Assembly: GCF_020010925.1 (NCBI RefSeq)
Contig: NZ_JAGJBZ010000001.1
Coordinates: 3,020,001-3,084,000 of the forward strand
Direction: 5' to 3'
DNA from: Streptomyces griseiscabiei
Lineage (GTDB): Bacteria; Actinomycetota; Actinomycetes; Streptomycetales; Streptomycetaceae
Length of the DNA: 64,000 bases
Shown here in pieces: positions 1 to 64,000 of this stretch (position 1 is the stretch's first letter; every line of letters starts with the position of its first letter). Both the position numbers and the translations under genes were made by a program. The notes below the pieces were generated by a model. It was not told the DNA's origin and did no database searches. It was given only the letters and a program-made list of their open reading frames with translations.

Positions 1-102
1 CGCGATCGCGGCGGTGGCGTTGGGCAACCGGCCCACCAGCGTCCCGGCCAGCAGCCGCGCGGCGTGCCGCGTCCTGAGGATGTCGAGATATCCGGCGGCC
101 AT
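1..102 (-). CDS. MFS transporter, N-terminal fragment (cut by window edge)
   Basis: The reverse strand opens with an ATG at 100-102, preceded by a GAGAGGCAGGA ribosome site, and reads MAAGYLDILRTRHAARLLAG, continuing into TLVGRLPNATAAIA at the edge. A short soluble start, a basic patch and a G-R-L-P-N stretch are typical of the first helix of major facilitator superfamily drug or sugar transporters. Only 34 residues are visible, so the family call rests on this start and on the divergent LacI-type regulator next to it. No substrate can be inferred. Confidence 0.5.
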   Translation of the reverse strand, partial: MAAGYLDILRTRHAARLLAGTLVGRLPNATAAIA

Positions 103-137
103 GTCCTGCCTCTCGATGGGCTCCCGACGAGGGAAGT

Positions 138-149
138 GTTACGTATAAC
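138..149. promoter_or_regulatory. Candidate LacI-type operator between divergent genes
   Basis: GTTACGTATAAC has inverted GTTA/TAAC arms around a 4-bp centre. It lies between the MFS start (102) and the LacI-family start (211), the usual place for an operator that lets the regulator control itself and its neighbour. It is recognised by position and symmetry only. Confidence 0.4.
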
Positions 150-210
150 GTCGTCTTTCATACGTACCATGTGCCCTGTCCACGAGTCCAGACGAGGGAG
201 CAGGCCGACG

Positions 211-1230
211 GTGGCACGAAGCAGTACGCGCCCCACGAGCCGTGACGTCGCCCAGGCCGCCGGCGTCTCCCAGGCAGCCGTCTCCCTGGTCCTCGGCGAC
301 AAATGGCGCGGCCGGGTCTCCGAGACCACGGCCGAACGCGTCCGCGAGGCCGCCCGCGAACTGGGCTACCGGCCCAACCTCGCCGCCCGCAACCTCCGCC
401 TCGGCCGCACCCGCACCGTCCTCCTCGTCGTCCCCGCCCTCACGACCGAGTTCTTCGCTGGCGTCTACACCGGCGCCGCCCGCGTCGCCGCCCGCCACGG
501 CTTCGGCGTCGTGCTCTACCCCTCCCCCGAGGGCGTCGGCCCCGCCCGCGACCCCTTCGCCTCCGCACAGGCCGCCCTCGACGGCGTCATCGCCTCCTCC
601 ATGGCCGCCGACGCCCTCACCGCCATCCGCGGCGACCAGCTCCCCCTGGTGATGCTCGACAGCGACCCCGAAGGCAGCCTCGGCGCCGCAACCGTCAACC
701 TCGACATCCGCGACGGGGTCCGCCAGGTCGCCGAACACCTGCTCGCACTCGGCCACCGCCGCTTCCTGCACCTGGCCGCCGACATCCCCTCCTGGACCTT
801 CGACGTCCGCGCACGCGCACTGGCGACACACGTGGGCTCGATGCCGGGCACGTCCCTGCGGACGGCCGCCGCGCCGATCTCCATCGAAGGCGCCCTCGCC
901 GCGGCGGAGGCAGCCCTGTCAGGGGCCGGGGACGACGAGCGCCCCACCGCGATCGTCTGCGACGACGACAAACTGGCCGCCGGCGCCTACAAGGCCGCAC
1001 GACGCCTCGGCCTGCGCATCCCCGAGGACCTCTCCGTGACCGGCCTCGACGACCTCGCCCTCGCCACGGCACTCGACCCCGAGCTGACCACCGTACGACT
1101 CGACGCGGAACTGTTCGGCGAACGAGGCATGGCAGCCCTGCTGGCCGTCCTGGAGGGACGTACACCGGTGGAGGGGGACATCCCCGTGGAACTGGTGGCA
1201 CGCGGCTCCACCGCACGACCAGGAAGCTGA
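211..1230 (+). CDS. LacI-family transcriptional regulator
   Basis: A 339-aa DNA-binding repressor. An N-terminal helix-turn-helix (about residues 7-55, including SRDVAQAAGVSQAAVSLVLG and ARELGYRPN) is followed by a periplasmic-binding-protein-like sensor domain with the hinge LRLGRTRTVLLVVPAL, an FFAGVYTGA segment and the late DDLALATALDPELTTV motif. The GTG at 211 is preferred over the upstream in-frame ATG at 64 because GAGGGAG lies about ten bases before it and family homology starts there. It diverges from a partial MFS transporter, probably its target. The effector, likely a sugar or nucleoside, cannot be read from sequence. Confidence 0.9.
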   Translation: MARSSTRPTSRDVAQAAGVSQAAVSLVLGDKWRGRVSETTAERVREAARELGYRPNLAARNLRLGRTRTVLLVVPALTTEFFAGVYTGAARVAARHGFGVVLYPSPEGVGPARDPFASAQAALDGVIASSMAADALTAIRGDQLPLVMLDSDPEGSLGAATVNLDIRDGVRQVAEHLLALGHRRFLHLAADIPSWTFDVRARALATHVGSMPGTSLRTAAAPISIEGALAAAEAALSGAGDDERPTAIVCDDDKLAAGAYKAARRLGLRIPEDLSVTGLDDLALATALDPELTTVRLDAELFGERGMAALLAVLEGRTPVEGDIPVELVARGSTARPGS

Positions 1231-1238
1231 GAAACGCC

Positions 1239-1271
1239 GTGCGCCCCGGCCTCGCGTCGGCCGGGGCGCAC
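1239..1271. terminator. Bidirectional terminator hairpin between LacI gene and prcA
   Basis: Perfect 13-bp arms (GTGCGCCCCGGCC and its complement) enclose a 7-base loop. The hairpin lies between the convergent ends of the LacI gene (stop at 1230) and prcA (stop at 1312). Confidence 0.75.
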
Positions 1272-1311
1272 TACGGACTACAGGAAACGGGCCGTACCGG
1301 CCCCGCCGCCC

Positions 1312-2055
1312 CTACTCGTCCTCCTCCTCGGCGCTCTCCGCCTCCGTGGCCGCGCCACCCGCCTCCAGCAGCCGGTCGAGCTGCCGGCCCACGATGCGCT
1401 TGAACTTGCGCTGCTGCGGACGCGTACGGTCCAGCACCGCCACCTCCAGCCGCTCGGCGGGGATCTCCCGCTGCGTGCCGTTGGTGTCACGGGACAGGGC
1501 CTGCACGGCGAGCTTCAGCGCCTCCGCCAGGGACATGCCGTCCTGATGACGCTGGTCCAGATAGGTGCTGATCTGCTCGGCGTTACCACCGACCGCCACC
1601 GAGCCGTGCTCGTCCACGATCGAACCGTCGTGCGGCAGCCGGTAGATCTGGTCGCCCTCGGGGGTCTCCCCCACCTCGGCCACGACCAGCTCCACCTCAT
1701 ACGGCTTCTCGGCCGCCGAGGAGAAGATCGTGCCCAGCGTCTGCGCGTAGACGTTCGCCAGACCACGGGCGGTCACGTCGTCACGGTCGTAGGTGTAACC
1801 ACGGAGATCGGCGTACCGCACACCGCCGATCCGCAGGTTCTCGTACTCGTTGTACTTACCGGCGGCGGCGAAACCGATCCGGTCGTAGATCTCGCTGAAC
1901 TTGTGCAGCGCGCGGGACGGGTTCTCGCCGACGAACACGATGCCGTCGGCGTACTGCAGCACGACGAGGCTGCGACCACGGGCGATGCCCTTGCGGGCGT
2001 ACTCCGCCCGGTCGGCCATCGCCTGCTGGGGTGAGACATAGAACGGAGTCGACAC
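1312..2055 (-). CDS. prcA: 20S proteasome alpha subunit
   Basis: A 247-aa subunit forming the outer, gating rings of the bacterial 20S proteasome; it docks the ATPase ring and is not itself proteolytic. The N-terminus [23 protein letters not shown] carries the family's gating segment and helix H0 ([18 protein letters not shown]), followed by [19 protein letters not shown] and [15 protein letters not shown], all characteristic of actinobacterial PrcA. The C-terminus is an acidic low-complexity tail ([10 protein letters not shown]). The gene follows prcB by 154 bases measured start to stop-side spacing of about 70 bases, and ends at a strong hairpin, so it is the last gene of the pup-prcB-prcA unit. 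Confidence 0.97.
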
Positions 2056-2125
2056 CGGTTATCCGTCCCTTTCTGTCGAAGTCACTGGATCACCTTGATA
2101 AGGGGGCCGTCGCGGGCCGGACCGG

Positions 2126-2971
2126 CTAGAGCAGCGCGGCCCGGGGACCGTCCGGCTGCTCCAGACGGCGTTCCAGGATCGAACGGGCGATCGCGGAGGA
2201 CTCCTCGTCGGTGAGCCGGCGGAAGCCGTCATCGGTGATCACGGTGACGATGGGGTAGATCCGGCGGGCCACATCGGGACCACCGGTCGCCGAGTCGTCG
2301 TCCGCCGCGTCGTAGAGGGCCTGGATCACCAGGGTCGTGGCCTCGTCCTCGGAGAGGTCGGCGCGGAACAGCTTCTTCATCGCGCCGCGCGCGAAGATCG
2401 AACCCGAACCGGTGGCCGCGTAGCCGCTCTCCTCGGAACGGCCGCCCGTCACGTCGTAGGAGAAGATGCGGCCCTTCTCCCGGTCCACGTCGTAACCGGC
2501 GAAGAGCGGGACGACCGCCAGCCCCTGCATGGCCATGCCCAGGTTGGAACGGATCATGGTGGAGAGCCGGTTCGCCTTGCCCTCCAGGGAGAGCTGCGCG
2601 CCCTCGACCTTCTCGAAGTGCTCCAGCTCCAGCTGGAACAGCTTGACCATCTCCACGGCCAGACCGGCGGTGCCGGCGATCCCGACGGCCGAGTACTCGT
2701 CGGCGGGGAACACCTTCTCGATGTCCCGCTGCGCGATCATGTTCCCCATCGTGGCCCGTCGGTCACCGGCGAGCACCACACCACCGGGGAACGTCACGGC
2801 CACGATCGTCGTGCCGTGCGGAGCCTCGATCACGCCCTGGGTCGGCGGCAACTGCCGCTTGCCGGGCAGCAGCTCCGGCTGATGGTCCGACAGGAAGTCC
2901 ATGAAGGACGACGACCCAGGCGTCAGGAAGGCAGCTGGTAGACGCCCGGTGCTACGAGTGTTGGCTTCCAC
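2126..2971 (-). CDS. prcB: 20S proteasome beta subunit
   Basis: A 281-aa catalytic subunit of the proteasome. The mature N-terminal nucleophile is Thr54 in [12 protein letters not shown], so a 53-residue propeptide is removed during assembly. [14 protein letters not shown] and [10 protein letters not shown] are conserved beta-subunit segments. The GTG at 2971 was chosen because AAGGAAA lies 5-10 bases upstream and the protein then begins [11 protein letters not shown], as in Streptomyces PrcB. A longer in-frame extension to 3058 overlaps the upstream gene and lacks family similarity. The first 49 bases overlap the end of the endonuclease VII-like gene, implying translational coupling. Confidence 0.96.
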
Positions 2972-3429
2972 GCGTTTCCTTCCAGGTAGTCGGCAGCTCG
3001 GTTCATCGCGTCGGGGTCGTCCCTCAACAGACCGAGGCCTGAATTGCAGTTGAAGCACAGTACGCCTCGGACCCTACCCGTCTTGTGGCAGTGATCCACA
3101 TGCACAGCCGGGGCCGACAGACAGATACAGCGGACGCCCCCTTGGGAGGCGATCAACTCATCGCGTCCTGCTTCGGTGGGGCCGTACTTACGCCGAAGAT
3201 GCTCACCAGGCCGAGCCGCCATCCTGCACGCCTTACAGCGACCGGCGAACCCGTCGCGCTTTCGGTGCCACTCGCTGTACGGCTTCACTTGGCCGCACCC
3301 ATGGTTGCTCGCGCAGTCCCGGCAATGGCGCTGCAGACCGTCCAGATTCGACCGCCTACGAGCGAACGCTGCGTACGGTTTGAACTCCCCGCACCGTACG
3401 CAGCGCTTCGCGTATTCTTCGCTTTCCAT
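2923..3429 (-). CDS. Endonuclease VII-like HNH-type protein within the proteasome operon
   Basis: A 168-aa protein with the recombination endonuclease VII fold signature: [18 protein letters not shown] followed by [14 protein letters not shown], i.e. two CxC/CxxC zinc ligand pairs around the HxDHCH catalytic segment. Two earlier CxxC pairs ([18 protein letters not shown]) and CKACRM add one or two zinc ribbons, an N-terminal arrangement common in phage-type members. The ATG at 3429 has GGGGG about 8 bases upstream; a TTG at 3447 is possible. It sits between pup and prcB and overlaps prcB by 49 bases. Its codons are markedly richer in A/T third positions (GAA, AAT, CAT, GTA, TTG) than the flanking genes. 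A role in protein degradation is unknown. Confidence 0.85.
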
Positions 3430-3462
3430 CCGGAGCGACCCCCGCAACCTTCGATTCGAAGG

Positions 3463-3678
3463 CTACTCGCCGCCCTTCTGAACGAATGACCGAACGAAGT
3501 CCTCGGCGTTCTCTTCGAGCACATCATCGATTTCGTCGAGCACGGAGTCCACGTCGTCGCTCAGCTTCTCCTGCCGCTCCTTGAGGTCCTCCGATGCCTG
3601 CGCCTCCGGCGCCGCCTCGGTCTCCTCGGTGGAACGGGTGGCCTTCTGCTGGCCGCCGCCGGTGTCCTTGGTCGCCAT
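3463..3678 (-). CDS. pup: Prokaryotic ubiquitin-like protein Pup
   Basis: A 71-aa intrinsically disordered tag that is ligated to lysines of target proteins and recognised by the ARC/Mpa coiled coil. Visible features are the polar N-terminus MATKDTGGGQQKATR, the helical core ASEDLKERQEKLSDDVDSV and the C-terminus FVQKGGE. The last residue is Glu rather than Gln, so the ligation-ready form is encoded directly and no deamidation by Dop is required. The ATG at 3678 follows GGGGTGTGAG. The endonuclease VII-like gene starts 33 bases downstream, so the two are probably co-transcribed. Confidence 0.97.
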   Translation of the reverse strand: MATKDTGGGQQKATRSTEETEAAPEAQASEDLKERQEKLSDDVDSVLDEIDDVLEENAEDFVRSFVQKGGE

Positions 3679-3781
3679 AACGCTCACACCCCGCTCTGTT
3701 GCCCGACATGGTCGGCAGGTCGGCATTCCTGCCGATCGGTGATGATCAGACCCTACAAGCCGGGTCTGACATTGGCCCTGT

Positions 3782-3837
3782 TGTTTCCACAACGTCCGGG
3801 GACCACCTCGATGATTCCCGGACGGCGCTGTTTCCAC
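3782..3837. promoter_or_regulatory. Inverted repeat flanked by direct repeats in the dop-pup spacer
   Basis: In the 190-base gap between dop and pup, 8-bp arms CGTCCGGG (3793-3800) and CCCGGACG (3817-3824) are flanked by two copies of TGTTTCCAC (3782-3790 and 3829-3837). The set could be a protein-binding site in front of pup or a transcript hairpin. No convincing -10/-35 pair was identified. Confidence 0.35.
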
Positions 3838-3868
3838 CCTGCCCGGCTGATCACGATTGAAGCCTGAT

Positions 3869-5380
3869 TCAGTGGCCCGACAGGACCCTGACCAGGTCTT
3901 CTGCCGTACGGCAGCGGTCCAGGAGCTCCTTGACGTGATTTCGCGTTCCGCGAAGCGGTTCGAGGGTTGGGACGCGCTGGAGCGAGTCCCGGCCCGGGAG
4001 GTCGAAGATCACGGAGTCCCAGGAGGCGGCCGCGACGTCGTCGGCGTACTGCTCCAGACAGCGACCGCGGAAGTACGCACGGGTGTCCTCCGGCGGCTTC
4101 GTACGGGCCTCGTCGACGCCCTGCTCGGTCAGCAGCCGCTTCATCTTGCCGCGGGCCACCAGACGGTTGTAGAGGCCCTTCTCGGCGCGTACGTCGGCGT
4201 ACTGGAGGTCGACGAGGTGGAGGCGGGCGGCGTCCCAGTCGAGGCCGTCACGGCGCCGGTAGCCCTCCATCAGCTCCCGCTTGGCGACCCAGTCCAGCTC
4301 TCCGGAGAGGCTCATCGGGTCGTTCTCCAGGCGGTTGAGGGTGTCCTCCCACCGGGTCAGGACGTCCTTGGTCTGGTCGTCCGCGTCGGCCCCGAACCGC
4401 TCCTCCACGTATTTGCGCGACAGCTCGTAGTACTCCATCTGGAGCTGTACGGCGGTCAGGGTGCGTCCGCTGCGGAGGGTGACGAGGCGTTGCAGGGTCG
4501 GGTCGTGGGAGACCTGGTGGAGGGTGCGGACGGGCTGGTCCACGGCCAGGTCGACCGCGATGAAGCCGTCCTCGATCATGGACAGGACCAGGGCCGTGGT
4601 GCCCAGCTTCAGATAGGTCGAGATCTCGGAGAGGTTCGCGTCGCCGATGATCACATGGAGGCGGCGGTATTTCTCCGCGTCGGCGTGGGGTTCGTCGCGG
4701 GTGTTGATGATGGGGCGCTTCAGCGTCGTCTCCAGGCCGACTTCCACCTCGAAGTAGTCGGCGCGCTGGCTGAGCTGGAAGCCGTGTTCGTGGCCGTCCT
4801 GGCCGATGCCGACGCGTCCGGCGCCGGCGAAGACCTGGCGGGAGACGAAGAAGGGGGTCAGGTGGCGCACGATGTCGGAGAAGGCGGTCTCCCGCTTCAT
4901 CAGGTAGTTCTCGTGCGTGCCGTAGGAGGCGCCCTTGTTGTCGGTGTTGTTCTTGTAGAGGTGGATCGGCTGGGCGCCGGGGAGCTGGGCGGCGCGTTCG
5001 GCGGCTTCGGCCATGATGCGTTCGCCGGCCTTGTCCCAGAGGACGGCGTCGAGGGGGTTGGTGACCTCGGGGGCGCTGTATTCGGGGTGGGCGTGGTCGA
5101 CGTAGAGCCGCGCGCCGTTGGTGAGGATGACATTGGCGAGGCCGATGTCCTCGTCGGTGAGCTGGCTGGAGTCGGCGGACTCGCGGGCGAGGTCGAAGCC
5201 CCGTGCGTCCCGCAGCGGGTTCTCCTCCTCGAAGTCCCAGCGGGCCCGGCGGGCCCGGTGCATCGCCGCTGCGTAGGCGTTGACGATCTGGGACGAGGTG
5301 AGCATGGCATTGGCATTGGGGTGGCCGGGGACGGAGATCCCGTACTCCGTCTCGATGCCCATTACTCGCCGTACGGTCAT
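3869..5380 (-). CDS. dop: Depupylase/Pup deamidase
   Basis: A 503-aa carboxylate-amine-ligase-fold enzyme that removes Pup from substrates and can deamidate Gln-ending Pup. The ATP/Mg-binding start [10 protein letters not shown] (residues 6-15) is shared with PafA. The insertion [30 protein letters not shown] and [19 protein letters not shown] distinguish Dop from the ligase. [19 protein letters not shown] is another Dop block. The ATG at 5380 follows AAGGAGGGCCGC. As Pup here already ends in Glu, depupylation is probably its main activity. The partner ligase PafA is not inside the window; it may lie beyond the left edge. Confidence 0.95.
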
Positions 5381-5580
5381 GCGGCCCTCCTTGCCCGGCG
5401 GCGCCCTCGGTCGGGGACGCTGCTCAAGTACCGCTGGCGCTCCGGTGCGTGTGCGGTGCCCGTCCCCGCACTGCGCGACTCGGCGGTACGAAAGAGCCTA
5501 GAACGGCTCTGCGCTGGTGGGGAGATCATTTGCGTCATTGCCTTGCTCCGGCCTGTACCCGATTGGACGGGGAAAGCAGT

Positions 5581-5615
5581 CGGCTGCGGGTACCCCTTGT
5601 GGGCACCCGCAGCCG
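5581..5615 (-). terminator. Terminator hairpin after arc
   Basis: Perfect 11-bp arms (CGGCTGCGGGT and complement) lie ten bases past the arc stop codon. They separate arc from dop, so dop probably has its own promoter in 5381-5580. Confidence 0.65.
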
Positions 5616-5624
5616 CCCTGTCTT

Positions 5625-7391
5625 TTACAGGTACTGTCCGGTGTTCGCCACCGTGTCGATGGAGCGTCCGGTGTCGGCGCCCTGCTTTCCGGTGATCAGG
5701 GTACGGATGTAGACGATCCGCTCGCCCTTCTTTCCGGAGATTCGGGCCCAGTCGTCCGGGTTGGTGGTGTTGGGCAGGTCCTCGTTCTCCTTGAACTCGT
5801 CCACGCAGGCCTGGAGGAGGTGGGAGACGCGGAGGCCCTTCTGGTTCTTGTCGAGGAAGTCCTTGATGGCCATTTTCTTGGCGCGGCCGACGATGTTCTC
5901 GATCATGGCGCCGGAGTTGAAGTCCTTGAAGTAGAGGACTTCCTTGTCTCCGTTGGCGTAGGTGACTTCCAGGAAGCGGTTTTCCTCGGATTCGGCGTAC
6001 ATGTGTTCCACTGCCGTCTGGATCATGCTCTGGACGGTGGTGGCCTTGGAGCCGCCGTGCTCGCCGACGTCGTCCGTGTGGAGCGGAAGGCGTTCGGTGA
6101 GGTACTTCTGGAAGATGTCCTTGGCCGCTTCGGCGTCCGGACGCTCGATCTTGATCTTCACGTCGAGCCGGCCGGGGCGCAGGATGGCGGGGTCGATCAT
6201 GTCCTCACGGTTGGAGGCGCCGATCACGACCACGTTCTCCAGGCCTTCCACACCGTCGATCTCGGCGAGCAGCTGGGGGACGATGGTGTTCTCCACGTCC
6301 GAGCTGACACCGGAGCCGCGGGTGCGGAAGAGGGATTCCATCTCGTCGAAGAAGACGATGACGGGGGTGCCCTCGCTGGCCTTCTCCCTCGCACGCTGGA
6401 AGACGAGGCGGATCTGCCGCTCGGTCTCGCCGACGTACTTGTTGAGGAGTTCGGGGCCCTTGATGTTGAGGAAGAAGCTCTTGCCCTGGGCCTGGCCGGT
6501 GACTTCGGCGACCTTCTTGGCCAGGGAGTTGGCCACGGCCTTGGCGATGAGCGTCTTGCCGCATCCGGGGGGTCCGTAGAGCAGGACGCCCTTGGGCGGA
6601 CGCAGTTCGTGCTCCTTGAACAGGTCCGGGTAGAGGTAGGGGAGCTCGACCGCGTCGCGGATCATCTCGATCTGGTTGCCGAGGCCACCGATCTGCTCGT
6701 ACCCGATGTCGGGGACCTCTTCGAGGACGAGTTCCTCGACCTCGCTCTTCGGAACGACCTCGTAGACATAGCCGGAGCGGGGTTCGAGAAGGAGGGCGTC
6801 GCCGGGGCGGATGGTGATGTCCAGCAGCGGCTCGGCGAGCCGCACCACCCGCTCCTCGTCGGTGTGTCCCTGTACCAGTGCGCGCTCGCCGTCCTCGAGG
6901 ATCTCCTTGAGGGTGACGATGTCACCGACGCTCTCGAACTCCATGGCCTCGACCACGTTGAGCGCTTCGTTGAGCATGACCTCCTGGCCGCGCCGGAGGT
7001 CTTCCAGGTCGACGCTGGGGCTGACGTTCACGCGGAGCTTTCGGCCTCCGGTGAAGATGTCGGCCGTGCCGTCCTCGTTCGCCGTGAGGAAGACACCGAA
7101 GCCGGCCGGGGGCTGTGCGAGCCGGTCGACTTCCTCCTTGAGGGCCACGATCTGGTCGCGGGCCTCACGGAGTGTGTTGGCGAGCCGCTCGTTCTGAGCG
7201 GACACGCCGGCCAGGTTGGTCTGCAGCTCGACGATCCGCTCTTCGAGAATCCTCGTGTGTCGCGGAGAGTCGGCGAGCTTGCGCCGCAGGACGGCGATCT
7301 CCTGCTCAAGGTAGGCAATCTGCCCGGCCGGGTCGTCGGACCCTCGTCCCGGGCGGATGCCGCGGTTCATGTCGTCGTCGTGGGCTGCCAC
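5625..7391 (-). CDS. arc: Proteasome-activating AAA ATPase ARC/Mpa
   Basis: A 588-aa hexameric unfoldase that binds pupylated proteins and feeds them into the 20S core. Residues about 23-93 form the Pup-binding coiled coil, followed by two OB folds (about 95-225) and one AAA module with Walker A GPPGCGKT (273-280), Walker B VIVFFDE (344-350) and [19 protein letters not shown]. The extreme C-terminus NTGQYL carries the penultimate Tyr motif that docks into PrcA pockets. The GTG at 7391 is preferred because GGAGGAGGTGAGG lies just upstream; a TTG 18 bases earlier would sit on that ribosome site. A hairpin follows the stop, and the ferredoxin gene diverges. Confidence 0.97.
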
Positions 7392-7647
7392 GGTCCTCAC
7401 CTCCTCCAAGGGGAGCTGGACGCTTCCAGACCCTACCTGGGTGGGTGTCGATTGAAACCCCTAGATCACAAAGACGGTCGGGGTGTGTCCGATCTTCACC
7501 CTTGCGCTCTCCCTCACGCCAGGGGAATACCCACCGAACATGATTGGGAAGCCGCCCCGGGTAGGGTCGAAGTGTTCAACACCCGTCAGAGCCTGCATCG
7601 TTCCCGACCGGCTCGGCGGATGATCGGCGAACGGGGCGGCGGGAGAG

Positions 7648-7953
7648 ATGAGCGTGCAGCAGGAGGCCGGGGCCGTGGGCGAGGCGCTGGAGGTCTGGAT
7701 CGACCAGGACCTCTGTACCGGCGACGGTATCTGCGTCCAGTACGCGCCGGAGGTGTTCGAGCTGGACATCGACGGGCTGGCCTATGTGAAGAGCCCGGGG
7801 GACGAGTTGTTGCAGGCCCCGGGGGCCACAACGCCCGTTCCGCTGCCGCTTCTCACGGATGTGGTGGACTCCGCGAAGGAATGTCCGGGCGAGTGCATCC
7901 ATGTACGGCGCGTTTCGGACAGGGTCGAGGTCTTCGGACCTGACGCGGAGTGA
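7648..7953 (+). CDS. Small [3Fe-4S]-type ferredoxin
   Basis: A 101-aa acidic electron carrier. IDQDLCTGDGICVQYAPEVFEL and later SAKECPGECIHV give the three-cysteine pattern C-x5-C...C-P typical of actinobacterial 3Fe-4S ferredoxins that serve cytochromes P450 or reductases. An extra Cys lies in CPGEC. The ATG at 7648 is very close to GGGAGAG; the GTG at 7654 has better spacing and may be the real start. It diverges from arc across about 256 bases that hold both promoters. A ferredoxin next to the proteasome ATPase is recurrent in actinomycetes, but no partner enzyme is encoded here. Confidence 0.85.
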   Translation: MSVQQEAGAVGEALEVWIDQDLCTGDGICVQYAPEVFELDIDGLAYVKSPGDELLQAPGATTPVPLPLLTDVVDSAKECPGECIHVRRVSDRVEVFGPDAE

Positions 7954-8043
7954 CCCGGCGGGCACTCCGCGTGACCGTCTGTCTGCTTTCTCACACCGTG
8001 TTTGCCGGGTGATCACTTCCCGTTCGCCCGGGGGCGGGCGGTG

Positions 8044-8619
8044 TCAGACGCTTTGTTCCCCGGCGGGTGTGGAGCGTACGAACGCCCCGTTCCTCCACTG
8101 CCACTTGACGGGGTCGGTGACGTCCGGGCAGCAGTTGGGCACCTCGGGCGACGAGTAGCCGTGCAGGGTGGCGGTGACGACGGCGTCACGGACGGCGAAG
8201 TCGGAGACGGTCGTGCGGTCCTTGGGGTTCACCAGGGTGGCGACGACCCGGGGCCGGGCGGCGTCGGTGGAGCGGGTGAGGACGTACACGGCGTCGGGCG
8301 GGGTGCCCATGCTGGCGTCGCAGTGCACGACGGCGACCGTCTCGGGGCGGCCGTCGCCGTCGAGGTCTCCGGAGGCCTTCTTCTTCACGACGACGCCGAC
8401 GGGTCCGCAGTCGAGCGGGAGGTCGACCTCGGCGGGGTCGGGGGCCGCCACGATCGCGGGGGCCGGGTCCGCCTTGGTGACGGGCTGGGCCGCTCTCGCC
8501 GCGTCGGGCTGGAGGGCGGACGACAGGGCGACGACGCCGGCGAGGGCGGTGGCCGTGGCGAGCCAGTGGATGGGGCGGGTGTGCGTGTGTGCCAGTTCCG
8601 GGACGGCGGATTGCTGCAC
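8044..8619 (-). CDS. Secreted protein of unknown function
   Basis: A 191-aa product with a hydrophobic stretch near residues 17-34 (WLATATALAGVVALSSAL) and an ARAAQ cleavage-like site, so it is probably exported. The mature part contains SGDLDGDGRPETVAVVHC, an FG-GAP/dockerin-like calcium loop, and two further cysteines (PNCCPDV). The GTG at 8619 follows AGGAG with 8-9 bases of spacing, while a longer upstream extension lacks a ribosome site. It stands alone between the ferredoxin gene (convergent) and trmI. No enzymatic motif was recognised. Confidence 0.7.
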   Translation of the reverse strand: MQQSAVPELAHTHTRPIHWLATATALAGVVALSSALQPDAARAAQPVTKADPAPAIVAAPDPAEVDLPLDCGPVGVVVKKKASGDLDGDGRPETVAVVHCDASMGTPPDAVYVLTRSTDAARPRVVATLVNPKDRTTVSDFAVRDAVVTATLHGYSSPEVPNCCPDVTDPVKWQWRNGAFVRSTPAGEQSV

Positions 8620-8746
8620 TAGGAGCGTCTCCTGAGGGTGCTGTGCCGGTTGGGATGACCCGCATGGTGCCACACGTCACAGTGGGGTGGAACGGCGGGG
8701 TGCGTGGTTCCTGAAGCTTTTCGGTGGCGCGTCAACGGGGAAGCGC

Positions 8747-8786
8747 CGTGGCCGAGTTCCCGGGCGCTGCGGGGAACTCGGCCACG
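8747..8786. terminator. Terminator hairpin after trmI
   Basis: Perfect 15-bp arms (CGTGGCCGAGTTCCC and complement) with a 10-base loop lie 29 bases downstream of the trmI stop on the minus strand. The rest of 8620-8814 shows nothing else recognisable. Confidence 0.75.
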
Positions 8787-8814
8787 TCAAGGGCGCGTTC
8801 GTCGTACGTCGGTG

Positions 8815-9717
8815 TCAGCGGCCGGAGCCGCCGTCGGCGTTGGGGCCGGTGTAGTCCTCGCCGTAGGCGCCCTTGGAGGGGCGGCGGCGGCGCATGGGGG
8901 GCTCGACGCCGTCGGCGAGGCGGCGGGCGGTGAGCAGGAAGCCGGTGTGGCCGATCATGCGGTGGTCGGGGCGGACGGCGAGGCCTTCGATGTGCCAGTT
9001 GCGGATCATCGACTCCCAGGCGCTCGGCTCGTTGAAGCAGCCGATCTCGCGGATGGACTCGACGGTCCGGGCGAGCTGGGTGGTGGTCGCCACGTAGCAG
9101 CAGACGATGCCGCCGGGGACGAGGGCCTTGGAGACGGCTTCGAGGCATTCCCAGGGGGCGAGCATGTCGAGGACGACGCGGTCGACCTCGGTGTCGCTGA
9201 GGTTGTCCTGGAGGTCGCCGACGGTGAGCTGCCAGGCGGGGTGGGGGCCGCCGAAGTAGCGCTCCACGTTGGCCTGGGCGATCTCGGCGAAGTCCTCGCG
9301 GCGCTCGTAGCTGTGCAGCATGCCCTGGTCGCCGATGGCGCGCAGCAGGAAGCTGCTGAGCGAGCCGGAGCCGACGCCGGCTTCGACGACGCGGGCGCCG
9401 GGGAAGATGTCGGCGAAGGCGAGGATCTGCCCCGCGTCCTTGGGGTAGACCACGGCGGCGCCGCGGGGCATGGACAGGACGTAGTCGGGGAGCAGGGGGC
9501 GGAGCGCCAGGTAGGCGACGTTCCCCGTGGTGCGGACAACACTGCCCTCGGGAGCGCCGATCAGCTCGTCGTGCGGGAAGGAACCCTTGTGGGTGTGGAA
9601 GTTCTTTCCCTCTTCGAGCGTGAACGTGTAGTGGCGTCCCTTGGGGTCGGTGAGCTGGACCTGGTCCCCGACCTTGAAGGGCCCGCGACGGCGGGCGGCA
9701 CCGGTCGGTTCGGACAT
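8815..9717 (-). CDS. trmI: tRNA (adenine-58-N1)-methyltransferase TrmI
   Basis: A 300-aa SAM-dependent enzyme that methylates A58 in the T-loop of tRNA. An N-terminal beta domain (GPFKVGDQVQLTDPKGRHYT, HTHKGSFPHDELIG) precedes the Rossmann methyltransferase with motif I VVEAGVGSGSLSSFLLRAIG, motif II SYERREDFAEIA and VDRVVLDMLAPWECL, matching the Mtb Rv2118c family. The ATG at 9717 (MSEPTG) is taken over a GTG three codons earlier; GGTGGG precedes it. The C-terminus is basic, then Gly/Asp-rich. It is followed by a hairpin and preceded by the M50 protease gene, 53 bases away and on the same strand. Confidence 0.95.
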   Translation of the reverse strand: MSEPTGAARRRGPFKVGDQVQLTDPKGRHYTFTLEEGKNFHTHKGSFPHDELIGAPEGSVVRTTGNVAYLALRPLLPDYVLSMPRGAAVVYPKDAGQILAFADIFPGARVVEAGVGSGSLSSFLLRAIGDQGMLHSYERREDFAEIAQANVERYFGGPHPAWQLTVGDLQDNLSDTEVDRVVLDMLAPWECLEAVSKALVPGGIVCCYVATTTQLARTVESIREIGCFNEPSAWESMIRNWHIEGLAVRPDHRMIGHTGFLLTARRLADGVEPPMRRRRPSKGAYGEDYTGPNADGGSGR

Positions 9718-9770
9718 GTGACCCACCCTACCGGCGATTGCGGGGGCCGCCGACCACGGTGCGGGTGCGC

Positions 9771-11372
9771 TCAGCTGGGCCGTGCCATCGCTTTGACGAA
9801 GGCGCGTTCCACGTCGGCCGCGGACAGGACTCCGTAGATCTCGCCCGAGTCCTCGACCACGAGGTACTCGGTGGCGGGTGCCGCGCGGAGGGCGTCGAGG
9901 AGGGCTTCGCCGGCGAGTTCGGCGGAGACGCGCATGCCGTCGGTGAGGTCCTGGGCGAGGCCGCTGACGGCGACCCAGGGGCGGCGGTGTTCGGGGACGC
10001 CGACGATGGCGGCCTCGCGGACGAGGGAGAGGGGTTCGCCGTCGGGGTCGACGACGACGAGGGCGCGGGCGCCGGCCTCGTTGGCGCGGCGGAGTGCCTC
10101 GGAGAGGGGGGTGTCGGTCTCGACGGGGACGGCGCGGCGGGTGAGGGCGCGGGCCTGGAGTTCGGGCAGGTGTTCGCGCAGTCGGGCCATGCGGAGGCTG
10201 TTGCCGGCGCCGGTCCAGATGATCGCGGCGAGGATCGCGGCGAGCAGGGCGTCGAGGACGGTGTCCATGCCGACGCTGTCCTCGGCGGCGGCGCCGAGCA
10301 GGCCGGACTGGGTGAGCAGGGGCAGTCCGACGAGGACGGAGACGGCGAGGGCGCGGCCGACCCAGGCGGCGGCGATGGTGCCGGTCATGGGTTTGCCGGT
10401 GATCTTCCAGACGACGGCGCGGAGCATGCGACCGCCGTCGAGGGGCAGGCCGGGGAGCAGGTTGAACGCGGCGACGATGAGGTTGGAGACCATCAGGCCG
10501 GCGAGGAGGACGCCGGGGACGGTGCCGGGTTCGACGGCGAGCAGGGCGACGTAGAAGACGCCGGCGAGGACCAGGGAGAGCAGGGGGCCGACGAAGGCCA
10601 GGACGAATTCGCGGCCGGGGGTCTCGGACTCCTTCTCGATCTCGGAGACGCCGCCGAAGAACTGGAGCTGGATGCGGCGGACCGGCAGCTTGTAGCGCAG
10701 GGCGGCGACGGTGTGGGCGAGTTCGTGGACGAGTACGGAGGCGTAGAAGGCGACCGCGAAGAAGAGGGCGACGAGGTAGCGCAGGGCGCCGAGTTGGGGC
10801 AGGACGCGGTCGAGTTGGCCGCCGAAGACCCAGGTGATCAGGGCGGCGACGAGGAACCAGCTGGGTGCGACGTAGACGGGGACGCCGAAGGGGCGGCCCA
10901 TGAGGATGCCGCCGCCTGGTTCCTTGGGGCGCTCGGGGGGCTTGGGGGTGGCGTCCTGGTGGGCGTGGGGGCGTGGGGACGCGGCTGTGCGCTCCGGGTC
11001 GTCCGCCGGTGCCTTGCTCAGGTCGGCCGGGGAGGGGGTGGAAGGGGTGGTTCCGGAGGGCGGGTCCGTGGGGGGTTTGTGCTCCGGGGTCGCCCAGGGT
11101 TCGTTCCCGGCCTCCGGCGTCGGGTGGTCCGACGGCCGGTGGTCCGAGGACGGGTGGTCCGCCGGGGGCGTGGGCGGTTCGTCGGCGGGGGTGTCCGCCG
11201 GCTTCGAAGGGTCCGTCGGGTTCGGGGTGTCGGGGGCGCCGGGGGTGGCGGGGGTGGCGGGTTCCTCGGCGGGGCCGTGCTCCGCCGGTGGCTCGGTCGT
11301 GTCGCCGTGTGGGCGCTCCGGCGCCCGGTCGCTGTCGGACCGCGGCTGCCCGCTCCCGCCGCTCGTCTCCAC
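9771..11372 (-). CDS. Membrane site-2-type metalloprotease (M50) with CBS domains
   Basis: A 533-aa multi-pass zinc protease, likely acting in regulated intramembrane proteolysis. Residues 1-150 are a Pro/Thr/Asp-rich disordered tail. The membrane domain starts near 155 (ILMGRPFGVPVYVAPSWFLV) and has the catalytic HELAH (216-220) and the second motif NLLPGLPLDGGRMLRAVVW with the third zinc ligand Asp. A pair of CBS domains follows (about 405-530: RRAVPVETDTPLSEALRRA and ATEYLVVEDSGEIYGVL), suggesting nucleotide control. The GTG at 11372 has GAGGGG 6 bases upstream; reading further upstream runs into the divergent gene. The substrate is unknown. Confidence 0.9.
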   Translation of the reverse strand: METSGGSGQPRSDSDRAPERPHGDTTEPPAEHGPAEEPATPATPGAPDTPNPTDPSKPADTPADEPPTPPADHPSSDHRPSDHPTPEAGNEPWATPEHKPPTDPPSGTTPSTPSPADLSKAPADDPERTAASPRPHAHQDATPKPPERPKEPGGGILMGRPFGVPVYVAPSWFLVAALITWVFGGQLDRVLPQLGALRYLVALFFAVAFYASVLVHELAHTVAALRYKLPVRRIQLQFFGGVSEIEKESETPGREFVLAFVGPLLSLVLAGVFYVALLAVEPGTVPGVLLAGLMVSNLIVAAFNLLPGLPLDGGRMLRAVVWKITGKPMTGTIAAAWVGRALAVSVLVGLPLLTQSGLLGAAAEDSVGMDTVLDALLAAILAAIIWTGAGNSLRMARLREHLPELQARALTRRAVPVETDTPLSEALRRANEAGARALVVVDPDGEPLSLVREAAIVGVPEHRRPWVAVSGLAQDLTDGMRVSAELAGEALLDALRAAPATEYLVVEDSGEIYGVLSAADVERAFVKAMARPS

Positions 11373-11591
11373 GATGTCCCCTCGTTCGAAGCGTCTTCCG
11401 CGCCCGGTGGCCGGGCGGAAGGGTCTGCGCTCGATGCTATGCGGTCGCCGGTGCGCGTTCCGCCCCGGCACCCCCTCTGTTTTTCCCCGCGTCGCACCAG
11501 GCACACGGGTGTCGGCGCGGGGGGCGTGGATCGTTGCGGGGGACGGGCCCGTGGCTGTCACTGTCAGTGGTGGGCCGTATGGTCTGGGGTC

Positions 11592-12517
<926 letters not shown>

Positions 12518-12521
<4 letters not shown>

Positions 12522-12591
12522 GGGCTGTCCCGTGGTCGGGCCTGGGCCGCGGGGGCCCGAAGCCGGCCTGTTCCGCGGGGACAGGCCCTAG
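12518..12591. repeat. Short CTAG-ended inverted-repeat element
   Basis: The ends CTAGGGGCTGTCCCG (12518-12532) and CGGGGACAGGCCCTAG (12576-12591) are near-perfect inverted copies around a 43-base GC-rich core that can itself fold. The left end supplies the TAG stop of the RecB-family gene; the right end stops 14 bases before the response-regulator start. The ends resemble those of the longer element at 51538-51791 (CTAGGGCGTGTCC). It may act as a terminator or be a relic of a miniature transposon. Confidence 0.5.
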
Positions 12592-12605
12592 CGAAGGAGA
12601 CGTTC

Positions 12606-13277
12606 GTGGCCGTCCGGGTCCTACTGGTCGACGACCAGCCGCTGCTGCGTACCGGCTTCCGGATGATTCTGGAGGCGGAGCAGGACATCGCGGTCGTCGG
12701 GGAGGCCGGAGACGGTCTGCAGGCGATCGACCAGGTGCGGGCGCTGCAGCCCGATGTGGTGCTGATGGACATCCGGATGCCGCGGATGGACGGGGTGGAG
12801 GCGACCCGGCAGATCACCGGGCCCGGGCGGGACGGCCCGGCGAAGGTGCTGGTGCTGACCACGTTCGATCTGGACGAGTACGTGGTGGAGGCGTTGCGGG
12901 CGGGTGCCAGCGGGTTCCTGCTGAAGGACGCGCCGGCCAATGAGCTGGTGCAGGCGATCCGGGTGGTGGCGGGCGGTGAGGCGATGCTCGCGCCGAGCAT
13001 CACGCGCCGGCTGCTCGACAAGTACGCGGAGCATCTGCCGTCGGGCGACGAGCCGGTGCCGGACACGCTGCACACGCTGACGGACCGTGAGGTCGAGGTG
13101 CTGAAGCTGGTGGCCCGGGGGTTGTCGAACGCGGAGATCGCCGCCGATCTGTTCGTCAGCGAGACCACGGTGAAGACGCATGTGGGTCATGTGCTGACCA
13201 AGCTGGGGCTGCGGGACCGGGTGCAGGCGGCGGTGTACGCGTACGAGAGCGGGCTGGTGCGCCCCGGCGCGCAGTAG
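12606..13277 (+). CDS. NarL/LuxR-type response regulator (orphan)
   Basis: A 223-aa two-component regulator. The receiver domain carries acidic residues in VLLVDDQPLL, phosphoacceptor Asp55 in VVLMDIRMPRMDG, the LVLTTFDLDEY switch Thr and FLLKDAP with the conserved Lys. The C-terminal LuxR helix-turn-helix is LTDREVEVLKLVARGLSNAE plus ETTVKTHVGHVLTKL. The GTG at 12606 follows AAGGAGACG. No sensor kinase is adjacent, so its input is encoded elsewhere. It converges on the downstream lipoprotein gene across a strong terminator. Confidence 0.93.
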   Translation: MAVRVLLVDDQPLLRTGFRMILEAEQDIAVVGEAGDGLQAIDQVRALQPDVVLMDIRMPRMDGVEATRQITGPGRDGPAKVLVLTTFDLDEYVVEALRAGASGFLLKDAPANELVQAIRVVAGGEAMLAPSITRRLLDKYAEHLPSGDEPVPDTLHTLTDREVEVLKLVARGLSNAEIAADLFVSETTVKTHVGHVLTKLGLRDRVQAAVYAYESGLVRPGAQ

Positions 13278-13300
13278 GCGAGCGGACATCGGGTGACGCG

Positions 13301-13339
13301 CCGAGGGCGCCCCTTTCTTGTGGAAGGGGGCGCCCTCGG
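13301..13339. terminator. Bidirectional terminator hairpin
   Basis: Arms CCGAGGGCGCCCC and complement extend by a further four pairs (one wobble) around a TTGTG loop. It lies between the convergent response-regulator and substrate-binding-protein genes. Confidence 0.8.
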
Positions 13340-13374
13340 GCATGCGGGGCCCGTGGTGGCGGCCCGTGCTCGTG

Positions 13375-14958
13375 TCAGCCCTTGCTGATCTCCCAGAAGC
13401 GGAAGACGGTCGAGGCGTCGAGGCAGTACTCCAGGCCGTAGACGTCGTCGCCGACGACGGCGTACTGCTTGGCCTGCCAGACGGGGATGAGGGGGACGTC
13501 GGTGGCGACGATGTTCTGCAGTTCGGCGTACTCCTTCTCCGTGGCGGAGCGCTCGCTCGCGGCGGCGGTCTTGGGGAGGAGCTCACCGGTGATGGTGCTG
13601 TTGCTGTAGTTGTTGTCCAGCACGTTGCCCTTGCCGAAGAAGGGGCCGGTGAAGTTGTCGGGGTCCGGGTAGTCGGGGACCCAGCCCTTGACGTACAGGC
13701 CGTACTTGCCGGCGGCGATGTCCTTCTCGTACTTGCCGAAGGCGACGGACTTCACCTTGGCGTCGAACAGCCCGCTGTCGTTGAGCTGCTCGGCGATGGC
13801 CTCCAACTCCTGGTCGGTGGAGGGGCCGTAGCGCGAGGGCGTGGACCACAGGGTCAGTTCGACCTTGTCGTTGATGCCGTCGGCGCGGAGCGCGGCCTCG
13901 GCCTTGGCCTTGGAGGGGCGGGCGCCGTAGGTGTCGAAGAAGGCCGTGTTGTGGCCGGTGATGCCGGCCGGGATGATCGAGTACAGCGGGGTGGCGGTGC
14001 CCTGGTAGACCTTGTCCACGAGGGCCTCGCGGTCCAGCAGGTAGGCGACGGCCTGGCGGACGCCGAGCTTGCCGGTGACGGGGTCGTCCATGTTGAAGAC
14101 GAGGTGCTGGACCTCGGCGCCGGTGCCGTCGACGATGTCGACGCCGTTGGCGGTGGAGGTGTCGGTCTCGATGTCGGAGATGTCGGAGGCGCTGAGCCCG
14201 CGGTAGGTGACGTCGAGGTCGCCCTCCAGCAGGGACTTCTTCAGGGCGTCCTGGTCGCCGTGGAAGAACTTGAGGGTGACGCCGGAGTTCTCGACGTCGG
14301 CGGTGCCCTTGTAGTTCTCGTTGACGGTGAAGACGGCCTCGTCCTCGCCGAAGGACTCCAGCTTGTAGGGGCCGGAGCCGACGGCCTCGCCGTCCTCGCG
14401 GAGTCCGTCGGCGTCGTAGGAGCTCTCGTCGACGATCGAGCCGGCGCCGGAGGCGATCTTGCTGGGGAAGGTGGCGTCGGCGTACTTGAGGGCGAAGCGG
14501 ACGGTCTTGTCGTCCGGGGTCTCGACCTTGTCGAGCATGGGGAACATGATCGCGGGGCCGGCGTCGTCGTTGATCTTCAGCATGCGGTCGAAGGAGAACT
14601 TGACGTCCTTCGCGGTGAGCGCCTCACCGTTGCTGAACTTCAGGCCGTCCTTGAGGGTGCACTCGTAGACGGTGGTGCCGCCGGCCGTGAAGGAGCACTC
14701 CTCGGCGAGGTCCGGTTCGGGTTCGGTGGCGCCGTTGGGGAAGCTCAGCAACGACTGGAAGACGTTGTTGAACAGGAGCCAGGAACCGGGGTCGTAGCCG
14801 GAGGCGGGGTCGGTGGCCAGGACGTCGTCGGACATCCCCATCACGACGTTGGAACCGGAGTCCCCGGATCCCCCCGAGTCGGAGCCGCAACCGGTCAGCA
14901 GGCCGGCGGCAAGCCCTGTCGCCATGGTCAGGACGGGCCACTGGGTGCGTATGTTCAC
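13375..14958 (-). CDS. Peptide/nickel-type ABC substrate-binding lipoprotein (family 5)
   Basis: A 527-aa extracytoplasmic solute-binding lipoprotein. The signal peptide MNIRTQWPVLTMATGLAAG ends in the lipobox LLTGC, followed by a Ser/Gly linker. Family 5 features include ECTLKDGLKFSNGEALTAKDVKFSFDRM, RQAVAYLLDREALV and YVKGWVPDYPDPDNF, as in oligopeptide-binding proteins. The GTG at 14958 follows AAGG. A paralogue lies directly upstream on the same strand (92 bases apart) and no permease or ATPase genes are near, so the transport partner is unlinked. The ligand is unknown; short peptides are most likely. Confidence 0.9.
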   Translation of the reverse strand: MNIRTQWPVLTMATGLAAGLLTGCGSDSGGSGDSGSNVVMGMSDDVLATDPASGYDPGSWLLFNNVFQSLLSFPNGATEPEPDLAEECSFTAGGTTVYECTLKDGLKFSNGEALTAKDVKFSFDRMLKINDDAGPAIMFPMLDKVETPDDKTVRFALKYADATFPSKIASGAGSIVDESSYDADGLREDGEAVGSGPYKLESFGEDEAVFTVNENYKGTADVENSGVTLKFFHGDQDALKKSLLEGDLDVTYRGLSASDISDIETDTSTANGVDIVDGTGAEVQHLVFNMDDPVTGKLGVRQAVAYLLDREALVDKVYQGTATPLYSIIPAGITGHNTAFFDTYGARPSKAKAEAALRADGINDKVELTLWSTPSRYGPSTDQELEAIAEQLNDSGLFDAKVKSVAFGKYEKDIAAGKYGLYVKGWVPDYPDPDNFTGPFFGKGNVLDNNYSNSTITGELLPKTAAASERSATEKEYAELQNIVATDVPLIPVWQAKQYAVVGDDVYGLEYCLDASTVFRFWEISKG

Positions 14959-15050
14959 GTATGGATGCCTTGTGTCGTCGGGTGCATTGCGGGCGCTCCG
15001 GGCTCCCCCGAGGCCGAACGGCCCCTGTCCGGAGGGATGGTGAGGTCCGG

Positions 15051-16655
15051 TCACTCGCCTCTGCCGCGGCCCAGCTCCCAGAGCTGGAGGGTGGAGGCGG
15101 CGTTGACGGCGTACTCGGCGCCGGTGACGTCGTCACGGGCGGCGACGTACTGGTTGCCCTGCCACAGCGGCAGGATCGGCACGTCGTCGGCGACGATGTC
15201 CTGGATGTCGGCGAGGCTGTCCGAGGCGGTGAGGCGGTCGGCGGCGCGACGGGACTCCGGGATCAGCTTGGCGCGGATGTCCTTGTTGTCGTACGGCGAG
15301 CCGAGGAAGTTGTCCTTGTCGAGGAAGGGCGCGAGGTAGTTGTCGGCGTCGGGGAAGTCCGGGAACCAGCCCATGCCGTAGACCGCGTACTCGCCCTCCT
15401 GCTCGGCGGGGCGGAACGTGGACCAGGGGGTGCCCTTGATGGACACGTCGAACAGGCCGCTGGCGTCGAGCTGCTTCTTCAGCAGCTCGAACTCCTTCTT
15501 CGTGGCCGCGCCGTAGTGGTCGGTGGTGTAGTGCAGGGTCAGCTTCACCGGTGTGGTGACGCCCGCGGCCTGCAGGGTCGACTTCGCCTTGGCGGGGTCG
15601 GGTTCGCCGTACTTGTTGAAGAACGAGTTGGAGTGGCCCGTGATGCCGGCGGGGACGAGCGAGTAGAGGGGCTCGGCCTGGGAGCCGTACACCTTGGCGA
15701 CGAGTTCGCCGCGGTCGATGACCTCGGCCATGGCGCGGCGGACGGCCGTGCTCCTGACCGGGGAGGCGTCGGTGTTGAAGGCGAGGTAGCGGATCTCCAG
15801 GCCGGCGGACTCGATGACGTCGATGTCGCTGTCGTCGGACTTGGTGAGCTTGTCGATCTGTTCCGGCGTCATGGCGCGGGTCATCAGGTCGATGTCGCCG
15901 TCCTTCAGGGCGGCGCCCATGGCGTCGGCGCTCGCGAAGGAGCGCAGTTCGACCTTGTCGTTCTTCGGGTCCAACTGCCCCTTGTAGTGGGGGTTCTTGG
16001 TGAAGACGGCCCGGACCAGCTCGTTGTTCTCGACCTCGGCGTCCAGGGTGTACGGGCCGGAGCCGTCGACCGAGAAGCCGTCGCGCAGCCTGCCCTTGTC
16101 GTAGTCGGCGGGGTTGACGATGCCGGCGACCGGGGTGGACAGCTTGTACGGGAGGGTCGCGTCGGGGCTGTTGAGGTGGAAGATCACCTCTTTGTCGCCC
16201 TTGGTCTCGACGAGGTCGATGGTGGACAGCAGGGCGAAGACACCGCTGTCGGCCTTGAGGGAACGGGCACGGTCGATGGAGAACTTGACGTCCTCGGCCG
16301 TGACCGGGGAGCCGTCGGCGAACTTCAGCCCGGAGCGCAGGGTGCAGGCGTAGCGCTCGTTGCCGGTGTCGGTGAAGGAGCAGTTGGAGGCGGCCTCGGG
16401 TTCCGGTTCGCCGTCGCCGCGGGGCTGGACCAGCAGGGTCTGGACGGTCTGCCGGAGGATGTTCCAGGTGCCGACGTCGTAGGCGTAGGCCGGGTCGATG
16501 GGGGCCGGGGCTTCCTTGGAGGCGGTGAAGTGGTCGGTGGTGCCGACGACGATCGCGTCACCGCTGTCGCCCGCGCTGTCGGTGGCACCGCAGGCGGCGA
16601 GTACCGGGGTGAGCAGACCGATCACGGCCGGCAGCACCAAGGTCTTGCGGTTCAT
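15051..16655 (-). CDS. Peptide-type ABC substrate-binding lipoprotein (family 5), paralogue
   Basis: A 534-aa lipoprotein with signal MNRKTLVLPAVIGLLTPV and lipobox LAAC. The sequence parallels the downstream gene block by block: CTLRSGLKFADGSPVTAEDV, RRAMAEVIDRGELVAKVYG, LYSLVPAGITGHSNSFFNKYG and MGWFPDFPDADNYLAPF, so the pair arose by tandem duplication. The ATG at 16655 follows GGAGAACGAG. It is first of the two-gene unit, and the promoter must lie in 16656-17085. No membrane or ATPase component is adjacent. Confidence 0.9.
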   Translation of the reverse strand: MNRKTLVLPAVIGLLTPVLAACGATDSAGDSGDAIVVGTTDHFTASKEAPAPIDPAYAYDVGTWNILRQTVQTLLVQPRGDGEPEPEAASNCSFTDTGNERYACTLRSGLKFADGSPVTAEDVKFSIDRARSLKADSGVFALLSTIDLVETKGDKEVIFHLNSPDATLPYKLSTPVAGIVNPADYDKGRLRDGFSVDGSGPYTLDAEVENNELVRAVFTKNPHYKGQLDPKNDKVELRSFASADAMGAALKDGDIDLMTRAMTPEQIDKLTKSDDSDIDVIESAGLEIRYLAFNTDASPVRSTAVRRAMAEVIDRGELVAKVYGSQAEPLYSLVPAGITGHSNSFFNKYGEPDPAKAKSTLQAAGVTTPVKLTLHYTTDHYGAATKKEFELLKKQLDASGLFDVSIKGTPWSTFRPAEQEGEYAVYGMGWFPDFPDADNYLAPFLDKDNFLGSPYDNKDIRAKLIPESRRAADRLTASDSLADIQDIVADDVPILPLWQGNQYVAARDDVTGAEYAVNAASTLQLWELGRGRGE

Positions 16656-17085
16656 GCGCGCTCGTTCTCCAAAGCTGTGTTCCGGGACGGGTGCCGGCGG
16701 GGTGGTGCGAGCGTGTCCTGGGCGGTACGGCGATGTTCTCGCGTCGAGATTAGCCCGCACCGCCAGAGGGGCCCGCGCACACCGGAGTTGAGTTCCCCTC
16801 ACGCTGCGGAACCGGCTGTGGACGGAAACGATGTAGCACGCATGGAATGTTTGGGTGCAGCCTTCACCAATCGGGACACAAGGGCGCGCCGGACACCCCC
16901 GAATGCGGGGGTCGGAGGTGCCGGGAGGGCCTCCCGCGGGCTCCGGGAAGTGGTAAAGGTCACAAGTGGAAAGGTATTCCCAAGTCTGGGAATTCAATCA
17001 TCGCGGTGCCGCTGAATTCCCCGCCGGGCCCCTGTCCCCGCGCCTGCTTCGCCCTCTGTGCGCGATCTTGGAATTCCTTGCGCTT
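16656..17085. other. 430-base intergenic region with an ATTCCCA palindrome
   Basis: There is no credible gene between the HAD phosphatase stop and the lipoprotein start. ATTCCCA-AGTC-TGGGAAT (16976-16993) is a perfect 7-bp inverted repeat in locally AT-richer sequence, and a GGAATTCC palindrome lies near 17069. These could be operator sites for the lipoprotein operon; no clear promoter hexamers were found. Confidence 0.4.
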
Positions 17086-17790
17086 TCAATTGGCCGTGGT
17101 CGTCATCAGGCCGCGCAGAAAGGGCAGGTCGACCTCTTCCAGCGAGGTCACGACGGTGCGCCGGGCGGCGGGCGCGATGGGGGCCACGGACGGGACGGCG
17201 ACCACATGGCAGCCGGCGGCCTCGGCGGCGGCGACCCCGGTCGCGGTGTCCTCGACGACCGCGCAGCGGGCCGGGTCGGCGCCGAGACCGGAGGCCGCGA
17301 GGAGGTAGGGGTCGGGGAACGGCTTGGTCCGCTCGACCTCGTCGCCCGCGACGGTCAGCGCGAAGTGCTGGGGGCCCAGCGAGGTCAGGACGCGGTCGAT
17401 GATGCGTCGGTGCGAGGCGGAGACCAGGGCGGTGGGGACGCCGTGCGCGGCCAGCTCGGCGAGGAGTCTCGCGGCGCCGGGCATCAGCGGCAGCGTGCGC
17501 CCGATGCGGGCCTCGAAGCCGTCGTTGAGGAGCACGCTCAGCTCGGGGAGGGTGATGTCCGCGCCGGTGGCCTCGATCAGGAAGCCCGCGCTGCGGCTCA
17601 TGGGGCCGCCGACGACGACATGGCGCCAGGAGTCGTCGAGGGTGTGGCCGAGGCCGGCGAAGATCTCGACCTCCACGTCCCACCAGAAGCCCTCGGTGTC
17701 CACCAGGGTGCCGTCCATGTCGAGGAGCACGGCCTGCAGTGCGGAGCCTTCGGCCGTACGGGTTCCTAGCGCGGGGATCGTCGTGGTCAT
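17086..17790 (-). CDS. HAD-superfamily sugar-phosphatase-like hydrolase
   Basis: A 234-aa haloacid-dehalogenase-fold phosphatase. Motif I is LLDMDGTLVDTEGFWW with the nucleophile and acid/base Asp pair, motif II LVSASHRR, motif III Lys in ERTKPFPDPYLLAASGLG and motif IV VVEDTATGVAAAEAAG. The helical cap between motifs I and II resembles beta-phosphoglucomutase/phosphoglycolate-phosphatase-like members. The ATG at 17790 follows AAGGAGGTGCG. It is downstream of metH on the same strand with a 128-base gap. The substrate cannot be assigned. Confidence 0.88.
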   Translation of the reverse strand: MTTTIPALGTRTAEGSALQAVLLDMDGTLVDTEGFWWDVEVEIFAGLGHTLDDSWRHVVVGGPMSRSAGFLIEATGADITLPELSVLLNDGFEARIGRTLPLMPGAARLLAELAAHGVPTALVSASHRRIIDRVLTSLGPQHFALTVAGDEVERTKPFPDPYLLAASGLGADPARCAVVEDTATGVAAAEAAGCHVVAVPSVAPIAPAARRTVVTSLEEVDLPFLRGLMTTTAN

Positions 17791-17918
17791 CCGGCGCACC
17801 TCCTTGTGGGACGAGCAGGCCGGTTCCCGGGTGGGGAACCGGCCTACGGTGGACCGACCAGTGTACGACGCCGCGCGGACGCGCGCCTTTCGGTAGGGCG
17901 GAGGCCCTGCTCGGGGCG

Positions 17919-20900
17919 TTACCGGGCGTTGAAGTACTTGGCCTCGGGGTGATGGATGACGATGGCGTCCGTGGACTGCTCGGGGTGGAGCTGGAACTCC
18001 TCGGAGAGCTGTACGCCGATCCGCTCGGGCTCCAGCAGACGGGCGATCTTGGCGCGGTCCTCCAGGTCGGGGCAGGCGCCGTAACCGAGGGAGAAGCGGG
18101 CTCCCCGGTACTTCAGCGAGAACATGTCCTCGATGTCGGCCGGATCCTCCCCGGCGAAGCCCAGCTCCGAGCGGACCCGGGCGTGCCAGTACTCGGCGAG
18201 GGCCTCGGCCAGCTGCACGGACAGGCCGTGGAGTTCGAGGTAGTCGCGGTAGGCGTTGGCCTCGAAGAGCTTGGCGGTCTCCTCGCCGATGCGGGAGCCG
18301 ACGGTGACGACCTGCAGACCGACCACGTCGGTCTCGCCGGACTCCTCCGGGCGGAAGAAGTCGGCCAGGCAGAGGCGTCGGCCGCGGCGCTGGCGGGGGA
18401 AGGAGAAGCGGGTCCGCTCGTTGCCGTCGTCGTCCAGGATGATCAGGTCGTCGTCCTTGGAGACACAGGGGAAGTAGCCGTAGACGACGGCCGCCTCGAG
18501 GAGGTTGTCGGTCTGGAGGCGGTCCAGCAGGCCGCGCAGCCGGGGCCGGCCCTCGGTCTCGACGAGTTCCTCGTAGGTGGGGCCGTCGCCGGCGCGGGCC
18601 TGCTTCAGTCCCCACTGGCCCTTGAAGAGGGCGCCTTCGTCGAGCCAGGTCGCGTACTCCTTGAGCTGGATGCCCTTGATGACGCGGGTGCCGCGGAACG
18701 GCGGGGTGGGGATCGGGTTGTCGGTGGCGACGTCGGAGCGGACGTGGCCCTCCTCCGGGCGGTCCTCGACGGCGGTGGCGGCCGTGGCCGTGGCGCGGAC
18801 CCGGCGCTGCCTCAGCTCCGGCAGGGTCGCGCCGGGCACGCCGCGCTTGACGCCGATGAGGGCGTCCATCAGGCGCAGGCCCTCGAAGGCGTCGCGGGCG
18901 TAGCGGACCTCGCCCTCGTAGATCTCGTGCAGGTCCTGTTCGACGTAGGCGCGGGTGAGGGCGGCGCCGCCGAGGATGACCGGGTAGTCGGCGGCCAGGC
19001 CCCGCTGGTTCAGCTCCTGCAGGTTCTCCTTCATGATCACCGTGGACTTGACCAGCAGGCCGGACATGCCGATGACGTCGGCGCGGTGTTCGGCGGCGGC
19101 GTCCAGGATCGCGGAGACGGGCTGCTTGATGCCGAGGTTGACGACGTTGTAGCCGTTGTTGGACAGGATGATGTCGACGAGGTTCTTGCCGATGTCGTGG
19201 ACGTCGCCGCGGACGGTCGCGAGGACGATGGTGCCCTTGCCCTCGGCGTCCGTCTTCTCCATGTGCGGCTCCAGATGGGCCACCGCGGTCTTCATGACCT
19301 CGGCGGACTGGAGCACGAACGGCAGCTGCATCTGGCCCGAGCCGAACAGCTCGCCGACGACCTTCATGCCGTCCAGGAGCGTGTCGTTGACGATGTCGAG
19401 GGCGGCGCGGGTCAGCAGGGCCTCGTCGAGGTCGGCCTCCAGGCCGTTCTTCTCGCCGTCGATGATGCGGCGCTTGAGGCGCTCCTCCAGCGGCAGGGCG
19501 GCCAGTTCCTCGGCCTTGCCGGCCTTCAGGGACTTGGCGGTGGCGCCCTCGAAGAGCGCCATCAGCTTCTGGAGGGGGTCGTAGCCCTCGGCGCGGCGGT
19601 CGTGGATGAGGTCGAGCGCGGTCTGCACCTCCTCCTCGCTGAAGCGGGCGATGGGGAGGATCTTGCTCGCGTGGACGATCGCCGAGTCCAGGCCCGCCTT
19701 CGCGCACTCGTCGAGGAAGACCGAGTTGAGGAGGATGCGGGCGGCCGGGTTGAGGCCGAAGGAGATGTTGGACAGGCCGAGGGTGGTCTGGACGTCCGGG
19801 CGGCGGCGCTTGAGCTCGCGGATCGCCTCGATGGTGGCGATGCCGTCCCTGCGGGACTCCTCCTGACCGGTGCAGATGGTGAAGGTCAGGGTGTCGATGA
19901 GGATGTCGGACTCGTGGATGCCCCAGTTGCCGGTGAGGTCGTCGATGAGCCGCTCGGCGATCTCGACCTTCTTCTCGGGGGTGCGGGCCTGGCCCTCCTC
20001 GTCGATGGTCAGCGCGATCAGCGCGGCGCCGTGCTCATGGGCGAGCGCGGTGACCTTGGCGAAGCGGGACTCGGGGCCGTCGCCGTCCTCGTAGTTGACC
20101 GAGTTGATGACCGCCCGGCCGCCGAGCTTCTCCAGCCCCGCCTGGATGACGTCGACCTCGGTGGAGTCGAGGACGATGGGCAGGGTGGAGGCGGTGGCGA
20201 AGCGGCCGGCGAGTTCGGCCATGTCGGCGACGCCGTCGCGGCCCACGTAGTCGACGCAGAGGTCGAGCATGTGGGCGCCCTCGCGGATCTGGTCGCGGGC
20301 CATCTCCACACAGTCGTCCCAGCGGGCCTGGAGCATGGCCTCGCGGAACTTCTTCGAGCCGTTGGCGTTCGTGCGCTCGCCGATCGCCATGTACGAGGTG
20401 TCCTGGCGGAACGGGACCGTCTGGTAGAGCGAGGCGGCGCCGGGCTCGGGGCGCGGGTCGCGGGCGGTGGGGGTGAGGTCCCGGACGCGCTCGACGACCT
20501 GGCGCAGATGCTCGGGGGTCGTGCCGCAGCAGCCGCCGACGAGGGAGAGGCCGTACTCGCGGACGAAGTTCTCCTGCGCGTCGGCCAGCTCCGGCGCGGT
20601 GAGCGGGTAGTGGGCGCCGTCCTTGGTCAGGACCGGCAGGCCCGCGTTCGGCATACAGGAGAGCCGGATGCGGGAGTGGCGGGCCAGATAGCGCAGGTGC
20701 TCGCTCATCTCGGCGGGGCCGGTGGCGCAGTTCAGGCCGATCATGTCGATGCCGAGCGGCTCCAGCGCCGTCAGCGCGGCGCCGATCTCGGAGCCCAGCA
20801 GCATGGTGCCGGTCGTCTCGACGGTCACCGACACGATCAGGGGGACGTCGTAGCCGGCCGTCTCCATCGCGCGGCGGGCGGCGATGACGGAGGCCTTGGT

Positions 20901-21449
20901 CTGCAGCAGGTCCTGGGTGGTTTCCACCAGGAGCGCGTCGGCGCCGCCGGCCAGCAGGCCCTCGGCGTTCTGCTGGTAGGCGTCGCGGATGGCGGTGAAG
21001 GTGGTGTGCCCGAGGGTGGGCAGTTTGGTGCCGGGGCCGACCGAGCCCAGCACCCAGCGCTGCCGGCCGTCGCGGGCGGCGTACTCGTCGGCGGTCTCCC
21101 GGGCGATGCGGGCGCCGGCCTCGGACAGCTCGGCGGTGCGCTCGGGGATGTCGTACTCACCCAGTGCGGTGAGGTTGGCGCCGAAGGTGTTGGTCTCCAC
21201 GCAGTCGACGCCCGCGTCGAAGTACGCGGCGTGCACCGAGCGGACGATGTCGGGGCGGGTGACGTTCAGGACCTCGTTGCAGCCCTCCAGCTGCTCGAAG
21301 TCCTCCAGTGTGGGGTCCTGTGCCTGCAGCATCGTGCCCATCGCGCCGTCCGCGACCACCACACGGGTCGCGAGCGCCTCGCGCAGGGCCTCGGCTCGGG
21401 CCCGGCCTGCGGCGGCGGACGAAGGGGACGGATTCGGCAACGAGGCCAT
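17919..21449 (-). CDS. metH: Cobalamin-dependent methionine synthase
   Basis: A 1176-aa modular enzyme that makes methionine from homocysteine and methyltetrahydrofolate. In order: the homocysteine domain (GAMGTMLQAQ start, zinc ligands in GLNCATGP and VGGCCGTTPEH), the pterin domain (ERTNANGSKKFREAM, DLCVDYVGRDGV), the cobalamin domain with GDVHDIGKN carrying the lower-ligand His, and the C-terminal activation domain (EYWHARVRSELGF, RGARFSLGYGACPDLEDR). The ATG at 21449 follows GGGAG. No cobalamin riboswitch was recognised in 21450-21830. It works with the methionine-salvage genes 10-20 kb away; Mtb metH (Rv2124c) is in the same genomic neighbourhood. Confidence 0.97.
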   Translation of the reverse strand: MASLPNPSPSSAAAGRARAEALREALATRVVVADGAMGTMLQAQDPTLEDFEQLEGCNEVLNVTRPDIVRSVHAAYFDAGVDCVETNTFGANLTALGEYDIPERTAELSEAGARIARETADEYAARDGRQRWVLGSVGPGTKLPTLGHTTFTAIRDAYQQNAEGLLAGGADALLVETTQDLLQTKASVIAARRAMETAGYDVPLIVSVTVETTGTMLLGSEIGAALTALEPLGIDMIGLNCATGPAEMSEHLRYLARHSRIRLSCMPNAGLPVLTKDGAHYPLTAPELADAQENFVREYGLSLVGGCCGTTPEHLRQVVERVRDLTPTARDPRPEPGAASLYQTVPFRQDTSYMAIGERTNANGSKKFREAMLQARWDDCVEMARDQIREGAHMLDLCVDYVGRDGVADMAELAGRFATASTLPIVLDSTEVDVIQAGLEKLGGRAVINSVNYEDGDGPESRFAKVTALAHEHGAALIALTIDEEGQARTPEKKVEIAERLIDDLTGNWGIHESDILIDTLTFTICTGQEESRRDGIATIEAIRELKRRRPDVQTTLGLSNISFGLNPAARILLNSVFLDECAKAGLDSAIVHASKILPIARFSEEEVQTALDLIHDRRAEGYDPLQKLMALFEGATAKSLKAGKAEELAALPLEERLKRRIIDGEKNGLEADLDEALLTRAALDIVNDTLLDGMKVVGELFGSGQMQLPFVLQSAEVMKTAVAHLEPHMEKTDAEGKGTIVLATVRGDVHDIGKNLVDIILSNNGYNVVNLGIKQPVSAILDAAAEHRADVIGMSGLLVKSTVIMKENLQELNQRGLAADYPVILGGAALTRAYVEQDLHEIYEGEVRYARDAFEGLRLMDALIGVKRGVPGATLPELRQRRVRATATAATAVEDRPEEGHVRSDVATDNPIPTPPFRGTRVIKGIQLKEYATWLDEGALFKGQWGLKQARAGDGPTYEELVETEGRPRLRGLLDRLQTDNLLEAAVVYGYFPCVSKDDDLIILDDDGNERTRFSFPRQRRGRRLCLADFFRPEESGETDVVGLQVVTVGSRIGEETAKLFEANAYRDYLELHGLSVQLAEALAEYWHARVRSELGFAGEDPADIEDMFSLKYRGARFSLGYGACPDLEDRAKIARLLEPERIGVQLSEEFQLHPEQSTDAIVIHHPEAKYFNAR

Positions 21450-21832
21450 GGAGCTGCTCCCTGGGATGCGACGGCTGTCGGCTTTGCGGCCTCCCATGGA
21501 AGCCGCACGCCGCCAGGGTAGCCCGGAGCGCCCCGGATGGTCAGAGCAGTCCACGGGACGGACTGGCGTGGCGTGGGCGGCCGAGTGCGGTTTACTCCGA
21601 CGACGCGACGAACCGCGGACACCGCTTCGGCACCGTGCGGACACCTCTCGCCCACAGGGGCGCCGGGGCGGACACCGGACGGGCACGGGAACGTCACGGG
21701 ACGGCGCGTGTGGCCGAAAAGCCGGTGACGGCCATTAGCGAGAGGTCGGCAACTCCCGGTAGTGTTCGACATTGCCGAACGGTGGTAGTTCAGTCGCGTA
21801 CGGCGGCCGAAGGGGACGGAGGCAGGACGGCG
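21450..21832. other. 383-base divergent intergenic region metH/gylR
   Basis: The region must contain the metH and gylR promoters. The only clear element is the GTTCG-N7-CGAAC operator at 21764-21780. I looked for a B12 box or the typical SAM-riboswitch core on the metH side and saw neither. Confidence 0.5.
21764..21780. promoter_or_regulatory. Candidate GylR operator upstream of gylR
   Basis: GTTCGACATTGCCGAAC is an inverted repeat (GTTCG-N7-CGAAC) located 52 bases before the gylR start. A matching copy with the same 7-base spacing precedes the glycerol operon at 22842-22858. Shared symmetry and position support binding by GylR at both places. Confidence 0.65.
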
Positions 21833-22597
21833 ATGGCACGGAACATCCAGTCGCTCGAACGGGCGGCCGCGATGCTGCGCCTGCTCGCGGGCGGCGAACG
21901 GCGACTCGGCCTGTCGGACATCGCCTCGTCGCTGGGCCTCGCCAAGGGCACCGCCCACGGCATCCTGCGCACGCTCCAGCAGGAGGGGTTCGTCGAGCAG
22001 GACGACGCCTCCGGGCGCTATCAGCTGGGGGCGGAGCTGCTGCGGCTCGGGACCACGTACCTGGACGTCCACGAGCTGCGGGCGCGGGCCCTGGTGTGGA
22101 CGGACGACCTGGCCCGCTCCAGTGGCGAGAGCGTCCACCTGGGGGTGCTGCACCAGCAGGGCGTACTGATCGTGCACCACGTCTTCCGGCCCGACGACAG
22201 CCGGCAGGTCCTGGAGATAGGCGCCATGCAGCCGCTGCACTCCACGGCCCTCGGCAAGGTCCTCGCGGCCTACGACCCGGTGGCGCACAGCGAGGTCCTG
22301 GAGGGCGAGCGCAAGGCGTTCACCGACCGGACCGTGCACACCCTGGACGACTTCGAGGGCGTCCTCGACATCACCCGCGCGCGCGGGTACGCGGCCGACG
22401 TGGAGGAGACCTGGGAGGGCGTGGCGTCCATCGCCGCCCCCATCCACGACCGGCGGCGCATGCCCGTCGGCGCGGTCGGCATCACCGGCGCCGTGGAGCG
22501 GCTGTGCCGCGAGGGCGAGCTGCGGTCCGAGCTGATCGCGGCCGTCCGGGACTGCGCCCGCGCGGTGTCGCGGGACCTGGGCGCGGCCCGCTTCTGA
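21833..22597 (+). CDS. gylR: IclR-family regulator of glycerol catabolism
   Basis: A 254-aa regulator placed directly before the glycerol operon, as gylR is in Streptomyces coelicolor. The N-terminal winged helix (SLERAAAMLRLLAGGERRLG, DIASSLGLAKGTAHGILRTL) is followed by the IclR effector domain (ALVWTDDLARSSGESVHLGV, MQPLHSTALGKVLAAY, SIAAPIHDRRRMPVGAVGITG). The ATG at 21833 follows GGAGGCAGGACGG. The protein is expected to repress itself and glpF-glpK-glpD, with relief by glycerol-3-phosphate as known for the family. A 20-bp hairpin ends the transcript. Confidence 0.93.
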   Translation: MARNIQSLERAAAMLRLLAGGERRLGLSDIASSLGLAKGTAHGILRTLQQEGFVEQDDASGRYQLGAELLRLGTTYLDVHELRARALVWTDDLARSSGESVHLGVLHQQGVLIVHHVFRPDDSRQVLEIGAMQPLHSTALGKVLAAYDPVAHSEVLEGERKAFTDRTVHTLDDFEGVLDITRARGYAADVEETWEGVASIAAPIHDRRRMPVGAVGITGAVERLCREGELRSELIAAVRDCARAVSRDLGAARF

Positions 22598-22629
22598 CGG
22601 GCGCCGCCCGGGACGGCGCACCATCTGGC

Positions 22630-22673
22630 ACGGCGGAGGCCGGGACACCTCACGGTGTCCCGGCCTCCGCCGT
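22630..22673 (+). terminator. gylR terminator hairpin
   Basis: Perfect 20-bp arms with a TCAC loop lie 32 bases after the gylR stop. Such length and perfection fit an intrinsic terminator that separates gylR from the glycerol operon. Confidence 0.85.
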
Positions 22674-22841
22674 ACGCGCGCGCGTGCCGAGCCCCCTGTC
22701 CGCGCGCGTGCGCCACGTGCCCGGACGGGCACCCACGGCAGCCGTACCAAGATCCATCGGCCGTTCGATCAGTAACGATCGCACTTCGCACAACACAGCT
22801 CTTGACGCACGTGTAACACCGGAGCAAGACTCCCGTCCATC

Positions 22842-22858
22842 GGTCGGCATTGTCGAAC
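22842..22858. promoter_or_regulatory. Candidate GylR operator upstream of glpF
   Basis: GGTCGGCATTGTCGAAC keeps the GNTCG-N7-CGAAC layout of the gylR site. In opposite orientation 13 of 14 positions around GGCATTGTCGAACA match it. It lies about 80 bases before the glpF start. Confidence 0.65.
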
Positions 22859-22937
22859 ACCTACCGGCAATACGCGTTAGAGTGTGACAAGCCAAGGGCC
22901 GAACCTTTCCCCTGGACGAAGGACAAAGGAGTCGCGG

Positions 22938-23726
22938 GTGTCCAGCTCCGACATCTTCATCGGCGAGACCATCGGTACCGCCCTGCTCATCCTGCTCGGC
23001 GGTGGCGTCTGCGCCGCCGTCACACTGAAGGCCTCCAAGGCCCGTAACGCCGGCTGGCTCGCCATCACCTTCGGGTGGGGTTTCGCCGTTCTGACGGCGG
23101 TCTACACCTCCGCGCCGCTCTCCGGCGCCCACCTGAACCCGGCCGTGACCCTCGCGCTCGCGCTGAAGAAGGACGGCATCCCCTGGGGCGACGTCCCCAT
23201 CTACTGGGGCGGTCAGCTGCTCGGCGCGATGATCGGCGCGGCGCTGGTCTGGGTCGCCTACTACGGCCAGTTCCACGCCCACCTCACCGACCGCGAGATC
23301 GTCGGCGAGCCGACCCCCGCCAAGTCGGTCGAGGCCCGGGAGAAGGGCGCCGGCCCCGTGCTCGGCATCTTCTCCACCGGACCCGAGGTCCGTGTCGCCT
23401 GGCAGAACGTGGCGACCGAGGTCATCGGCACCATCGTGCTCGTCCTCGCGGTCCTGACCCAGGGCCTGAACGGCGACGGCAAGGGTCTCGGCACCCTCGG
23501 CGCCCTGATCACCGCGCTCGTCGTGGTCTCGATCGGTCTGTCCCTCGGTGGCCCGACCGGTTACGCGATCAACCCGGCCCGTGACCTCGGCCCGCGGATC
23601 GTGCACGCCCTGCTGCCCCTGCCCAACAAGGGCGGGTCGGACTGGAGCTACGCCTGGGTCCCGGTGGTCGGCCCCCTGATCGGTGCCGCCATCGCCGCAG
23701 GCCTCTACAACGTCGCATTCGCCTGA
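22938..23726 (+). CDS. glpF: Glycerol uptake facilitator (aquaglyceroporin)
   Basis: A 262-aa six-helix channel for glycerol entry, corresponding to the first gene of the Streptomyces gyl operon. Both pore half-helices carry [18 protein letters not shown] and [13 protein letters not shown] with the glycerol-selective Asp-Arg after the second NPA. Membrane helices include [16 protein letters not shown] and [16 protein letters not shown]. The GTG at 22938 follows AAAGGAG. The kinase gene begins 100 bases downstream, in the same operon. Confidence 0.95.
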
Positions 23727-23826
23727 GAAAACCGTTGAGCCGCGGTTCCGCGGGCACCGCTCGCGGAACGCTCAGCACGCGCCGTACGTACAGCCCGTTG
23801 ACCAGTTGACCTTTCAGGAGCACACC

Positions 23827-25365
23827 GTGAGCGACGCCCACACCGCCGGCCCCTTCATCGCCGCGATCGACCAGGGCACGACCTCGTCCCGCTGCATCGT
23901 CTTCGACCGCGACGGACGCATCGTCTCCGTCGACCAGAAGGAGCACGAGCAGATCTTCCCGAAGCCGGGCTGGGTCGAGCACGACGCCACCGAGATCTGG
24001 ACGAACGTCCAGGAAGTCGTCGCCGGCGCCATCGAGAAGGCCGGCATCACCCGCGACGACATCAAGGCCATCGGCATCACCAACCAGCGCGAGACCACGC
24101 TGCTCTGGGACAAGAACACCGGTGAGCCCGTCCACAACGCCATCGTCTGGCAGGACACCCGCACCGACGCCCTCTGCCGCGAGCTCGGCCGCAACGTCGG
24201 CCAGGACCGCTTCCGCCGCGAGACCGGTCTGCCGCTGGCCTCGTACTTCGCCGGCCCCAAGGCCCGCTGGCTGCTGGACAACGTCGAGGGCCTGCGCGAG
24301 CGCGCCGAGGCCGGGGACATCCTCTTCGGCACCATGGACACCTGGGTCATCTGGAACCTGACGGGCGGTGTCGACGGCGGCAAGCACTACACCGACGTCA
24401 CGAACGCCTCCCGCACCCTCCTGATGAACCTGCACACTCTCCAGTGGGACGACAAGATCGCCGAGTCCATCGGCGTCCCGCTGTCGATGCTCCCGGAGAT
24501 CCGCTCCTCCGCCGAGGTGTACGGCGAGGTCACCGGCGGCCGGCTCGGTGAGCTGCTGGGGGGCATCCCGGTCGCGTCCGCGCTCGGCGACCAGCAGGCG
24601 GCCCTGTTCGGCCAGACCTGTTTCGGCGAGGGCGAGGCCAAGTCCACGTACGGAACCGGCACGTTCATGCTGATGAACACCGGTGAGAAGATCATCAACT
24701 CCTACAGCGGCCTGCTGACCACGGTCGGCTACCGGATCGGCGACCAGAAGCCGGTCTACGCCCTGGAGGGCTCGATCGCCGTCACCGGTTCGCTGGTGCA
24801 GTGGATGCGCGACCAGATGGGCCTGATCTCCACGGCCGCCGAGATCGAGACCCTCGCGCTCTCGGTCGAGGACAACGGCGGCGCGTACTTCGTGCCGGCC
24901 TTCTCCGGTCTGTTCGCCCCGTACTGGCGCTCCGACGCCCGCGGTGTGATCGCCGGTCTCACCCGGTACGTCACCAAGGCGCACCTCGCGCGCGCCGTCC
25001 TGGAGGCCACCGCCTGGCAGACCCGCGAGATCACCGACGCCATGACCAAGGACTCGGGCGTCGAGCTCGCGGCCCTCAAGGTCGACGGCGGTATGACCTC
25101 CAACAACCTGCTGATGCAGACCCTCTCGGACTTCCTGGACGCCCCCGTGGTGCGCCCGATGGTCGCCGAGACCACCTGCCTCGGCGCCGCCTACGCCGCC
25201 GGTCTCGCCGTCGGCTTCTGGACCAACACCGACGACCTGCGCGCCAACTGGCGGCGGGCCGCCGAGTGGACCCCCCGCATGGACGCGGAGACCCGCGACC
25301 GTGAGTACAAGAGCTGGCTCAAGGCCGTCGAGCGGACCATGGGCTGGATCGAGGACGAGGGCTGA
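23827..25365 (+). CDS. glpK: Glycerol kinase
   Basis: A 512-aa FGGY-family kinase that traps glycerol as sn-glycerol-3-phosphate. The N-terminal ATP loop [16 protein letters not shown], substrate segment [16 protein letters not shown] with VWQDTRT, and the C-terminal signature ([29 protein letters not shown]) are complete; length is that of the family. The GTG at 23827 follows CAGGAG with 6-base spacing. This is gylA of the Streptomyces operon and lies 46 bases before glpD. Confidence 0.97.
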
Positions 25366-25411
25366 GCGGAACTCTCCGTCCGTCGGCTCTGATGAGGAGT
25401 AAGAACCCCTA

Positions 25412-27028
25412 ATGACCAGTCAGACCACCCTGCAGACCCTGCCTGCCCTGGGGACGCGCCCGGCGTCCGGCTCGAACCCGAGCCGTGCCGAGACCCGGGA
25501 GCAGCTCTCCAAGGCGTCGTACGACCTCCTCGTGATCGGCGGCGGCATCCTGGGCATCTCCACCGCCTGGCACGCCGCGCAGTCCGGGCTCAGGGTGGCC
25601 CTGGTCGACGCCGGCGACTTCGCCGGCGCCACCTCCTCCGCCTCCTCCAAGCTCCTCCACGGCGGTCTGCGCTACTTGCAGACCGGCGCGGTGAAGCTGG
25701 TGGCGGAGAACCACTTCGAGCGCCGTGCGGTCTCCCGCCAGGTGGCCCCCCACCTGGCGAACCCGCTCACCTTCTACCTCCCCGTGTACAAGGGCGGGCC
25801 GCACGGCGCGGCGAAGCTCGGGGCGGGCGTCTTCGCCTACTCCGCGCTCTCCGCGTTCGGCGACGGCGTCGGCCACCTCCTGTCCCCCGCCAAGGCGGCG
25901 CAGGACGTGCCCGAGCTGCGCACCGACAACCTCAAGGCCGTGGCCGTGTACGGCGACGACCAGATGAACGACTCCCGGATGGCCCTGATGACGGTCCGCG
26001 CGGCCGTCGAGTCCGGCGCGGTCGTGCTGAACCACGCCGAGGTCACCGGCCTGCGCTTCACCAAGGGCCGGGTCACCGGGGCCGAGCTGCGCGACCGGCT
26101 CTCCGACGACGAGTTCGGCGTGAGCGCCCGGCTGGTGCTCAACGCGACGGGGCCGTGGGTGGACCACCTGCGCCGTATGGAGAACCCGGACGCGGCGCCC
26201 TCCATCCGTCTCTCCAAGGGCGCGCACCTGGTCCTGAAGCGGACCGCGCCCTGGAAGGCCGCGCTCGCCACCCCCATCGACAAGTACCGCATCACCTTCG
26301 CCCTCCCCTGGGAGGACATGCTGCTGCTCGGCACCACCGACGAGGTGTACGAGGGCGACCCGGCGGACGTCGCGGTCACCGAGAAGGACACGGCCCAGAT
26401 ACTCGACGAGGCCGCTTTCTCCATCCGCGACCAGCAGCTCGACCGTGATCTGATCACGTACTCCTTCGCCGGCCTGCGGGTGCTGCCGGGCGGACCGGGC
26501 GACACCGCGAAGGCCAAGCGGGAGACGGTCGTCACCGAGGGCCGGGGCGGCATGCTGTCCGTCGCGGGCGGCAAGTGGACGACGTTCCGGCACATCGGCC
26601 GCACGATCATGAAGAAGCTGGAGGCGCTCCCCGGCCACCCGCTGGGCGAGGACTTCGAGCCGGTCGCCTCCCTTCCCAAGAAGCTGCCGCTGCCGGGTGT
26701 CGCCAACCCCCGCGCGGTCGCCCACCGTCTCCTCGTCGACCGCCCGGCACCCGGCCCCCGCATGGGCGCCGACACCGCCCGGCATCTGGCCACGCACTAC
26801 GGTTCGCTGGCCTTCGACATCGCCCGCCTCGCCAACGAGAACCCCGAGCTGGCCGAGCGCGTCCACCCCGACGCGCCGGAGATCTGGGCCCAGGTCGTCT
26901 ACGCCCGTGACACCGAGTGGGCCGAGACCGCCGACGACGTCCTGCGCCGCCGCACGACGCTGACGATACGGGGCCTCGCCACCGACGAGGTCCGCGCCAA
27001 GGTCCAGGACCTGCTCGACAAGAAGTGA
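25412..27028 (+). CDS. glpD: FAD-dependent glycerol-3-phosphate dehydrogenase
   Basis: A 538-aa membrane-associated flavoenzyme that oxidises glycerol-3-phosphate to dihydroxyacetone phosphate and passes electrons to the quinone pool. The FAD loop is DLLVIGGGILGISTAWHAA (residues about 38-56), followed by TSSASSKLLHGGLRYL, the substrate segment DKYRITFALPWEDMLLLGTTD and VAGGKWTTFRHIG. An accessory helical domain closes the C-terminus (TRHL-type helix ADTARHLATHYG). The ATG at 25412 follows GAGGAG. It is gylB, last gene of the operon, followed by two strong hairpins. Confidence 0.96.
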   Translation: MTSQTTLQTLPALGTRPASGSNPSRAETREQLSKASYDLLVIGGGILGISTAWHAAQSGLRVALVDAGDFAGATSSASSKLLHGGLRYLQTGAVKLVAENHFERRAVSRQVAPHLANPLTFYLPVYKGGPHGAAKLGAGVFAYSALSAFGDGVGHLLSPAKAAQDVPELRTDNLKAVAVYGDDQMNDSRMALMTVRAAVESGAVVLNHAEVTGLRFTKGRVTGAELRDRLSDDEFGVSARLVLNATGPWVDHLRRMENPDAAPSIRLSKGAHLVLKRTAPWKAALATPIDKYRITFALPWEDMLLLGTTDEVYEGDPADVAVTEKDTAQILDEAAFSIRDQQLDRDLITYSFAGLRVLPGGPGDTAKAKRETVVTEGRGGMLSVAGGKWTTFRHIGRTIMKKLEALPGHPLGEDFEPVASLPKKLPLPGVANPRAVAHRLLVDRPAPGPRMGADTARHLATHYGSLAFDIARLANENPELAERVHPDAPEIWAQVVYARDTEWAETADDVLRRRTTLTIRGLATDEVRAKVQDLLDKK

Positions 27029-27034
27029 CCGGCT

Positions 27035-27073
27035 CTCGGTCCGGCCCCACCCCCTGACCGGGGCCGGACCGAG
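27035..27073 (+). terminator. Glycerol operon terminator
   Basis: Perfect 14-bp arms (CTCGGTCCGGCCCC and complement) with an 11-base loop begin six bases after the glpD stop. Confidence 0.85.
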
Positions 27074-27101
27074 CGGAACGGCCCCCTCCGGGGCGGGACC
27101 A

Positions 27102-27145
27102 CGGCAAAGGGGCGGCTCTCCACCGAGGGAGCCGCCCCTTTGCCG
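27102..27145. terminator. Second hairpin downstream of glycerol operon
   Basis: Perfect 17-bp arms (CGGCAAAGGGGCGGCTC and complement) with a 10-base loop follow the first terminator by 28 bases and run into three short tandem TTGCCGTCC copies. The tail ends about 55 bases before the SMI1/KNR4 gene. Confidence 0.8.
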
Positions 27146-27201
27146 TCCTTGCCGTCCTTGCCGTCGGGCCGGTTGTCAGTGCCGGGTGCTTTCATGACCG
27201 C

Positions 27202-27774
27202 ATGAACATCGATCACGCCGACCCCGCCGAACTGGCCGCCCTGCGCGCGGCCTTCGCCGTCGACGACGGCGGGGAGTCGGCGCTCGGCTGGCCCGCCGTG
27301 CGCGCCTTCGAGGCCGAGCACGGGGTGGTGCTCCCGGAGCCGTACCGGACGTTCGTGGCGGAGATCTCCGACGGCTCGTCCCAGGGGCCGCCCGAGTACG
27401 GGCTCGTGGGGCTGGCCGAGGTGCCGGCGGACTGGGGCGGCGACGGCGCCGACCGGGCCCTCGGTGAGCCGTTCCCGCTCACCGCGCCCTGGCTGTGGGA
27501 GGAGGACGAGGGCCCGTTCGACGACGAGGACGAGGCCGTCGACAGGGTCTCCGGGCATGGCTCGATCGTGCTCGGCACGGACGGGTGCGCCATGAACTGG
27601 CATCTCGTCGTCACCGGGCCCCACCGGGGGCACATATGGCAGGTCACCGATGTGGGTGCCATGCCGTTCGGCGCGGAGTTCGGTCATACGACCTCCGCGC
27701 CCGGCTTCGGCGGCTGGGTGGCGCACTGGGCCGCAGGGAAGGAGTGGTTCGACGCCGAGTCAGCCGAGTGGTGA
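27202..27774 (+). CDS. SMI1/KNR4-family protein
   Basis: A 190-aa protein with the SMI1/KNR4 (SUKH) start pattern: an early helix, then FEAEHGVVLPEPYRTFVAEISDG, and later HGSIVLGTDGCAMNWHLVV and GHIWQVTDVGAMPFG. In bacteria SUKH proteins often serve as immunity proteins for nuclease toxins, but many stand alone, and no toxin is adjacent here. The ATG at 27202 lies within a weak ribosome-site context. The last 15 bases overlap the end of mtnK on the other strand. Confidence 0.8.
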   Translation: MNIDHADPAELAALRAAFAVDDGGESALGWPAVRAFEAEHGVVLPEPYRTFVAEISDGSSQGPPEYGLVGLAEVPADWGGDGADRALGEPFPLTAPWLWEEDEGPFDDEDEAVDRVSGHGSIVLGTDGCAMNWHLVVTGPHRGHIWQVTDVGAMPFGAEFGHTTSAPGFGGWVAHWAAGKEWFDAESAEW

Positions 27775-28935
27775 GGCCACGAGGTCGCGTACGGCGTCCG
27801 GGGACGTCACCTCGGCCCGCCGCACGATCAGTTCGCGCCCCAGCAGCAGGGCCCGGCGTGACGCCGGGACCGGGTCGGCCAGCGTCGTCAGGTCGGTCAG
27901 GTGGGCGAAGCCGATGATGCGGCGGATCAGTTCCGTGCCGGCGAAGCCCAGGGACTCCGTCCAGACGCGGTGCAGGAAGCGGTCCAGGTAGGCGTCGTCG
28001 AAGAAGGTGTCGACGCGGGTGGGCCAGAGCCGGCGGAACTCGGACGTGAACGCCTCCCAGGAGAGGCGGAGTTGGTCGCCATGGTCCGACAGCGTGCCGA
28101 GGGCGCGGGCCCGCTCCTCCGAGACGAGCGCGTTGGCCCAGTACAGGCCCAGGTCGAAGCCGATGGGACCGACGAAGGAGAACTCTGGGTCGAAGACCCG
28201 TACGACGGGGGCGCCCGCGCGCTCGCCGACCATGACGCTGCCCGAGTGGAGGTCACCGTGCAGGAGGGCCTGGGCGCTCGTCATGAAGACATGGCGGAGG
28301 TCGGCGACCTCGGTGCGGAGCACGGCGTCCGCGCGGAACGCGGCGGCCAGGTCGTCCAAGCCGGGGTGCCAGTGGTTGTGCTCGTGCTCGATGTACGGCT
28401 CGGAGAGGACGACGTCCTCGGTGATCTCGCACAGCTCGGGGTTGACCGAGGCGGCGAGCAGGGCCTTGCGGTCGGCGGAGGTCATGCCGAAGTCGCTGGT
28501 GGCGAAGGAGAGCCGGGCGACAAGACGGCCGATCTGCGCCGAGGTGTGCGGGCCGTAGGAGGCGCCCTCGTTGAGGAGGGTGCGCAGGACCTCCAGGTCG
28601 GAGAGGTCCTCCATGACCAGCGCGAAGTTCTCGGGGTCGTAGCCGTGGATCGCGGGGATCTCGTCGGGGGCGACCTTCCCCAACTGCTCGTACGCGCGGG
28701 CCTCGGCGTCCGCCCGCTCGGGGCTCAGCGGCCAGGAGGGCCCGGCGACCCGGACCCAGGGCAGCGCCTGCTTGAGGGCGAGACTCCGGGTGCCGGCCGC
28801 GTTCGAGGCGAGGAAGACGCGGTTGACGTTGCCGTCCGACACCTCGCGGACGGTGATGTCGTCCACGTCCTCCCAGTGTCCCCGCTCGCGCAGATACGCG
28901 GGGATGTCGTCGGTCTCCAGAATGCGGTAGCCCAT
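27760..28935 (-). CDS. mtnK: 5-Methylthioribose kinase
   Basis: A 391-aa aminoglycoside-phosphotransferase-fold kinase that phosphorylates methylthioribose (MTR) to MTR-1-phosphate. VREVSDGNVNRVFLA is the nucleotide loop, SLALKQALPWVRV holds the ATP-contacting Lys, ALLHGDLHSGSVMV is the catalytic loop and VRVFDPEFSFVGPIGFDLG the Mg loop, the latter diagnostic for MtnK. The ATG at 28935 follows GAGGGAG. It ends an operon of substrate-binding protein, ATPase and permease, 42 bases after the permease, which argues that the importer carries MTR. Its product feeds mtnA at 35.3-36.3 kb. Confidence 0.95.
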   Translation of the reverse strand: MGYRILETDDIPAYLRERGHWEDVDDITVREVSDGNVNRVFLASNAAGTRSLALKQALPWVRVAGPSWPLSPERADAEARAYEQLGKVAPDEIPAIHGYDPENFALVMEDLSDLEVLRTLLNEGASYGPHTSAQIGRLVARLSFATSDFGMTSADRKALLAASVNPELCEITEDVVLSEPYIEHEHNHWHPGLDDLAAAFRADAVLRTEVADLRHVFMTSAQALLHGDLHSGSVMVGERAGAPVVRVFDPEFSFVGPIGFDLGLYWANALVSEERARALGTLSDHGDQLRLSWEAFTSEFRRLWPTRVDTFFDDAYLDRFLHRVWTESLGFAGTELIRRIIGFAHLTDLTTLADPVPASRRALLLGRELIVRRAEVTSPDAVRDLVASPLG

Positions 28936-28977
28936 GGTCGGTGAACTCCCTCGTACGGCTGATGCGGTTGATGCGGC

Positions 28978-30024
28978 TTATGGGGTGCGGCGCTTGGACA
29001 AGGTGAAGCTGAAGACGAGGGCGAGGATGAGGACCACGCCCTCGACGACGTCCTGGGTGTAGTACGGCAGCCCCTTGATGGTGAGGCCGGTGGTGATGAT
29101 GCCGATGAGCACCGCGCCGAGGGCGGTGCCCCACACGTTCGGGCGTCCGCGTCCGAGGACCGAGGTGCCGACGAGGGCGACCGCGACGGCCTCCAGGAGC
29201 TGGGAGGTGCCGGCGGACACGTCGCCCTGGCCGATGCGGGAGGCCAGGATCAGGCCGCCGACGGAGGCGAGGACGCCGGAGAGGACGTAGGCCAGCGCCC
29301 GGTACGCGCCGACGCGGATGCCGGCCAGGCGGGAGGCCTCGGGGTTGGCGCCGATGGCGTAGAAGATGCGGCCCCAGCGGGTGCGGGCCAGGAACACCCA
29401 GGCGGCGACCGTCAGCGCGCCGAAGATCAGTACGGAGATGGGGATACCGAGGACCGTGCCCCGGTCGATCTTCAGAAAGCCGTCGGTGAACTTGCCGGGG
29501 GCGGTGGTGCCGTCCTCCAGGGTCATGCCGGGGGTGATCGACTGGCCGTCGACCAGGATCAGTTTGGTGCCCTGGATGACGAACATGGTGCCGAGGGTGG
29601 CCAGCATGTCGGGGATCTTCATCACCACGATCAGCAGGGCGTTGAGGAGGCCCGCGAGGGCGCCCGCCGCGAGGACGGCGAGGATCGCGACCGTGCCGAT
29701 CTGGTTGTGGACGACCATCGTGTGCGCGGCGACCGAGACACCGAGGCCGGCCACCGCACCGACAGACATGTCCATGCCGCCGACGGCCATGGTGAGGGTG
29801 ACACCGAGGCCGAGGATGGCGGCGACGGAGACATAGCGGAGGGTGTCCAGGAGGGTCGCCGACTCACGGAAGGAGCCCTCGGTCAGCGCGAAGTAGGCGA
29901 AGAGCGCGACCGTGACGAAGATGAAGCCGTACTTGATGACGGCGTTCTGGACGCGTACGCCGGTGGACGGGCCGGACGGGGTGGCCGCCTTCGCCACGGG
30001 CGCGGTGCTCTGGGTGGTGGTCAT
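28978..30024 (-). CDS. Sugar-type ABC permease (RbsC-like), probable methylthioribose importer
   Basis: A 348-aa membrane protein of the branched-chain/ribose permease family with about ten helices: FVTVALFAYFAL, AAILGLGVTLTMAVGGMDMSVG, ILAVLAAGALAGLLNALLIV, AIGANPEASRLAGI (EAA-like loop contacting the ATPase) and VVLILALVFSFTLSKRR at the end. The ATG at 30024 follows GAGGAAGCG. It lies between the ATPase and mtnK genes. The substrate assignment is by operon context; ribose or another pentose cannot be excluded. Confidence 0.9.
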   Translation of the reverse strand: MTTTQSTAPVAKAATPSGPSTGVRVQNAVIKYGFIFVTVALFAYFALTEGSFRESATLLDTLRYVSVAAILGLGVTLTMAVGGMDMSVGAVAGLGVSVAAHTMVVHNQIGTVAILAVLAAGALAGLLNALLIVVMKIPDMLATLGTMFVIQGTKLILVDGQSITPGMTLEDGTTAPGKFTDGFLKIDRGTVLGIPISVLIFGALTVAAWVFLARTRWGRIFYAIGANPEASRLAGIRVGAYRALAYVLSGVLASVGGLILASRIGQGDVSAGTSQLLEAVAVALVGTSVLGRGRPNVWGTALGAVLIGIITTGLTIKGLPYYTQDVVEGVVLILALVFSFTLSKRRTP

Positions 30025-30055
30025 GGAAGCGCTTCCTCAGGGGGCCGGGCCGGGG

Positions 30056-31615
30056 TCACACGGACGCCGAGATGGTCTGGATGACGCGGTCGCGTTCCGC
30101 GTCCTCGCCGTACGCGTCGAGGTGGATCTCCCCGGCGGCGAGCACGACGACCCGGTCGGCGACCTCCAGGACCTCGTCGACGTCGGCGGACAGGACGAGG
30201 ACGGCGGCGCCCTCGGCGGCGAGCGCGCGGGCGCGGCGGCCGATGTCGCGCCGGGCGCCGATGTCCACGCCTCGGAACGGCTCGTCCAGGATGAGGACGC
30301 GGGGGGTCTCGGCGAGCCAGCGGCCGACGACCACCTTCTGCTGGTTGCCGCCGGAGAGTTCCTCGACGGCGCTGTGCTCGTCGCGGGTGACGACCCCGAG
30401 GGCGTCGATGGTGTCGCGGCCGAGGGCGTTCTCCCGGGCCGTGTTCAGCAGGCCCAGCCGGGACAGGGACTTCAGGAACGGCAGGGAGATGTTCTGGGCC
30501 ACGGACCAGCCGGGGACGAGGGCGTCGGAGTGCCGGTCCTCGGGGACGAGGTGGACGCCGCCGCGGATGGCGTCGGCGGGGCGGCGGGGCGCGTACGCCC
30601 GACCGTCCAGCTCGACCGTGCCGGTGGTGAAGGGTTCGGCGCCGAAGAGGCCGCGAGCCAGTTCGGTCTTGCCGGCGCCCAGCAGGCCGACGACGCCGGT
30701 GACTTCGCCGGTGCGGAGGTCGAGGTCGAGGGGCGCGCGGCCCTCGAAGAGACGCACCCCGCGCAGGGAGAGGACCACGTCGCCCTGGTCGCCCTCGCGG
30801 ACCGGGCGGGCGGTGGTGGTCTCCTGGGCCTGGGCGAGCATCGCGCGCAGGGCGGCGTCCCAGTCGAAGGGGCGGGCCTGGTCCTCGGTGAGACGGCCGT
30901 CCCGCAATACGACCAGACGGTCGGCCAGTGCGTCGATCTCGCCGAGGCGGTGGGAGACGTAGAGGACCGCGATGCCGTCCGCCCGCATCCGCTCGACCAG
31001 CGCGAACAGGCGCTCGGCCTCGGCGGCGGAGAGCGCGGAGGTCGGCTCGTCGAGGATGAGCAGCCGGGGGCGGGTGGCGAGCGCGCGGGCCAGGATCAGC
31101 AACTGGCGGTCGGAGATGCCGAGTTCGGTGACATCCCGCTTGAGGACCGCGTCGGACCAGTCGAGGCCGAGGCCGGCCTGGATCTCCCGGGCGCGGGCGA
31201 GCAGCTTGCCGCCGTTGAGGAACGGGTTGCCGCGGCGCTGCGCCAGCTCCTCGAAGACCAGGTTCTCGGCGACGGTGAGGCCGGGGACGACGCCCTCACC
31301 GATGCGCTGGTGGACGGTCTGGATGCCCAACTGCCGGGCGGCCAGCGGCGACTGGAGAGCCGCGGGCTCCCCCGCGACCCGCACCTCACCGCCGTGGTCC
31401 GTGTGCACACCCGACAGGATCTTGATGAGGGTGGACTTGCCGGCGCCGTTCGCACCGAGCAGCGCGACCACGCTGCCCGGTGCGATGTCCAGCGAGACGG
31501 AGGCGAGCACCGTCCTGCCGCCGAAGGCCATGCTGACGTCGGTCAGGCTGACGGCTGCCGCTGTCTGCGGCTCCTCCGCCGCCCGGCCGTTGTCGGCGGT
31601 GTCAGTGGGCGACAT
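30056..31615 (-). CDS. Sugar-type ABC ATPase with two nucleotide-binding domains, probable methylthioribose importer
   Basis: A 519-aa RbsA/XylG-type ATPase. The first domain has Walker A LLGANGAGKSTLIKILSG and Walker B LLILDEPTSALSAAEAERLF. The second has the reduced P-loop GVVGLLGAGKTELARGLFG, signature VEELSGGNQQKVVVGRWL and Walker B LILDEPFRGVDIGARRDI, as usual for this family. The ATG at 31615 overlaps the substrate-binding-protein gene by 14 bases, indicating translational coupling. It energises import through the permease 31 bases downstream. Confidence 0.93.
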   Translation of the reverse strand: MSPTDTADNGRAAEEPQTAAAVSLTDVSMAFGGRTVLASVSLDIAPGSVVALLGANGAGKSTLIKILSGVHTDHGGEVRVAGEPAALQSPLAARQLGIQTVHQRIGEGVVPGLTVAENLVFEELAQRRGNPFLNGGKLLARAREIQAGLGLDWSDAVLKRDVTELGISDRQLLILARALATRPRLLILDEPTSALSAAEAERLFALVERMRADGIAVLYVSHRLGEIDALADRLVVLRDGRLTEDQARPFDWDAALRAMLAQAQETTTARPVREGDQGDVVLSLRGVRLFEGRAPLDLDLRTGEVTGVVGLLGAGKTELARGLFGAEPFTTGTVELDGRAYAPRRPADAIRGGVHLVPEDRHSDALVPGWSVAQNISLPFLKSLSRLGLLNTARENALGRDTIDALGVVTRDEHSAVEELSGGNQQKVVVGRWLAETPRVLILDEPFRGVDIGARRDIGRRARALAAEGAAVLVLSADVDEVLEVADRVVVLAAGEIHLDAYGEDAERDRVIQTISASV

Positions 31616-32711
31616 TCGAGATCCAGTCGGCGGTCGAGACCTGCGACAGGTTCAGCGCGGGCAGCGCCTCGCGCAGCTGGTCCATGTTCTCGATCTTCTT
31701 CTCGCGCAGGAAGTCCTGGGTGATGGCGACGGCCGGGAACTCCACGGAGGTCTTGTTCAGCTGTCCGGCCAGCTCCAGCGCGGTCGTCCGGACCACGGCG
31801 GCACCCACGGCGGACGGGTCGGTGCCCGCGGTGGCGACCCAGGGGCTGTCCTTGGCGGTGATGGCCTGGATGTCGGCGTTGGAGACATCGGCGCCGAAGA
31901 CCTTCACCTTGTCCTGGAGCTTCTTGTTCTGCACGGCGAGGACGGTGCCCTTGGCCAGCTCGTCGTAGGGGGCGAAGACGCCCGCGACGTCGGAGTTCTG
32001 GGTGAGGGCGGCGGAGACGAGGGGAACGTTGTCGGTGGCCGTGGAGTCGGTGACCTTGCCGACCTTGAACGCCTGCTTCCAGCCCTGGGCGTCGACGGTG
32101 GACTTCCAGACGGTGTCGCGCTTGTCGAGGGCCGCGTAGCCGGCGACGTTGACGTAGCCGACCTTGGCGTCCTTGCCGATCTCCTTCGCCATCACGTCGA
32201 GGACGGCCTGGGCCATGCTCGCGTCGTTCTGCTTGGTGGAGACGACGCCCTTCGTGTCGGTCTCGACGTCGTAGACGACGACCTTGACGCCCTTCTTCAC
32301 GGCCTTGTCGATCTCCGGCTGGATCGTCGCCGGGAAGCCGTGGTCGATGATGATCGCCTTGGCGCCGGAGTTGATGGCCGAGGACAGGTCGGTGGCCTGC
32401 TTGGCGTTGTCGGCCTGGGCGTCGTACACGGTCAGGTCGATGCCGAGGGCCTTGGCCTGCGCCTTCGCGCCGTTGCCCCACTGCTCGAAGTAGTCGCCGG
32501 CGCCGCTCTGTCTGACCAGCGCGACCTTGACTGCCCCGTCGGCGAAGGGGGCGGGCTTCTCGCCGGTGGCGGCCGAGGCCTTGGCGGCGGTGTCGCCGGT
32601 GTCCTTCGAGGCGTCGGTGGACTGGGCGCAGGCCGACAGCAGCAGGGCCGAGGCGGAGGCGAGGGAGAGCGCGGCGAGCGGGAGGCGGGTACGGCGGGAC
32701 GAGCGGGACAT
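31602..32711 (-). CDS. Sugar-binding lipoprotein of ABC importer, probable methylthioribose receptor
   Basis: A 369-aa type I periplasmic-binding protein. The signal MSRSSRRTRLPLAALSLASA leads to lipobox LLSAC, followed by a linker and VKVALVRQSGAGDYFEQWGN, AIIIDHGFPATIQPEIDKAV, GVFAPYDELAKGTVLAVQ and TDPSAVGAAVVRTTALELAG. The ATG at 32711 follows TGGAG. It heads the importer-mtnK operon and is preceded, 146 bases upstream, by a short Cys-ending leader frame, so expression is probably attenuated by sulfur supply. The ligand is inferred from mtnK in the same operon. Confidence 0.9.
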   Translation of the reverse strand: MSRSSRRTRLPLAALSLASASALLLSACAQSTDASKDTGDTAAKASAATGEKPAPFADGAVKVALVRQSGAGDYFEQWGNGAKAQAKALGIDLTVYDAQADNAKQATDLSSAINSGAKAIIIDHGFPATIQPEIDKAVKKGVKVVVYDVETDTKGVVSTKQNDASMAQAVLDVMAKEIGKDAKVGYVNVAGYAALDKRDTVWKSTVDAQGWKQAFKVGKVTDSTATDNVPLVSAALTQNSDVAGVFAPYDELAKGTVLAVQNKKLQDKVKVFGADVSNADIQAITAKDSPWVATAGTDPSAVGAAVVRTTALELAGQLNKTSVEFPAVAITQDFLREKKIENMDQLREALPALNLSQVSTADWISNVAH

Positions 32712-32784
32712 GACGGCTCCAGGTGCGGTGTGGTGCGAAGGAAAGAAGGGAGGGAGTACTCGACCCGGAGCGGGGGCGGAAACG

Positions 32785-32806
32785 CGCCACCGTGCGGTGC
32801 ACGGCG
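32785..32806 (-). promoter_or_regulatory. Hairpin in leader of importer operon, attenuator candidate
   Basis: CGCCGTGC and GCACGGTGGCG pair around ACC with one bulge. The hairpin sits between the short leader frame (stop at 32858) and the lipoprotein start (32711), followed by a pyrimidine-rich run. Its position fits an attenuator whose folding depends on translation of the leader. Confidence 0.4.
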
Positions 32807-32857
32807 AGCGCCCGGGACGGCAGAGCGCGTCAGGGCGCGTCGGGGCTCCGGCAGTGG

Positions 32858-32929
32858 TCAGCGACAGCTGGCCGTGGTCGACCGGAGCAGGTCCACGTAC
32901 AGCCGCCGCACGAGCAGCAGCGTCTTCAT
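32858..32929 (-). CDS. Cys-ending leader peptide of importer-mtnK operon
   Basis: A 23-residue peptide beginning MKTLLLVRRLYVDLLR and ending STTASCR before TGA. The RRLYVDLLR block and a Cys immediately before the terminal Arg are typical of the Streptomyces leader peptides found before sulfur-metabolism genes, where ribosome stalling at Cys codons is thought to control attenuation. There is no Shine-Dalgarno; the ATG coincides with the start point predicted from the -10 box, so it is probably leaderless. The lipoprotein gene starts 146 bases downstream. Confidence 0.75.
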   Translation of the reverse strand: MKTLLLVRRLYVDLLRSTTASCR

Positions 32930-32935
32930 ACACAG

Positions 32936-32965
32936 ATCATGAGAACGATTTCAGCCATGCGTCAA
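32936..32965 (-). promoter_or_regulatory. Promoter of importer-mtnK operon
   Basis: On the minus strand, TTGACG (32965-32960) and CATGAT (32941-32936) are separated by 18 bases. The leader ATG at 32929 begins seven bases after the -10 hexamer, the expected start point of a leaderless transcript. Confidence 0.6.
32940..32953. promoter_or_regulatory. LacI-type operator-like palindrome, promoter-overlapping
   Basis: TGAGAACGATTTCA, a near-palindrome centred on CG, lies in the spacer between -35 and -10. Binding there would block RNA polymerase. A related site lies 31 bases away. Confidence 0.55.
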
Positions 32966-32970
32966 AGCAA

Positions 32971-32986
32971 TGAGAGCGGTTTCTCA
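32971..32986. promoter_or_regulatory. LacI-type operator-like palindrome, upstream copy
   Basis: TGAGAGCGGTTTCTCA has perfect TGAGA/TCTCA arms and matches the promoter-overlapping site in most positions. CG-to-CG distance is 31 bp, about three helical turns, which would put both sites on the same face of DNA. Confidence 0.55.
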
Positions 32987-33081
32987 CCAGGTGAGACAGC
33001 GACTACGTCACACATGTCCGTACATGGACCGGCGTTACCATCGCGGTACCGGCACCCGACCGGCACGACAGTGAGGCCCCG

Positions 33082-33156
33082 ATGACGACATCCGACGCGA
33101 CGGCGCAGCGTATGCCCGGCATGCGCCGCTGTCCCGGCGCGCTGTGTCGCGGCTGA
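33082..33156 (+). CDS. Cys-ending leader peptide of mtnDCB operon
   Basis: A 24-residue frame beginning [16 protein letters not shown] and ending CPGALCRG before TGA. GAGG lies six bases before the ATG. Two Cys codons, the second four codons before the end of the frame including the stop, and its place 95 bases before mtnD resemble the other two leaders in the island. In the gap, GGAG of the mtnD ribosome site (33240-33243) can pair with CTCC at 33247-33250. Its identity as a leader is inferred from these parallels. Confidence 0.6.
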
Positions 33157-33251
33157 CCGGCCGCCCGTCCCTCACGTTGCTCCGCTTCCCCGCCGTCCGG
33201 GTGCTCGTCCCGGTATCCGGACATCCCTTCCAGAATCCTGGAGTTGCTCCC

Positions 33252-33860
33252 ATGACCCTGCTGACCACCTGGCCCGAGTCCGGACCGGAGACCGTGGTGC
33301 GTCGTACCTCCGACCCCGTGGAGATCGCCGCCGCGCTGGCGCCGCTCGGGGTGCGCTACGAGCAGTGGCCGATCCGCGAGGACGTGCCGTTCGACGCGGG
33401 CAGCGAGACCGTGTTCGCCGCGTACGGACCGGAGATCGAGCGGCTCAACGCCGAGGAGGGCTTCACCACGGTCGACGTCCTCGGGCTGCACCCGAGCGAC
33501 GATCCCGAGTTCCCGGTGAAGGCGAAGGCCGCCCGCGAGAAGTTCCTCCAGGAGCACACCCACGACGACGATGACGAGGTGCGCTTCTTCGTCTCCGGCT
33601 CCGGCATCTTCTACCTCCACGTCGACGGCGAGGTGCACGCCGTCTACTGCGAGAAGGGCGACCTGCTGGGTGTACCGCGCGGGACGACGCACTGGTTCGA
33701 CATGGGCACCAGCCCCTCCTTCACGGCGATCCGGTTCTTCCACGAGGAGGACGGCTGGATCGGCAGCTTCACCGGCTCCACCATCGCCTCCCGCTTCCCG
33801 GACTACGACACGATCGACGCCGGGTACCAGCAGGACAAGCAGGACAAGGCAGCGGTGTGA
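33252..33860 (+). CDS. mtnD: Acireductone dioxygenase
   Basis: A 202-aa cupin that oxidises the acireductone of methionine salvage to the ketoacid of methionine plus formate (Fe form) or off-pathway products (Ni form). Metal ligands are His102, His104 and Glu109 in [16 protein letters not shown], and His147 in [13 protein letters not shown]. The ATG at 33252 follows CTGGAG. It is first of mtnD-mtnC-mtnB, with the mtnC GTG overlapping its stop by four bases. Confidence 0.95.
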
Positions 33861-34591
33861 GCCAGGTCTTCGACAGCGGCTCCATCGACTCCGTGGTGCT
33901 CGACATCGAGGGCACCACGAGCGCCACGGGGTTCGTCGTGGACGTGCTCTACCCGTACTCCCGCTCCCGTTTCGCGGCGCTGCTCGCGGAACGGGGTGAC
34001 GATCCTGAGGTGGCGCGGGCTGTCGCCCAGGTACGCGAGCTCATCGACGAGCCGGACGCCGACGCCGCGCGGGTCGAGAAGGCGCTCCACGCGTGGCTCG
34101 ACGAGGACCGCAAGGCGACGCCGCTGAAGACCCTCCAGGGCCTCATCTGGTCCGAGGGCTTCGCCCGGGGCGACCTCGTCTCCCACTTCTACGACGACGT
34201 CCTGCCGGCCCTGCGCGCCTGGCACACGGCGGGCGTACGCCTGCACGTGTACTCCTCGGGTTCCGTGGCCGCGCAGCGCGCCTGGTTCCGGTCGAGCCCC
34301 GAGGGCGATCTGCTGCCGCTGGTCGAGGGGTTGTACGACACGGAGAACGCGGGGCCGAAGCAGGAGGCGGAGTCGTACCGCGTGATCGCGACGGCGCTGG
34401 GTCTCGCCGCGACGCCCGAGCGCATCCTCTTCCTCTCCGACCGGCCCGGTGAACTGGACGCGGCGCGGGAGGCCGGCTGGCACGCCGTCGGTGTCCGGCG
34501 GCCCGGGGAGCCGTACTACGAGCAAGGCGTCGGCGACCACGCGCAGGCGGGGACGTTCGACGAGATCACCATCATCAGGAGCACGACGTGA
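33857..34591 (+). CDS. mtnC: Enolase-phosphatase E1
   Basis: A 244-aa HAD-family bifunctional enzyme that enolises and dephosphorylates 2,3-diketo-5-methylthiopentyl-1-phosphate to acireductone. Motif I is [15 protein letters not shown] with the family-specific D-x-E, motif [18 protein letters not shown], and the late motifs include [16 protein letters not shown] and [19 protein letters not shown]. The GTG at 33857 overlaps mtnD by GTGA, and the mtnB start overlaps its own stop, so all three are translationally coupled. Confidence 0.95.
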
Positions 34592-35196
34592 CCACAGAGA
34601 TCTCTTCCCTCGACCTGGAGGAGGCGGGCGCCGTCCTGGCCGCCGAGTCGGCCCGCTTCGCCTCCTTCGGCTGGATGCGCGGCACCTCGGGGAACCTGTC
34701 GGTGGTGCTGTCCCGCGATCCGCTGCGGCTGGCGGTGACGGCGAGCGGACACGACAAGGGTGAACTGACGCCCGCGGACGTGGTGTTGGTGGACGGCGAC
34801 GGTGCCGCGGTCCAGGGCGGCAGGCCGTCCGCCGAGGCCGAGCTGCACGCGCGCGTCGCCGCGCTGACCGGGGCGGGTGCGGTCGTCCACGTCCACACGG
34901 TCGCGTCCGTGGCGATGGGGCGCCGTGAGCCCGGGGGCATCGTGTTCAGGGACCTGGAGATGCTCAAGGGCGTCGGCCAGCCCGCCCACGACGTCGAGGT
35001 CACCCTCCCCGTCATCACCAACAGCCAGGACATGAAGGAGCTGGGCGACCGTCTGGAGGCCGCCCGCGACCCCCGTATGCCGGCGGTGGTCGTCGCCGGC
35101 CACGGCCTGTACGTCTGGGGCGACACCCCTCGCCAGGCCCGTCATCACACCGAAGTGGTGGAGTGGCTGCTGGAGTTGGAGCTGTCCCAGCGCTGA
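34588..35196 (+). CDS. mtnB: Methylthioribulose-1-phosphate dehydratase
   Basis: A 202-aa class II aldolase/adducin-fold zinc enzyme that dehydrates methylthioribulose-1-phosphate. FGWMRGTSGNLSVVLSRD is the phosphate loop, TASGHDKGELTPADVVLVDGDG the following strand, and AVVHVHTVASVA plus VVAGHGLYVWGDT hold the three zinc His. The GTG at 34588 overlaps the mtnC stop. A perfect hairpin just downstream ends the operon against convergent mtnA. Confidence 0.95.
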   Translation: MTTEISSLDLEEAGAVLAAESARFASFGWMRGTSGNLSVVLSRDPLRLAVTASGHDKGELTPADVVLVDGDGAAVQGGRPSAEAELHARVAALTGAGAVVHVHTVASVAMGRREPGGIVFRDLEMLKGVGQPAHDVEVTLPVITNSQDMKELGDRLEAARDPRMPAVVVAGHGLYVWGDTPRQARHHTEVVEWLLELELSQR

Positions 35197-35205
35197 CGGA
35201 ACGTC

Positions 35206-35242
35206 ACAGGGCGGCCCGGTCACGGTGACCGGGCCGCCCTGT
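35206..35242. terminator. Bidirectional terminator between mtnB and mtnA
   Basis: Two perfect 18-base inverted arms are separated by a single base, between convergent stops at 35196 and 35261. It serves both transcripts. Confidence 0.85.
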
Positions 35243-35260
35243 CGTCGAGTCAGGTACGGG

Positions 35261-36298
35261 TCACGCCTGGCGCAGGCGCTCGCCGGGCAGTTCGCCCGCC
35301 GAGACCTCCAGCACGCCCCGCTCGGTGACCAGGCCCGTCACCAGGCGGCCCGGTGTCACGTCGAACGCCGGGTTGTGGCCCCGGGACTCGGCGGGTGCCG
35401 TGCGGACGCCGCTCCATTCCAACACCTCGTCCTCGCCCCGGAGTTCGATGTGGATGTCGGCGCCGGAGAGGGTGGCGAGGTCGACCGTGGTGGTGGGGGC
35501 GGCGACCATGAAGGGGATGCCGGCGTCGGCGCAGGCGAGGGCGACACCGACCGTGCCGACCTTGTTGGCCGTGTCGCCGTTGGCCGCGATGCGGTCGGCG
35601 CCCACGATCGCCGCGTCGACCTCACCGCGCAGGATCGTGCCGGCGGCGGCGCCGTCCACCTGGACGTGGTGCGGGATGCCCTCCTGGACCAACTCCCAGG
35701 CGGTCAGCCGGGATCCCTGGAGGAGGGGACGGGTCTCGTCGGCGTAGACGACTTCGAGGAGCCCCCGCGCGTGGAGTTCGCGGATGACGCCAAGTGCCGT
35801 TCCCCATCCGGCGGTTGCCAGCGCGCCCGTGTTGCAGTGGGTCAGCACCCGCAGCGGACGGTCGACGCCCACCCGCTTCAGCAGCCAGTCGGCGCCGAAC
35901 ACCCCCATGGCCCGGTTCGCCTCGACGTCCTCGCGCTGGACGGCGGCGGCCTCCTCCAGCACCGCGTCCAGCCCCTCGTCGAAGCGGGTCATGACCCGGT
36001 CGACACACACCATCAGGTTCACGGCGGTGGGGCGCGCCGCACGGACACGGGCGACGGCGGCCCGTGTCTCCTCGGCCGACCAGCCCTCCCGCTCGCCCTG
36101 AAGGAGCGCGAGGGCCACCCCGTACCCGCCCGCCGCCCCGATCGCGGGAGCGCCCCGGACGACGAGGCGCTGGATCGCGGAGACCAGGGAGTCGACGTCG
36201 CGGATCTCGACCGTCTCGGTGCGGTGCGGCAGGACCGTCTGGTCGATGAGCGCGACGCTGTTTCCGGTCCAGTCGACGGCGCGCAGTTCCTGGGGCAT
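35261..36298 (-). CDS. mtnA: Methylthioribose-1-phosphate isomerase
   Basis: A 345-aa member of the eIF2B-like family that opens MTR-1-phosphate to methylthioribulose-1-phosphate. The start MPQELRAVDWTGNSVALIDQ, IQRLVVRGAPAIGAAGGYG, the catalytic Cys in VLTHCNTGALATAGWGTALG and Asp in AIVGADRIAANGDTANKVGT are all present. The ATG at 36298 follows AGGAGTACC. Unlike the other mtn genes it is alone, facing mtnB and divergent from the nucleoside-importer operon. I saw no short Cys-ending frame in front of it. It is where the kinase branch and the phosphorylase branch meet. Confidence 0.95.
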   Translation of the reverse strand: MPQELRAVDWTGNSVALIDQTVLPHRTETVEIRDVDSLVSAIQRLVVRGAPAIGAAGGYGVALALLQGEREGWSAEETRAAVARVRAARPTAVNLMVCVDRVMTRFDEGLDAVLEEAAAVQREDVEANRAMGVFGADWLLKRVGVDRPLRVLTHCNTGALATAGWGTALGVIRELHARGLLEVVYADETRPLLQGSRLTAWELVQEGIPHHVQVDGAAAGTILRGEVDAAIVGADRIAANGDTANKVGTVGVALACADAGIPFMVAAPTTTVDLATLSGADIHIELRGEDEVLEWSGVRTAPAESRGHNPAFDVTPGRLVTGLVTERGVLEVSAGELPGERLRQA

Positions 36299-36455
36299 GG
36301 CGGGGTACTCCTGGGGTTCCGAAGGTGCCCGACACCGTACATGACCTCGGAGAACGGCCGGGAACCACAGTTCGAGACGGCGGGGCACCCGTCCGGAGAG
36401 CGGTGTTACAGTCCAGCCCCGCCCGCAGCCCGTAGGCCGATGTGAAGGAGGAACC

Positions 36456-36521
36456 GTGCTGCTCACCATGCGCCGTTTCCTCGACCACGGCCGCTGCGCG
36501 AGCGACGGCTGTCGCCGCTGA
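36456..36521 (+). CDS. Cys-ending leader peptide of nucleoside-importer operon
   Basis: A 21-residue frame starting with GTG after the strong ribosome site AAGGAGG; the peptide opens MLLTMRRFLDHGR and ends CASDGCRR before TGA. Two Cys codons near the end, the last followed by Arg-Arg-stop, parallel the leaders before the importer-mtnK and mtnDCB operons. The gap to the lipoprotein start is 146 bases, the same as in the importer-mtnK case. A role in attenuation is inferred. Confidence 0.6.
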   Translation: MLLTMRRFLDHGRCASDGCRR

Positions 36522-36667
36522 TCCCGGTCCCCCGGACCGCTTCGGCGCCCCGCCGCCCTCCCCCACACGGATCCACACCCGCTCCGCCTCCACCTCGTCC
36601 GCCTCCTCAGGGCTCGTCAGCGTCGACGGTCCCGGCCCTTGCCGCACCCTCCGGAAGGTCGCCCCCG

Positions 36668-37744
36668 ATGTCCCGCAGTGCCCGCCCCACCCGTAGATCC
36701 CGCCGCTCCCTGCGACTCGCCGCCCTCGCCACCGGCACCGTCCTGCTGGCCACCGCCTGCAACGCGGCCGCGAAGAAGGACGGTTCCGCCGACGACGCCG
36801 GCGCGAGCGGTGGCAGCGGCAAGAGCTTCACGCTCGTCACCCCGGACGCCGTCGGCCAGAACGAGTTCCTGAAGAACGCCGTCACCGGTGTGAAGGCGGC
36901 GGCGAAGGAGCACGACGGCTCGCAGAAGGTCTACGAGTCCACGGACACCTCCTCGCAGCAGCAGAACGTGCAGGCCGCGGTGGACGAGCGGCCGGATGTG
37001 ATCGTGCTGGTGGGCTTCGAGTTCGCGGACCTGGTCGCCCAGCAGGCCGAGGCCCACCCGAAGCAGCGGTTCCTGCTGGTGGACGCGTGCACGGAGAAGA
37101 CGTTCGAGAACGTGTCGTGCGCGGTGTTCCGGGAGCACGAGGGTGTCTTCCTCGCGGGCGCGGAGGCGGGCCTGCTGAGCGAGAGCGGCAAGGTGGGTGC
37201 CGTGGACGTGCTGGACACGCCCCAGTTCCGCCGCTTCAGCGACCCGTTCGCGGCCGGTGCCCAGCATGTCGCCGCCAAGACGCAGACCTCGACCCGGTTC
37301 GTCGGCGGCCAGTCCCCGTTCGACGACTCCGCCCGCGCCAAGGAGCAGGCCGGCTCGCTGCTCGCCAAGGGCTACGACCAGCTGATGGCCGCCGCCGCGG
37401 CCGGCAACTACGGCGTGTTCGAGGCGGCGAAGGCCAAGGGCGCGTTCGCGTACGGCGTGGACGTCAACCAGTGCCCGTCGGCGCCGGGCACGGTCGTCGA
37501 CAACGTCGTCAAGCGCACGGACGTCGCGGTGGAGAAGGGCATCGAGCGGGTCCTCGACGGAAAGACGGGCACGGTCTCATACGGCCTCAAGGAGGGCGGC
37601 ATCACCCTCACCGGTCTGGAGGACGGCGTGGACTCGTCGCAGTGCGTCATCGCCGACCACAAGGACGTGCTGAAGAAGGTCGAGGCGCTGCGCGACCTGA
37701 TCGTGTCGGGAGAGCTGAAGGTCGATGACCCCGCGGCCGCCTGA
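36668..37744 (+). CDS. BMP-family nucleoside-binding lipoprotein
   Basis: A 358-aa receptor of the PnrA/BMP family, which bind nucleosides for ABC import. The basic signal SRRSLRLAALATGTVLLAT leads to lipobox LLATAC. Family landmarks: TLVTPDAVGQNEFLKNAVTG, VIVLVGFEFADLVAQQAEAH, ENVSCAVFREHEGVFLAGAE, VGAVDVLDTPQFRRFSDPFA and GVDVNQCPSAPGTVVDNVVK. The ATG at 36668 follows GGAAGG. It is first structural gene of a six-gene operon and overlaps the ATPase gene by 20 bases. The natural ligand may be methylthioadenosine or another purine nucleoside. Confidence 0.9.
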   Translation: MSRSARPTRRSRRSLRLAALATGTVLLATACNAAAKKDGSADDAGASGGSGKSFTLVTPDAVGQNEFLKNAVTGVKAAAKEHDGSQKVYESTDTSSQQQNVQAAVDERPDVIVLVGFEFADLVAQQAEAHPKQRFLLVDACTEKTFENVSCAVFREHEGVFLAGAEAGLLSESGKVGAVDVLDTPQFRRFSDPFAAGAQHVAAKTQTSTRFVGGQSPFDDSARAKEQAGSLLAKGYDQLMAAAAAGNYGVFEAAKAKGAFAYGVDVNQCPSAPGTVVDNVVKRTDVAVEKGIERVLDGKTGTVSYGLKEGGITLTGLEDGVDSSQCVIADHKDVLKKVEALRDLIVSGELKVDDPAAA

Positions 37745-39329
37745 CGGACCGGCGGAGGCCGCGGCGTCCGGTGGTGACACCCCGGACACCCCGGACACCC
37801 CGGACACCCCGCCCGCCGTCGAACTCCTCGGCATCACCAAGCAATACCCCGGCACCCTCGCCAACGACGCGGTCGACCTGACCGTCCGCCCCGGCGAGAT
37901 CCACGCGCTCATGGGCGAGAACGGCGCGGGCAAGTCGACGCTGATGTCCGTCCTGTACGGCATGGAACGCCCGGACGCCGGCACGATCCGCGTCGACGGG
38001 CGCGAGGTGTCCTTCGCCGGGCCGTCCGACGCGATGGCCGCCGGGCTCGGCATGGTCCACCAGAGCTTCAAGCTGTTCGACTCGCTGACGGTCGCCGAGA
38101 ACGTGGTGTACGCCGCCGAGCCGCGCCGCTTCGGCCTGGTGGACCGGGCCGCGGCCCGCCGCCGGGTCCGTGAACTCGGCGCGGAGCACGGCCTGCCGGT
38201 GGACCCCGACGCCCGGGTCGGCGCGCTGCCGGTCGGGCTGCGGCAGCGTGTGGAGATCCTCAAGCTCCTGCACCGCGGCGCCCGCGTCCTCATCCTCGAC
38301 GAGCCGACCGCCGTGCTGACGCCCGCCGAGGCCGACGCCCTGTTCGCGGTGCTCAAGTCGCTGGCGGCGCGGGGCCGTACGGTGATCCTCGTCACCCACA
38401 AGCTGCGCGAGGTGCTGGAGGGCAGCGACCGGGTGACCGTCCTGCGGGACGGCCGGGTGGTGGCCCGGCTGCGGACCGCCGACACCACCGCCGACGCGAT
38501 CGCGGCGGCGATGACGGGCCGCGAGGTCGAGCTGGACCGCGTCCACGCGACCGGCACGCCCGGGGAGGTGATCCTGGACGTCGACGGCCTCACCACCGAC
38601 GGGGTCCGCGAGGTCGCGCTCACCGTCCGCGCCGGGGAGATCGTCGGCATCGCGGGGGTCGCCGGAAACGGCCAGGGCGAACTGGTCGAGGCCCTCGCCG
38701 GGCTGCGCCCGGTCGCCTCGGGCCGGGTCCGGCTGCGCGGCGAGGACATCACGCACGCCTCGGCGACCGAGCGGCGCGCCCGGGGCGTCGCGTACGTCCC
38801 GGAGGACCGGCACGCCGTGGGGACGGCGCCGGCGGCGTCCGTGGCGGAGAACCTGGCGATGGGCCATCACCGGACGTCCCTGTCGGCCGGGTCCCGGCTC
38901 GGCCTGCTCCCACCCGCCGCCGTACGGGACCACGCGCGGCGGCTGATCGAGCGGTTCGGCGTCAAGGCGTCGAGCCCGGACGTGCCCGCGTCGGCGCTCT
39001 CCGGCGGCAATCTGCAGAAGCTGCTGATCGGGCGTGAACTCGCCCACGAGGCCCCGCTGTTGCTCGTCGAGCAGCCGACGCGCGGCGTCGACATCGGCGC
39101 CGTCCAGAACATCCACGACCAACTCGTCGCCCACCGCGACGCCGGTCACGCCGTCCTCCTCGTCTCCGCCGAACTCAGCGAGATCCGGGGCCTGTCGGAC
39201 CGCGTGCTGGTCATGTACGAGGGCCGGGTGACCGCCGCGTACGACAAGGCCGACGCGGACGAGGGCGTGCTCGGGCTCGCGATGGCCGGCGGCGGCAGCG
39301 GCCCGGCACCGGTGGAGGCCGGGAACTGA
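37725..39329 (+). CDS. Nucleoside ABC importer ATPase (NupA/YufO-like)
   Basis: A 534-aa protein with two nucleotide-binding domains. The first has Walker A LMGENGAGKSTLMSVLYG, Q-loop GMVHQSFKLFDSLTVAEN and Walker B LILDEPTAVLTPAEADALF. The second has the modified loop GIAGVAGNGQGELVEALAG, signature ALSGGNLQKLLIGREL and VEQPTRGVDIGAVQ. This is the pattern of guanosine/uridine importers. The N-terminus carries a repeated Asp-Thr-Pro stretch. It overlaps the receptor gene and ends one base before the permease gene. Confidence 0.93.
   Translation: MTPRPPDGPAEAAASGGDTPDTPDTPDTPPAVELLGITKQYPGTLANDAVDLTVRPGEIHALMGENGAGKSTLMSVLYGMERPDAGTIRVDGREVSFAGPSDAMAAGLGMVHQSFKLFDSLTVAENVVYAAEPRRFGLVDRAAARRRVRELGAEHGLPVDPDARVGALPVGLRQRVEILKLLHRGARVLILDEPTAVLTPAEADALFAVLKSLAARGRTVILVTHKLREVLEGSDRVTVLRDGRVVARLRTADTTADAIAAAMTGREVELDRVHATGTPGEVILDVDGLTTDGVREVALTVRAGEIVGIAGVAGNGQGELVEALAGLRPVASGRVRLRGEDITHASATERRARGVAYVPEDRHAVGTAPAASVAENLAMGHHRTSLSAGSRLGLLPPAAVRDHARRLIERFGVKASSPDVPASALSGGNLQKLLIGRELAHEAPLLLVEQPTRGVDIGAVQNIHDQLVAHRDAGHAVLLVSAELSEIRGLSDRVLVMYEGRVTAAYDKADADEGVLGLAMAGGGSGPAPVEAGN
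37776..37811 (+). repeat. 9-bp tandem repeat in ATPase N-terminus
   Basis: Four exact GACACCCCG units are in frame and encode repeated Asp-Thr-Pro near residues 18-28. Unit number could vary between strains without shifting the frame. Confidence 0.85.
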
Positions 39330-39330
39330 C

Positions 39331-40392
39331 ATGAACCGCATACCCGGCGGCCGTGCGACGGCCGCCCTCCGCTCCCCCGTCGCGTTCTCCGTCGTCGCCG
39401 GTGTCGTCGTCGGCGCCCTGTTCCTGCTGGGCACGGGCGCCGATCCGCTGACCGCGTACGGCGCCGTCCTGACCGGCTCGCTCGGCGCGGACGGCATCGG
39501 CTCGACGCTGACCACCGGCACGAGTGTGCTCGGCATGGCCCTGGCGCTGGCGATCCCGCTGCGCGCCGGGCTGATCAACCTCGGCGGTGACGGACAGCTG
39601 GTCCTAGGGGGCATCACGGCCGCCGTCACCGGCCTGTACTCGCCGCTCCCGGCACCGCTCACCGTCGTCCTCGCCCTGCTGGCGGGCATGGCCGCCGGTG
39701 CCGCGTACGCCGCGCTCGCCGCGCTCTGCGAGAACAGGCTGGGTGTTCCGCTGCTGGTCAGCAGCCTGCTGCTGAGCTATCCGGCGGTGTCGCTCGCCTC
39801 CTGGCTGGCCCGCTATCCGCTCAAGGAGCCAGGGTCCAGCCTCCCCCAGACCCGCCGGCTCCCGGAGGGGGTCGCGCTGCCCGCGTTCGGTGCGTCGACG
39901 GTGACCGTGGGGCTGCTGCTGGTGCTCCTCGCGGCAGCCGCGTACTGGTTCACGGACCGGCGCACGGCGCTCGGCTACGAGATCCGGATGACCGGCCTCA
40001 ACCCGCGTTTCACCGCGTACGCCGGTGTGGAGCGCGCGGGGCTGACGCTCCGGCTGACGTCCGTGTCGGGCGCGCTCGCCGGGCTCGTCGGGGCGATCGG
40101 GGTGCTGAGCTTCCCGTACCGCTTCCTGGACGGCTCGCTCACCGCGCCCGGCTACACCTGGACGGGGCTGACGGCCGCGCTCCTCGCGGCGGCGGCGCCG
40201 CTCGGCACGCTCCTCGCCTCGTTCTTCTTCGCGGTCCTCCAGGTCGGCGGGCTGTCGATGGAGCGGACGACGGAGGTGCCGCGCGAGCTGACGCAGGTGC
40301 TCCAGGCCGTCGTCATCGTGTTCCTGGCGGCCCGGCTGCGGTTCCCGCGGCGGTGGTCCGGCGGGCGGAACCGGCGGAAGGCGGCCGTGTGA
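39331..40392 (+). CDS. Nucleoside ABC importer permease 1
   Basis: A 353-aa membrane protein of the BMP-associated permease family. Helices include VAFSVVAGVVVGALFLLG, IPLRAGLINLGGDGQLVLGG (the conserved N-GxxGQ loop), LTVVLALLAGMAAGAAYAAL and LLVLLAAAAYWF; GYEIRMTGLNPRFTAYAGV is the ATPase-contact loop. The C-terminus is basic. It starts one base after the ATPase stop, and its stop shares a base with the next start codon. Confidence 0.92.
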   Translation: MNRIPGGRATAALRSPVAFSVVAGVVVGALFLLGTGADPLTAYGAVLTGSLGADGIGSTLTTGTSVLGMALALAIPLRAGLINLGGDGQLVLGGITAAVTGLYSPLPAPLTVVLALLAGMAAGAAYAALAALCENRLGVPLLVSSLLLSYPAVSLASWLARYPLKEPGSSLPQTRRLPEGVALPAFGASTVTVGLLLVLLAAAAYWFTDRRTALGYEIRMTGLNPRFTAYAGVERAGLTLRLTSVSGALAGLVGAIGVLSFPYRFLDGSLTAPGYTWTGLTAALLAAAAPLGTLLASFFFAVLQVGGLSMERTTEVPRELTQVLQAVVIVFLAARLRFPRRWSGGRNRRKAAV

Positions 40393-41297
40393 TGTTCTTC
40401 GACTCCGATCTGCTGATGTCGGCGCTGCGCGCCCTCACCCCGATCCTGCTGGCCGCGCTCGGCGGCGCCCTGTGCGAGCGTGCGGGCGTCTTCAACATCG
40501 GCCTCGAGGGCATGATGCTGCTGGGCTGCTTCACGGCGGTGACGACCAGCTGGTTCACCGGCAGCCCCTGGCTCGGTGTCCTCGCGGCGGTCCTCGCGGC
40601 AGCGGCGTACTCCCTGGTCCTGGCCGTCGGCGCGGTGACCCTGCGCGGCGACGCGGTGGTCCTCGGCATCGCCATGAACCTGCTCGCCGTCGGCCTGACC
40701 AGCTTCCTGCTGCGCACGGTCTTCGGCGTCCAGGGCACCTTCGACGATCCGTCACTCGCGGGACTGCCCCTGATCGGGGGGCTCTCCCCGCTGGCCTATC
40801 TGGCGTGGGCCGCCGTCGGTGTGGCCGCGCTCGTCCTGTCCCGCCATGTGTGGGGGCTGCGGCTGCGCGGGGTCGGCGAGGCACCGGACGCGGCGGCCAC
40901 GCTCGGGGTGAGCCCCACCGGGTACAAGTACGCGGCGGTGCTCGTCTCCGGTGTACTGTGCGGACTCGCGGGCGCCCAACTCGCCCTGGGGAACGTCACG
41001 TTGTTCTCCGAGAACATGACGGCCGGGCGGGGCTGGATCGCCGTGGTCGCCGTGCTGCTCGGCCGCGCGCTGCCGCTGGGCGTCCTGCTCGCCGCGCTCC
41101 TCTTCGGTCTCGCCGAGGCCGCCGGCTTCCGCCTGCAGGGGCTCGGTCTGCCGCAGCAGGCGACGGACGCCGCCCCGTACGTCGTCACGCTCGGCGCCCT
41201 CTTCCTGACGACGGCCCGCCGCCGACGCCGGAGCCCCCGCGCCGCCGCGGGCAGCACCGGCACCGACCACCCCAACCGCTCTGGAGCCACCGCATGA
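40392..41297 (+). CDS. Nucleoside ABC importer permease 2
   Basis: A 301-aa second permease. LMSALRALTPILLAALGGAL begins the protein, GVFNIGLEGMMLLGCFTAV is the conserved loop, and later helices include LGVLLAALLFGLAEAAGF. RLRGVGEAPDAAATLGVSP contacts the ATPase. The ATG at 40392 overlaps the preceding stop by one base (a GTG one codon earlier is possible). The end overlaps the phosphorylase start by four bases. Confidence 0.92.
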   Translation: MFFDSDLLMSALRALTPILLAALGGALCERAGVFNIGLEGMMLLGCFTAVTTSWFTGSPWLGVLAAVLAAAAYSLVLAVGAVTLRGDAVVLGIAMNLLAVGLTSFLLRTVFGVQGTFDDPSLAGLPLIGGLSPLAYLAWAAVGVAALVLSRHVWGLRLRGVGEAPDAAATLGVSPTGYKYAAVLVSGVLCGLAGAQLALGNVTLFSENMTAGRGWIAVVAVLLGRALPLGVLLAALLFGLAEAAGFRLQGLGLPQQATDAAPYVVTLGALFLTTARRRRRSPRAAAGSTGTDHPNRSGATA

Positions 41298-42106
41298 CAC
41301 AGGACCTGCTGCCCATCACCCGGATACCCAGGGCCGGGCTGCCGCCGCGCGCGGTCGTGGTCGGCGACCCGGCGCGCGCCGCGGCCGTCGCCGCGCTGCT
41401 GGACGGCGCCGAGGAGGTGTCGTACCACCGTGAGTACCGGGTGTTCAGCGGGAGTTGGAAGGGCGTGCCGGTCGTCGTCGCCTCGCACGGGGTGGGCGGT
41501 CCCGGCGCGATCCTGCTGTTCCAGGAGCTGGCGGACGCGGGGGTCCGCACCTTCCTGCGGTTCGGCACGGCGGGCGCGATGCGGCCCGGGATCGGCGACG
41601 GCGACCTGGTGATCGCGGAGGCGGCCGTACGCGACGACGGGGTGACCCGGCAGCTGCTGCCGCCCGAGTACCCGGCGGTCTCCGCCCCCGAGGCGGTCAT
41701 CGCGCTCCAGCGCGCCGCCCGTGAGGTGGGAGCACCGCATCACCGGGGCATCGTATGGACGAGGGCGGCCTTCCAGCCCGGGCTGATCCCGCTCGACGCG
41801 TACGACCGTGCCGGGCTCGCCGCCATCGAGATGGAGCTGTCCGCGCTGTATGTGACGGCGTCGCTGCGCGGTCTGGTCGCGGGCGGGGTGCTCGTCGTGG
41901 ACGGCGTGAACGCCGACGAACTGGTCGACGAGGAGGCCACCGGCGGTTACGACCCGCACCGCGAGGTCGTCGCGCTCGGGGTGGAGCGCGGGGCGGTCGT
42001 GGCGCTGGAGGCACTGCGGCTGCTGGCGGAGGAGTACGCGTTCGAAGGGGCCGGGTCCGAGGGGACCGGGTCCGGGGCAGACGGCTTCGAGGGGGACGCC
42101 GCGTGA
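41294..42106 (+). CDS. Nucleoside phosphorylase (PNP/UDP family)
   Basis: A 270-aa enzyme splitting a nucleoside with phosphate. AVVVGDPARAAAVAALLDGA binds phosphate, VASHGVGGPGAILLFQELAD and FLRFGTAGAMRPGIGDGDLVI are the family core, and AAIEMELSALYVTASLRGL holds the ribose-binding Met-Glu pair. In this operon it could split 5'-methylthioinosine produced by the adjacent deaminase, releasing MTR-1-phosphate for MtnA. A broader inosine or uridine activity is equally possible from sequence. Start and stop overlap both neighbours by four bases. Confidence 0.88.
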   Translation: MTQDLLPITRIPRAGLPPRAVVVGDPARAAAVAALLDGAEEVSYHREYRVFSGSWKGVPVVVASHGVGGPGAILLFQELADAGVRTFLRFGTAGAMRPGIGDGDLVIAEAAVRDDGVTRQLLPPEYPAVSAPEAVIALQRAAREVGAPHHRGIVWTRAAFQPGLIPLDAYDRAGLAAIEMELSALYVTASLRGLVAGGVLVVDGVNADELVDEEATGGYDPHREVVALGVERGAVVALEALRLLAEEYAFEGAGSEGTGSGADGFEGDAA

Positions 42107-43401
42107 GCGAGTACGTCGATCTGCTGGTCCACGGCGGTGACGTCCTGACCGTCGACGAGGCCGGAACTCTCGTACGGGGCGGCGCGGTCGCCGTGCGCGA
42201 GGGGGAGATCGTCGCGGTCGGACCGGCGGAGGAGATCCGTGCGGCCCACACGGCGGCGGAGACCGTCGACGCCTCGGGCTGCCTGGTGCTCCCCGGGCTC
42301 GTCAACACCCACACCCATCTGGCGATGACCCTGCTGCGGGGACGCGCGGACGACGTCACCCTCCAGGGGTTCCTGGAGCGGGTGCTGCGCTGGGAGGCGG
42401 AGCTGCTGTCGCCGAAGAACGTGGCGGCGGCGGTCCGGGTCGCGATCGCCGAGAGCCTGCGGGCCGGGGTGACGTCCGCGCTGGACATGTACTGGTTCCA
42501 CGAGGCGGCCGAGCGGGTCGCGCGCGAGGCGGGCTGGCGGCTGCACACGGGCCCGACCTTCATGGACGTGCCCGACCCCGCCGACGGCCTGGAGTACGGG
42601 CAGCGGCTGGAGTGGGCCCGCCGGGACCTCGCCGACCGCTCCCGCCGCCCGGGCACGCGCCCGGTGCTGTTCGCGCACTCGGCGTACACGCTCGGCCCGG
42701 ACCAGCTGGTCGACATCGCCGCCCTGGCACGGGAGTTCGGGGCGCTGCTGCACATCCACGCGGCGGAGAACGCCACCGAGGTCGCCATGGTCGAGGTGCG
42801 GTACGGCAGGCGCCCGGTGGAACTGCTGGACTCGCTCGGGCTGCTCGGCCCCGATCTGCTGCTGGCCCACGCGGTGGACCTCACCGGCCCGGAGATCGCG
42901 GCGCTGGCCCGGACCGGGACCTCGGTGGCGCACTGCCCGGTGTCGAACCTGAAGCTGGGCTGCGGGATCGCCCCGGTGCCCCGGCTGCTGAGCGCGGGCG
43001 TCACCGTCGGGCTGGGCACGGACGGGGCGGTCAGCTCGAACACGCTGGACGTGCTGGGTGCCGTACGGCAGGCCGCGCTGGTGCACAAGGCGGCCGGGGA
43101 CCCCACGGCGGTCGGTGCCGAGCAGGCGGTGCGCATGGCCACGATCGAGGGCGCCCGCGCGCTGGGCCTCGGCGACCACCTGGGCTCCCTGGAGCCGGGC
43201 AAGCGGGCCGACCTGATCGTGCTCGACCTGGGCGGACCCCATCTGCGACCGCGCCACGACCCCTGGTCCACCCTCGCCTACGCCGCGCACTCGGCGGACG
43301 TGCGGGACACGGTCGTGGAGGGGCGGGTGCTGATGCGCGACCGGGTCCTCACCACCGTCGACGAGGCCGCCGCCCTGGCGGATCTGGAGGCTTTGGCCTG
43401 A
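42103..43401 (+). CDS. Amidohydrolase, MTA/SAH-deaminase-like
   Basis: A 432-aa metal-dependent deaminase. LPGLVNTHTHLAMTLLRG supplies the HxH ligands, ALLHIHAAENATEVAMVEV the third His with the Glu-related segment, VAHCPVSNLKLGCGIAP the fourth, and VGLGTDGAVSSNTLDVLG the catalytic Asp. The order and the SNLKL block match the methylthioadenosine/S-adenosylhomocysteine deaminase group (also called TRZ/ATZ amidohydrolases). Together with the phosphorylase it would turn methylthioadenosine into MTR-1-phosphate. The GTG at 42103 overlaps the phosphorylase stop. Aminodeoxyfutalosine or guanine deamination are alternatives. Confidence 0.85.
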   Translation: MSEYVDLLVHGGDVLTVDEAGTLVRGGAVAVREGEIVAVGPAEEIRAAHTAAETVDASGCLVLPGLVNTHTHLAMTLLRGRADDVTLQGFLERVLRWEAELLSPKNVAAAVRVAIAESLRAGVTSALDMYWFHEAAERVAREAGWRLHTGPTFMDVPDPADGLEYGQRLEWARRDLADRSRRPGTRPVLFAHSAYTLGPDQLVDIAALAREFGALLHIHAAENATEVAMVEVRYGRRPVELLDSLGLLGPDLLLAHAVDLTGPEIAALARTGTSVAHCPVSNLKLGCGIAPVPRLLSAGVTVGLGTDGAVSSNTLDVLGAVRQAALVHKAAGDPTAVGAEQAVRMATIEGARALGLGDHLGSLEPGKRADLIVLDLGGPHLRPRHDPWSTLAYAAHSADVRDTVVEGRVLMRDRVLTTVDEAAALADLEALA

Positions 43402-43431
43402 TAGAGGCGCTGGAGCCCCCATAATGACCTG

Positions 43432-43446
43432 AGACATCGGATGTCT
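43432..43446. promoter_or_regulatory. Candidate GntR operator
   Basis: AGACAT-CGG-ATGTCT is a perfect inverted repeat 58 bases before the GntR-family start, just after a TAATGA stretch. Its position suggests autoregulation and perhaps control of neighbours. Confidence 0.5.
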
Positions 43447-43504
43447 GTACGACCGGGACGACCGGGACGACCAAGAGCGACAGGGAACGACAGGGAGGGC
43501 CGCC

Positions 43505-44176
43505 ATGGCAGTCACCGACGAGGCGATCGAGAAGATCAAGGGCATGATCGTCTCCGGCGCGCTGCGCCCCGGCGACCGGCTCCCCAAGGAGAGCGAGCTG
43601 GCCGCCGATCTGGGGCTGTCCCGCAACTCCCTGCGCGAGGCCGTGCGCGCCCTGTCGTTGATCCGCATCCTGGACGTACGGCAGGGCGACGGCACCTATG
43701 TGACCAGCCTCGATCCCCAACTCCTCCTCGAAGCGCTGAGTTTCGTCGTCGACTTCCACCGCGACGACACGGTCCTGGAGTTCCTCGCCGTGCGCCGCAT
43801 ACTGGAACCGGCGGCCACGGCGATGGCCGCGCTGAAGATCAGCGAACAGCAACTGGACGCGCTGACGTCCCAGTTGGACAAGCTCGGCACCGAGCCGTCG
43901 GTGGAGGAACTGGTCGCCTGCGACCTGGAGTTCCACCGGGGCATCGTGCAGAGTTCCGGCAACTCCGTGCTCTGTTCGCTCCTCGACGGTCTGTCGGGCC
44001 CCACGACCCGGGCCCGTATCTGGCGCGGTCTGACCCAGGAGGACGCCGTCAGCCGGACCCTGCACGAGCACCGCGCCATCCTGACCGCCCTCCGCGACCG
44101 CGACGCCGACGCCGCCCGCTCCTGGGCGACGGTGCACATCGCGAGCGTGGAGCAGTGGCTGCGGTCGACGCTGTGA
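43505..44176 (+). CDS. GntR-family regulator, FadR subgroup
   Basis: A 223-aa regulator. The winged helix (IVSGALRPGDRLPKESELAA, LGLSRNSLREAVRALSLI, RQGDGTYVTSLDP) precedes an all-helical FCD sensor domain with the metal-binding pattern in VEELVACDLEFHRGIVQSSGN and HEHRAILTALRDRD. The ATG at 43505 follows GGGAGGGCCGCC. It follows the nucleoside-salvage operon in the same direction with a 103-base gap holding its own palindrome, so it could govern that operon or be independent. The ligand is probably a carboxylic acid or sugar acid, as for the subgroup. Confidence 0.9.
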   Translation: MAVTDEAIEKIKGMIVSGALRPGDRLPKESELAADLGLSRNSLREAVRALSLIRILDVRQGDGTYVTSLDPQLLLEALSFVVDFHRDDTVLEFLAVRRILEPAATAMAALKISEQQLDALTSQLDKLGTEPSVEELVACDLEFHRGIVQSSGNSVLCSLLDGLSGPTTRARIWRGLTQEDAVSRTLHEHRAILTALRDRDADAARSWATVHIASVEQWLRSTL

Positions 44177-44334
44177 GAAGTTGATCACTTGGAACCCTGG
44201 CGACCGGCGCGTGTTCCGGCCGTGCGATCGGGGCATTGATCCGTTCACTCCCCCGTACAAGGGGGCTGCGGAGGGCCCCTCGGCACGCCGTAAGGTTGGG
44301 GCGTACGCGAGGGCACGTCGGAAGGAGGCGCTGG

Positions 44335-45345
44335 GTGATCGAGCTGGAGGGGGTTCCCGAGCTGATCGACCCAGTGATGGTGGCCGCGTTCGAAGGCTGG
44401 AACGACGCCGGCGACGCCGCCTCCACCGCGGTCGCGCATCTGGACCGGGAATGGAAGGGCGAGGTGTTCGCGGCGCTGGACGCCGAGGACTACTACGACT
44501 TCCAGGTGAACCGTCCCACGGTGTGGCTGGACGGCGGTGTACGGAAGATCACCTGGCCGACGACAAGGTTGTCGGTGGTCAGGATCGGCGGCGACAAGCC
44601 CCGCGATCTCGTACTCGTCCGAGGCATCGAGCCGTCGATGCGCTGGCGCTCGTTCTGCAACGAGCTGCTGGGCTTCGCCCACGAACTGGGTGTCGAACTG
44701 GTCGTCATCATGGGCGCGCTGCTCGGGGACACCCCGCACACGCGTCCGGTCCCGGTCAGTGGTGTCACGTCCGACCCCGATCTGGCACAGCGCATGGATC
44801 TGGAGGAGACCAAGTACGAGGGCCCCACGGGCATCGTCGGCATCCTCCAGGAGGCGTGCACGCACGCGGGTGTCCCGGCGGTCTCGCTGTGGGCCGCGGT
44901 GCCGCACTACGTCTCGCAGCCGCCGAACCCGAAGGCGACGCTGGCCCTCCTGAACCGGCTGGAGGACCTGATCGACGTACGCATCCCGCTGGGCGAACTG
45001 CCCGAGGACGCGCGCGCCTGGCAGGTGGGCGTGGACCAGCTGGCCGCGGAGGACAGCGAGGTCGCCGAGTACGTGCAGACGCTGGAGGAGGCCCGGGACA
45101 CGGCGGAGCTGCCGGAGGCGTCGGGCGAGGCGATCGCCCGGGAGTTCGAGCGGTATCTGCGGCGGCGCGACGGGGGGCCCGGCTCCGCCGGTCCGGCCGG
45201 GGGGCATGCCACGGCTGACGGGGGTGACACGGGCTCCGGGGCGTGGAACCCCAAGGAGAACCCCGGGGGGCGGACACGGCCGCCGAAGCCGTCGCGGCCG
45301 GAGGCCGAAGCCGAGACCGAGGATGACGATTCGTCGGACGAGTAG
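44335..45345 (+). CDS. PAC2-family protein
   Basis: A 336-aa protein of the PAC2 (proteasome assembly chaperone-like) family, known in actinobacteria as the Rv2125 type. VMVAAFEGWNDAGDAASTAV, YYDFQVNRPTVWLDGGVRKI, LVLVRGIEPSMRWRSFCNEL and LVVIMGALLGDTPHTRPVPV are conserved. The C-terminal 60 residues are disordered and acidic. The GTG at 44335 follows GGAAGGAGGCG. In the eukaryotic family PAC2 aids proteasome assembly. Here it lies 40 kb from the prc genes, and a role in bacterial proteasome assembly is unproven. Confidence 0.92.
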   Translation: MIELEGVPELIDPVMVAAFEGWNDAGDAASTAVAHLDREWKGEVFAALDAEDYYDFQVNRPTVWLDGGVRKITWPTTRLSVVRIGGDKPRDLVLVRGIEPSMRWRSFCNELLGFAHELGVELVVIMGALLGDTPHTRPVPVSGVTSDPDLAQRMDLEETKYEGPTGIVGILQEACTHAGVPAVSLWAAVPHYVSQPPNPKATLALLNRLEDLIDVRIPLGELPEDARAWQVGVDQLAAEDSEVAEYVQTLEEARDTAELPEASGEAIAREFERYLRRRDGGPGSAGPAGGHATADGGDTGSGAWNPKENPGGRTRPPKPSRPEAEAETEDDDSSDE

Positions 45346-45392
45346 AGCCCGCCGGTTCCGCAGGAGGACGCTGCGCGGGATCTGCGAGTTCG

Positions 45393-45466
45393 TTGTGGCT
45401 GGTCGCGCCCACGCGGCGGAGCCGCACATCGAGTACAGCCCCGCGCCCCTTCGGGCGCGGGGCTGT
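45393..45466. repeat. Dispersed Streptomyces repeat with terminator hairpin
   Basis: TTGTGGCTGGTCGCGCCCAC leads into a perfect 14-bp hairpin (45435-45466) with a CTTC loop. A related unit with TGGCTGATCGCG and a CCCCGCGCCCC hairpin is at 48111-48155, and TTGTGGCTGGTCGC recurs near 54000 beside the insertion sequence. I recognise this as a sequence commonly scattered between Streptomyces genes. Here it terminates the PAC2 gene and the convergent secreted-protein gene. Confidence 0.7.
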
Positions 45467-45487
45467 GGGCCCGGAGTCACCAGTTGC

Positions 45488-46522
45488 TCAGCGTTTGACC
45501 GACACCACCGCGTAGCTCGTCTCCGGGGTCGGGGTCGTCGTGAAGCGGGCGTTGGGGAGGTAGAGGCGGTTCCTGTGGGCCGCGACCGTCGTCGGGACGT
45601 CGAATTCGGCGTCGCTGAGGCGGCCCTCGAAGATGCCGCTGCGTCCGTCGTCGGAGAGCTGGAAGACGTCGATCGCGTTCTGGCGGTTCTGGACGACGTA
45701 GAGCCGCCGGCCGAGGAGCAGCAGGCCGTCGCCGTTGGTGAGGGGCGCCGCGTCGCCCAGGTCGACGAGGGTCGTGACCCCGGTCCTCGGGTCGACCCGG
45801 TGGAGTCCGCCCGCGCCGGACTGGACGACCAGGAGGGCCTTGCCGTCCGGGGTGCGGGTGATGCCGTTGGCGTTGACGACCTCGCCGGGGGTCTGGGTCC
45901 AGGCACCGCCCAGCGTGACCGTGACGACGTCGTCCGGAGCCGGCAGCCGGCCGTTCCGGCCGAGCGGCAGGGCGTACAGGGCGGGCTGGAACGAGTCGGT
46001 GAACCAGGCGGCGCCCGCCGTGAGGAAGACGTCGTTGGCGAAGGTCGGTGTCTTCGTGGTCAGCGTGTACGAGGCGATGATCTCGCCGGTGCGGGCGTCC
46101 ACGACACGGGCGCCCTGACCGCGTCCGGCGACGAACAGCCGTCCCCGGTCGTCGAGTTTGAGCCCGACGGAGGGCGTACCGGGGCCCGCGGAGACGATAC
46201 GGCCCTCGCCGGTGCGCAGGTCGGCCCGGTAGATCGAGCCGTCGCCCAGGGAGCCCAGGTAGGCGTAGGGGCCGGCGCCGATGGTGATGCCCTCGGGGCG
46301 GAAGCCGTCGGGCAGCGGGAGGAGGTCGGGCCAGGTGTCCTCGGAGGCGGGTCCCGGGACGGCGGACGAGGCGGAGGCGCTCGCCGCCGAGGAGCCGACG
46401 AGCAGTGCGCCGGCGGTGGCGGCGGACGTGGTGAGCAGTCTTCGCCGACTGAGGTGGGGGGTGGTGGGGGGTGGCGCGGAGTAGGGGGACTGCGCGGAAT
46501 GCGGGGGTTGCGGGGGTGCCAC
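45488..46522 (-). CDS. Tat-exported beta-propeller protein (SMP-30/gluconolactonase-like)
   Basis: A 344-aa secreted protein. After a Pro-rich tail, SRRRLLTTSAATAGALLVG is a twin-arginine signal with an ASA cleavage region. The mature part has repeated propeller blades: LPDGFRPEGITIGAGPYAYL, GTPSVGLKLDDRGRLFVAG, GEVVNANGITRTPDGKALLV and GDAAPLTNGDGLLLLGRRLY, typical of SMP-30-like lactonases. The GTG at 46522 follows GGAAGGGACG. It stands alone behind the mshC terminator. The catalytic metal residues could not be fixed, so it may be non-enzymatic. Confidence 0.82.
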   Translation of the reverse strand: MAPPQPPHSAQSPYSAPPPTTPHLSRRRLLTTSAATAGALLVGSSAASASASSAVPGPASEDTWPDLLPLPDGFRPEGITIGAGPYAYLGSLGDGSIYRADLRTGEGRIVSAGPGTPSVGLKLDDRGRLFVAGRGQGARVVDARTGEIIASYTLTTKTPTFANDVFLTAGAAWFTDSFQPALYALPLGRNGRLPAPDDVVTVTLGGAWTQTPGEVVNANGITRTPDGKALLVVQSGAGGLHRVDPRTGVTTLVDLGDAAPLTNGDGLLLLGRRLYVVQNRQNAIDVFQLSDDGRSGIFEGRLSDAEFDVPTTVAAHRNRLYLPNARFTTTPTPETSYAVVSVKR

Positions 46523-46677
46523 GGTGCGTCCCTTCCACGAAGGGACCGGCAGCTGGCCGGTCCGGCTTCAACTGACGTCTGTCACCCCATCACATGCCGA
46601 CCGGCCCTGCAGCGCTTCGCAATCGACCGACAGCGCCTTGACAGCCCCGGAACGGCTTCTGAGGGGATTGCGACGAA

Positions 46678-46720
46678 AGGGCGCCTTCTCCGGCCGGAGT
46701 CCGGCCGGAGAAGGCGCCCT
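46678..46720. terminator. Perfect 21-bp palindromic terminator after mshC
   Basis: Arms of 21 bases match perfectly around one central G. Part of the right arm (GGAGAAGGCGCCCT) is repeated directly at 46729-46742. It lies about 50 bases past the mshC stop on the minus strand. Nothing else was seen in 46523-46771. Confidence 0.8.
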
Positions 46721-46771
46721 GCTGTCAGGAGAAGGCGCCCTACTGCCGGACGCCTGTGCAGAGTCGTTACT

Positions 46772-48001
46772 TCACAGGGCCACCCCGAGGAGCGCGTCCA
46801 CCGCGCGTGACACGACACCGGGCGCGCCCTCGTCCGTACCGCCCCGCTCCGCCTGGAGCGCGGCCCAGCGGTCGACCGCGGCGAGGGCGGCCGGCGCGTC
46901 CAGGTCGTTCGCGAGGGCCTCGCGGATCTCCTCGACCAGGGCCTCGGCGGGCGGTCCGTCGGGCCGGGAGACGGCGGCGCGCCACCGGCCGAGGCGGGCG
47001 ACGGCGTCCCGGAGCACCTGGTCGGTCCACTCCCAGTCGGCCCGGTAGTGGTGGGCGAGGAGCGCGAGGCGTATCGCGGCCGGGTCGACCCCGTCGCGGC
47101 GCAGCCTGGAGACGAAGACCAGGTTGCCCTTGGACTTCGACATCTTCTCGCCGTCCAGCGCGACCATGCCGGCGTGCACGTACGCCTTGGCCATGGGGAA
47201 CTCGCCGGTCAGCGCCTGCGCGTGCGAGGCGCCCATCTCGTGGTGCGGGAAGGCGAGGTCGGAGCCGCCGCCCTGGACGTCGAAGCCCATGCCGAGGTGG
47301 TCCAGGGCGATGGCGACGCACTCGATGTGCCAGCCGGGGCGGCCCCGGCCGAGGGAGCCGCCGTCCCAGCTGGGCTCGCCCTCGCGCGCGGCCATCCACA
47401 GCATCGGGTCGAGCGGGTTCTTCTTCCCGGCTCGCTCCGGGTCGCCGCCGCGCTCCGCGGAGAGCAGCCGCATGGTGGCGGCGTCCAGGCGCGAGACCTT
47501 GCCGAAGTCCGGGTCGGACTCGACGGAGAAGTAGATGTCGCCCTCGAGTTCGTAGGCGGCACCGGAGTCGAGGAGCCGTTCGACGAGCGGGACGATGCCG
47601 GGGATGGCCTCGACCGCGCCGATGTAGTGGCGCGGCGGGAGCATCCGCAGGGCGGTCATGTCCTCGCGGAAGAGGGCGGTCTCCTTCTCGGCGAGGGCCA
47701 CCCAGTCGATGGAGTCGCGCGCGGCCCGCTCCAGCAGGGGGTCGTCGACGTCCGTCACGTTCTGGACGTAGTGAACCTGCCGCTTGGTGTCGAGCCACAC
47801 GCGCTGGACGAGGTCGAACGCGTTGTAGGTCGCCGCGTGACCCATGTGGGTCGCGTCGTACGGGGTGATTCCGCAGACGTAGATACGGGCGACGAGACCG
47901 GGGTCAAGGGTGATGAGCCCATCGGTCGCGGTGTCGTGGATCCGAAGGTCGCGGCCCTTGCCGGGCAGGGCGGGGACCTCAGAAGCGGGCCAGGCATGCA
48001 T
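46772..48001 (-). CDS. mshC: Mycothiol ligase MshC
   Basis: A 409-aa cysteinyl-tRNA-synthetase-like enzyme that joins cysteine to GlcN-inositol in mycothiol biosynthesis. Zinc and cysteine are bound through [19 protein letters not shown], the [15 protein letters not shown] block and [14 protein letters not shown]; the adenylate loop is KMSKSKGN. It lacks the tRNA-binding C-terminal domain of true CysS, and the length matches MshC. The ATG at 48001 ([10 protein letters not shown]) is in the common start context. It consumes cysteine, linking it to the sulfur theme of the region. Confidence 0.95.
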
Positions 48002-48110
48002 GTCACGAGCCTAACCCGATCCCCGCGCGGCTATGCGGGGTCCCTCCGGGGGATCGGCGGGGGCGCCTTCCGGCTCGGGGGTACGGGCTGTCCTGCGGCT
48101 TACGCCCGTA

Positions 48111-48155
48111 CGTGGCTGATCGCGCAGTTCCCCGCGCCCCTGACGGGGCGCGGGG
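48111..48155. repeat. Dispersed Streptomyces repeat with hairpin
   Basis: CGTGGCTGATCGCGCAGTTC continues into perfect 11-bp arms CCCCGCGCCCC / GGGGCGCGGGG (48130-48155) with a TGAC loop. It lies 16 bases beyond the end of the minus-strand kinase-fold gene and upstream of mshC, so it probably ends that transcript. See the related unit at 45393-45466. Confidence 0.65.
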
Positions 48156-48170
48156 GCCCCGGCCGTCATG

Positions 48171-49058
48171 TCAGACCGGGGGCCAGGGGATCGCCGGCCA
48201 GTCGCCGCTGGGCTCGGGGTGACGGCCGCTCTTCAGCAGCGCGGCGACCCGCTCCCGGGTGGCGTCCAGCTCGGCCGGTGTGATCAACGCGACGAGCTTC
48301 GCGGCCAGCGCCCCGCCCTCGCCGAGGGCGTCCCGCAGTCCTGCCAGGACCTCCAGGGCCTCGTCCGTGAGCGGTTCCCCGGCCCACCCCCACAGCAGCG
48401 TCCGCAGCTTGTTCTCGGCGTTGAAGGTGACCCCGTGGTCGATGCCGTAGAGGCGCCCCTCTGCGGCCGGCAGCAGATGCCCGCCCTTGCGGTCCGCGTT
48501 GTTGACGACCGCGTCCAGCACGGCGAGCCGCCGCAGCCGGGGATCGTCGGCGTGCACGAGGAGCGCGGTCCTCCCCTCACCGACCTCGGCGAACCCGACC
48601 GCCTTCCAGCCCTCCCCGGCCTCCTCGCCGTCCACCAGGGCCAGCAGCTCGGACCCGGCCTCGCCCTCGATCCACAGCTGGCACATGCCCTCCCCGTACG
48701 GCCCGTCCCGCAGCACCGTGGGCGGTACGAGCCCCCAGCCGGTCGCCTCGGACACCGCGTACGCGGCGACCTCCCGCTGCGCGAGCGTCCCGTCGGGGAA
48801 GTCCCACAGGGGCCGCTCCCCGGCGACGGGCTTGTAGACGCAGGCCGTCTCCCGCCCGTCGTACGAGACCGTGCAGTAGAGCACCGCGTTGGACGCCTCC
48901 CGCACCCGCCCCCGTACGGTCAACTCGCCCTCGGCGAGCAGCGTGACGAGGGAGCCGTCGGACGGCTGGGCGGGTGCCCCGGTGGACGACGGCGACGTGG
49001 CGGAGGACTCGGCGGAGGAGGTCACGCGTCGCGCCGGTATCCGTTCTGGCGCGGACAT
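48171..49058 (-). CDS. PI3/4-kinase-fold protein (SCO1664 family)
   Basis: A 295-aa protein conserved beside mshC in actinobacteria. LYCTVSYDGRETACVYKPVA supplies a Lys in a nucleotide-binding strand, LDAVVNNADRKGGHLLP is the catalytic-loop-like segment and RLYGIDHGVTFNAENKLRTL the metal-binding DHG, together the pattern of phosphatidylinositol-kinase-fold enzymes. Its substrate is unknown. The ATG at 49058 follows GGAGGGACACGT. It overlaps the upstream DUF3090 gene by 37 bases, so the two are translationally coupled. Confidence 0.85.
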   Translation of the reverse strand: MSAPERIPARRVTSSAESSATSPSSTGAPAQPSDGSLVTLLAEGELTVRGRVREASNAVLYCTVSYDGRETACVYKPVAGERPLWDFPDGTLAQREVAAYAVSEATGWGLVPPTVLRDGPYGEGMCQLWIEGEAGSELLALVDGEEAGEGWKAVGFAEVGEGRTALLVHADDPRLRRLAVLDAVVNNADRKGGHLLPAAEGRLYGIDHGVTFNAENKLRTLLWGWAGEPLTDEALEVLAGLRDALGEGGALAAKLVALITPAELDATRERVAALLKSGRHPEPSGDWPAIPWPPV

Positions 49059-49612
49059 ACGTGTCCCTCCGGATCGAGCGGCAGACTGCACAGCGGGCAC
49101 GGCGGGCGCCCCGCGTTGACGACGTCGAGGGCCCGCTTGGCGAAGGCGCGGGCCTGGGTGCCGGTGAGACGGACACGGAGCATCGGCGGGCCGTTCTCCT
49201 CGTCCTGGAGCATCCGCTCCTCCGCCTCGGCCAGGTCCTCCTCGGAGTCCGCGTCCAGCTCCACCAGGGCCTGGGCCTCGACGATCATCCGCTCCTCGTC
49301 GCCGTCCCAGGCCAGCGCCATCGTGCCGACCCGGAACTCCTCCTCGACAGGGGCCTCCAGCGGCGCCGTGTCCGACACCTCGGTGGGGGCGACGGCCGGC
49401 ACCGCGGCGCTGCCGCCGCTGCGCCGCACGACCTCGTCCAGCAGTTCGTCCATGCGTTCGGCGAGCGCGGCGACCTGGGTCTTCTCCAGGGCGACGCTGG
49501 TCACACGCTGCCCCGAGGAGGCTTGCAGGAAGAAGGTCCGGCGCCCGGGCAGCCCGACCGTACCGGCCACGAAGCGGTCCGGGGGGTCGTAGAGGAACAC
49601 CTGACGGGACAC
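49022..49612 (-). CDS. DUF3090 family protein
   Basis: A 196-aa conserved actinobacterial protein. VFLYDPPDRFVAGTVGLPGR and FFLQASSGQRVTSVALEKTQ define the family; MALAWDGDEERMIVEAQAL lies in the middle. The C-terminus CPLCSLPLDPEGHVCPRQNG is a likely zinc ribbon. The GTG at 49612 follows GGAGACAGG. It is first in a two-gene unit with the kinase-fold protein and lies behind the histidine phosphatase gene, an order also found in M. tuberculosis (Rv2133c-Rv2135c). Function unknown. Confidence 0.88.
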   Translation of the reverse strand: MSRQVFLYDPPDRFVAGTVGLPGRRTFFLQASSGQRVTSVALEKTQVAALAERMDELLDEVVRRSGGSAAVPAVAPTEVSDTAPLEAPVEEEFRVGTMALAWDGDEERMIVEAQALVELDADSEEDLAEAEERMLQDEENGPPMLRVRLTGTQARAFAKRALDVVNAGRPPCPLCSLPLDPEGHVCPRQNGYRRDA

Positions 49613-49708
49613 GTCCTGTCTCCATTGGAATCGACGTCGGGACCGGCCGCGCCGGATGCTGACTGGTTCAGCTCCGCCGCGACCGCTTCACCCTACTGCG
49701 GTTGACGA

Positions 49709-50395
49709 TCACGGTGCCCCCGCACCGCCCCCGACGGTCGCGTCACCGCTCGGGGGCTCCTCGCGCGGCGCCAGGGACGAGAAGTCCCCGGTGTCGCCGA
49801 GGCGGACGAGAAACGGCCTGAGTCGTGTGTAACGGATCGCGGTGATGGAACACGGTTCCACAGAGATCCGCTGGAAGAGGTCCAGATGAAGTCCGAGTGC
49901 GTCCGCCACGAGCGACTTGATGATGTCGCCGTGCGAACACATCAGATACACGGCGTCGGCCCCGTGTTCACGCTCCACGCGCGCGTTCCACTCCCGTACC
50001 GCCTCCGCGGCCCGGTGCTGCATCGCCCGCATCGACTCGCCGCCGGGGAACTCGACGGCCGTCGGATGCGTCTGCACGACTCCCATCAGCGGCTCGTCGG
50101 CCAGCTCCGCGAGCTTGCGGCCGGACCAGTCGCCGTAGTGGCACTCGCCGATGCGTTCGTCGGTGTGCGCGGTGAGGTCGGGCCGGGCGTCGAGGAGCGG
50201 GCGAATCGTTTCCTGGCAGCGCTGGAGCGGGCTGCTGACCACCTCGGCGATCGGCAGCCCGGCGAGCCGGCCGGGCAGCGCCGCGGCCTGCGCGGAGCCT
50301 CGCTCGTCGAGTGCGATCCCGGGCGTCCACCCGGCGAGCACTCCCTCGGTGTTGGCGGTGGACCGTCCGTGCCGGACAAGGATCAACGTGGGCAT
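49709..50395 (-). CDS. Histidine phosphatase family protein
   Basis: A 228-aa phosphoglycerate-mutase-fold phosphatase. LILVRHGRSTANTEGVLAG holds the phosphorylated His and Arg; SSPLQRCQETI the second Arg; GECHYGDWSGRKL the acid; and YLMCSHGDIIKSLVADALG the second catalytic His. The C-terminus is Gly-rich. The ATG at 50395 is preceded by GGGG. It is upstream of DUF3090 in the same direction (96 bases apart) and diverges from corA. The substrate is not apparent. Confidence 0.92.
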   Translation of the reverse strand: MPTLILVRHGRSTANTEGVLAGWTPGIALDERGSAQAAALPGRLAGLPIAEVVSSPLQRCQETIRPLLDARPDLTAHTDERIGECHYGDWSGRKLAELADEPLMGVVQTHPTAVEFPGGESMRAMQHRAAEAVREWNARVEREHGADAVYLMCSHGDIIKSLVADALGLHLDLFQRISVEPCSITAIRYTRLRPFLVRLGDTGDFSSLAPREEPPSGDATVGGGAGAP

Positions 50396-50484
50396 GCGCC
50401 CCAGCCTAGGCGCACCCGGAAACACGCACGGCAGGGGCGTACGCCGGGGTGCGTTTCCGGCCGGGCGGCGGGAGGATGCACAGC

Positions 50485-51477
50485 GTGATCGTCGACTGCG
50501 CCATCTATCGTGACGGGCGCCGGACGGAAGGCCCCGCGGACCTCTCCGACGCCCTGTCGCAGTGCCGCGCGGTGGGCGAGGCGTTCGTCTGGATCGGCCT
50601 GTACGAGCCGACGGAGGACGAGTTCGCCCAGGTCACCGAGGAGTTCGCGCTGCATCCGCTGGCCGTCGAGGACGCGCTCAAGGCACATCAGCGACCCAAG
50701 CTGGAGGTGTACGACGACTCCCTGTTCGTGGTCCTCAAGCCGGTGGAGTACGAGCCGGAGAACGACGTCGTCTCGGCCGGCGAGGTCATGGTCTTCATCG
50801 GCGACTCGTTCGTGGTGACCGTGCGCCACGGCGAACAGGCACCGCTCGCGGCCGTGCGCCGCCGGCTGGAGGCGGAGCCCGAGATGCTCCGGCACGGCCC
50901 GACCGCGGTGCTGTACTCGATCGCCGACGCCGTGGTGGACCACTACGTGGACGTGGCGAGCGAGCTGGGCACCGACCTGGAGGAGCTGGAGACGGAGGTG
51001 TTCTCCCCGGCCTCCGGCGGCTCACGGCACACGGCGTCCGGCATCTACGCCTTCAAACGGCAGATCCTGGAGTTCCGCCGGGCCACGGGCCCCCTCGCGC
51101 AGCCGCTGGCCCGGCTCGCGGGTGTGCTCGGCGGCCGGGTGCCGTTCGTCCCCGACGCGGCGCGGCCGTTCTTCCGCGATGTGAACGACCACCTCACGCG
51201 CGTGAACGAGACGGTCGAGGGGCTGGACCGGCTGGTCTCCGACATCCTCTCGGCGCATCTGGCGCAGATGAGCGTCCGCCAGAACGACGACGTCCGGAAG
51301 ATCTCCGCCTGGGCGGCGATGGCCGCGGTCCCCACGATGGTCGCGGGCGTCTACGGCATGAACTTCGACCACATGCCCGAACTGCACTGGGTGTGGGCGT
51401 ACCCGGCGCTGATCGGCACGCTGGTCGTGCTGGAGTTCGCGCTGCACCGGCTCTTCAAGCGGCGGGGCTGGCTGTAG
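50485..51477 (+). CDS. corA: CorA-type magnesium/cobalt transporter
   Basis: A 330-aa pentameric channel subunit. A large cytoplasmic domain (AFVWIGLYEPTEDEFAQVTE, HPLAVEDALKAHQRPKLEVY) is followed by the long stalk helix and two C-terminal membrane helices with the signature AGVYGMNFDHMPEL (GMN filter) and LIGTLVVLEFALHRLF, ending in KRRGWL. GTG at 50485 has GGGAGG nine bases upstream; the ATG at 50476 abuts that ribosome site and is less likely. It diverges from the phosphatase and ends 60 bases before a miniature transposable element. Confidence 0.92.
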   Translation: MIVDCAIYRDGRRTEGPADLSDALSQCRAVGEAFVWIGLYEPTEDEFAQVTEEFALHPLAVEDALKAHQRPKLEVYDDSLFVVLKPVEYEPENDVVSAGEVMVFIGDSFVVTVRHGEQAPLAAVRRRLEAEPEMLRHGPTAVLYSIADAVVDHYVDVASELGTDLEELETEVFSPASGGSRHTASGIYAFKRQILEFRRATGPLAQPLARLAGVLGGRVPFVPDAARPFFRDVNDHLTRVNETVEGLDRLVSDILSAHLAQMSVRQNDDVRKISAWAAMAAVPTMVAGVYGMNFDHMPELHWVWAYPALIGTLVVLEFALHRLFKRRGWL

Positions 51478-51537
51478 CGGACGGCACGCGCGCGGGGCGG
51501 CTGTCGGGCTCCACGCGCGCGTGCCGGGCCGCCCGTC

Positions 51538-51791
51538 CTAGGGCGTGTCCGCAAAGTCCCGCCTGCCCCGCGGCGCCTGGCACGCTCCCCCACTCCCGGC
51601 TGCGCCCGAGCGGGAGGGGCCCCCACCACCGCACCGGGCGAAAACCCAAGTACATCCAGTACGAGGGCTTCCGCCCGGCATGCCGAGAGCACGCTCCCCC
51701 AGTCTCGGCTTCGCTCGACCGGGAGGTACCCCCACGACGCCGCGGGGCCCGCCCTCCGGGCGGACGACGGGACTTTGCGGACACGCCCTAG
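51538..51791. mobile_element. 254-bp miniature inverted-repeat element
   Basis: Perfect 24-base terminal inverted repeats (51538-51561 beginning CTAGGGCGTGTCCGCAAAGT, and 51768-51791) bound a non-coding element with CTAG or TA at its borders. Inside, CACGCTCCCCCA occurs twice (51581 and 51690), each followed by a strong hairpin, and a third hairpin lies between them. No transposase is present, so it depends on one in trans. Its right end supplies the TAG stop of the ferritin-like gene. The CTAG/TA border suggests an IS5- or IS630-type parent. Confidence 0.75.
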
Positions 51792-52576
51792 GCGAACTCG
51801 GGGGCCGCCGTCGCCGGGCCGCCGAGGGCGTCACGGCGTTCCGGCATCTCCAGGGTGACCATGCGGCGCCAGCCGAAGGCCCGCTCGTAGGCGTACACGG
51901 CGTGGATGCCCGCGGCGAGGACGGCCGCCTTCGCCCTGGGCCAGCCCAGGATGCGGCCCATGCGGTCCATCACGGCGAGGCTGACGTCCCGGTAGACGGC
52001 GATCTCCGCGAGGGCGCACTCGCGCAGGGTCCGCTGGATGAGACGGCCGTGCCCGGCGGCGGCGTAGCGCAGCAGTTCCTCGTGGGTGTAGGCGAGGTGG
52101 TTGTCCTCGTCGTCGGAGATCATCCGGACGGCCTTGCCGATCTCGGGGTGGGTCTCGAAGTGCTTGCGGAGCATCACCATCTGGTCGGCGGCCCGCTGTT
52201 CGGTGACCCGGCTGTGGGACAGGTAGACGATGATGTCGCGCGCCGAGAGGGCCTGGTCGGCCTTGAGCTTGTCGTGTGCGAGACCGATGCCCTTGCGCTC
52301 CAGCAGCATGGTGTAGTCGGTCTCGGGCGGGACCTCGGTGGGCTGGAGGCCGCGCTTCTTCATCAGGGCGTTGAAGATCCGCCCGTGCTTGTCCTCGTCG
52401 GCGCCGTGACGGGTGATCTTGGGGGCGAGCGCGCGCTCGCTGGGCGGGACGAGCGCGGCGATGCGCGCGTTCTCCCAGCCGCCCTGTGTCTCCCCGCTGG
52501 CGGCGATGGAGCAGAACAGCCGGAACGACTCGTCGTCGTCGATGATCTCCTGGAACAGACTCTTGGCCGAAAGCAT
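51788..52576 (-). CDS. Ferritin-like di-iron protein
   Basis: A 262-aa all-helical protein with carboxylate/His iron ligands: HGADEDKHGRIFNALMKKRG, HSRVTEQRAADQMVMLRKHF and MISDDEDNHLAYTHEELLRY, the E-x-x-H pairs of the ferritin-like superfamily. It is probably an oxygenase or oxidase, but the substrate is not evident. The ATG at 52576 follows AGAGGTG. Its stop codon lies within the CTAG end of the neighbouring miniature element, so the original C-terminus may have been changed by that insertion. In 52577-52855 nothing specific was recognised. Confidence 0.82.
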   Translation of the reverse strand: MLSAKSLFQEIIDDDESFRLFCSIAASGETQGGWENARIAALVPPSERALAPKITRHGADEDKHGRIFNALMKKRGLQPTEVPPETDYTMLLERKGIGLAHDKLKADQALSARDIIVYLSHSRVTEQRAADQMVMLRKHFETHPEIGKAVRMISDDEDNHLAYTHEELLRYAAAGHGRLIQRTLRECALAEIAVYRDVSLAVMDRMGRILGWPRAKAAVLAAGIHAVYAYERAFGWRRMVTLEMPERRDALGGPATAAPEFA

Positions 52577-52855
52577 CGAAAGACACCTCTCTGCAGGGGG
52601 CCTGGCAGGGGCCTGCAGAAAACGAGTCAAATGGGGTACCAGGAGCCGGGCAACAGCTGTGTCGGACAAATCCGCCGAACGAAGGAGGCCGGGGCGGCGC
52701 GGGGGCGTAACCGGACAGGCCGTGCCGCGTTGTCCCGGGTGACGGCCGTGGCGGGGAAGACCCCCGAGCCCCCACCACGGCCGTAGTGCTTCCGCGTCGG
52801 CCGCTCCGGCCCTGTTCCGGCCCTCGTCGGCCGTTGCGCCGTTCGGGTCAGCGGG

Positions 52856-53911
52856 TCACGCGAGTCCGGCCCGTTCCATGGCCTCCGAGCCGGCCCGGAG
52901 CGAGGCGATCCGCTCGTCCAGGGTGAAGCCCGCGGGGGCGAGGGTGAGGGTGGTGACCCCGGCGGCGGCGTAGGCCTTCATCCGGTCGGCGATGCGCTCG
53001 ACGGACCCGAGCAGCGTGGTCTGGTCGATCAGCTCGTGCGGGACGGCCGCCGCGGCCCCGGTCTTGTCGCCGGCCAGGTACTTGTCCTGGATCTCGGCGG
53101 CCTCCTTCTCGTAGCCCATGCGCCGGGCGAGCTGGTTGTAGAAGTTCTGCTTGCGGCTGCCCATGCCGCCGACGTACAGCGCGGTGTACGGGCGGAAGGT
53201 GTCGGCGAGCGTCGTGACGTCCTTGTCGTCGCCGACGGCCAGCGGCAGGGTCGGGCAGACGTCGAACCCGTCGAGGGTCTTGCCGGCCTTCTCCCGGCCC
53301 GCCCGCAGGTACGTGATCGCCGTGTCCTCCAGGTGCGCGGCCGAGGGGAAGATCAGCAGGGCGCCGTCGGCGATCTCGCCGGTCTGCTCCAGGTTCTTGG
53401 GGCCGATCGCGGCGATGTACAGCGGGATGTGCTCACGGGTGGGGTGCACGGTCAGCTTCAGCGGCTTGCCGGGGCCGCCGGGCAGCGGCAGCGTCCAGTG
53501 CTCGCCGTCGTGCGACAGGCGCTCACGGGTCATCGCCTTGCGGACGATCTCCACGTACTCGCGGGTGCGGGCGAGCGGCTTGTCGAACTTGACGCCGTAC
53601 CAGCCCTCGGAGACCTGCGGTCCGGAGACGCCGAGGCCGAGGCGGAAACGGCCGCCGGAGAGCGAGTCCAGGGTCGCGGCCGTCATCGCGGTCATCGCGG
53701 GCTGGCGGGCCGGGATCTGGAAGATCGCCGAACCCACGTCGATCCGCTCGGTCTTGGCCGCGACCCAGCTGAGCACGGTGGCGGCGTCCGAGCCGTACGC
53801 CTCCGCCGCCCAGCACACCGCGTAGCCCAGCCGGTCGGCCTCCTGGGCCACGGCCAGGTTGTCCGCGTCCATTCCGGCGCCCCAGTAGCCGAGGTTGATC
53901 CCGAGCTTCAT
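52856..53911 (-). CDS. LLM-class F420-dependent oxidoreductase
   Basis: A 351-aa TIM-barrel enzyme of the luciferase-like monooxygenase family. MKLGINLGYWGAGMDADNLA, TERIDVGSAIFQIPARQPAM, RFRLGLGVSGPQVSEGWYG and IPLYIAAIGPKNLEQTGEIA are typical of actinobacterial F420-binding members. The ATG at 53911 follows GGGAAGGGCGG. It is a single gene, with the ISL3 insertion 126 bases upstream in what may be its promoter region. Its substrate is unknown. Confidence 0.9.
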   Translation of the reverse strand: MKLGINLGYWGAGMDADNLAVAQEADRLGYAVCWAAEAYGSDAATVLSWVAAKTERIDVGSAIFQIPARQPAMTAMTAATLDSLSGGRFRLGLGVSGPQVSEGWYGVKFDKPLARTREYVEIVRKAMTRERLSHDGEHWTLPLPGGPGKPLKLTVHPTREHIPLYIAAIGPKNLEQTGEIADGALLIFPSAAHLEDTAITYLRAGREKAGKTLDGFDVCPTLPLAVGDDKDVTTLADTFRPYTALYVGGMGSRKQNFYNQLARRMGYEKEAAEIQDKYLAGDKTGAAAAVPHELIDQTTLLGSVERIADRMKAYAAAGVTTLTLAPAGFTLDERIASLRAGSEAMERAGLA

Positions 53912-54036
53912 TGAGACCCGCCCTTCCCTTACCGATCAGTAACGTCCCTTGTGGCGCCGACCCTACCGGGGGATGCGGCTGTCGGGCGGGTGCGGGTGGA
54001 TTGTGGCTGGTCGCTCACGACGGGCGCACCGTGGGG

Positions 54037-54044
54037 AAATCGGT
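54037..54044. repeat. Left target-site duplication of the ISL3 element
   Basis: AAATCGGT directly precedes the left inverted repeat and is repeated exactly at 55739-55746 after the right one. Eight bases is the normal duplication length for ISL3 elements. Confidence 0.92.
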
Positions 54045-55738
54045 GGTTCAGGCCGCGATTCCGTGAATCCGCAGATCATGATCGGAGCAGGATTCGGGTG
54101 CGGAGGAGGCGGAACGAGGCTCGGCCGTACATGGTCCGCTTGATGGTCTTGATGCGGTTGACGTGGCCTTCGACGATGCCCGAACTCCACGGCAGTGTGA
54201 GGCCGGCGGTGACCGCGTCGAGGTCGAGGCACAGACTCTGCGCGAAGGACAAGACCGGGGCGGGTGCGTCGTGCTCGGCTTGGCGGACCCACTCCAAGAG
54301 CCGGTGACCGCGCCGGTGTTGGACCAGGTCGTGGAAGGTCCAGGCGAGGTCGCAGGCCCGGGCGATGTCCGGGCACGCCAGCCGGACTTTGAGGAGTTCG
54401 TCCTCCTCTTGGTGCTTCAGGGCACTGCGGGGAACCATGATCCAAGTGGTGATCTTGCGTGGGCTCGGGATGGCTCCGCGGGCGGGTTCGACGGTCCCGG
54501 TCTTGAGTCCGGCCACGTAACGGCGCACGGGTAGATCGCTGCCCTGGTAGCCGCGTTGGCGGATCTCGCGGAAGAGGTCGGTCGGGCTGGTCACGCCGTC
54601 GGTGAACCGTTCGGTGAGGTAGGCGGTGAACGGCTCCAGCACTCCCTTGGGGCGGCCGCACCGGGCGGAGGCCAGCAGCTCGTCGAGGCCGGTGTCGCGG
54701 AAGTGGCGGACGGTCTTGCGGTCCAGGTGCAGTCGCCGGGCGATCTCGGAGATGGTGTGCCCCTGTGCCAGCAGGCGGTGGATGTCCGAGTACCGGTCGA
54801 CGGTACGGACGGCCATCTTTGTGGGCGGCAGAGTCGGCGGAGGAAGCGGATTGATGATCCGCCTGGGCTTTGCGTCTTGGTCGGCTTCGGCCTGTTTGCG
54901 CAGGCAGGGGCGGTGCTGGTGGCATGTCTTCTCGACCGCGGAGGAGAGGTTGTGCAGCAGGTGCCATCGGTCGGCGACCTCCTGAGCGCCGGGGGCGGCG
55001 TCGCGGACGGCCTTGGAGTAGGCGCTGGCCCGGTCCCTGCAGATGATCTCCGCGCCGGGGTGTTCACGCAGCCAGGCAGCGAAGGTCACCGCGTCCCGGT
55101 CCGGCAGGACGTCCACGACCTGGGCCGCCTCGATGTCGACCAGGACGGTGCCGTAACGCCAGCCCTTGCGGAAGGCGAACTCGTCAACACCCAGCACCCG
55201 AGGCGACCGCTCGGGCACTGCCGGGGCAGTGAGCAACCCCAGCAGGTAGGTGCGGCCGGTGGGTAACTGCAGGGCCTGGCACAGGCGTTCACCTGGGCGT
55301 CCGCCCAGGAACGTTGCGATGGCCTGCATCCATCGCCGCAGCCCGACGCTGTGACGCCGGTACCGCTCGCTCAGCTCCGAGACCTGCTCGACGAACGTCC
55401 GCCGGCGGCACTCGGGCCGGTCGCAGAAGAACCGACGCACGCTGAGCGAGATGGCCAACGGCCGTCCCGCAGCCGGGCGTTCGGCTATCCGGCGCACGTA
55501 TCGAGAGTGCACGCGACGTCCCGGACAGCCGCAGTCTGGACAGGGAGGTGGTCGCCCGCATGACGTGGCCTCGACGGCGACTCTCTCTGCAGTGACGTGC
55601 ACCGCCGTGACTCGCACATCGATCCCGGGAAACAGCACATCCTCGACCGCCACAACCCCCATGCCAGGGCAATCCCCACAAGAAACGTTCCCGCAGTCGG
55701 GCGATGACCTGGGGATTCACGGAATCGCGGCCTGAACC
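54045..55738. mobile_element. Intact ISL3-family insertion sequence
   Basis: A 1694-bp element bounded by perfect 26-bp inverted repeats (54045-54070, beginning GGTTCAGGCCGCGATTCCGT; and 55713-55738) and an exact 8-bp target duplication. One transposase gene fills it. Intact ends and duplication indicate a recent and potentially active insertion, placed between the F420-type oxidoreductase and the aldo/keto reductase. Confidence 0.93.
54076..55662 (-). CDS. ISL3-family transposase
   Basis: A 528-aa DDE transposase. The N-terminal zinc finger is PCPDCGCPGRRVHSRYVRR with a second Cys pair in FFCDRPECRRRTF. Catalytic residues lie in VLGVDEFAFRKGWRYG, IICRDRASAYSKAVRDAAPG and LPWSSGIVEGHVNRIKTIKR. 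An inserted helix-turn-helix (GHTISEIARRLHLDRKTVRH) sits between the second Asp and the Glu. The ATG at 55662 follows GGGG. It is full length for the long ISL3 subgroup and shows no frameshift. Confidence 0.95.
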   Translation of the reverse strand: MGVVAVEDVLFPGIDVRVTAVHVTAERVAVEATSCGRPPPCPDCGCPGRRVHSRYVRRIAERPAAGRPLAISLSVRRFFCDRPECRRRTFVEQVSELSERYRRHSVGLRRWMQAIATFLGGRPGERLCQALQLPTGRTYLLGLLTAPAVPERSPRVLGVDEFAFRKGWRYGTVLVDIEAAQVVDVLPDRDAVTFAAWLREHPGAEIICRDRASAYSKAVRDAAPGAQEVADRWHLLHNLSSAVEKTCHQHRPCLRKQAEADQDAKPRRIINPLPPPTLPPTKMAVRTVDRYSDIHRLLAQGHTISEIARRLHLDRKTVRHFRDTGLDELLASARCGRPKGVLEPFTAYLTERFTDGVTSPTDLFREIRQRGYQGSDLPVRRYVAGLKTGTVEPARGAIPSPRKITTWIMVPRSALKHQEEDELLKVRLACPDIARACDLAWTFHDLVQHRRGHRLLEWVRQAEHDAPAPVLSFAQSLCLDLDAVTAGLTLPWSSGIVEGHVNRIKTIKRTMYGRASFRLLRTRILLRS

Positions 55739-55746
55739 AAATCGGT
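55739..55746. repeat. Right target-site duplication of the ISL3 element
   Basis: AAATCGGT, identical to 54037-54044. Removing the element would rejoin the sequence 38 bases before the aldo/keto reductase start, so the insertion lies in that gene's probable promoter. Confidence 0.92.
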
Positions 55747-55783
55747 TATCCACAGGCCCCCACGTGGCGAACTCCGGCCAGTA

Positions 55784-56779
55784 ATGTCGGCGTTCATGGA
55801 GCAGAGGCATCTCGGCCGTACCGGCCTGCGCGTGTCCCGGATCGGGCTCGGCACCCTGACGTGGGGCCGCGACACGGACGAGCATGACGCCGCGGACATG
55901 TTGAAGCTGTTCTGGGAGGCGGGCGGAAGCCTCGTCGACACGGCCGACGTGTACGGGGACGGCGAGGCGGAGTATCTGCTCGGGCAGTTGATGGACGGGC
56001 TGGTGCCCCGCCGTGACCTTGTCATCTCCACGAAGGCCGGCAGCGTCCCGGACCCCGACCGCCGTTTCGACGGCTCCCGGGGCCACCTCCTCGCCGCCCT
56101 GGACGCCTCCCTGGCCCGGCTGGGCACGGACTACGTCGACGTGTGGCACATCCACGCCTACGACCCCGAGACCCCGCTCGACGAAACGCTCCAGGCCCTC
56201 GACCTGGCCGTCAGCAGCGGCCGCGCCCGCTACGCCGGGGTCTCCAACTTCTGCGGCTGGCAGCTGGCGAAGGCGGCCACCTGGCAGCTCGCGGCCCCCG
56301 GCATACGCACCCGTCTGGCCAGTACGCAGCTGGAGTACTCCCTGCTGCAGCGCGGCGTCGAGCGCGAGGTGCTGCCCGCCGCGCTGGACCTGGGCATCGG
56401 TCTGCTCCCCTCCTCGCCGCTGGGCCGCGGGGTGCTGACCGCCAAGTACCGCCACATCACGCCCCCGGACTCACGGGGCGGCTCGGAGCACATGGCGCCG
56501 TTCGTCGCGCCGTACCTCGACGAGACGGCGACGAGCATCGTGGACGCGGTACAGACCGCCGCGGACGGCCTCGCCGTGACCCCGATCCAGGTGGCCCTCG
56601 CCTGGGTGCGCGACCGGCCCGGGGTGGCCGCGCCCATCATCGGCGCGCGCAACGCGCTGCAGCTCGCGGGGGCACTGTCAGTGGAGACCCTTAGTCTTCC
56701 TGACGAGATCTGCCGGGCCCTCGACGATGTGTCGGCGCCCGTGCACCGCTATCCCGATCACGACTGGAGCACGCTGTGA
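55784..56779 (+). CDS. Aldo/keto reductase
   Basis: A 331-aa TIM-barrel NADPH oxidoreductase. RHLGRTGLRVSRIGLGTLTW begins the barrel; catalytic Asp/Tyr are in LVDTADVYGDGEAEYLLG, Lys in DLVISTKAG, and His in VDVWHIHAYDPETPLDETL. C-terminal cofactor residues are in APIIGARNALQLAGAL. Starts MSAF or MEQ are both possible; neither has a good ribosome site, so it may be leaderless. Its stop overlaps the next gene by four bases. An ISL3 copy sits about 45 bases upstream and may have altered its expression. Confidence 0.9.
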   Translation: MSAFMEQRHLGRTGLRVSRIGLGTLTWGRDTDEHDAADMLKLFWEAGGSLVDTADVYGDGEAEYLLGQLMDGLVPRRDLVISTKAGSVPDPDRRFDGSRGHLLAALDASLARLGTDYVDVWHIHAYDPETPLDETLQALDLAVSSGRARYAGVSNFCGWQLAKAATWQLAAPGIRTRLASTQLEYSLLQRGVEREVLPAALDLGIGLLPSSPLGRGVLTAKYRHITPPDSRGGSEHMAPFVAPYLDETATSIVDAVQTAADGLAVTPIQVALAWVRDRPGVAAPIIGARNALQLAGALSVETLSLPDEICRALDDVSAPVHRYPDHDWSTL

Positions 56780-59070
56780 GCACGGAGCCCGCGACCACGG
56801 AGCCGGACGAGCCGGGGGGACGGGGCGACGGGACCCCTGCCGACGGCACCACCGCGCCCGGTGAAGGGGACCCGGCGGCGGACAGCGAGTCCGCGCAGAC
56901 CGCGAAAGCCACGGAAGCGGACGGCGCAGAGGCGGACGGCACCGAGACGGACGGCACCGAGGCCGCCCCGGCCGGGACCACCTCCGAAGCCGCCCCCGAA
57001 GTCTCCGAGGCACAGGCCGAGTTGGCGGCTCAGCGACTGGAGCGGGAGCGGATCGAGCGGCGAAAGGCGGAGAAGTCGGCGCCGATCACGAGCGGGGCCA
57101 AGCTCAGCGGGACGGCCGCCGATCTGCTGGCCGCCGTACGGGCGGTGGAGGGCGGCCGGAAACCCACGGCGACCGCCTTCGACGAGCCGGAGCCCGCGCC
57201 GCGCAGGCCCGCGCCCGAGCCGGTGCGGGAGCCCCGGCCCATGACGCCCGCGCCCGGTGCGGCGGCCCCGTCGGGCGAGACCCTCGACGCGGTGCGCGCG
57301 GTGCTGGCCGACGGCGGCGCCCCCGAGGCACTGGTGCCCCAGGTCGCCGAGGCGCTCGGCGAGGGCGCCGGGGCCCGACTGCGCGAGGATCCCTGGCAGT
57401 TGCTGCGGGTTCCGGGCGTACGGCCGGAGCAGGCGGACGGGTTCGCGCGGGCACTGCTCGGCGCGGAGTGCCGCCCGGACGACGAGCGGCGGGGCCGGGC
57501 GGTCACCGTGTGGCTGCTGGAGCAGGCGGCCGTCGCCGGTCATACGGCGCTGGAGGCGCCGGCCCTGGTCGCGGCGCTCGCCCGGCGTTCCGTGCCCGAT
57601 CCCGACGAGGCCGTCCAGAGCACCGTGGCCGAGGGTGAGGCCCTGGTCTTCCAGGACGCGCTGGACGACACCCCGCACACGACACGGTCGGCCCCCGTGG
57701 ACGCCGGCCCGGACGCGGGCGGCGACGAGACGGAGGAGGAGCGCCCGGTCCGTGTCCTCATCGGTCTGGAGCGTTACGCCCTCGCCGAGGAGAGCCTCGC
57801 CGACGGGCTCGCCCGGGTCGTGAACTCCCTGCCCAAGGAGGACCCGGCCGGCTGGGAGTCGGCGGCGGCCTCGGCGCCGCGTTCCGCCGCCGAGCTGATC
57901 CGCGCCGTCGCCGGACACGGACTCGTGCTGCACACGGGCGGCGAGGCGGCCCGCGCCGAACCGGCTGCGCTGGTCACGGCCGCCCGGACGCTCGGGCTGC
58001 GGGCGTACGCGGCGACGCACAGCGCGGACGGCGGACGGCGGTTCGCCGCGCGCCTGGACTCAGCCGAGAGCGGCGACTCCGCCGGGGGCGGCGACACCGA
58101 GGAGGGCGCCGCCCCCGCCGTGGCGACCCTCGCCGGGCTGCTCTCCGGTGCCGAGGGACCCGGCCGTGATGTGGACGGCGCGCTCGCCCTCGACCTGCTC
58201 GTGGTGCTGGACGCGCCCCAGCTGGACGTGGAGACCGCCGCCCTGCTGGCCGAGTCGCTGCCCGACGGGGCCCGGCTGGTGCTCAGCGGCGACCCGGGGG
58301 TGCTGTGGTCCGCCGGGCCCGGCCGGGTCTTCGCGGATCTGCTCGCCGCCCGTACCTGCCCCCAGGTCGCCTCGCGGACACCCGACTTCGGGCCCGTCGG
58401 CGAGCTGGTCTCCGGGATCGGGATCGGCGAGCTGAACCAGGTCGACGCGCCCGGCAAGGAGGTCGTGATCGTGCCGGTGCGGGACGCGGGCGAGGCGGTG
58501 CACCGGACCGCCCAGCTCGTCGTGGACTCGGTGCCCAGGGCGTTCGGGATCACCGCCGAGGAGGTGCAGGTGATCACCCCCGGACACGGGGGCGCGGCGG
58601 GGACACGCGCGCTCAACGCCGCGCTCAAGGAACGGCTGAACCCCGGGCCCGGCCGCTTCGGCGGGTTCGACCCGGGCGACCGCGTGGCCTACTCCCCCGC
58701 GCCGGGCCGTACGACACCGGGCCGGGTGGTGAGGGCCGACGCCGAGGGGCTGCATCTGGAGTGCGCGGGCGTGGCCGTCGTCGTCCCGAAGGAGCGGGTC
58801 GAGCAGAGGGTGCGGCACGGGTGGGCGCTGACCGCGCACCAGGCGGTGGGGCAGCGATGGCCGGCGGCGGTCGTGGTGCTGCCGGGGGACGCGGCGCAGG
58901 TCCTCAGCCGCCCCTGGGTCTACACGGCCTTCGGCCGGGCCGAGCGGCATCTGTCCGTGGTGCACGGGGTGGAGCAGGCCCTGCCCCACGCGGTCGCCGA
59001 GGTGCCGGCGAAGCCCCGCACCACCCGGCTGCCGGCGTTGCTGAGGGCCCAGGTGCCGGCGGCGGATTGA
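56776..59070 (+). CDS. RecD2-like helicase homologue without recognisable Walker motifs
   Basis: A 764-aa protein. Residues 1-165 are disordered and acidic. LREDPWQLLRVPGVRPEQAD (about 202-221) resembles the helix-hairpin-helix of RecD2. At the expected P-loop the sequence is GLVLHTGGEAARAEPAALV (382-400) with no GKT; at Walker B it reads LLVVLDAPQLDVETAALLAE, without the Asp-Glu pair, followed by a well kept LVLSGDPGVLWSAGPGRVF. The C-terminal LTAHQAVGQRWPAAVVVLPG and YTAFGRAERHLSVVHG recall the helicase VI region. It therefore looks like a structurally retained, ATPase-dead RecD relative. It is coupled to the aldo/keto reductase gene. Confidence 0.75.
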   Translation: MSTEPATTEPDEPGGRGDGTPADGTTAPGEGDPAADSESAQTAKATEADGAEADGTETDGTEAAPAGTTSEAAPEVSEAQAELAAQRLERERIERRKAEKSAPITSGAKLSGTAADLLAAVRAVEGGRKPTATAFDEPEPAPRRPAPEPVREPRPMTPAPGAAAPSGETLDAVRAVLADGGAPEALVPQVAEALGEGAGARLREDPWQLLRVPGVRPEQADGFARALLGAECRPDDERRGRAVTVWLLEQAAVAGHTALEAPALVAALARRSVPDPDEAVQSTVAEGEALVFQDALDDTPHTTRSAPVDAGPDAGGDETEEERPVRVLIGLERYALAEESLADGLARVVNSLPKEDPAGWESAAASAPRSAAELIRAVAGHGLVLHTGGEAARAEPAALVTAARTLGLRAYAATHSADGGRRFAARLDSAESGDSAGGGDTEEGAAPAVATLAGLLSGAEGPGRDVDGALALDLLVVLDAPQLDVETAALLAESLPDGARLVLSGDPGVLWSAGPGRVFADLLAARTCPQVASRTPDFGPVGELVSGIGIGELNQVDAPGKEVVIVPVRDAGEAVHRTAQLVVDSVPRAFGITAEEVQVITPGHGGAAGTRALNAALKERLNPGPGRFGGFDPGDRVAYSPAPGRTTPGRVVRADAEGLHLECAGVAVVVPKERVEQRVRHGWALTAHQAVGQRWPAAVVVLPGDAAQVLSRPWVYTAFGRAERHLSVVHGVEQALPHAVAEVPAKPRTTRLPALLRAQVPAAD

Positions 59071-59135
59071 CGAGAGCGCGCCCCTGGGGCGGCCCGCGGG
59101 GCCGTCTTCAGGGGCGCGGGGCCGTCTCGAACCCC

Positions 59136-59825
59136 CTACCGGTCCGCGTCGATCGGTTCCAGGTCCTCGTCCTCGTCCAGCTCCGCGACGAGCACGACGT
59201 CGTCGTCCAGGTCGTCGTCCTCCACGTCGTCGTCGAAGACGGCGCTGACGTCGAAGCGGCAGACGACCCGCTGGGGATCGACCTGTTCGAAGGGTGCCTC
59301 CAGCCACTCCCCCGGTTCGGCGGTGTCGTCAGCGGCGGTCACCCAGAGCGTGGAGTCGCCCTCCTCGAGGCCGAACTCCTTGTGCCGGGAGGCGATCTCG
59401 TCGGGCTCGAACTCACCGAACAGCAGCCCCAGCGCGCCGTGCACGGTGCTCGCGGCCCCCTCCGGGCCGACCGGCTCCTCCGCGGCCTCCACCCGCTGCG
59501 CCTGCGCCAGCAACCGCTGCGGCTCGGCCACCGTGTAGTCCCGGCGGATCAGCACGCTGAGCGCGCCGGGTTCCCCGGGGCCGGTGTACGGCGGCATGTC
59601 CTCGGTGCCGGGGATCTCGAAGGGAGTGACCTCGTCGTAGCGGTCGTAGAGCAGTTCGTCGTACTCCTCGGCGGCGGCGGCCAGCTCGTTGAACGCTTCG
59701 TAGACGGCCGGGTCGTCCTCACCCGACCGGCGTTCGACCGCGGCCAGGTGGCGGTCGAGCGCGGTCTTGACCGCCTCGGCGGCGGCGCGTACCTCGGCAG
59801 CGGTGGGCTGCGCAGCATCAGACAT
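59136..59825 (-). CDS. Acidic conserved hypothetical protein
   Basis: A 229-aa strongly acidic protein; the last 40 residues are mostly Asp/Glu. The N-terminal region AEAVKTALDRHLAAVERRSG looks helical, and YEAFNELAAAAEEYDELLYD follows. LWVTAADDTAEPGEWLEAPF suggests a small beta domain. The ATG at 59825 has no ribosome site; TAGCGT lies seven bases upstream on its strand, so the transcript may be leaderless. I recognise it only as a conserved Streptomyces-type protein. It diverges from the DUF5703 gene. Confidence 0.7.
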   Translation of the reverse strand: MSDAAQPTAAEVRAAAEAVKTALDRHLAAVERRSGEDDPAVYEAFNELAAAAEEYDELLYDRYDEVTPFEIPGTEDMPPYTGPGEPGALSVLIRRDYTVAEPQRLLAQAQRVEAAEEPVGPEGAASTVHGALGLLFGEFEPDEIASRHKEFGLEEGDSTLWVTAADDTAEPGEWLEAPFEQVDPQRVVCRFDVSAVFDDDVEDDDLDDDVVLVAELDEDEDLEPIDADR

Positions 59826-59873
59826 AGTGCAGACGCTATCCGTACCGGGCCCCAGCCCGCACAATAGATACCG

Positions 59874-60062
59874 ATGCCGGAATACGAATTTGTCGACGTG
59901 TACGTACCGCGCGGGGTTTCCCGCAAGGACGCCACACGCCTGCTGACGGACCATGCCGAGTACGGACACTGGGAGTTGGACCGACTGAGCCTGCTGCGTG
60001 ATGGCAGCCGCAGGGTGCGGTTGCGCCGACGGATCATCCGCCAGGTGCGCGCCACGTGGTGA
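59874..60062 (+). CDS. Small DUF5703-type protein
   Basis: A 62-aa basic protein: MPEYEFVDVYVPRGVSRKDA at the start, DHAEYGHWELDRLSLL in the middle, and a basic end RRVRLRRRIIRQVRATW. The pattern is that of a small family common in actinomycetes with no known role; the basic tail could bind nucleic acid or another protein such as its acidic neighbour. Start codons of the two divergent genes are only 48 bases apart. A strong hairpin follows. Confidence 0.75.
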   Translation: MPEYEFVDVYVPRGVSRKDATRLLTDHAEYGHWELDRLSLLRDGSRRVRLRRRIIRQVRATW

Positions 60063-60077
60063 GTGGGCGGAACTGAG

Positions 60078-60113
60078 ACGGAGCGGGCCCCGCTGGTGCG
60101 GGGCCCGCTCCGT
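60078..60113. terminator. Bidirectional terminator hairpin
   Basis: Perfect 16-bp arms (ACGGAGCGGGCCCCGC and complement) with a TGGT loop lie between the small DUF gene and the convergent chaplin gene. Confidence 0.85.
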
Positions 60114-60133
60114 TCGCGGGTGCCGGTCAGGCG

Positions 60134-61072
60134 CTACAGCGCGGCGGCCCGTGCCTTGCGGTAGATCAGGGCGCCCCCGATCAGTGCGCCCGCGCCCAGC
60201 GGGAGCGCGAGGCCCAGCGGCAGTTCCGCGCCGGTCTGGGCGAGCTGCGCGGCACCGTCGGGCCGGCTGACGCTCTGCGTGCCCGGGGTGTTGGTGTCCC
60301 CGCGGGAGACCTCACCGTCGGGCTTGCCCGGCTGGACCGGCTTGGTCGGTACCTGCGGGGACGCCTCCTCGGAGTCGCCCGGCGGGTTCTGGTGGCCGTC
60401 GTCCGGGGTCTCGGGCGCCCCTCCGCCGCCCGGGTTCCCGCAGTCGTTGCCGAAGACGCCGTTGCCGACACCGATCACGCTGACGGTGTTGCCGCACAGG
60501 TTGACCGGAACGTGCACCGGGACCTGCACGGTGTTGCCGGAGCCCACACCCGGCGAGCCACTGGTGTGGCCGTCCGCCTGGGAGCCGCCGTGCGAGGAGC
60601 CGTAGCCGCCATCGCCAACGCCACCGTTGTGGCAGTCGTTGTCAGTGGCGGGGTTGCCGATGCCGAGGACGTCGACGCTGTTGCCGCACACGTTGACCGG
60701 AACGTGCACCGGCACCTGGACGACATTGCCGGACGCCACACCCGGCGAGTCACTGGCGTGACCGGAGGCCTGGGAGCCGCCGCCGTGGCCGCCCCCACCG
60801 TGGCCGCCGCCACGGGCGTGCTTGCCGCCTCCGCCGTTGGAACACTTGTTGCCTGCCGCCGGGTTGAGCAGTCCGACCACGCTCACCGTGTTGCCGCAGA
60901 CATTGACCTCGGCTTCCACCGGCGCCTGCACGGTGTTGCCGGAGAGCACGCCGGGTGAGTTGGTGGCGGAGCCCTGCGCGCCGGCGTCGGCGTGCGCCGC
61001 ACCGCCCGCCGCGGCGAGGACTCCGGACGCGGCCGCCACCGTCATGAGGCCTTTGCGGGTGACCTGTCGCAT
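60134..61072 (-). CDS. Long chaplin with three chaplin domains and sortase signal
   Basis: A 312-aa cell-wall-anchored hydrophobin-like protein of aerial hyphae. After the signal peptide (cleavage near AHADA, residue 30) come three chaplin domains at about 35-79, 106-149 and 171-213, each with the paired cysteines (59/77, 129/147, 193/211) and SPGVxSGN-type start. Gly/His-rich linkers separate them. A Pro-rich spacer leads to LAQTG (277-281), a hydrophobic helix and RKARAAAL, the sortase signal. Known long chaplins ChpA-C of S. coelicolor have two domains, so this has one more. It lies beside chpH as chpC does in S. coelicolor. Confidence 0.92.
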   Translation of the reverse strand: MRQVTRKGLMTVAAASGVLAAAGGAAHADAGAQGSATNSPGVLSGNTVQAPVEAEVNVCGNTVSVVGLLNPAAGNKCSNGGGGKHARGGGHGGGGHGGGSQASGHASDSPGVASGNVVQVPVHVPVNVCGNSVDVLGIGNPATDNDCHNGGVGDGGYGSSHGGSQADGHTSGSPGVGSGNTVQVPVHVPVNLCGNTVSVIGVGNGVFGNDCGNPGGGGAPETPDDGHQNPPGDSEEASPQVPTKPVQPGKPDGEVSRGDTNTPGTQSVSRPDGAAQLAQTGAELPLGLALPLGAGALIGGALIYRKARAAAL

Positions 61073-61130
61073 TGCTGAATTACCTGCCTTAGCCCTATGT
61101 TCTGATCTTTTACACCTTGCCGGGATACCG

Positions 61131-61169
61131 GTCGGCCCCGGAGTGCATGGCGCGCACTCCGGGGCCGAC
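61131..61169. terminator. Terminator hairpin after chpH
   Basis: Perfect 16-bp arms (GTCGGCCCCGGAGTGC and complement) with a 7-base loop lie between chpH and the long chaplin, so the two are separate transcripts. Confidence 0.8.
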
Positions 61170-61204
61170 GGTTATTTCAGACCCTCACCTGGTGAGGCAC
61201 AACG

Positions 61205-61438
61205 TCACTTGTTGATGCAGGTGTTGCCGAAGGCGGGGTTCAGCAGCCCGATCACCGAGATCGTGTTGCCGCACACGTTCACGGGGACGTGAACCGGCAC
61301 CTGGACGACGTTGCCGGACGCGACACCCGGGGAGCCGACGGCGGCACCCTGGGCCCCGGCGTCGGCGACGGCCAGACCCGCGCCCGCGAGAACCAGACCA
61401 CCGGTGGCTGCCGCAGCGGCGACGACCTTCTTGAGCAT
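61205..61438 (-). CDS. chpH: Short chaplin ChpH
   Basis: A 77-aa secreted amyloid-forming surface protein. The signal peptide MLKKVVAAAAATGGLVLAGA ends near AVADA, and the single chaplin domain (about 31-77) has GSPGVASGNVVQVPVHVPVN, Cys56 and Cys74 and ends CINK. Length and position match S. coelicolor ChpH. The ATG at 61438 follows AAGGAGG. It is expected to be developmentally regulated; I could not assign its promoter with confidence in 61439-61595. Confidence 0.95.
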   Translation of the reverse strand: MLKKVVAAAAATGGLVLAGAGLAVADAGAQGAAVGSPGVASGNVVQVPVHVPVNVCGNTISVIGLLNPAFGNTCINK

Positions 61439-61595
61439 TATTCCTCCTTGTTGGCAAAGCGACCCCAAGTAGCGAGTCGCATCACCTGTAACGAGGAGGG
61501 AGTAATGGAGCTACGAGCTTATGGTCGGATTCACCCGTCACGGTTGATCTTCGTACGCGCGACCGAATAAGCGTCGAATCTCAATACCGGGCCGA

Positions 61596-62921
61596 TCAGG
61601 ACGCGTCGATGAAACGGTCGAGCACGCGTACGCCGAACTTCAGCCCCTCCACCGGCACCCGCTCGTCCACACCGTGGAACATCCCCGCGAAGTCCAGCTC
61701 CGGCGGCAACTTCAGCGGCGCGAACCCGAAACCGCGGATACCGAGGTCGTCGAAGGACTTGGCGTCCGTACCGCCGGAGAGCATGTACGGGACCGCCTTC
61801 GCGCCCGGGTCCTCGGCGAGCAGCGCGGACTGCATGGCGTCGACGATCGTCCCGTCGAAGGACGTCTCCAGCGCCTTGTCCGAGTGCGTGTCCTCGCGCC
61901 GCACGTTCGGGCCGAGGATCCTGTCGAGGTCGGCGAGGAACTCCTCCTCGAAGCCCGGCAGGAACCGCCCGTCGACATGGGCGGTGGCCTCGCCCGGGAT
62001 GACGTTGACCTTGTAGCCGGCGCCGAGCTGCGTCGGGTTGGCGGTGTTGCGCAGGGTCGCGCCGATGAGCTTGGCGATACCGCCGAGCCGGGCGAGGGTG
62101 CCCTCCATGTCCTCCGGGTCGAGCGTGGTGCCGAGCGCGTCGCCGAGTTCGTCGAGGAAGGCCCGGGTGGTCTTGGTGACCCGGACCGGGAACTGGTGGC
62201 GGCCGAGGCGGGCGACGGCCTCCGACAGCTCGGTGATGGCGTTGTCCCGGTGGATCATCGAGCCGTGGCCGGCCGTACCGGCCACCGTGAGCTTCATCCA
62301 GTGCATGCCCTTCTCGGCCGTCTGGATCAGGTAGAGCCGCCGCTGCTCGTTCACCGTGAAGGAGAACCCGCCGACCTCGCTGATCGCCTCGGTGACGCCC
62401 TCGAAGAGATCGGCGTGGTTCTTCACGAGGTGCTTCGCCCCGTAGGTGCCGCCGGCCTCCTCGTCGGCGAGGAAGGCGAGCACGATGTCGCGCGGGGGCT
62501 TGCGGCCGCTGCGCAGCCGGTCGCGGACGACCGCCAGCGTCATCGCGTCCATGTCCTTCATGTCGACGGCGCCCCGGCCCCACACACAGCCGTCCGCGAC
62601 CTCGCCGGAGAAGGGGTGGTGGGTCCAGTCCGCCGCGTTGGCCGGGACGACGTCGGTGTGGCCGTGGATCAGCAGCGCGGGCCGGGACGGGTCCTCGCCC
62701 TCGATACGGGCCACCGTCGAGGCGCGGCCCGGGTGCGACTCGAAGATCTTCGGCTCCAGCCCCACCTCGGCCAGCTTCTCGGCGACCCACTCGGCGGCCT
62801 CGCGCTCACCCGGGCCCGAGTGGTCGCCGAAGTTGCTGGTGTCGATCCGGATCAGCTCGCGGCAGAGGTCGACGACCTCGTCCTCGCCGGTCACGTGCCT
62901 GCCCGTGTCCGTCTCACTCAC
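61596..62921 (-). CDS. M20-family metallopeptidase
   Basis: A 441-aa zinc-dependent exopeptidase or deacylase. LLIHGHTDVVPANAADWTHH provides His and Asp, WGRGAVDMKDMDAM the bridging Asp, LAFLADEEAGGTYGAKHL the catalytic and metal-binding Glu pair, and LSGGTDAKSFDDLGIRGFGF plus FHGVDERVPVEGLKFG the C-terminal ligands. A small dimerisation domain lies at about 190-310 (GTAGHGSMIHRDNAITELSE). The GTG at 62921 follows GGAGGAACC. It may act on dipeptides or acyl amino acids; the neighbours give no hint. Confidence 0.92.
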   Translation of the reverse strand: MSETDTGRHVTGEDEVVDLCRELIRIDTSNFGDHSGPGEREAAEWVAEKLAEVGLEPKIFESHPGRASTVARIEGEDPSRPALLIHGHTDVVPANAADWTHHPFSGEVADGCVWGRGAVDMKDMDAMTLAVVRDRLRSGRKPPRDIVLAFLADEEAGGTYGAKHLVKNHADLFEGVTEAISEVGGFSFTVNEQRRLYLIQTAEKGMHWMKLTVAGTAGHGSMIHRDNAITELSEAVARLGRHQFPVRVTKTTRAFLDELGDALGTTLDPEDMEGTLARLGGIAKLIGATLRNTANPTQLGAGYKVNVIPGEATAHVDGRFLPGFEEEFLADLDRILGPNVRREDTHSDKALETSFDGTIVDAMQSALLAEDPGAKAVPYMLSGGTDAKSFDDLGIRGFGFAPLKLPPELDFAGMFHGVDERVPVEGLKFGVRVLDRFIDAS

Positions 62922-63121
62922 GCTGGTTCCTCCCGCTGTCGCTGCTGGTGGTTCCCCCTCATCCTCCTCCTGCCCGGCGGTCCGCCCCAAGACCGGGACC
63001 GGCCCGTCACAAGCCGTTCACGCCCGCCCGCCCCCGGGAACAGGGTGTGATCGGGGGCCTCGGAAAGCCTGGTAATGTTTTCCTCGTCGCCGCGGGGAGC
63101 ACCCCGCACGACAGACACCTT

Positions 63122-63206
63122 GTCCGGGTGGCGGAATGGCAGACGCGCTAGCTTGAGGTGCTAGTGCCCTTTATCGGGCGTGGGGGTTCAAGTCCCCCCT
63201 CGGACA
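63122..63206 (+). tRNA. tRNA-Leu, anticodon GAG
   Basis: An 85-nt class II tRNA. The acceptor arms GTCCGGG and CTCGGAC pair with one G-U; the anticodon arm CTAGC-TTGAGGT-GCTAG carries GAG at 63155-63157, reading CUC and CUU. A variable arm CCC-TTTATC-GGG follows, then the T-arm GGGGG-TTCAAGT-CCCCC. CCA is not encoded. A perfect hairpin follows at 63214. Confidence 0.96.
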
Positions 63207-63213
63207 CATAGTG

Positions 63214-63247
63214 GCGAAGGCCGCGACCCCAGGGTCGCGGCCTTCGC
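63214..63247 (+). terminator. tRNA-Leu terminator
   Basis: Perfect 16-bp arms (GCGAAGGCCGCGACCC and complement) separated by CA begin seven bases after the tRNA end. Confidence 0.85.
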
Positions 63248-63488
63248 GCGTTAGACTGACGAAATGTGGGCGACGTCTCTCCCCACCAGGAAAACCCCAG
63301 GTCAAGGCCCATGGTCCCGCTTCTCCGGGTCGCCCGGAGGTCACCCCCGCTTGGCCGATACGACAGGCCGTAGTCACCCGAGCACTAGAGTATTGGGCTT
63401 GTTCGGTGCCGATACGGAAATATCCCCAGGCAGACCTGTGGCCCCGTCGGCGCCCCCGGATGGTCCGGGTTCGAGAGGCGAGGATCCG

Positions 63489-64000
63489 ATGGCCGCCGTA
63501 TACGAGAGTCCTGACCTGACGCTGCTCGACGGGGAGCTGGCGGAGGGATCCGGGGGGTTCGGCGGGGCGGCGCGGTTCACGGCCGGTCCGGCGGCGTCCC
63601 CGCGCACGCTCGTGGATGTCTTCGAGGCGTCGGTGCGGTCGTATCCGGACGAGCCCGCGCTGGACGACGGGAAGCGGCGGCTGACCTACCGCGCGCTGGC
63701 GGTCGAGGTGGAGCAGCTGCGGCGGCGGCTGGGCGCGGCCGGGGTGGGGCTCGGGGACCGTGTCGGCGTGCGGGTGCCCTCGGGCACCAACGAGCTGTAT
63801 GTCGCCATCCTCGCGGTGCTCGCCGCCGGGGCGGCGTACGTACCGGTGGACGCCGAGGACCCCGACGAGCGGGCCGAGCTGGTGTTCGGCGAGGCCGGGG
63901 TACGGGCCGTCGTCGGGGCCGGGCACGAGCTGACCGTGCACGGCGCGTCCGACTCCCCCGCCGCACGGCCCGGGGTCGAGCACGACGCGTGGATCATCTT
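63489..64000 (+). CDS. Adenylation-domain protein (NRPS-like), N-terminal part
   Basis: The first 170 residues of an AMP-forming adenylation enzyme run off the right edge. TLVDVFEASVRSYPDEPALD, RRLTYRALAVEVEQLRRRL and AILAVLAAGAAYVPVDAEDP correspond to motifs A1-A2 of amino-acid adenylation domains. Starting directly with the adenylation domain, as in Pls/PosA-type synthetases, suggests a self-contained synthetase rather than part of a modular line. The ATG at 63489 follows GCGAGG. Substrate residues lie beyond the window. Confidence 0.8.
   Translation, partial: MAAVYESPDLTLLDGELAEGSGGFGGAARFTAGPAASPRTLVDVFEASVRSYPDEPALDDGKRRLTYRALAVEVEQLRRRLGAAGVGLGDRVGVRVPSGTNELYVAILAVLAAGAAYVPVDAEDPDERAELVFGEAGVRAVVGAGHELTVHGASDSPAARPGVEHDAWII

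Follow-up and report, generated by a model that had tools for sequence, protein, structure and literature searches.

Three short open reading frames, here called L1, L2 and L3, precede three sulfur-salvage operons in the window, the 64,000-nucleotide stretch of Streptomyces griseiscabiei DNA that was analyzed, and are probably translated leader ORFs of cysteine-responsive attenuators, in which a shortage of Cys-tRNA would stall the ribosome at a UGU codon and open the operons. They resemble known Cys leaders in being small conserved frames whose Cys codons keep a fixed place close to the stop, and the sequence-only reading that first pointed them out had already suspected control through such codons. 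The near-universal use of the rare codon UGU, together with this conservation, suggests that the leaders would turn the island on when cysteine is scarce. Such a system would extend leader control by cysteine from cysteine synthesis to the salvage of methylthioadenosine and methylthioribose, and it adds two leader variants that an NCBIfam scan misses.

Table 1. Leader frames, RNA elements and genes of the salvage island
Feature	Position	Strand	Remarks
Leader L1	32858..32929	-	Peptide MKTLLLVRRLYVDLLRSTTASCR; sensor UGU 32864-32866
L1 promoter-like site	32936..32965	-	TTGACG (32960-32965), 18 bases, CATGAT (32936-32941), 6 bases to ATG
L1 RNA segment 1	32882..32888	-	GCUCCGG; codons 14-16
L1 RNA segment 2	32845..32851	-	CCGGAGC; 6 nt past leader stop
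L1 RNA segment 3	32763..32771	-	GCUCCGGGU; core CTCCGG
L1 RNA segment 4	32716..32724	-	ACCUGGAGC; contains ribosome-binding site of importer gene
Sugar-type ABC importer substrate-binding protein	31602..32711	-	PF13407; RbsB-like below cut-off
L1 operon ATPase	30056-31615	-	Rest of operon spans 27760..31615
L1 operon permease	28978-30024	-	
mtnK (L1 operon)	27760-28935	-	TIGR01767 MTR kinase, 411.7 bits
Leader L2	33082..33156	+	75 nt; listed codon positions 33130-33132, 33145-33147
L2 SD-like site	33073-33076	+	GAGG
mtnD	33252-33860	+	PF03079 ARD
mtnC	33857-34591	+	TIGR01691
mtnB	34588-35196	+	TIGR03328
mtnA	35261..36298	-	TIGR00512; no Cys-ended frame upstream
Leader L3	36456..36521	+	Peptide VLLTMRRFLDHGRCASDGCRR; sensor UGU 36510-36512
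L3 SD	36445-36451	+	AAGGAGG
Possible hairpin over L3 stop codon	36513..36547	+	CGCCG (36513-36517) with CGGCG (36543-36547)
Bmp/PnrA-type SBP (L3 operon)	36668-37744	+	Operon spans 36668..43401
L3 operon ATPase	37725-39329	+	
L3 operon permeases	39331-40392 and about 40353-41297	+	
Nucleoside phosphorylase (L3 operon)	41294-42106	+	
Amidohydrolase (L3 operon)	42103-43401	+	Related to MTA/5'-deoxyadenosine deaminases

Conservation of the leader frames

The positions of the three frames and the gaps of 146 (L1), 95 (L2) and 146 bases (L3) to the next start codon agree with those given in the sequence-only reading, which had erred in calling all the operons forward, because the importer-mtnK operon behind L1 lies on the minus strand. 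Of the 175 mechanical frames with 15-40 codons in the whole window, 27 have a Cys within the last four residues, so the bare pattern is not rare and was not relied on; what sets the frames apart from chance is their conservation in related loci. All 60 related loci that have the importer gene carry L1 before the importer-mtnK operon, 53 of the 59 with the Bmp gene carry L3 before the operon of the nucleoside importer, and 48 of 80 carry L2 before mtnDCB. An SD-like site stands before every copy of L2 (49/49) and of L3 (54/54), and the promoter-like pattern ahead of L1, present in 61 of 62 copies, predicts a leaderless start from its geometry. Methylthioribose is the likely substrate of the L1-linked importer, given the presence of mtnK in the operon, and the L3 operon, the genes of which match NCBIfam models below cut-off, presumably imports a nucleoside.

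The Cys codons appear to be the part of L3 that is retained while the remainder changes, since unrelated Cys-rich frames occupy its place in two diverged species (loci L070 and L080); in a third locus (L036) the frame has decayed, with the Cys codons and the stop lost together. Synonymous-change tests were weak (P 0.019 for L1 and 0.064 for L3; for L2, see below). The supply of Cys-tRNA would be a natural common denominator of the three leaders, and in this respect the earlier suggestion of one nutrient signal fits; its extension to the whole island is not supported, since the 250 bases ahead of mtnA in the window hold no Cys-ended frame, any such frame being found in just 4 of 70 loci, and L2 is missing from 32 of 80. 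An Rfam scan of the window at gathering scores returned only a Streptomyces-metH RNA and a tRNA, neither of them at the leaders.

Membership in leader families

L1 matches the actinobacterial family NF042934 (cis_reg_atten) over positions 1-19 of 19 with 25.1 bits (E 9.5e-6), below the curated cut-off of 27, and neither L2 nor L3 gave a direct match at E up to 10. L3 nevertheless aligns with the class profile over 18 ungapped columns (hhalign probability 86.6, E 4.5e-6), the class rows of that comparison having been drawn from cis_reg_atten matches. Under the wide definition of the class used in this analysis, an RRxxDxxR-like block followed by a Cys nine residues after the Asp, L1 and L3 fit and L2 does not. 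L3 is, on this alignment, a diverged relative of the class, as is L1 by its match just under the cut-off, and the proposal that the two plus-strand peptides form a new leader type must be given up for it; the proposal may still apply to L2, which lacks the motif. For L2, class membership was dismissed after profile comparison gave nothing. NF042934 is described as a "putative leader peptide" in a family line that names no mechanism, and the likeness to it consists of the in-register alignment of L3, the Asp-to-Cys distance of nine and the UGU sensor in L1 and L3.

Codon choice at the sensor cysteine

The sequence-only reading had proposed to look across species for conserved Cys codons, and the codons are indeed conserved, in all three ORFs, as those of a ribosome-mediated amino-acid attenuator are expected to be. 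The sensor Cys is written UGU in 62 of 62 copies of L1 and 54 of 54 of L3, the window being included in both, and in 48 of 49 of L2, whose copies were found with a search pattern that demanded two in-frame Cys codons. In the RRxxDxxR class, 133 of 135 distinct sampled leaders with a Cys at the sensor position use UGU, although Cys elsewhere in these peptides is UGC 130 times and UGU 32 times. Genes use UGU for just 17 of 619 Cys codons, so that UGU makes up about 3% of the Cys codons of genes but fills the sensor site in about 99% of the sampled leaders. All three tRNA-Cys genes found carry the GCA anticodon, and hence isoacceptor charging does not explain the preference.

RNA structure and a possible mode of control

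In the proposed mechanism, a drop in Cys-tRNA would halt the ribosome when the sensor UGU occupies its A site. At that point the RRxxDxxR block of L1 and L3, some 9 to 13 residues earlier in the chain, would lie inside the exit tunnel, where it might deepen the pause. The stall would alter the downstream RNA so that the salvage operon is expressed. In free L1 RNA, segment 1 would pair with segment 2 and segment 3 with segment 4, masking the ribosome site of the importer gene. A ribosome at the UGU would sit between segments 1 and 2, so that segment 2 would pair with segment 3 once the latter is made and leave segment 4 open. The complementarities themselves are significant. The CCGGAG of segment 2 occurs within 36 nt of the L1 stop in 56 of 60 loci, exactly 6 nt past it in 53, and the core CTCCGG of segment 3 occurs in 49 of 59 L1 spacers vs 294 of 2360 shuffled ones. 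Against shuffles, z was 18.4 for pairing of the spacer with the SD and 13.8 for pairing between the leader and the first 40 nt beyond its stop; another stem test, of the leader end against the next 40 nt, gave -3.0. At the stage when the SD has yet to be transcribed, placing a ribosome at the UGU in the model lifts the 2:3 pairing, averaged over 46 loci, from 0.62 to 0.99. In equilibrium folding, the ribosome site stays hidden either way, with a mean unpaired fraction of 0.08 when free and 0.10 when stalled (60 loci), and the 3:4 pairing in the L1 of the window is 0.98 free and 0.90 stalled. The L1 RNA holds a conserved candidate switch able to mask the ribosome site, from which equilibrium folding gives no release; because access to the SD is unchanged by the stalled ribosome, the switch would need co-transcriptional kinetics. 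RNAalifold on MAFFT alignments of the leaders found no covariation and is uninformative here, because the leader nucleotides barely vary.

Downstream pairing, anticipated for all three leaders, is significant for L1, partial for L3 and, for L2, without significance (z 1.9); a switch like that of L1 was found for neither L2 nor L3. Pairing over the L3 stop codon is enriched over shuffles (z 8.5, 51 distinct loci), and just 10 of the 51 beat 95% of their own shuffles. Pairing of the SD falls below that of shuffles in both L3 (z -2.4) and L2 (z -3.1), and the other stem test on the leader middle gave z -0.3 and -2.5, respectively. Rho-dependent attenuation is our leading guess for the output of L2 and L3 because the spacer is C-rich and G-poor. 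The composition of spacers with L2 (C 0.49, G 0.20) fits this idea, but that of mtnD loci without L2 is nearly equal (C 0.45, G 0.26).

Alternative explanations

Conserved leader peptides of this kind might be arrest peptides, in which the RRxxDxxR nascent chain itself senses a small molecule and the Cys codon is no more than the place of arrest. The peptide sequence of L1 and its class and the Asp-to-Cys distance of nine are indeed conserved more than codon counting requires, but L2, the metL leader and the Cys-rich frames that stand in for L3 in L070 and L080 keep Cys codons without having the motif, and a constraint on amino acids only would not fix UGU over UGC, so we regard this explanation as improbable. 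Similarly improbable is that UGU is fixed by RNA structure or a protein-binding motif instead of by decoding. The consensus folds of L1 and L3 do pair part of UGUCG with a nearly invariant upstream CGAC or GAC; on the other hand, the base following the class sensor UGU is not fixed (C 103 times, T 21, G 5 and A 4 times), and across the class the leader pairs with the 50 nt behind it no more than shuffles do (z -0.8 and 0.0 for 135 leaders, a comparison of leader with downstream RNA only). We give a little less than an even chance to a composite sensor of peptide and codon in actinobacterial Cys leaders, made of the RRxxDxxR block, still nascent inside the exit tunnel, and a wobble-read UGU exactly nine residues later, in which codon-anticodon geometry would set the sensitivity of the attenuator and one sensor type in three variants would tune the whole methionine-salvage island. 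If that is so, the finding of tRNA-Cys(GCA) genes only, which speaks against selective charging, would point to this geometry. The UGU rule makes it testable why attenuators prefer one synonymous codon though one tRNA reads both.

Two further explanations dispense with cysteine sensing at some or all of the frames. The leader ORFs could merely load ribosomes or protect the RNA while transcription factors act at conserved operators, as leaders can boost expression via reinitiation, according to the abstract of PMC4833913, and candidate operators exist: GAAC-N4-GTTCGA stands ahead of L3 in 49 of 53 loci, and TCTCA-N0-8-TGAGA ahead of L1 in 40 of 61. The fixed-place UGU Cys and the RNA complementarities of L1 would be left unexplained, and we consider this very unlikely. 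Unlikely too, for L2, is a chance frame within a conserved promoter or DNA element, because no peptide-level selection was detected (P 0.19 and 0.44) and 15 of the 32 loci without L2 retain the promoter-like GTTACCATC; in the 75-nt class, however, the ATG, the stop and two TGT Cys codons are invariant in 28 of 28 copies, and the Cys codon of GAxC is TGT in 48 of 49 under the two-Cys search pattern. Cysteine-responsive attenuation thus remains the preferred reading for the three leaders.

Comparison with other leaders

The RRxxDxxR class overlaps the Cys-rich Ms5788A leaders of mycobacteria (NF042933), two copies (L274 and L276) scoring above the cut-offs of both families; relatives of L3 scored 15-16.8 bits against NF042933, below its curated cut-off of 45, or did not match. 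Passages of PMC9031893 and PMC13236596, both citing Canestrari et al. 2020, describe Cys-rich ORFs that attenuate Cys genes in Mycobacterium smegmatis. These Ms5788A and mycobacterial polycysteine ORFs, described there as leaderless, are likewise short, with Cys codons near the stop and sulfur genes behind them, but they have a run of Cys where L1-L3 have few. The metL leader before metNIQ of Streptomyces lividans, in the account of PMC8079986, is also a short ORF ending in several Cys, and it is assigned there to methionine, unlike the cysteine reading of L2. Matches to it occur in 29 of 31 Streptomyces, and its PGARC, the Cys of which is UGU in the 12 relatives examined, resembles the PGAxC of L2; the likeness of the two did not reach significance in profile comparison (hhalign probability 12.6 over 5 columns). 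The Rhodobacterales cysS leader uORFC-8-2, as PMC8632094 describes it, likewise senses through the Cys codons of a uORF but differs in its tandem Cys, intrinsic terminator and dominant UGC.

A wide distribution of L2 and L3 before other genes was discarded, as strong profile matches genome-wide are few. Among 61 genomes of the genus, the L3 profile had strong matches (E below 1e-10) in 7, several of its weaker matches there coinciding with cis_reg_atten matches, and the L2 profile had matches at E below 1e-9 in 4, plus one (G032) at 2.5e-4. In a class-wide search at E up to 0.01, the L3 profile matched 14 of 118 genomes, and the sole strong match was the window's own. Elsewhere in this genome, members of the RRxxDxxR class stand ahead of genes for a cysteine dioxygenase, a protein of the sulfite/nitrite reductase type and the dimethylsulfone monooxygenase SfnG, which counts in favor of the cysteine reading.

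Three conserved leaders in the methionine-salvage island

The methionine-salvage island consists of an importer operon with mtnK (-), mtnDCB (+), mtnA (-), and a Bmp-type importer operon (+) in which the importer is accompanied by a nucleoside phosphorylase and by a hydrolase akin to MTA/5'-deoxyadenosine deaminases, all forward; we have inferred the substrates of these importers and enzymes. The sequence-only reading had placed short frames with a near-terminal Cys before three of the operons, and their positions, peptides, and gaps to the next genes are as it described. Such frames are common when taken alone, because 27 of the 175 mechanical frames of 15-40 codons in the window have Cys within the last four residues. 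Nonetheless, the three frames are conserved leader ORFs, known in kind but new in location; scans overlook one of them, and another is a separate variant.

Leaders and neighboring elements in the window
Feature	Position	Strand	Remark
Leader L1	32858-32929	-	before importer-mtnK
Leader L2	33082-33156	+	before mtnDCB
Leader L3	36456-36521	+	before Bmp-type importer operon
Inverted repeat TTCTCACCAGGTGAGA	32981-32996		between divergent L1 and L2 promoters
Stretch like GGTGCTNGTCTCGGTATCCGGACAT	33200-33224		directly upstream of mtnD; shared by several loci without L2
Conserved box GAACCACAGTTCGA(GAC)	36362-36378		mtnA-L3 interval; near-palindromic core
Streptomyces-metH RNA (Rfam RF03076)	21447-21566	-	104.3 bits; adjoins the following frame
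Long frame, metH-like by translation	17919-21686	-	

A scan with mtnD gave 291 relatives, and S. caniscabiei was the nearest among the loci found (mtnD identity, 97%). Among the best 80 of the 291 loci, which were used for leader counts, L1 was found in 60/60 loci with the importer gene, L3 in 53/59 with the Bmp gene, and L2 in 48/80. Six Bmp loci fall outside the L3 pattern. The frame is diverged in L003 (VLLATCLFLVHGRCGSDGCRR) and decayed in L036, where both the Cys codons and the stop are gone; neither L031 nor L067 yielded an L3-type frame in the search. In L070 and L080, the place of L3 is taken by unrelated Cys-rich frames, for example MAAKADAMCCPAVSCGRRMRCRRCCRCCR, which has no NCBIfam match. 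Upstream regions were read for 25 of the 32 loci without L2, and the promoter-like GTTACCATC is present in 15 of these 32 versus 32 of the 48 with L2. A second sample of the genus comprised 150 genomes, 34 of them with mtnD; among the 30 loci listed, 12 (that of the window counted) have the L2 frame ahead of the gene, all 12 with mtnD identity of at least 87%.

Distinct synonymous changes exceeded expectation in L1 (10/17 versus 6.1, P = 0.019), barely did so in L3 (20/55 versus 15.9, P = 0.064), and showed no excess in L2 (26/75, P = 0.19; 8/21, P = 0.44), but this test is weak because P values of 0.04 and 0.02 were also obtained for two frames on the minus strand. What L2 evidently conserves is its start, stop, and Cys codons, not the whole peptide.

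Relationship to the cis_reg_atten class

L1 matches NCBIfam NF042934 (cis_reg_atten; an RRxxDxxR block, then a sensor Cys nine residues after Asp) over its full length at 25.1 bits, slightly below the cut-off of 27. The two plus-strand peptides had been regarded as a new leader type, a view that stands for L2, which lacks the RRxxDxxR motif and gave no match to the class in profile comparison, and falls for L3. L3 has no direct match to NF042934, but its profile aligned with that of twelve class members over 18 ungapped columns (probability 86.6, E = 4.5e-6), several of its weaker matches in other genomes coincide with NF042934-detected leaders, and intermediates such as LLTSRRHIDFGRTSSAICRLV bridge the two.

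The leader preceding metNIQ (metL), matched in 29 of 31 Streptomyces, has an end that resembles the PGAxC of L2, although their profile comparison was not significant. One copy, MTTTSYRTPATEATMTPGARCMCRMCAC (L356, G000 contig 1 near 2911985), precedes a MetN-like gene. A Met sensor was proposed for metL in PMC8079986, which reports eight S. lividans leaders, none attributed to cysteine. The metL leader may instead be a Cys sensor, because the 12 relatives read all retain both Cys of its GARCxC, including one with CTC in place of CMC.

A codon rule at the sensor site

Leaders of the class were sampled at three levels: this genome, its genus, and the Actinomycetes (the last sample having one leader per genome from 30 genomes of 15 families). 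Of 137 distinct leaders, 135 carry Cys nine residues after Asp, and 133 of those 135 encode it with UGU (row by row, 38/39, 77/80, and 30/30), counts that are not independent events since the leaders share descent. The exceptions are UGC in L234 and L237; at this site, L087 and L245 instead encode Ser (AGC, AGT), which may reflect decay or a serine sensor. At their other positions, these peptides encode Cys 130 times by UGC and 32 times by UGU, UGU makes up 17 of 619 Cys codons in eight genes across 80 loci, and the remaining leader codons keep their usual bias (e.g., His CAC 80 versus CAT 28). The Cys codon conservation expected by the sequence-only reading was borne out, with UGU at the sensor site in 62/62 copies of L1, 54/54 of L3 (44/44 distinct), and 48/49 of L2, whose search pattern demanded two in-frame Cys, so that the Cys count is partly built in and the codon choice is not. 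Elsewhere, codon 14 of distinct L3 copies is UGC in 24 and UGU in 20, and other Cys codons of L2 are UGU 62 times and UGC 42 times.

A pattern search of this genome found three tRNA-Cys genes, all with the anticodon GCA; UGU would therefore be wobble-read, and the selective charging proposed in PMC1183508 to account for codon choice in leaders is inapplicable in its present form. UGC predominates, unlike in the actinobacterial class, in the Rhodobacterales cysS leader (PMC8632094). According to other sources, mycobacterial Cys leaders lack terminators and Rho was suggested (PMC1262725), leaderless Cys-rich uORFs have footprints (PMC4633059), and Canestrari et al. 2020 is cited on Cys leaders (PMC9031893, PMC13236596). 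We found no mention of this sharp UGU rule or of mtn leaders in literature searched by title and abstract start, a coverage mostly outside subscription papers.

RNA structure and spacers

Pairing exceeded that of shuffled sequences in L1 and, for a stop-codon hairpin, in L3; in L2, shuffle tests found neither such a hairpin nor hiding of the ribosome-binding site (SD). L1 RNA has four segments, located inside the leader (1), just after its stop (2), in the spacer (3), and at the SD of the importer gene (4), with 1:2, 2:3, and 3:4 as possible pairings. The cores of segments 1-3 are present in 46/60 loci; segment 2, present in 56 loci, sits 6 nt past the stop in 53, and the segment 3 core occurs in 49/59 spacers versus 294/2360 shuffled ones. 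Pairing was above shuffles for the leader with the 40 nt following its stop (z = 13.8) and for the spacer with SD (z = 18.4), and no higher for the leader with the remainder of the spacer (z = -1.8). In modeling of 46 loci, a ribosome at UGU would lift 2:3 from 0.62 to 0.99 in the pre-SD RNA and, in the full RNA, shift 2:3 from 0.41 to 0.58 and 3:4 from 0.45 to 0.31. Predicted mean SD accessibility is nearly unchanged (0.08 to 0.10), so release would need to be kinetic. For L3, a hairpin spanning the stop codon is more frequent than in shuffled sequences (z = 8.5), with no SD hiding relative to shuffles. Across the class as a whole, leaders were not found to pair with the RNA that follows them.

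C content of the spacers is high and G content low (C 0.49-0.51, G 0.21-0.24, versus 0.30 for each upstream of mtnA), a composition like that of a Rho site, and class leaders are followed by C 0.46 and G 0.27 versus C 0.33 and G 0.34 before them. The mtnD loci without L2, however, have a similar composition.

Linked genes and nearby elements

Eight leaders or weak matches from this genome were followed to their neighboring genes. A suitable next gene was found for five, encoding cysteine dioxygenase, a nitrite/sulfite reductase-type protein, two luciferase-like monooxygenases (one being dimethylsulfone monooxygenase SfnG, above cut-off), and a ROK protein; the search found none for L081, L090, and L093. 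In other genera, the polycysteine leaders L274 and L276 stand before a DUF4395 gene and a rhodanese gene. Salvage of methylthio compounds as a sulfur source agrees with this set of genes.

A form of the GAACCACAGTTCGA(GAC) box lies upstream of L3 in 49/53 loci and resembles the actinobacterial SOS/LexA box. At the site of TTCTCACCAGGTGAGA, a possible operator, TCTCA-N0-8-TGAGA occurs in 40/61 loci.
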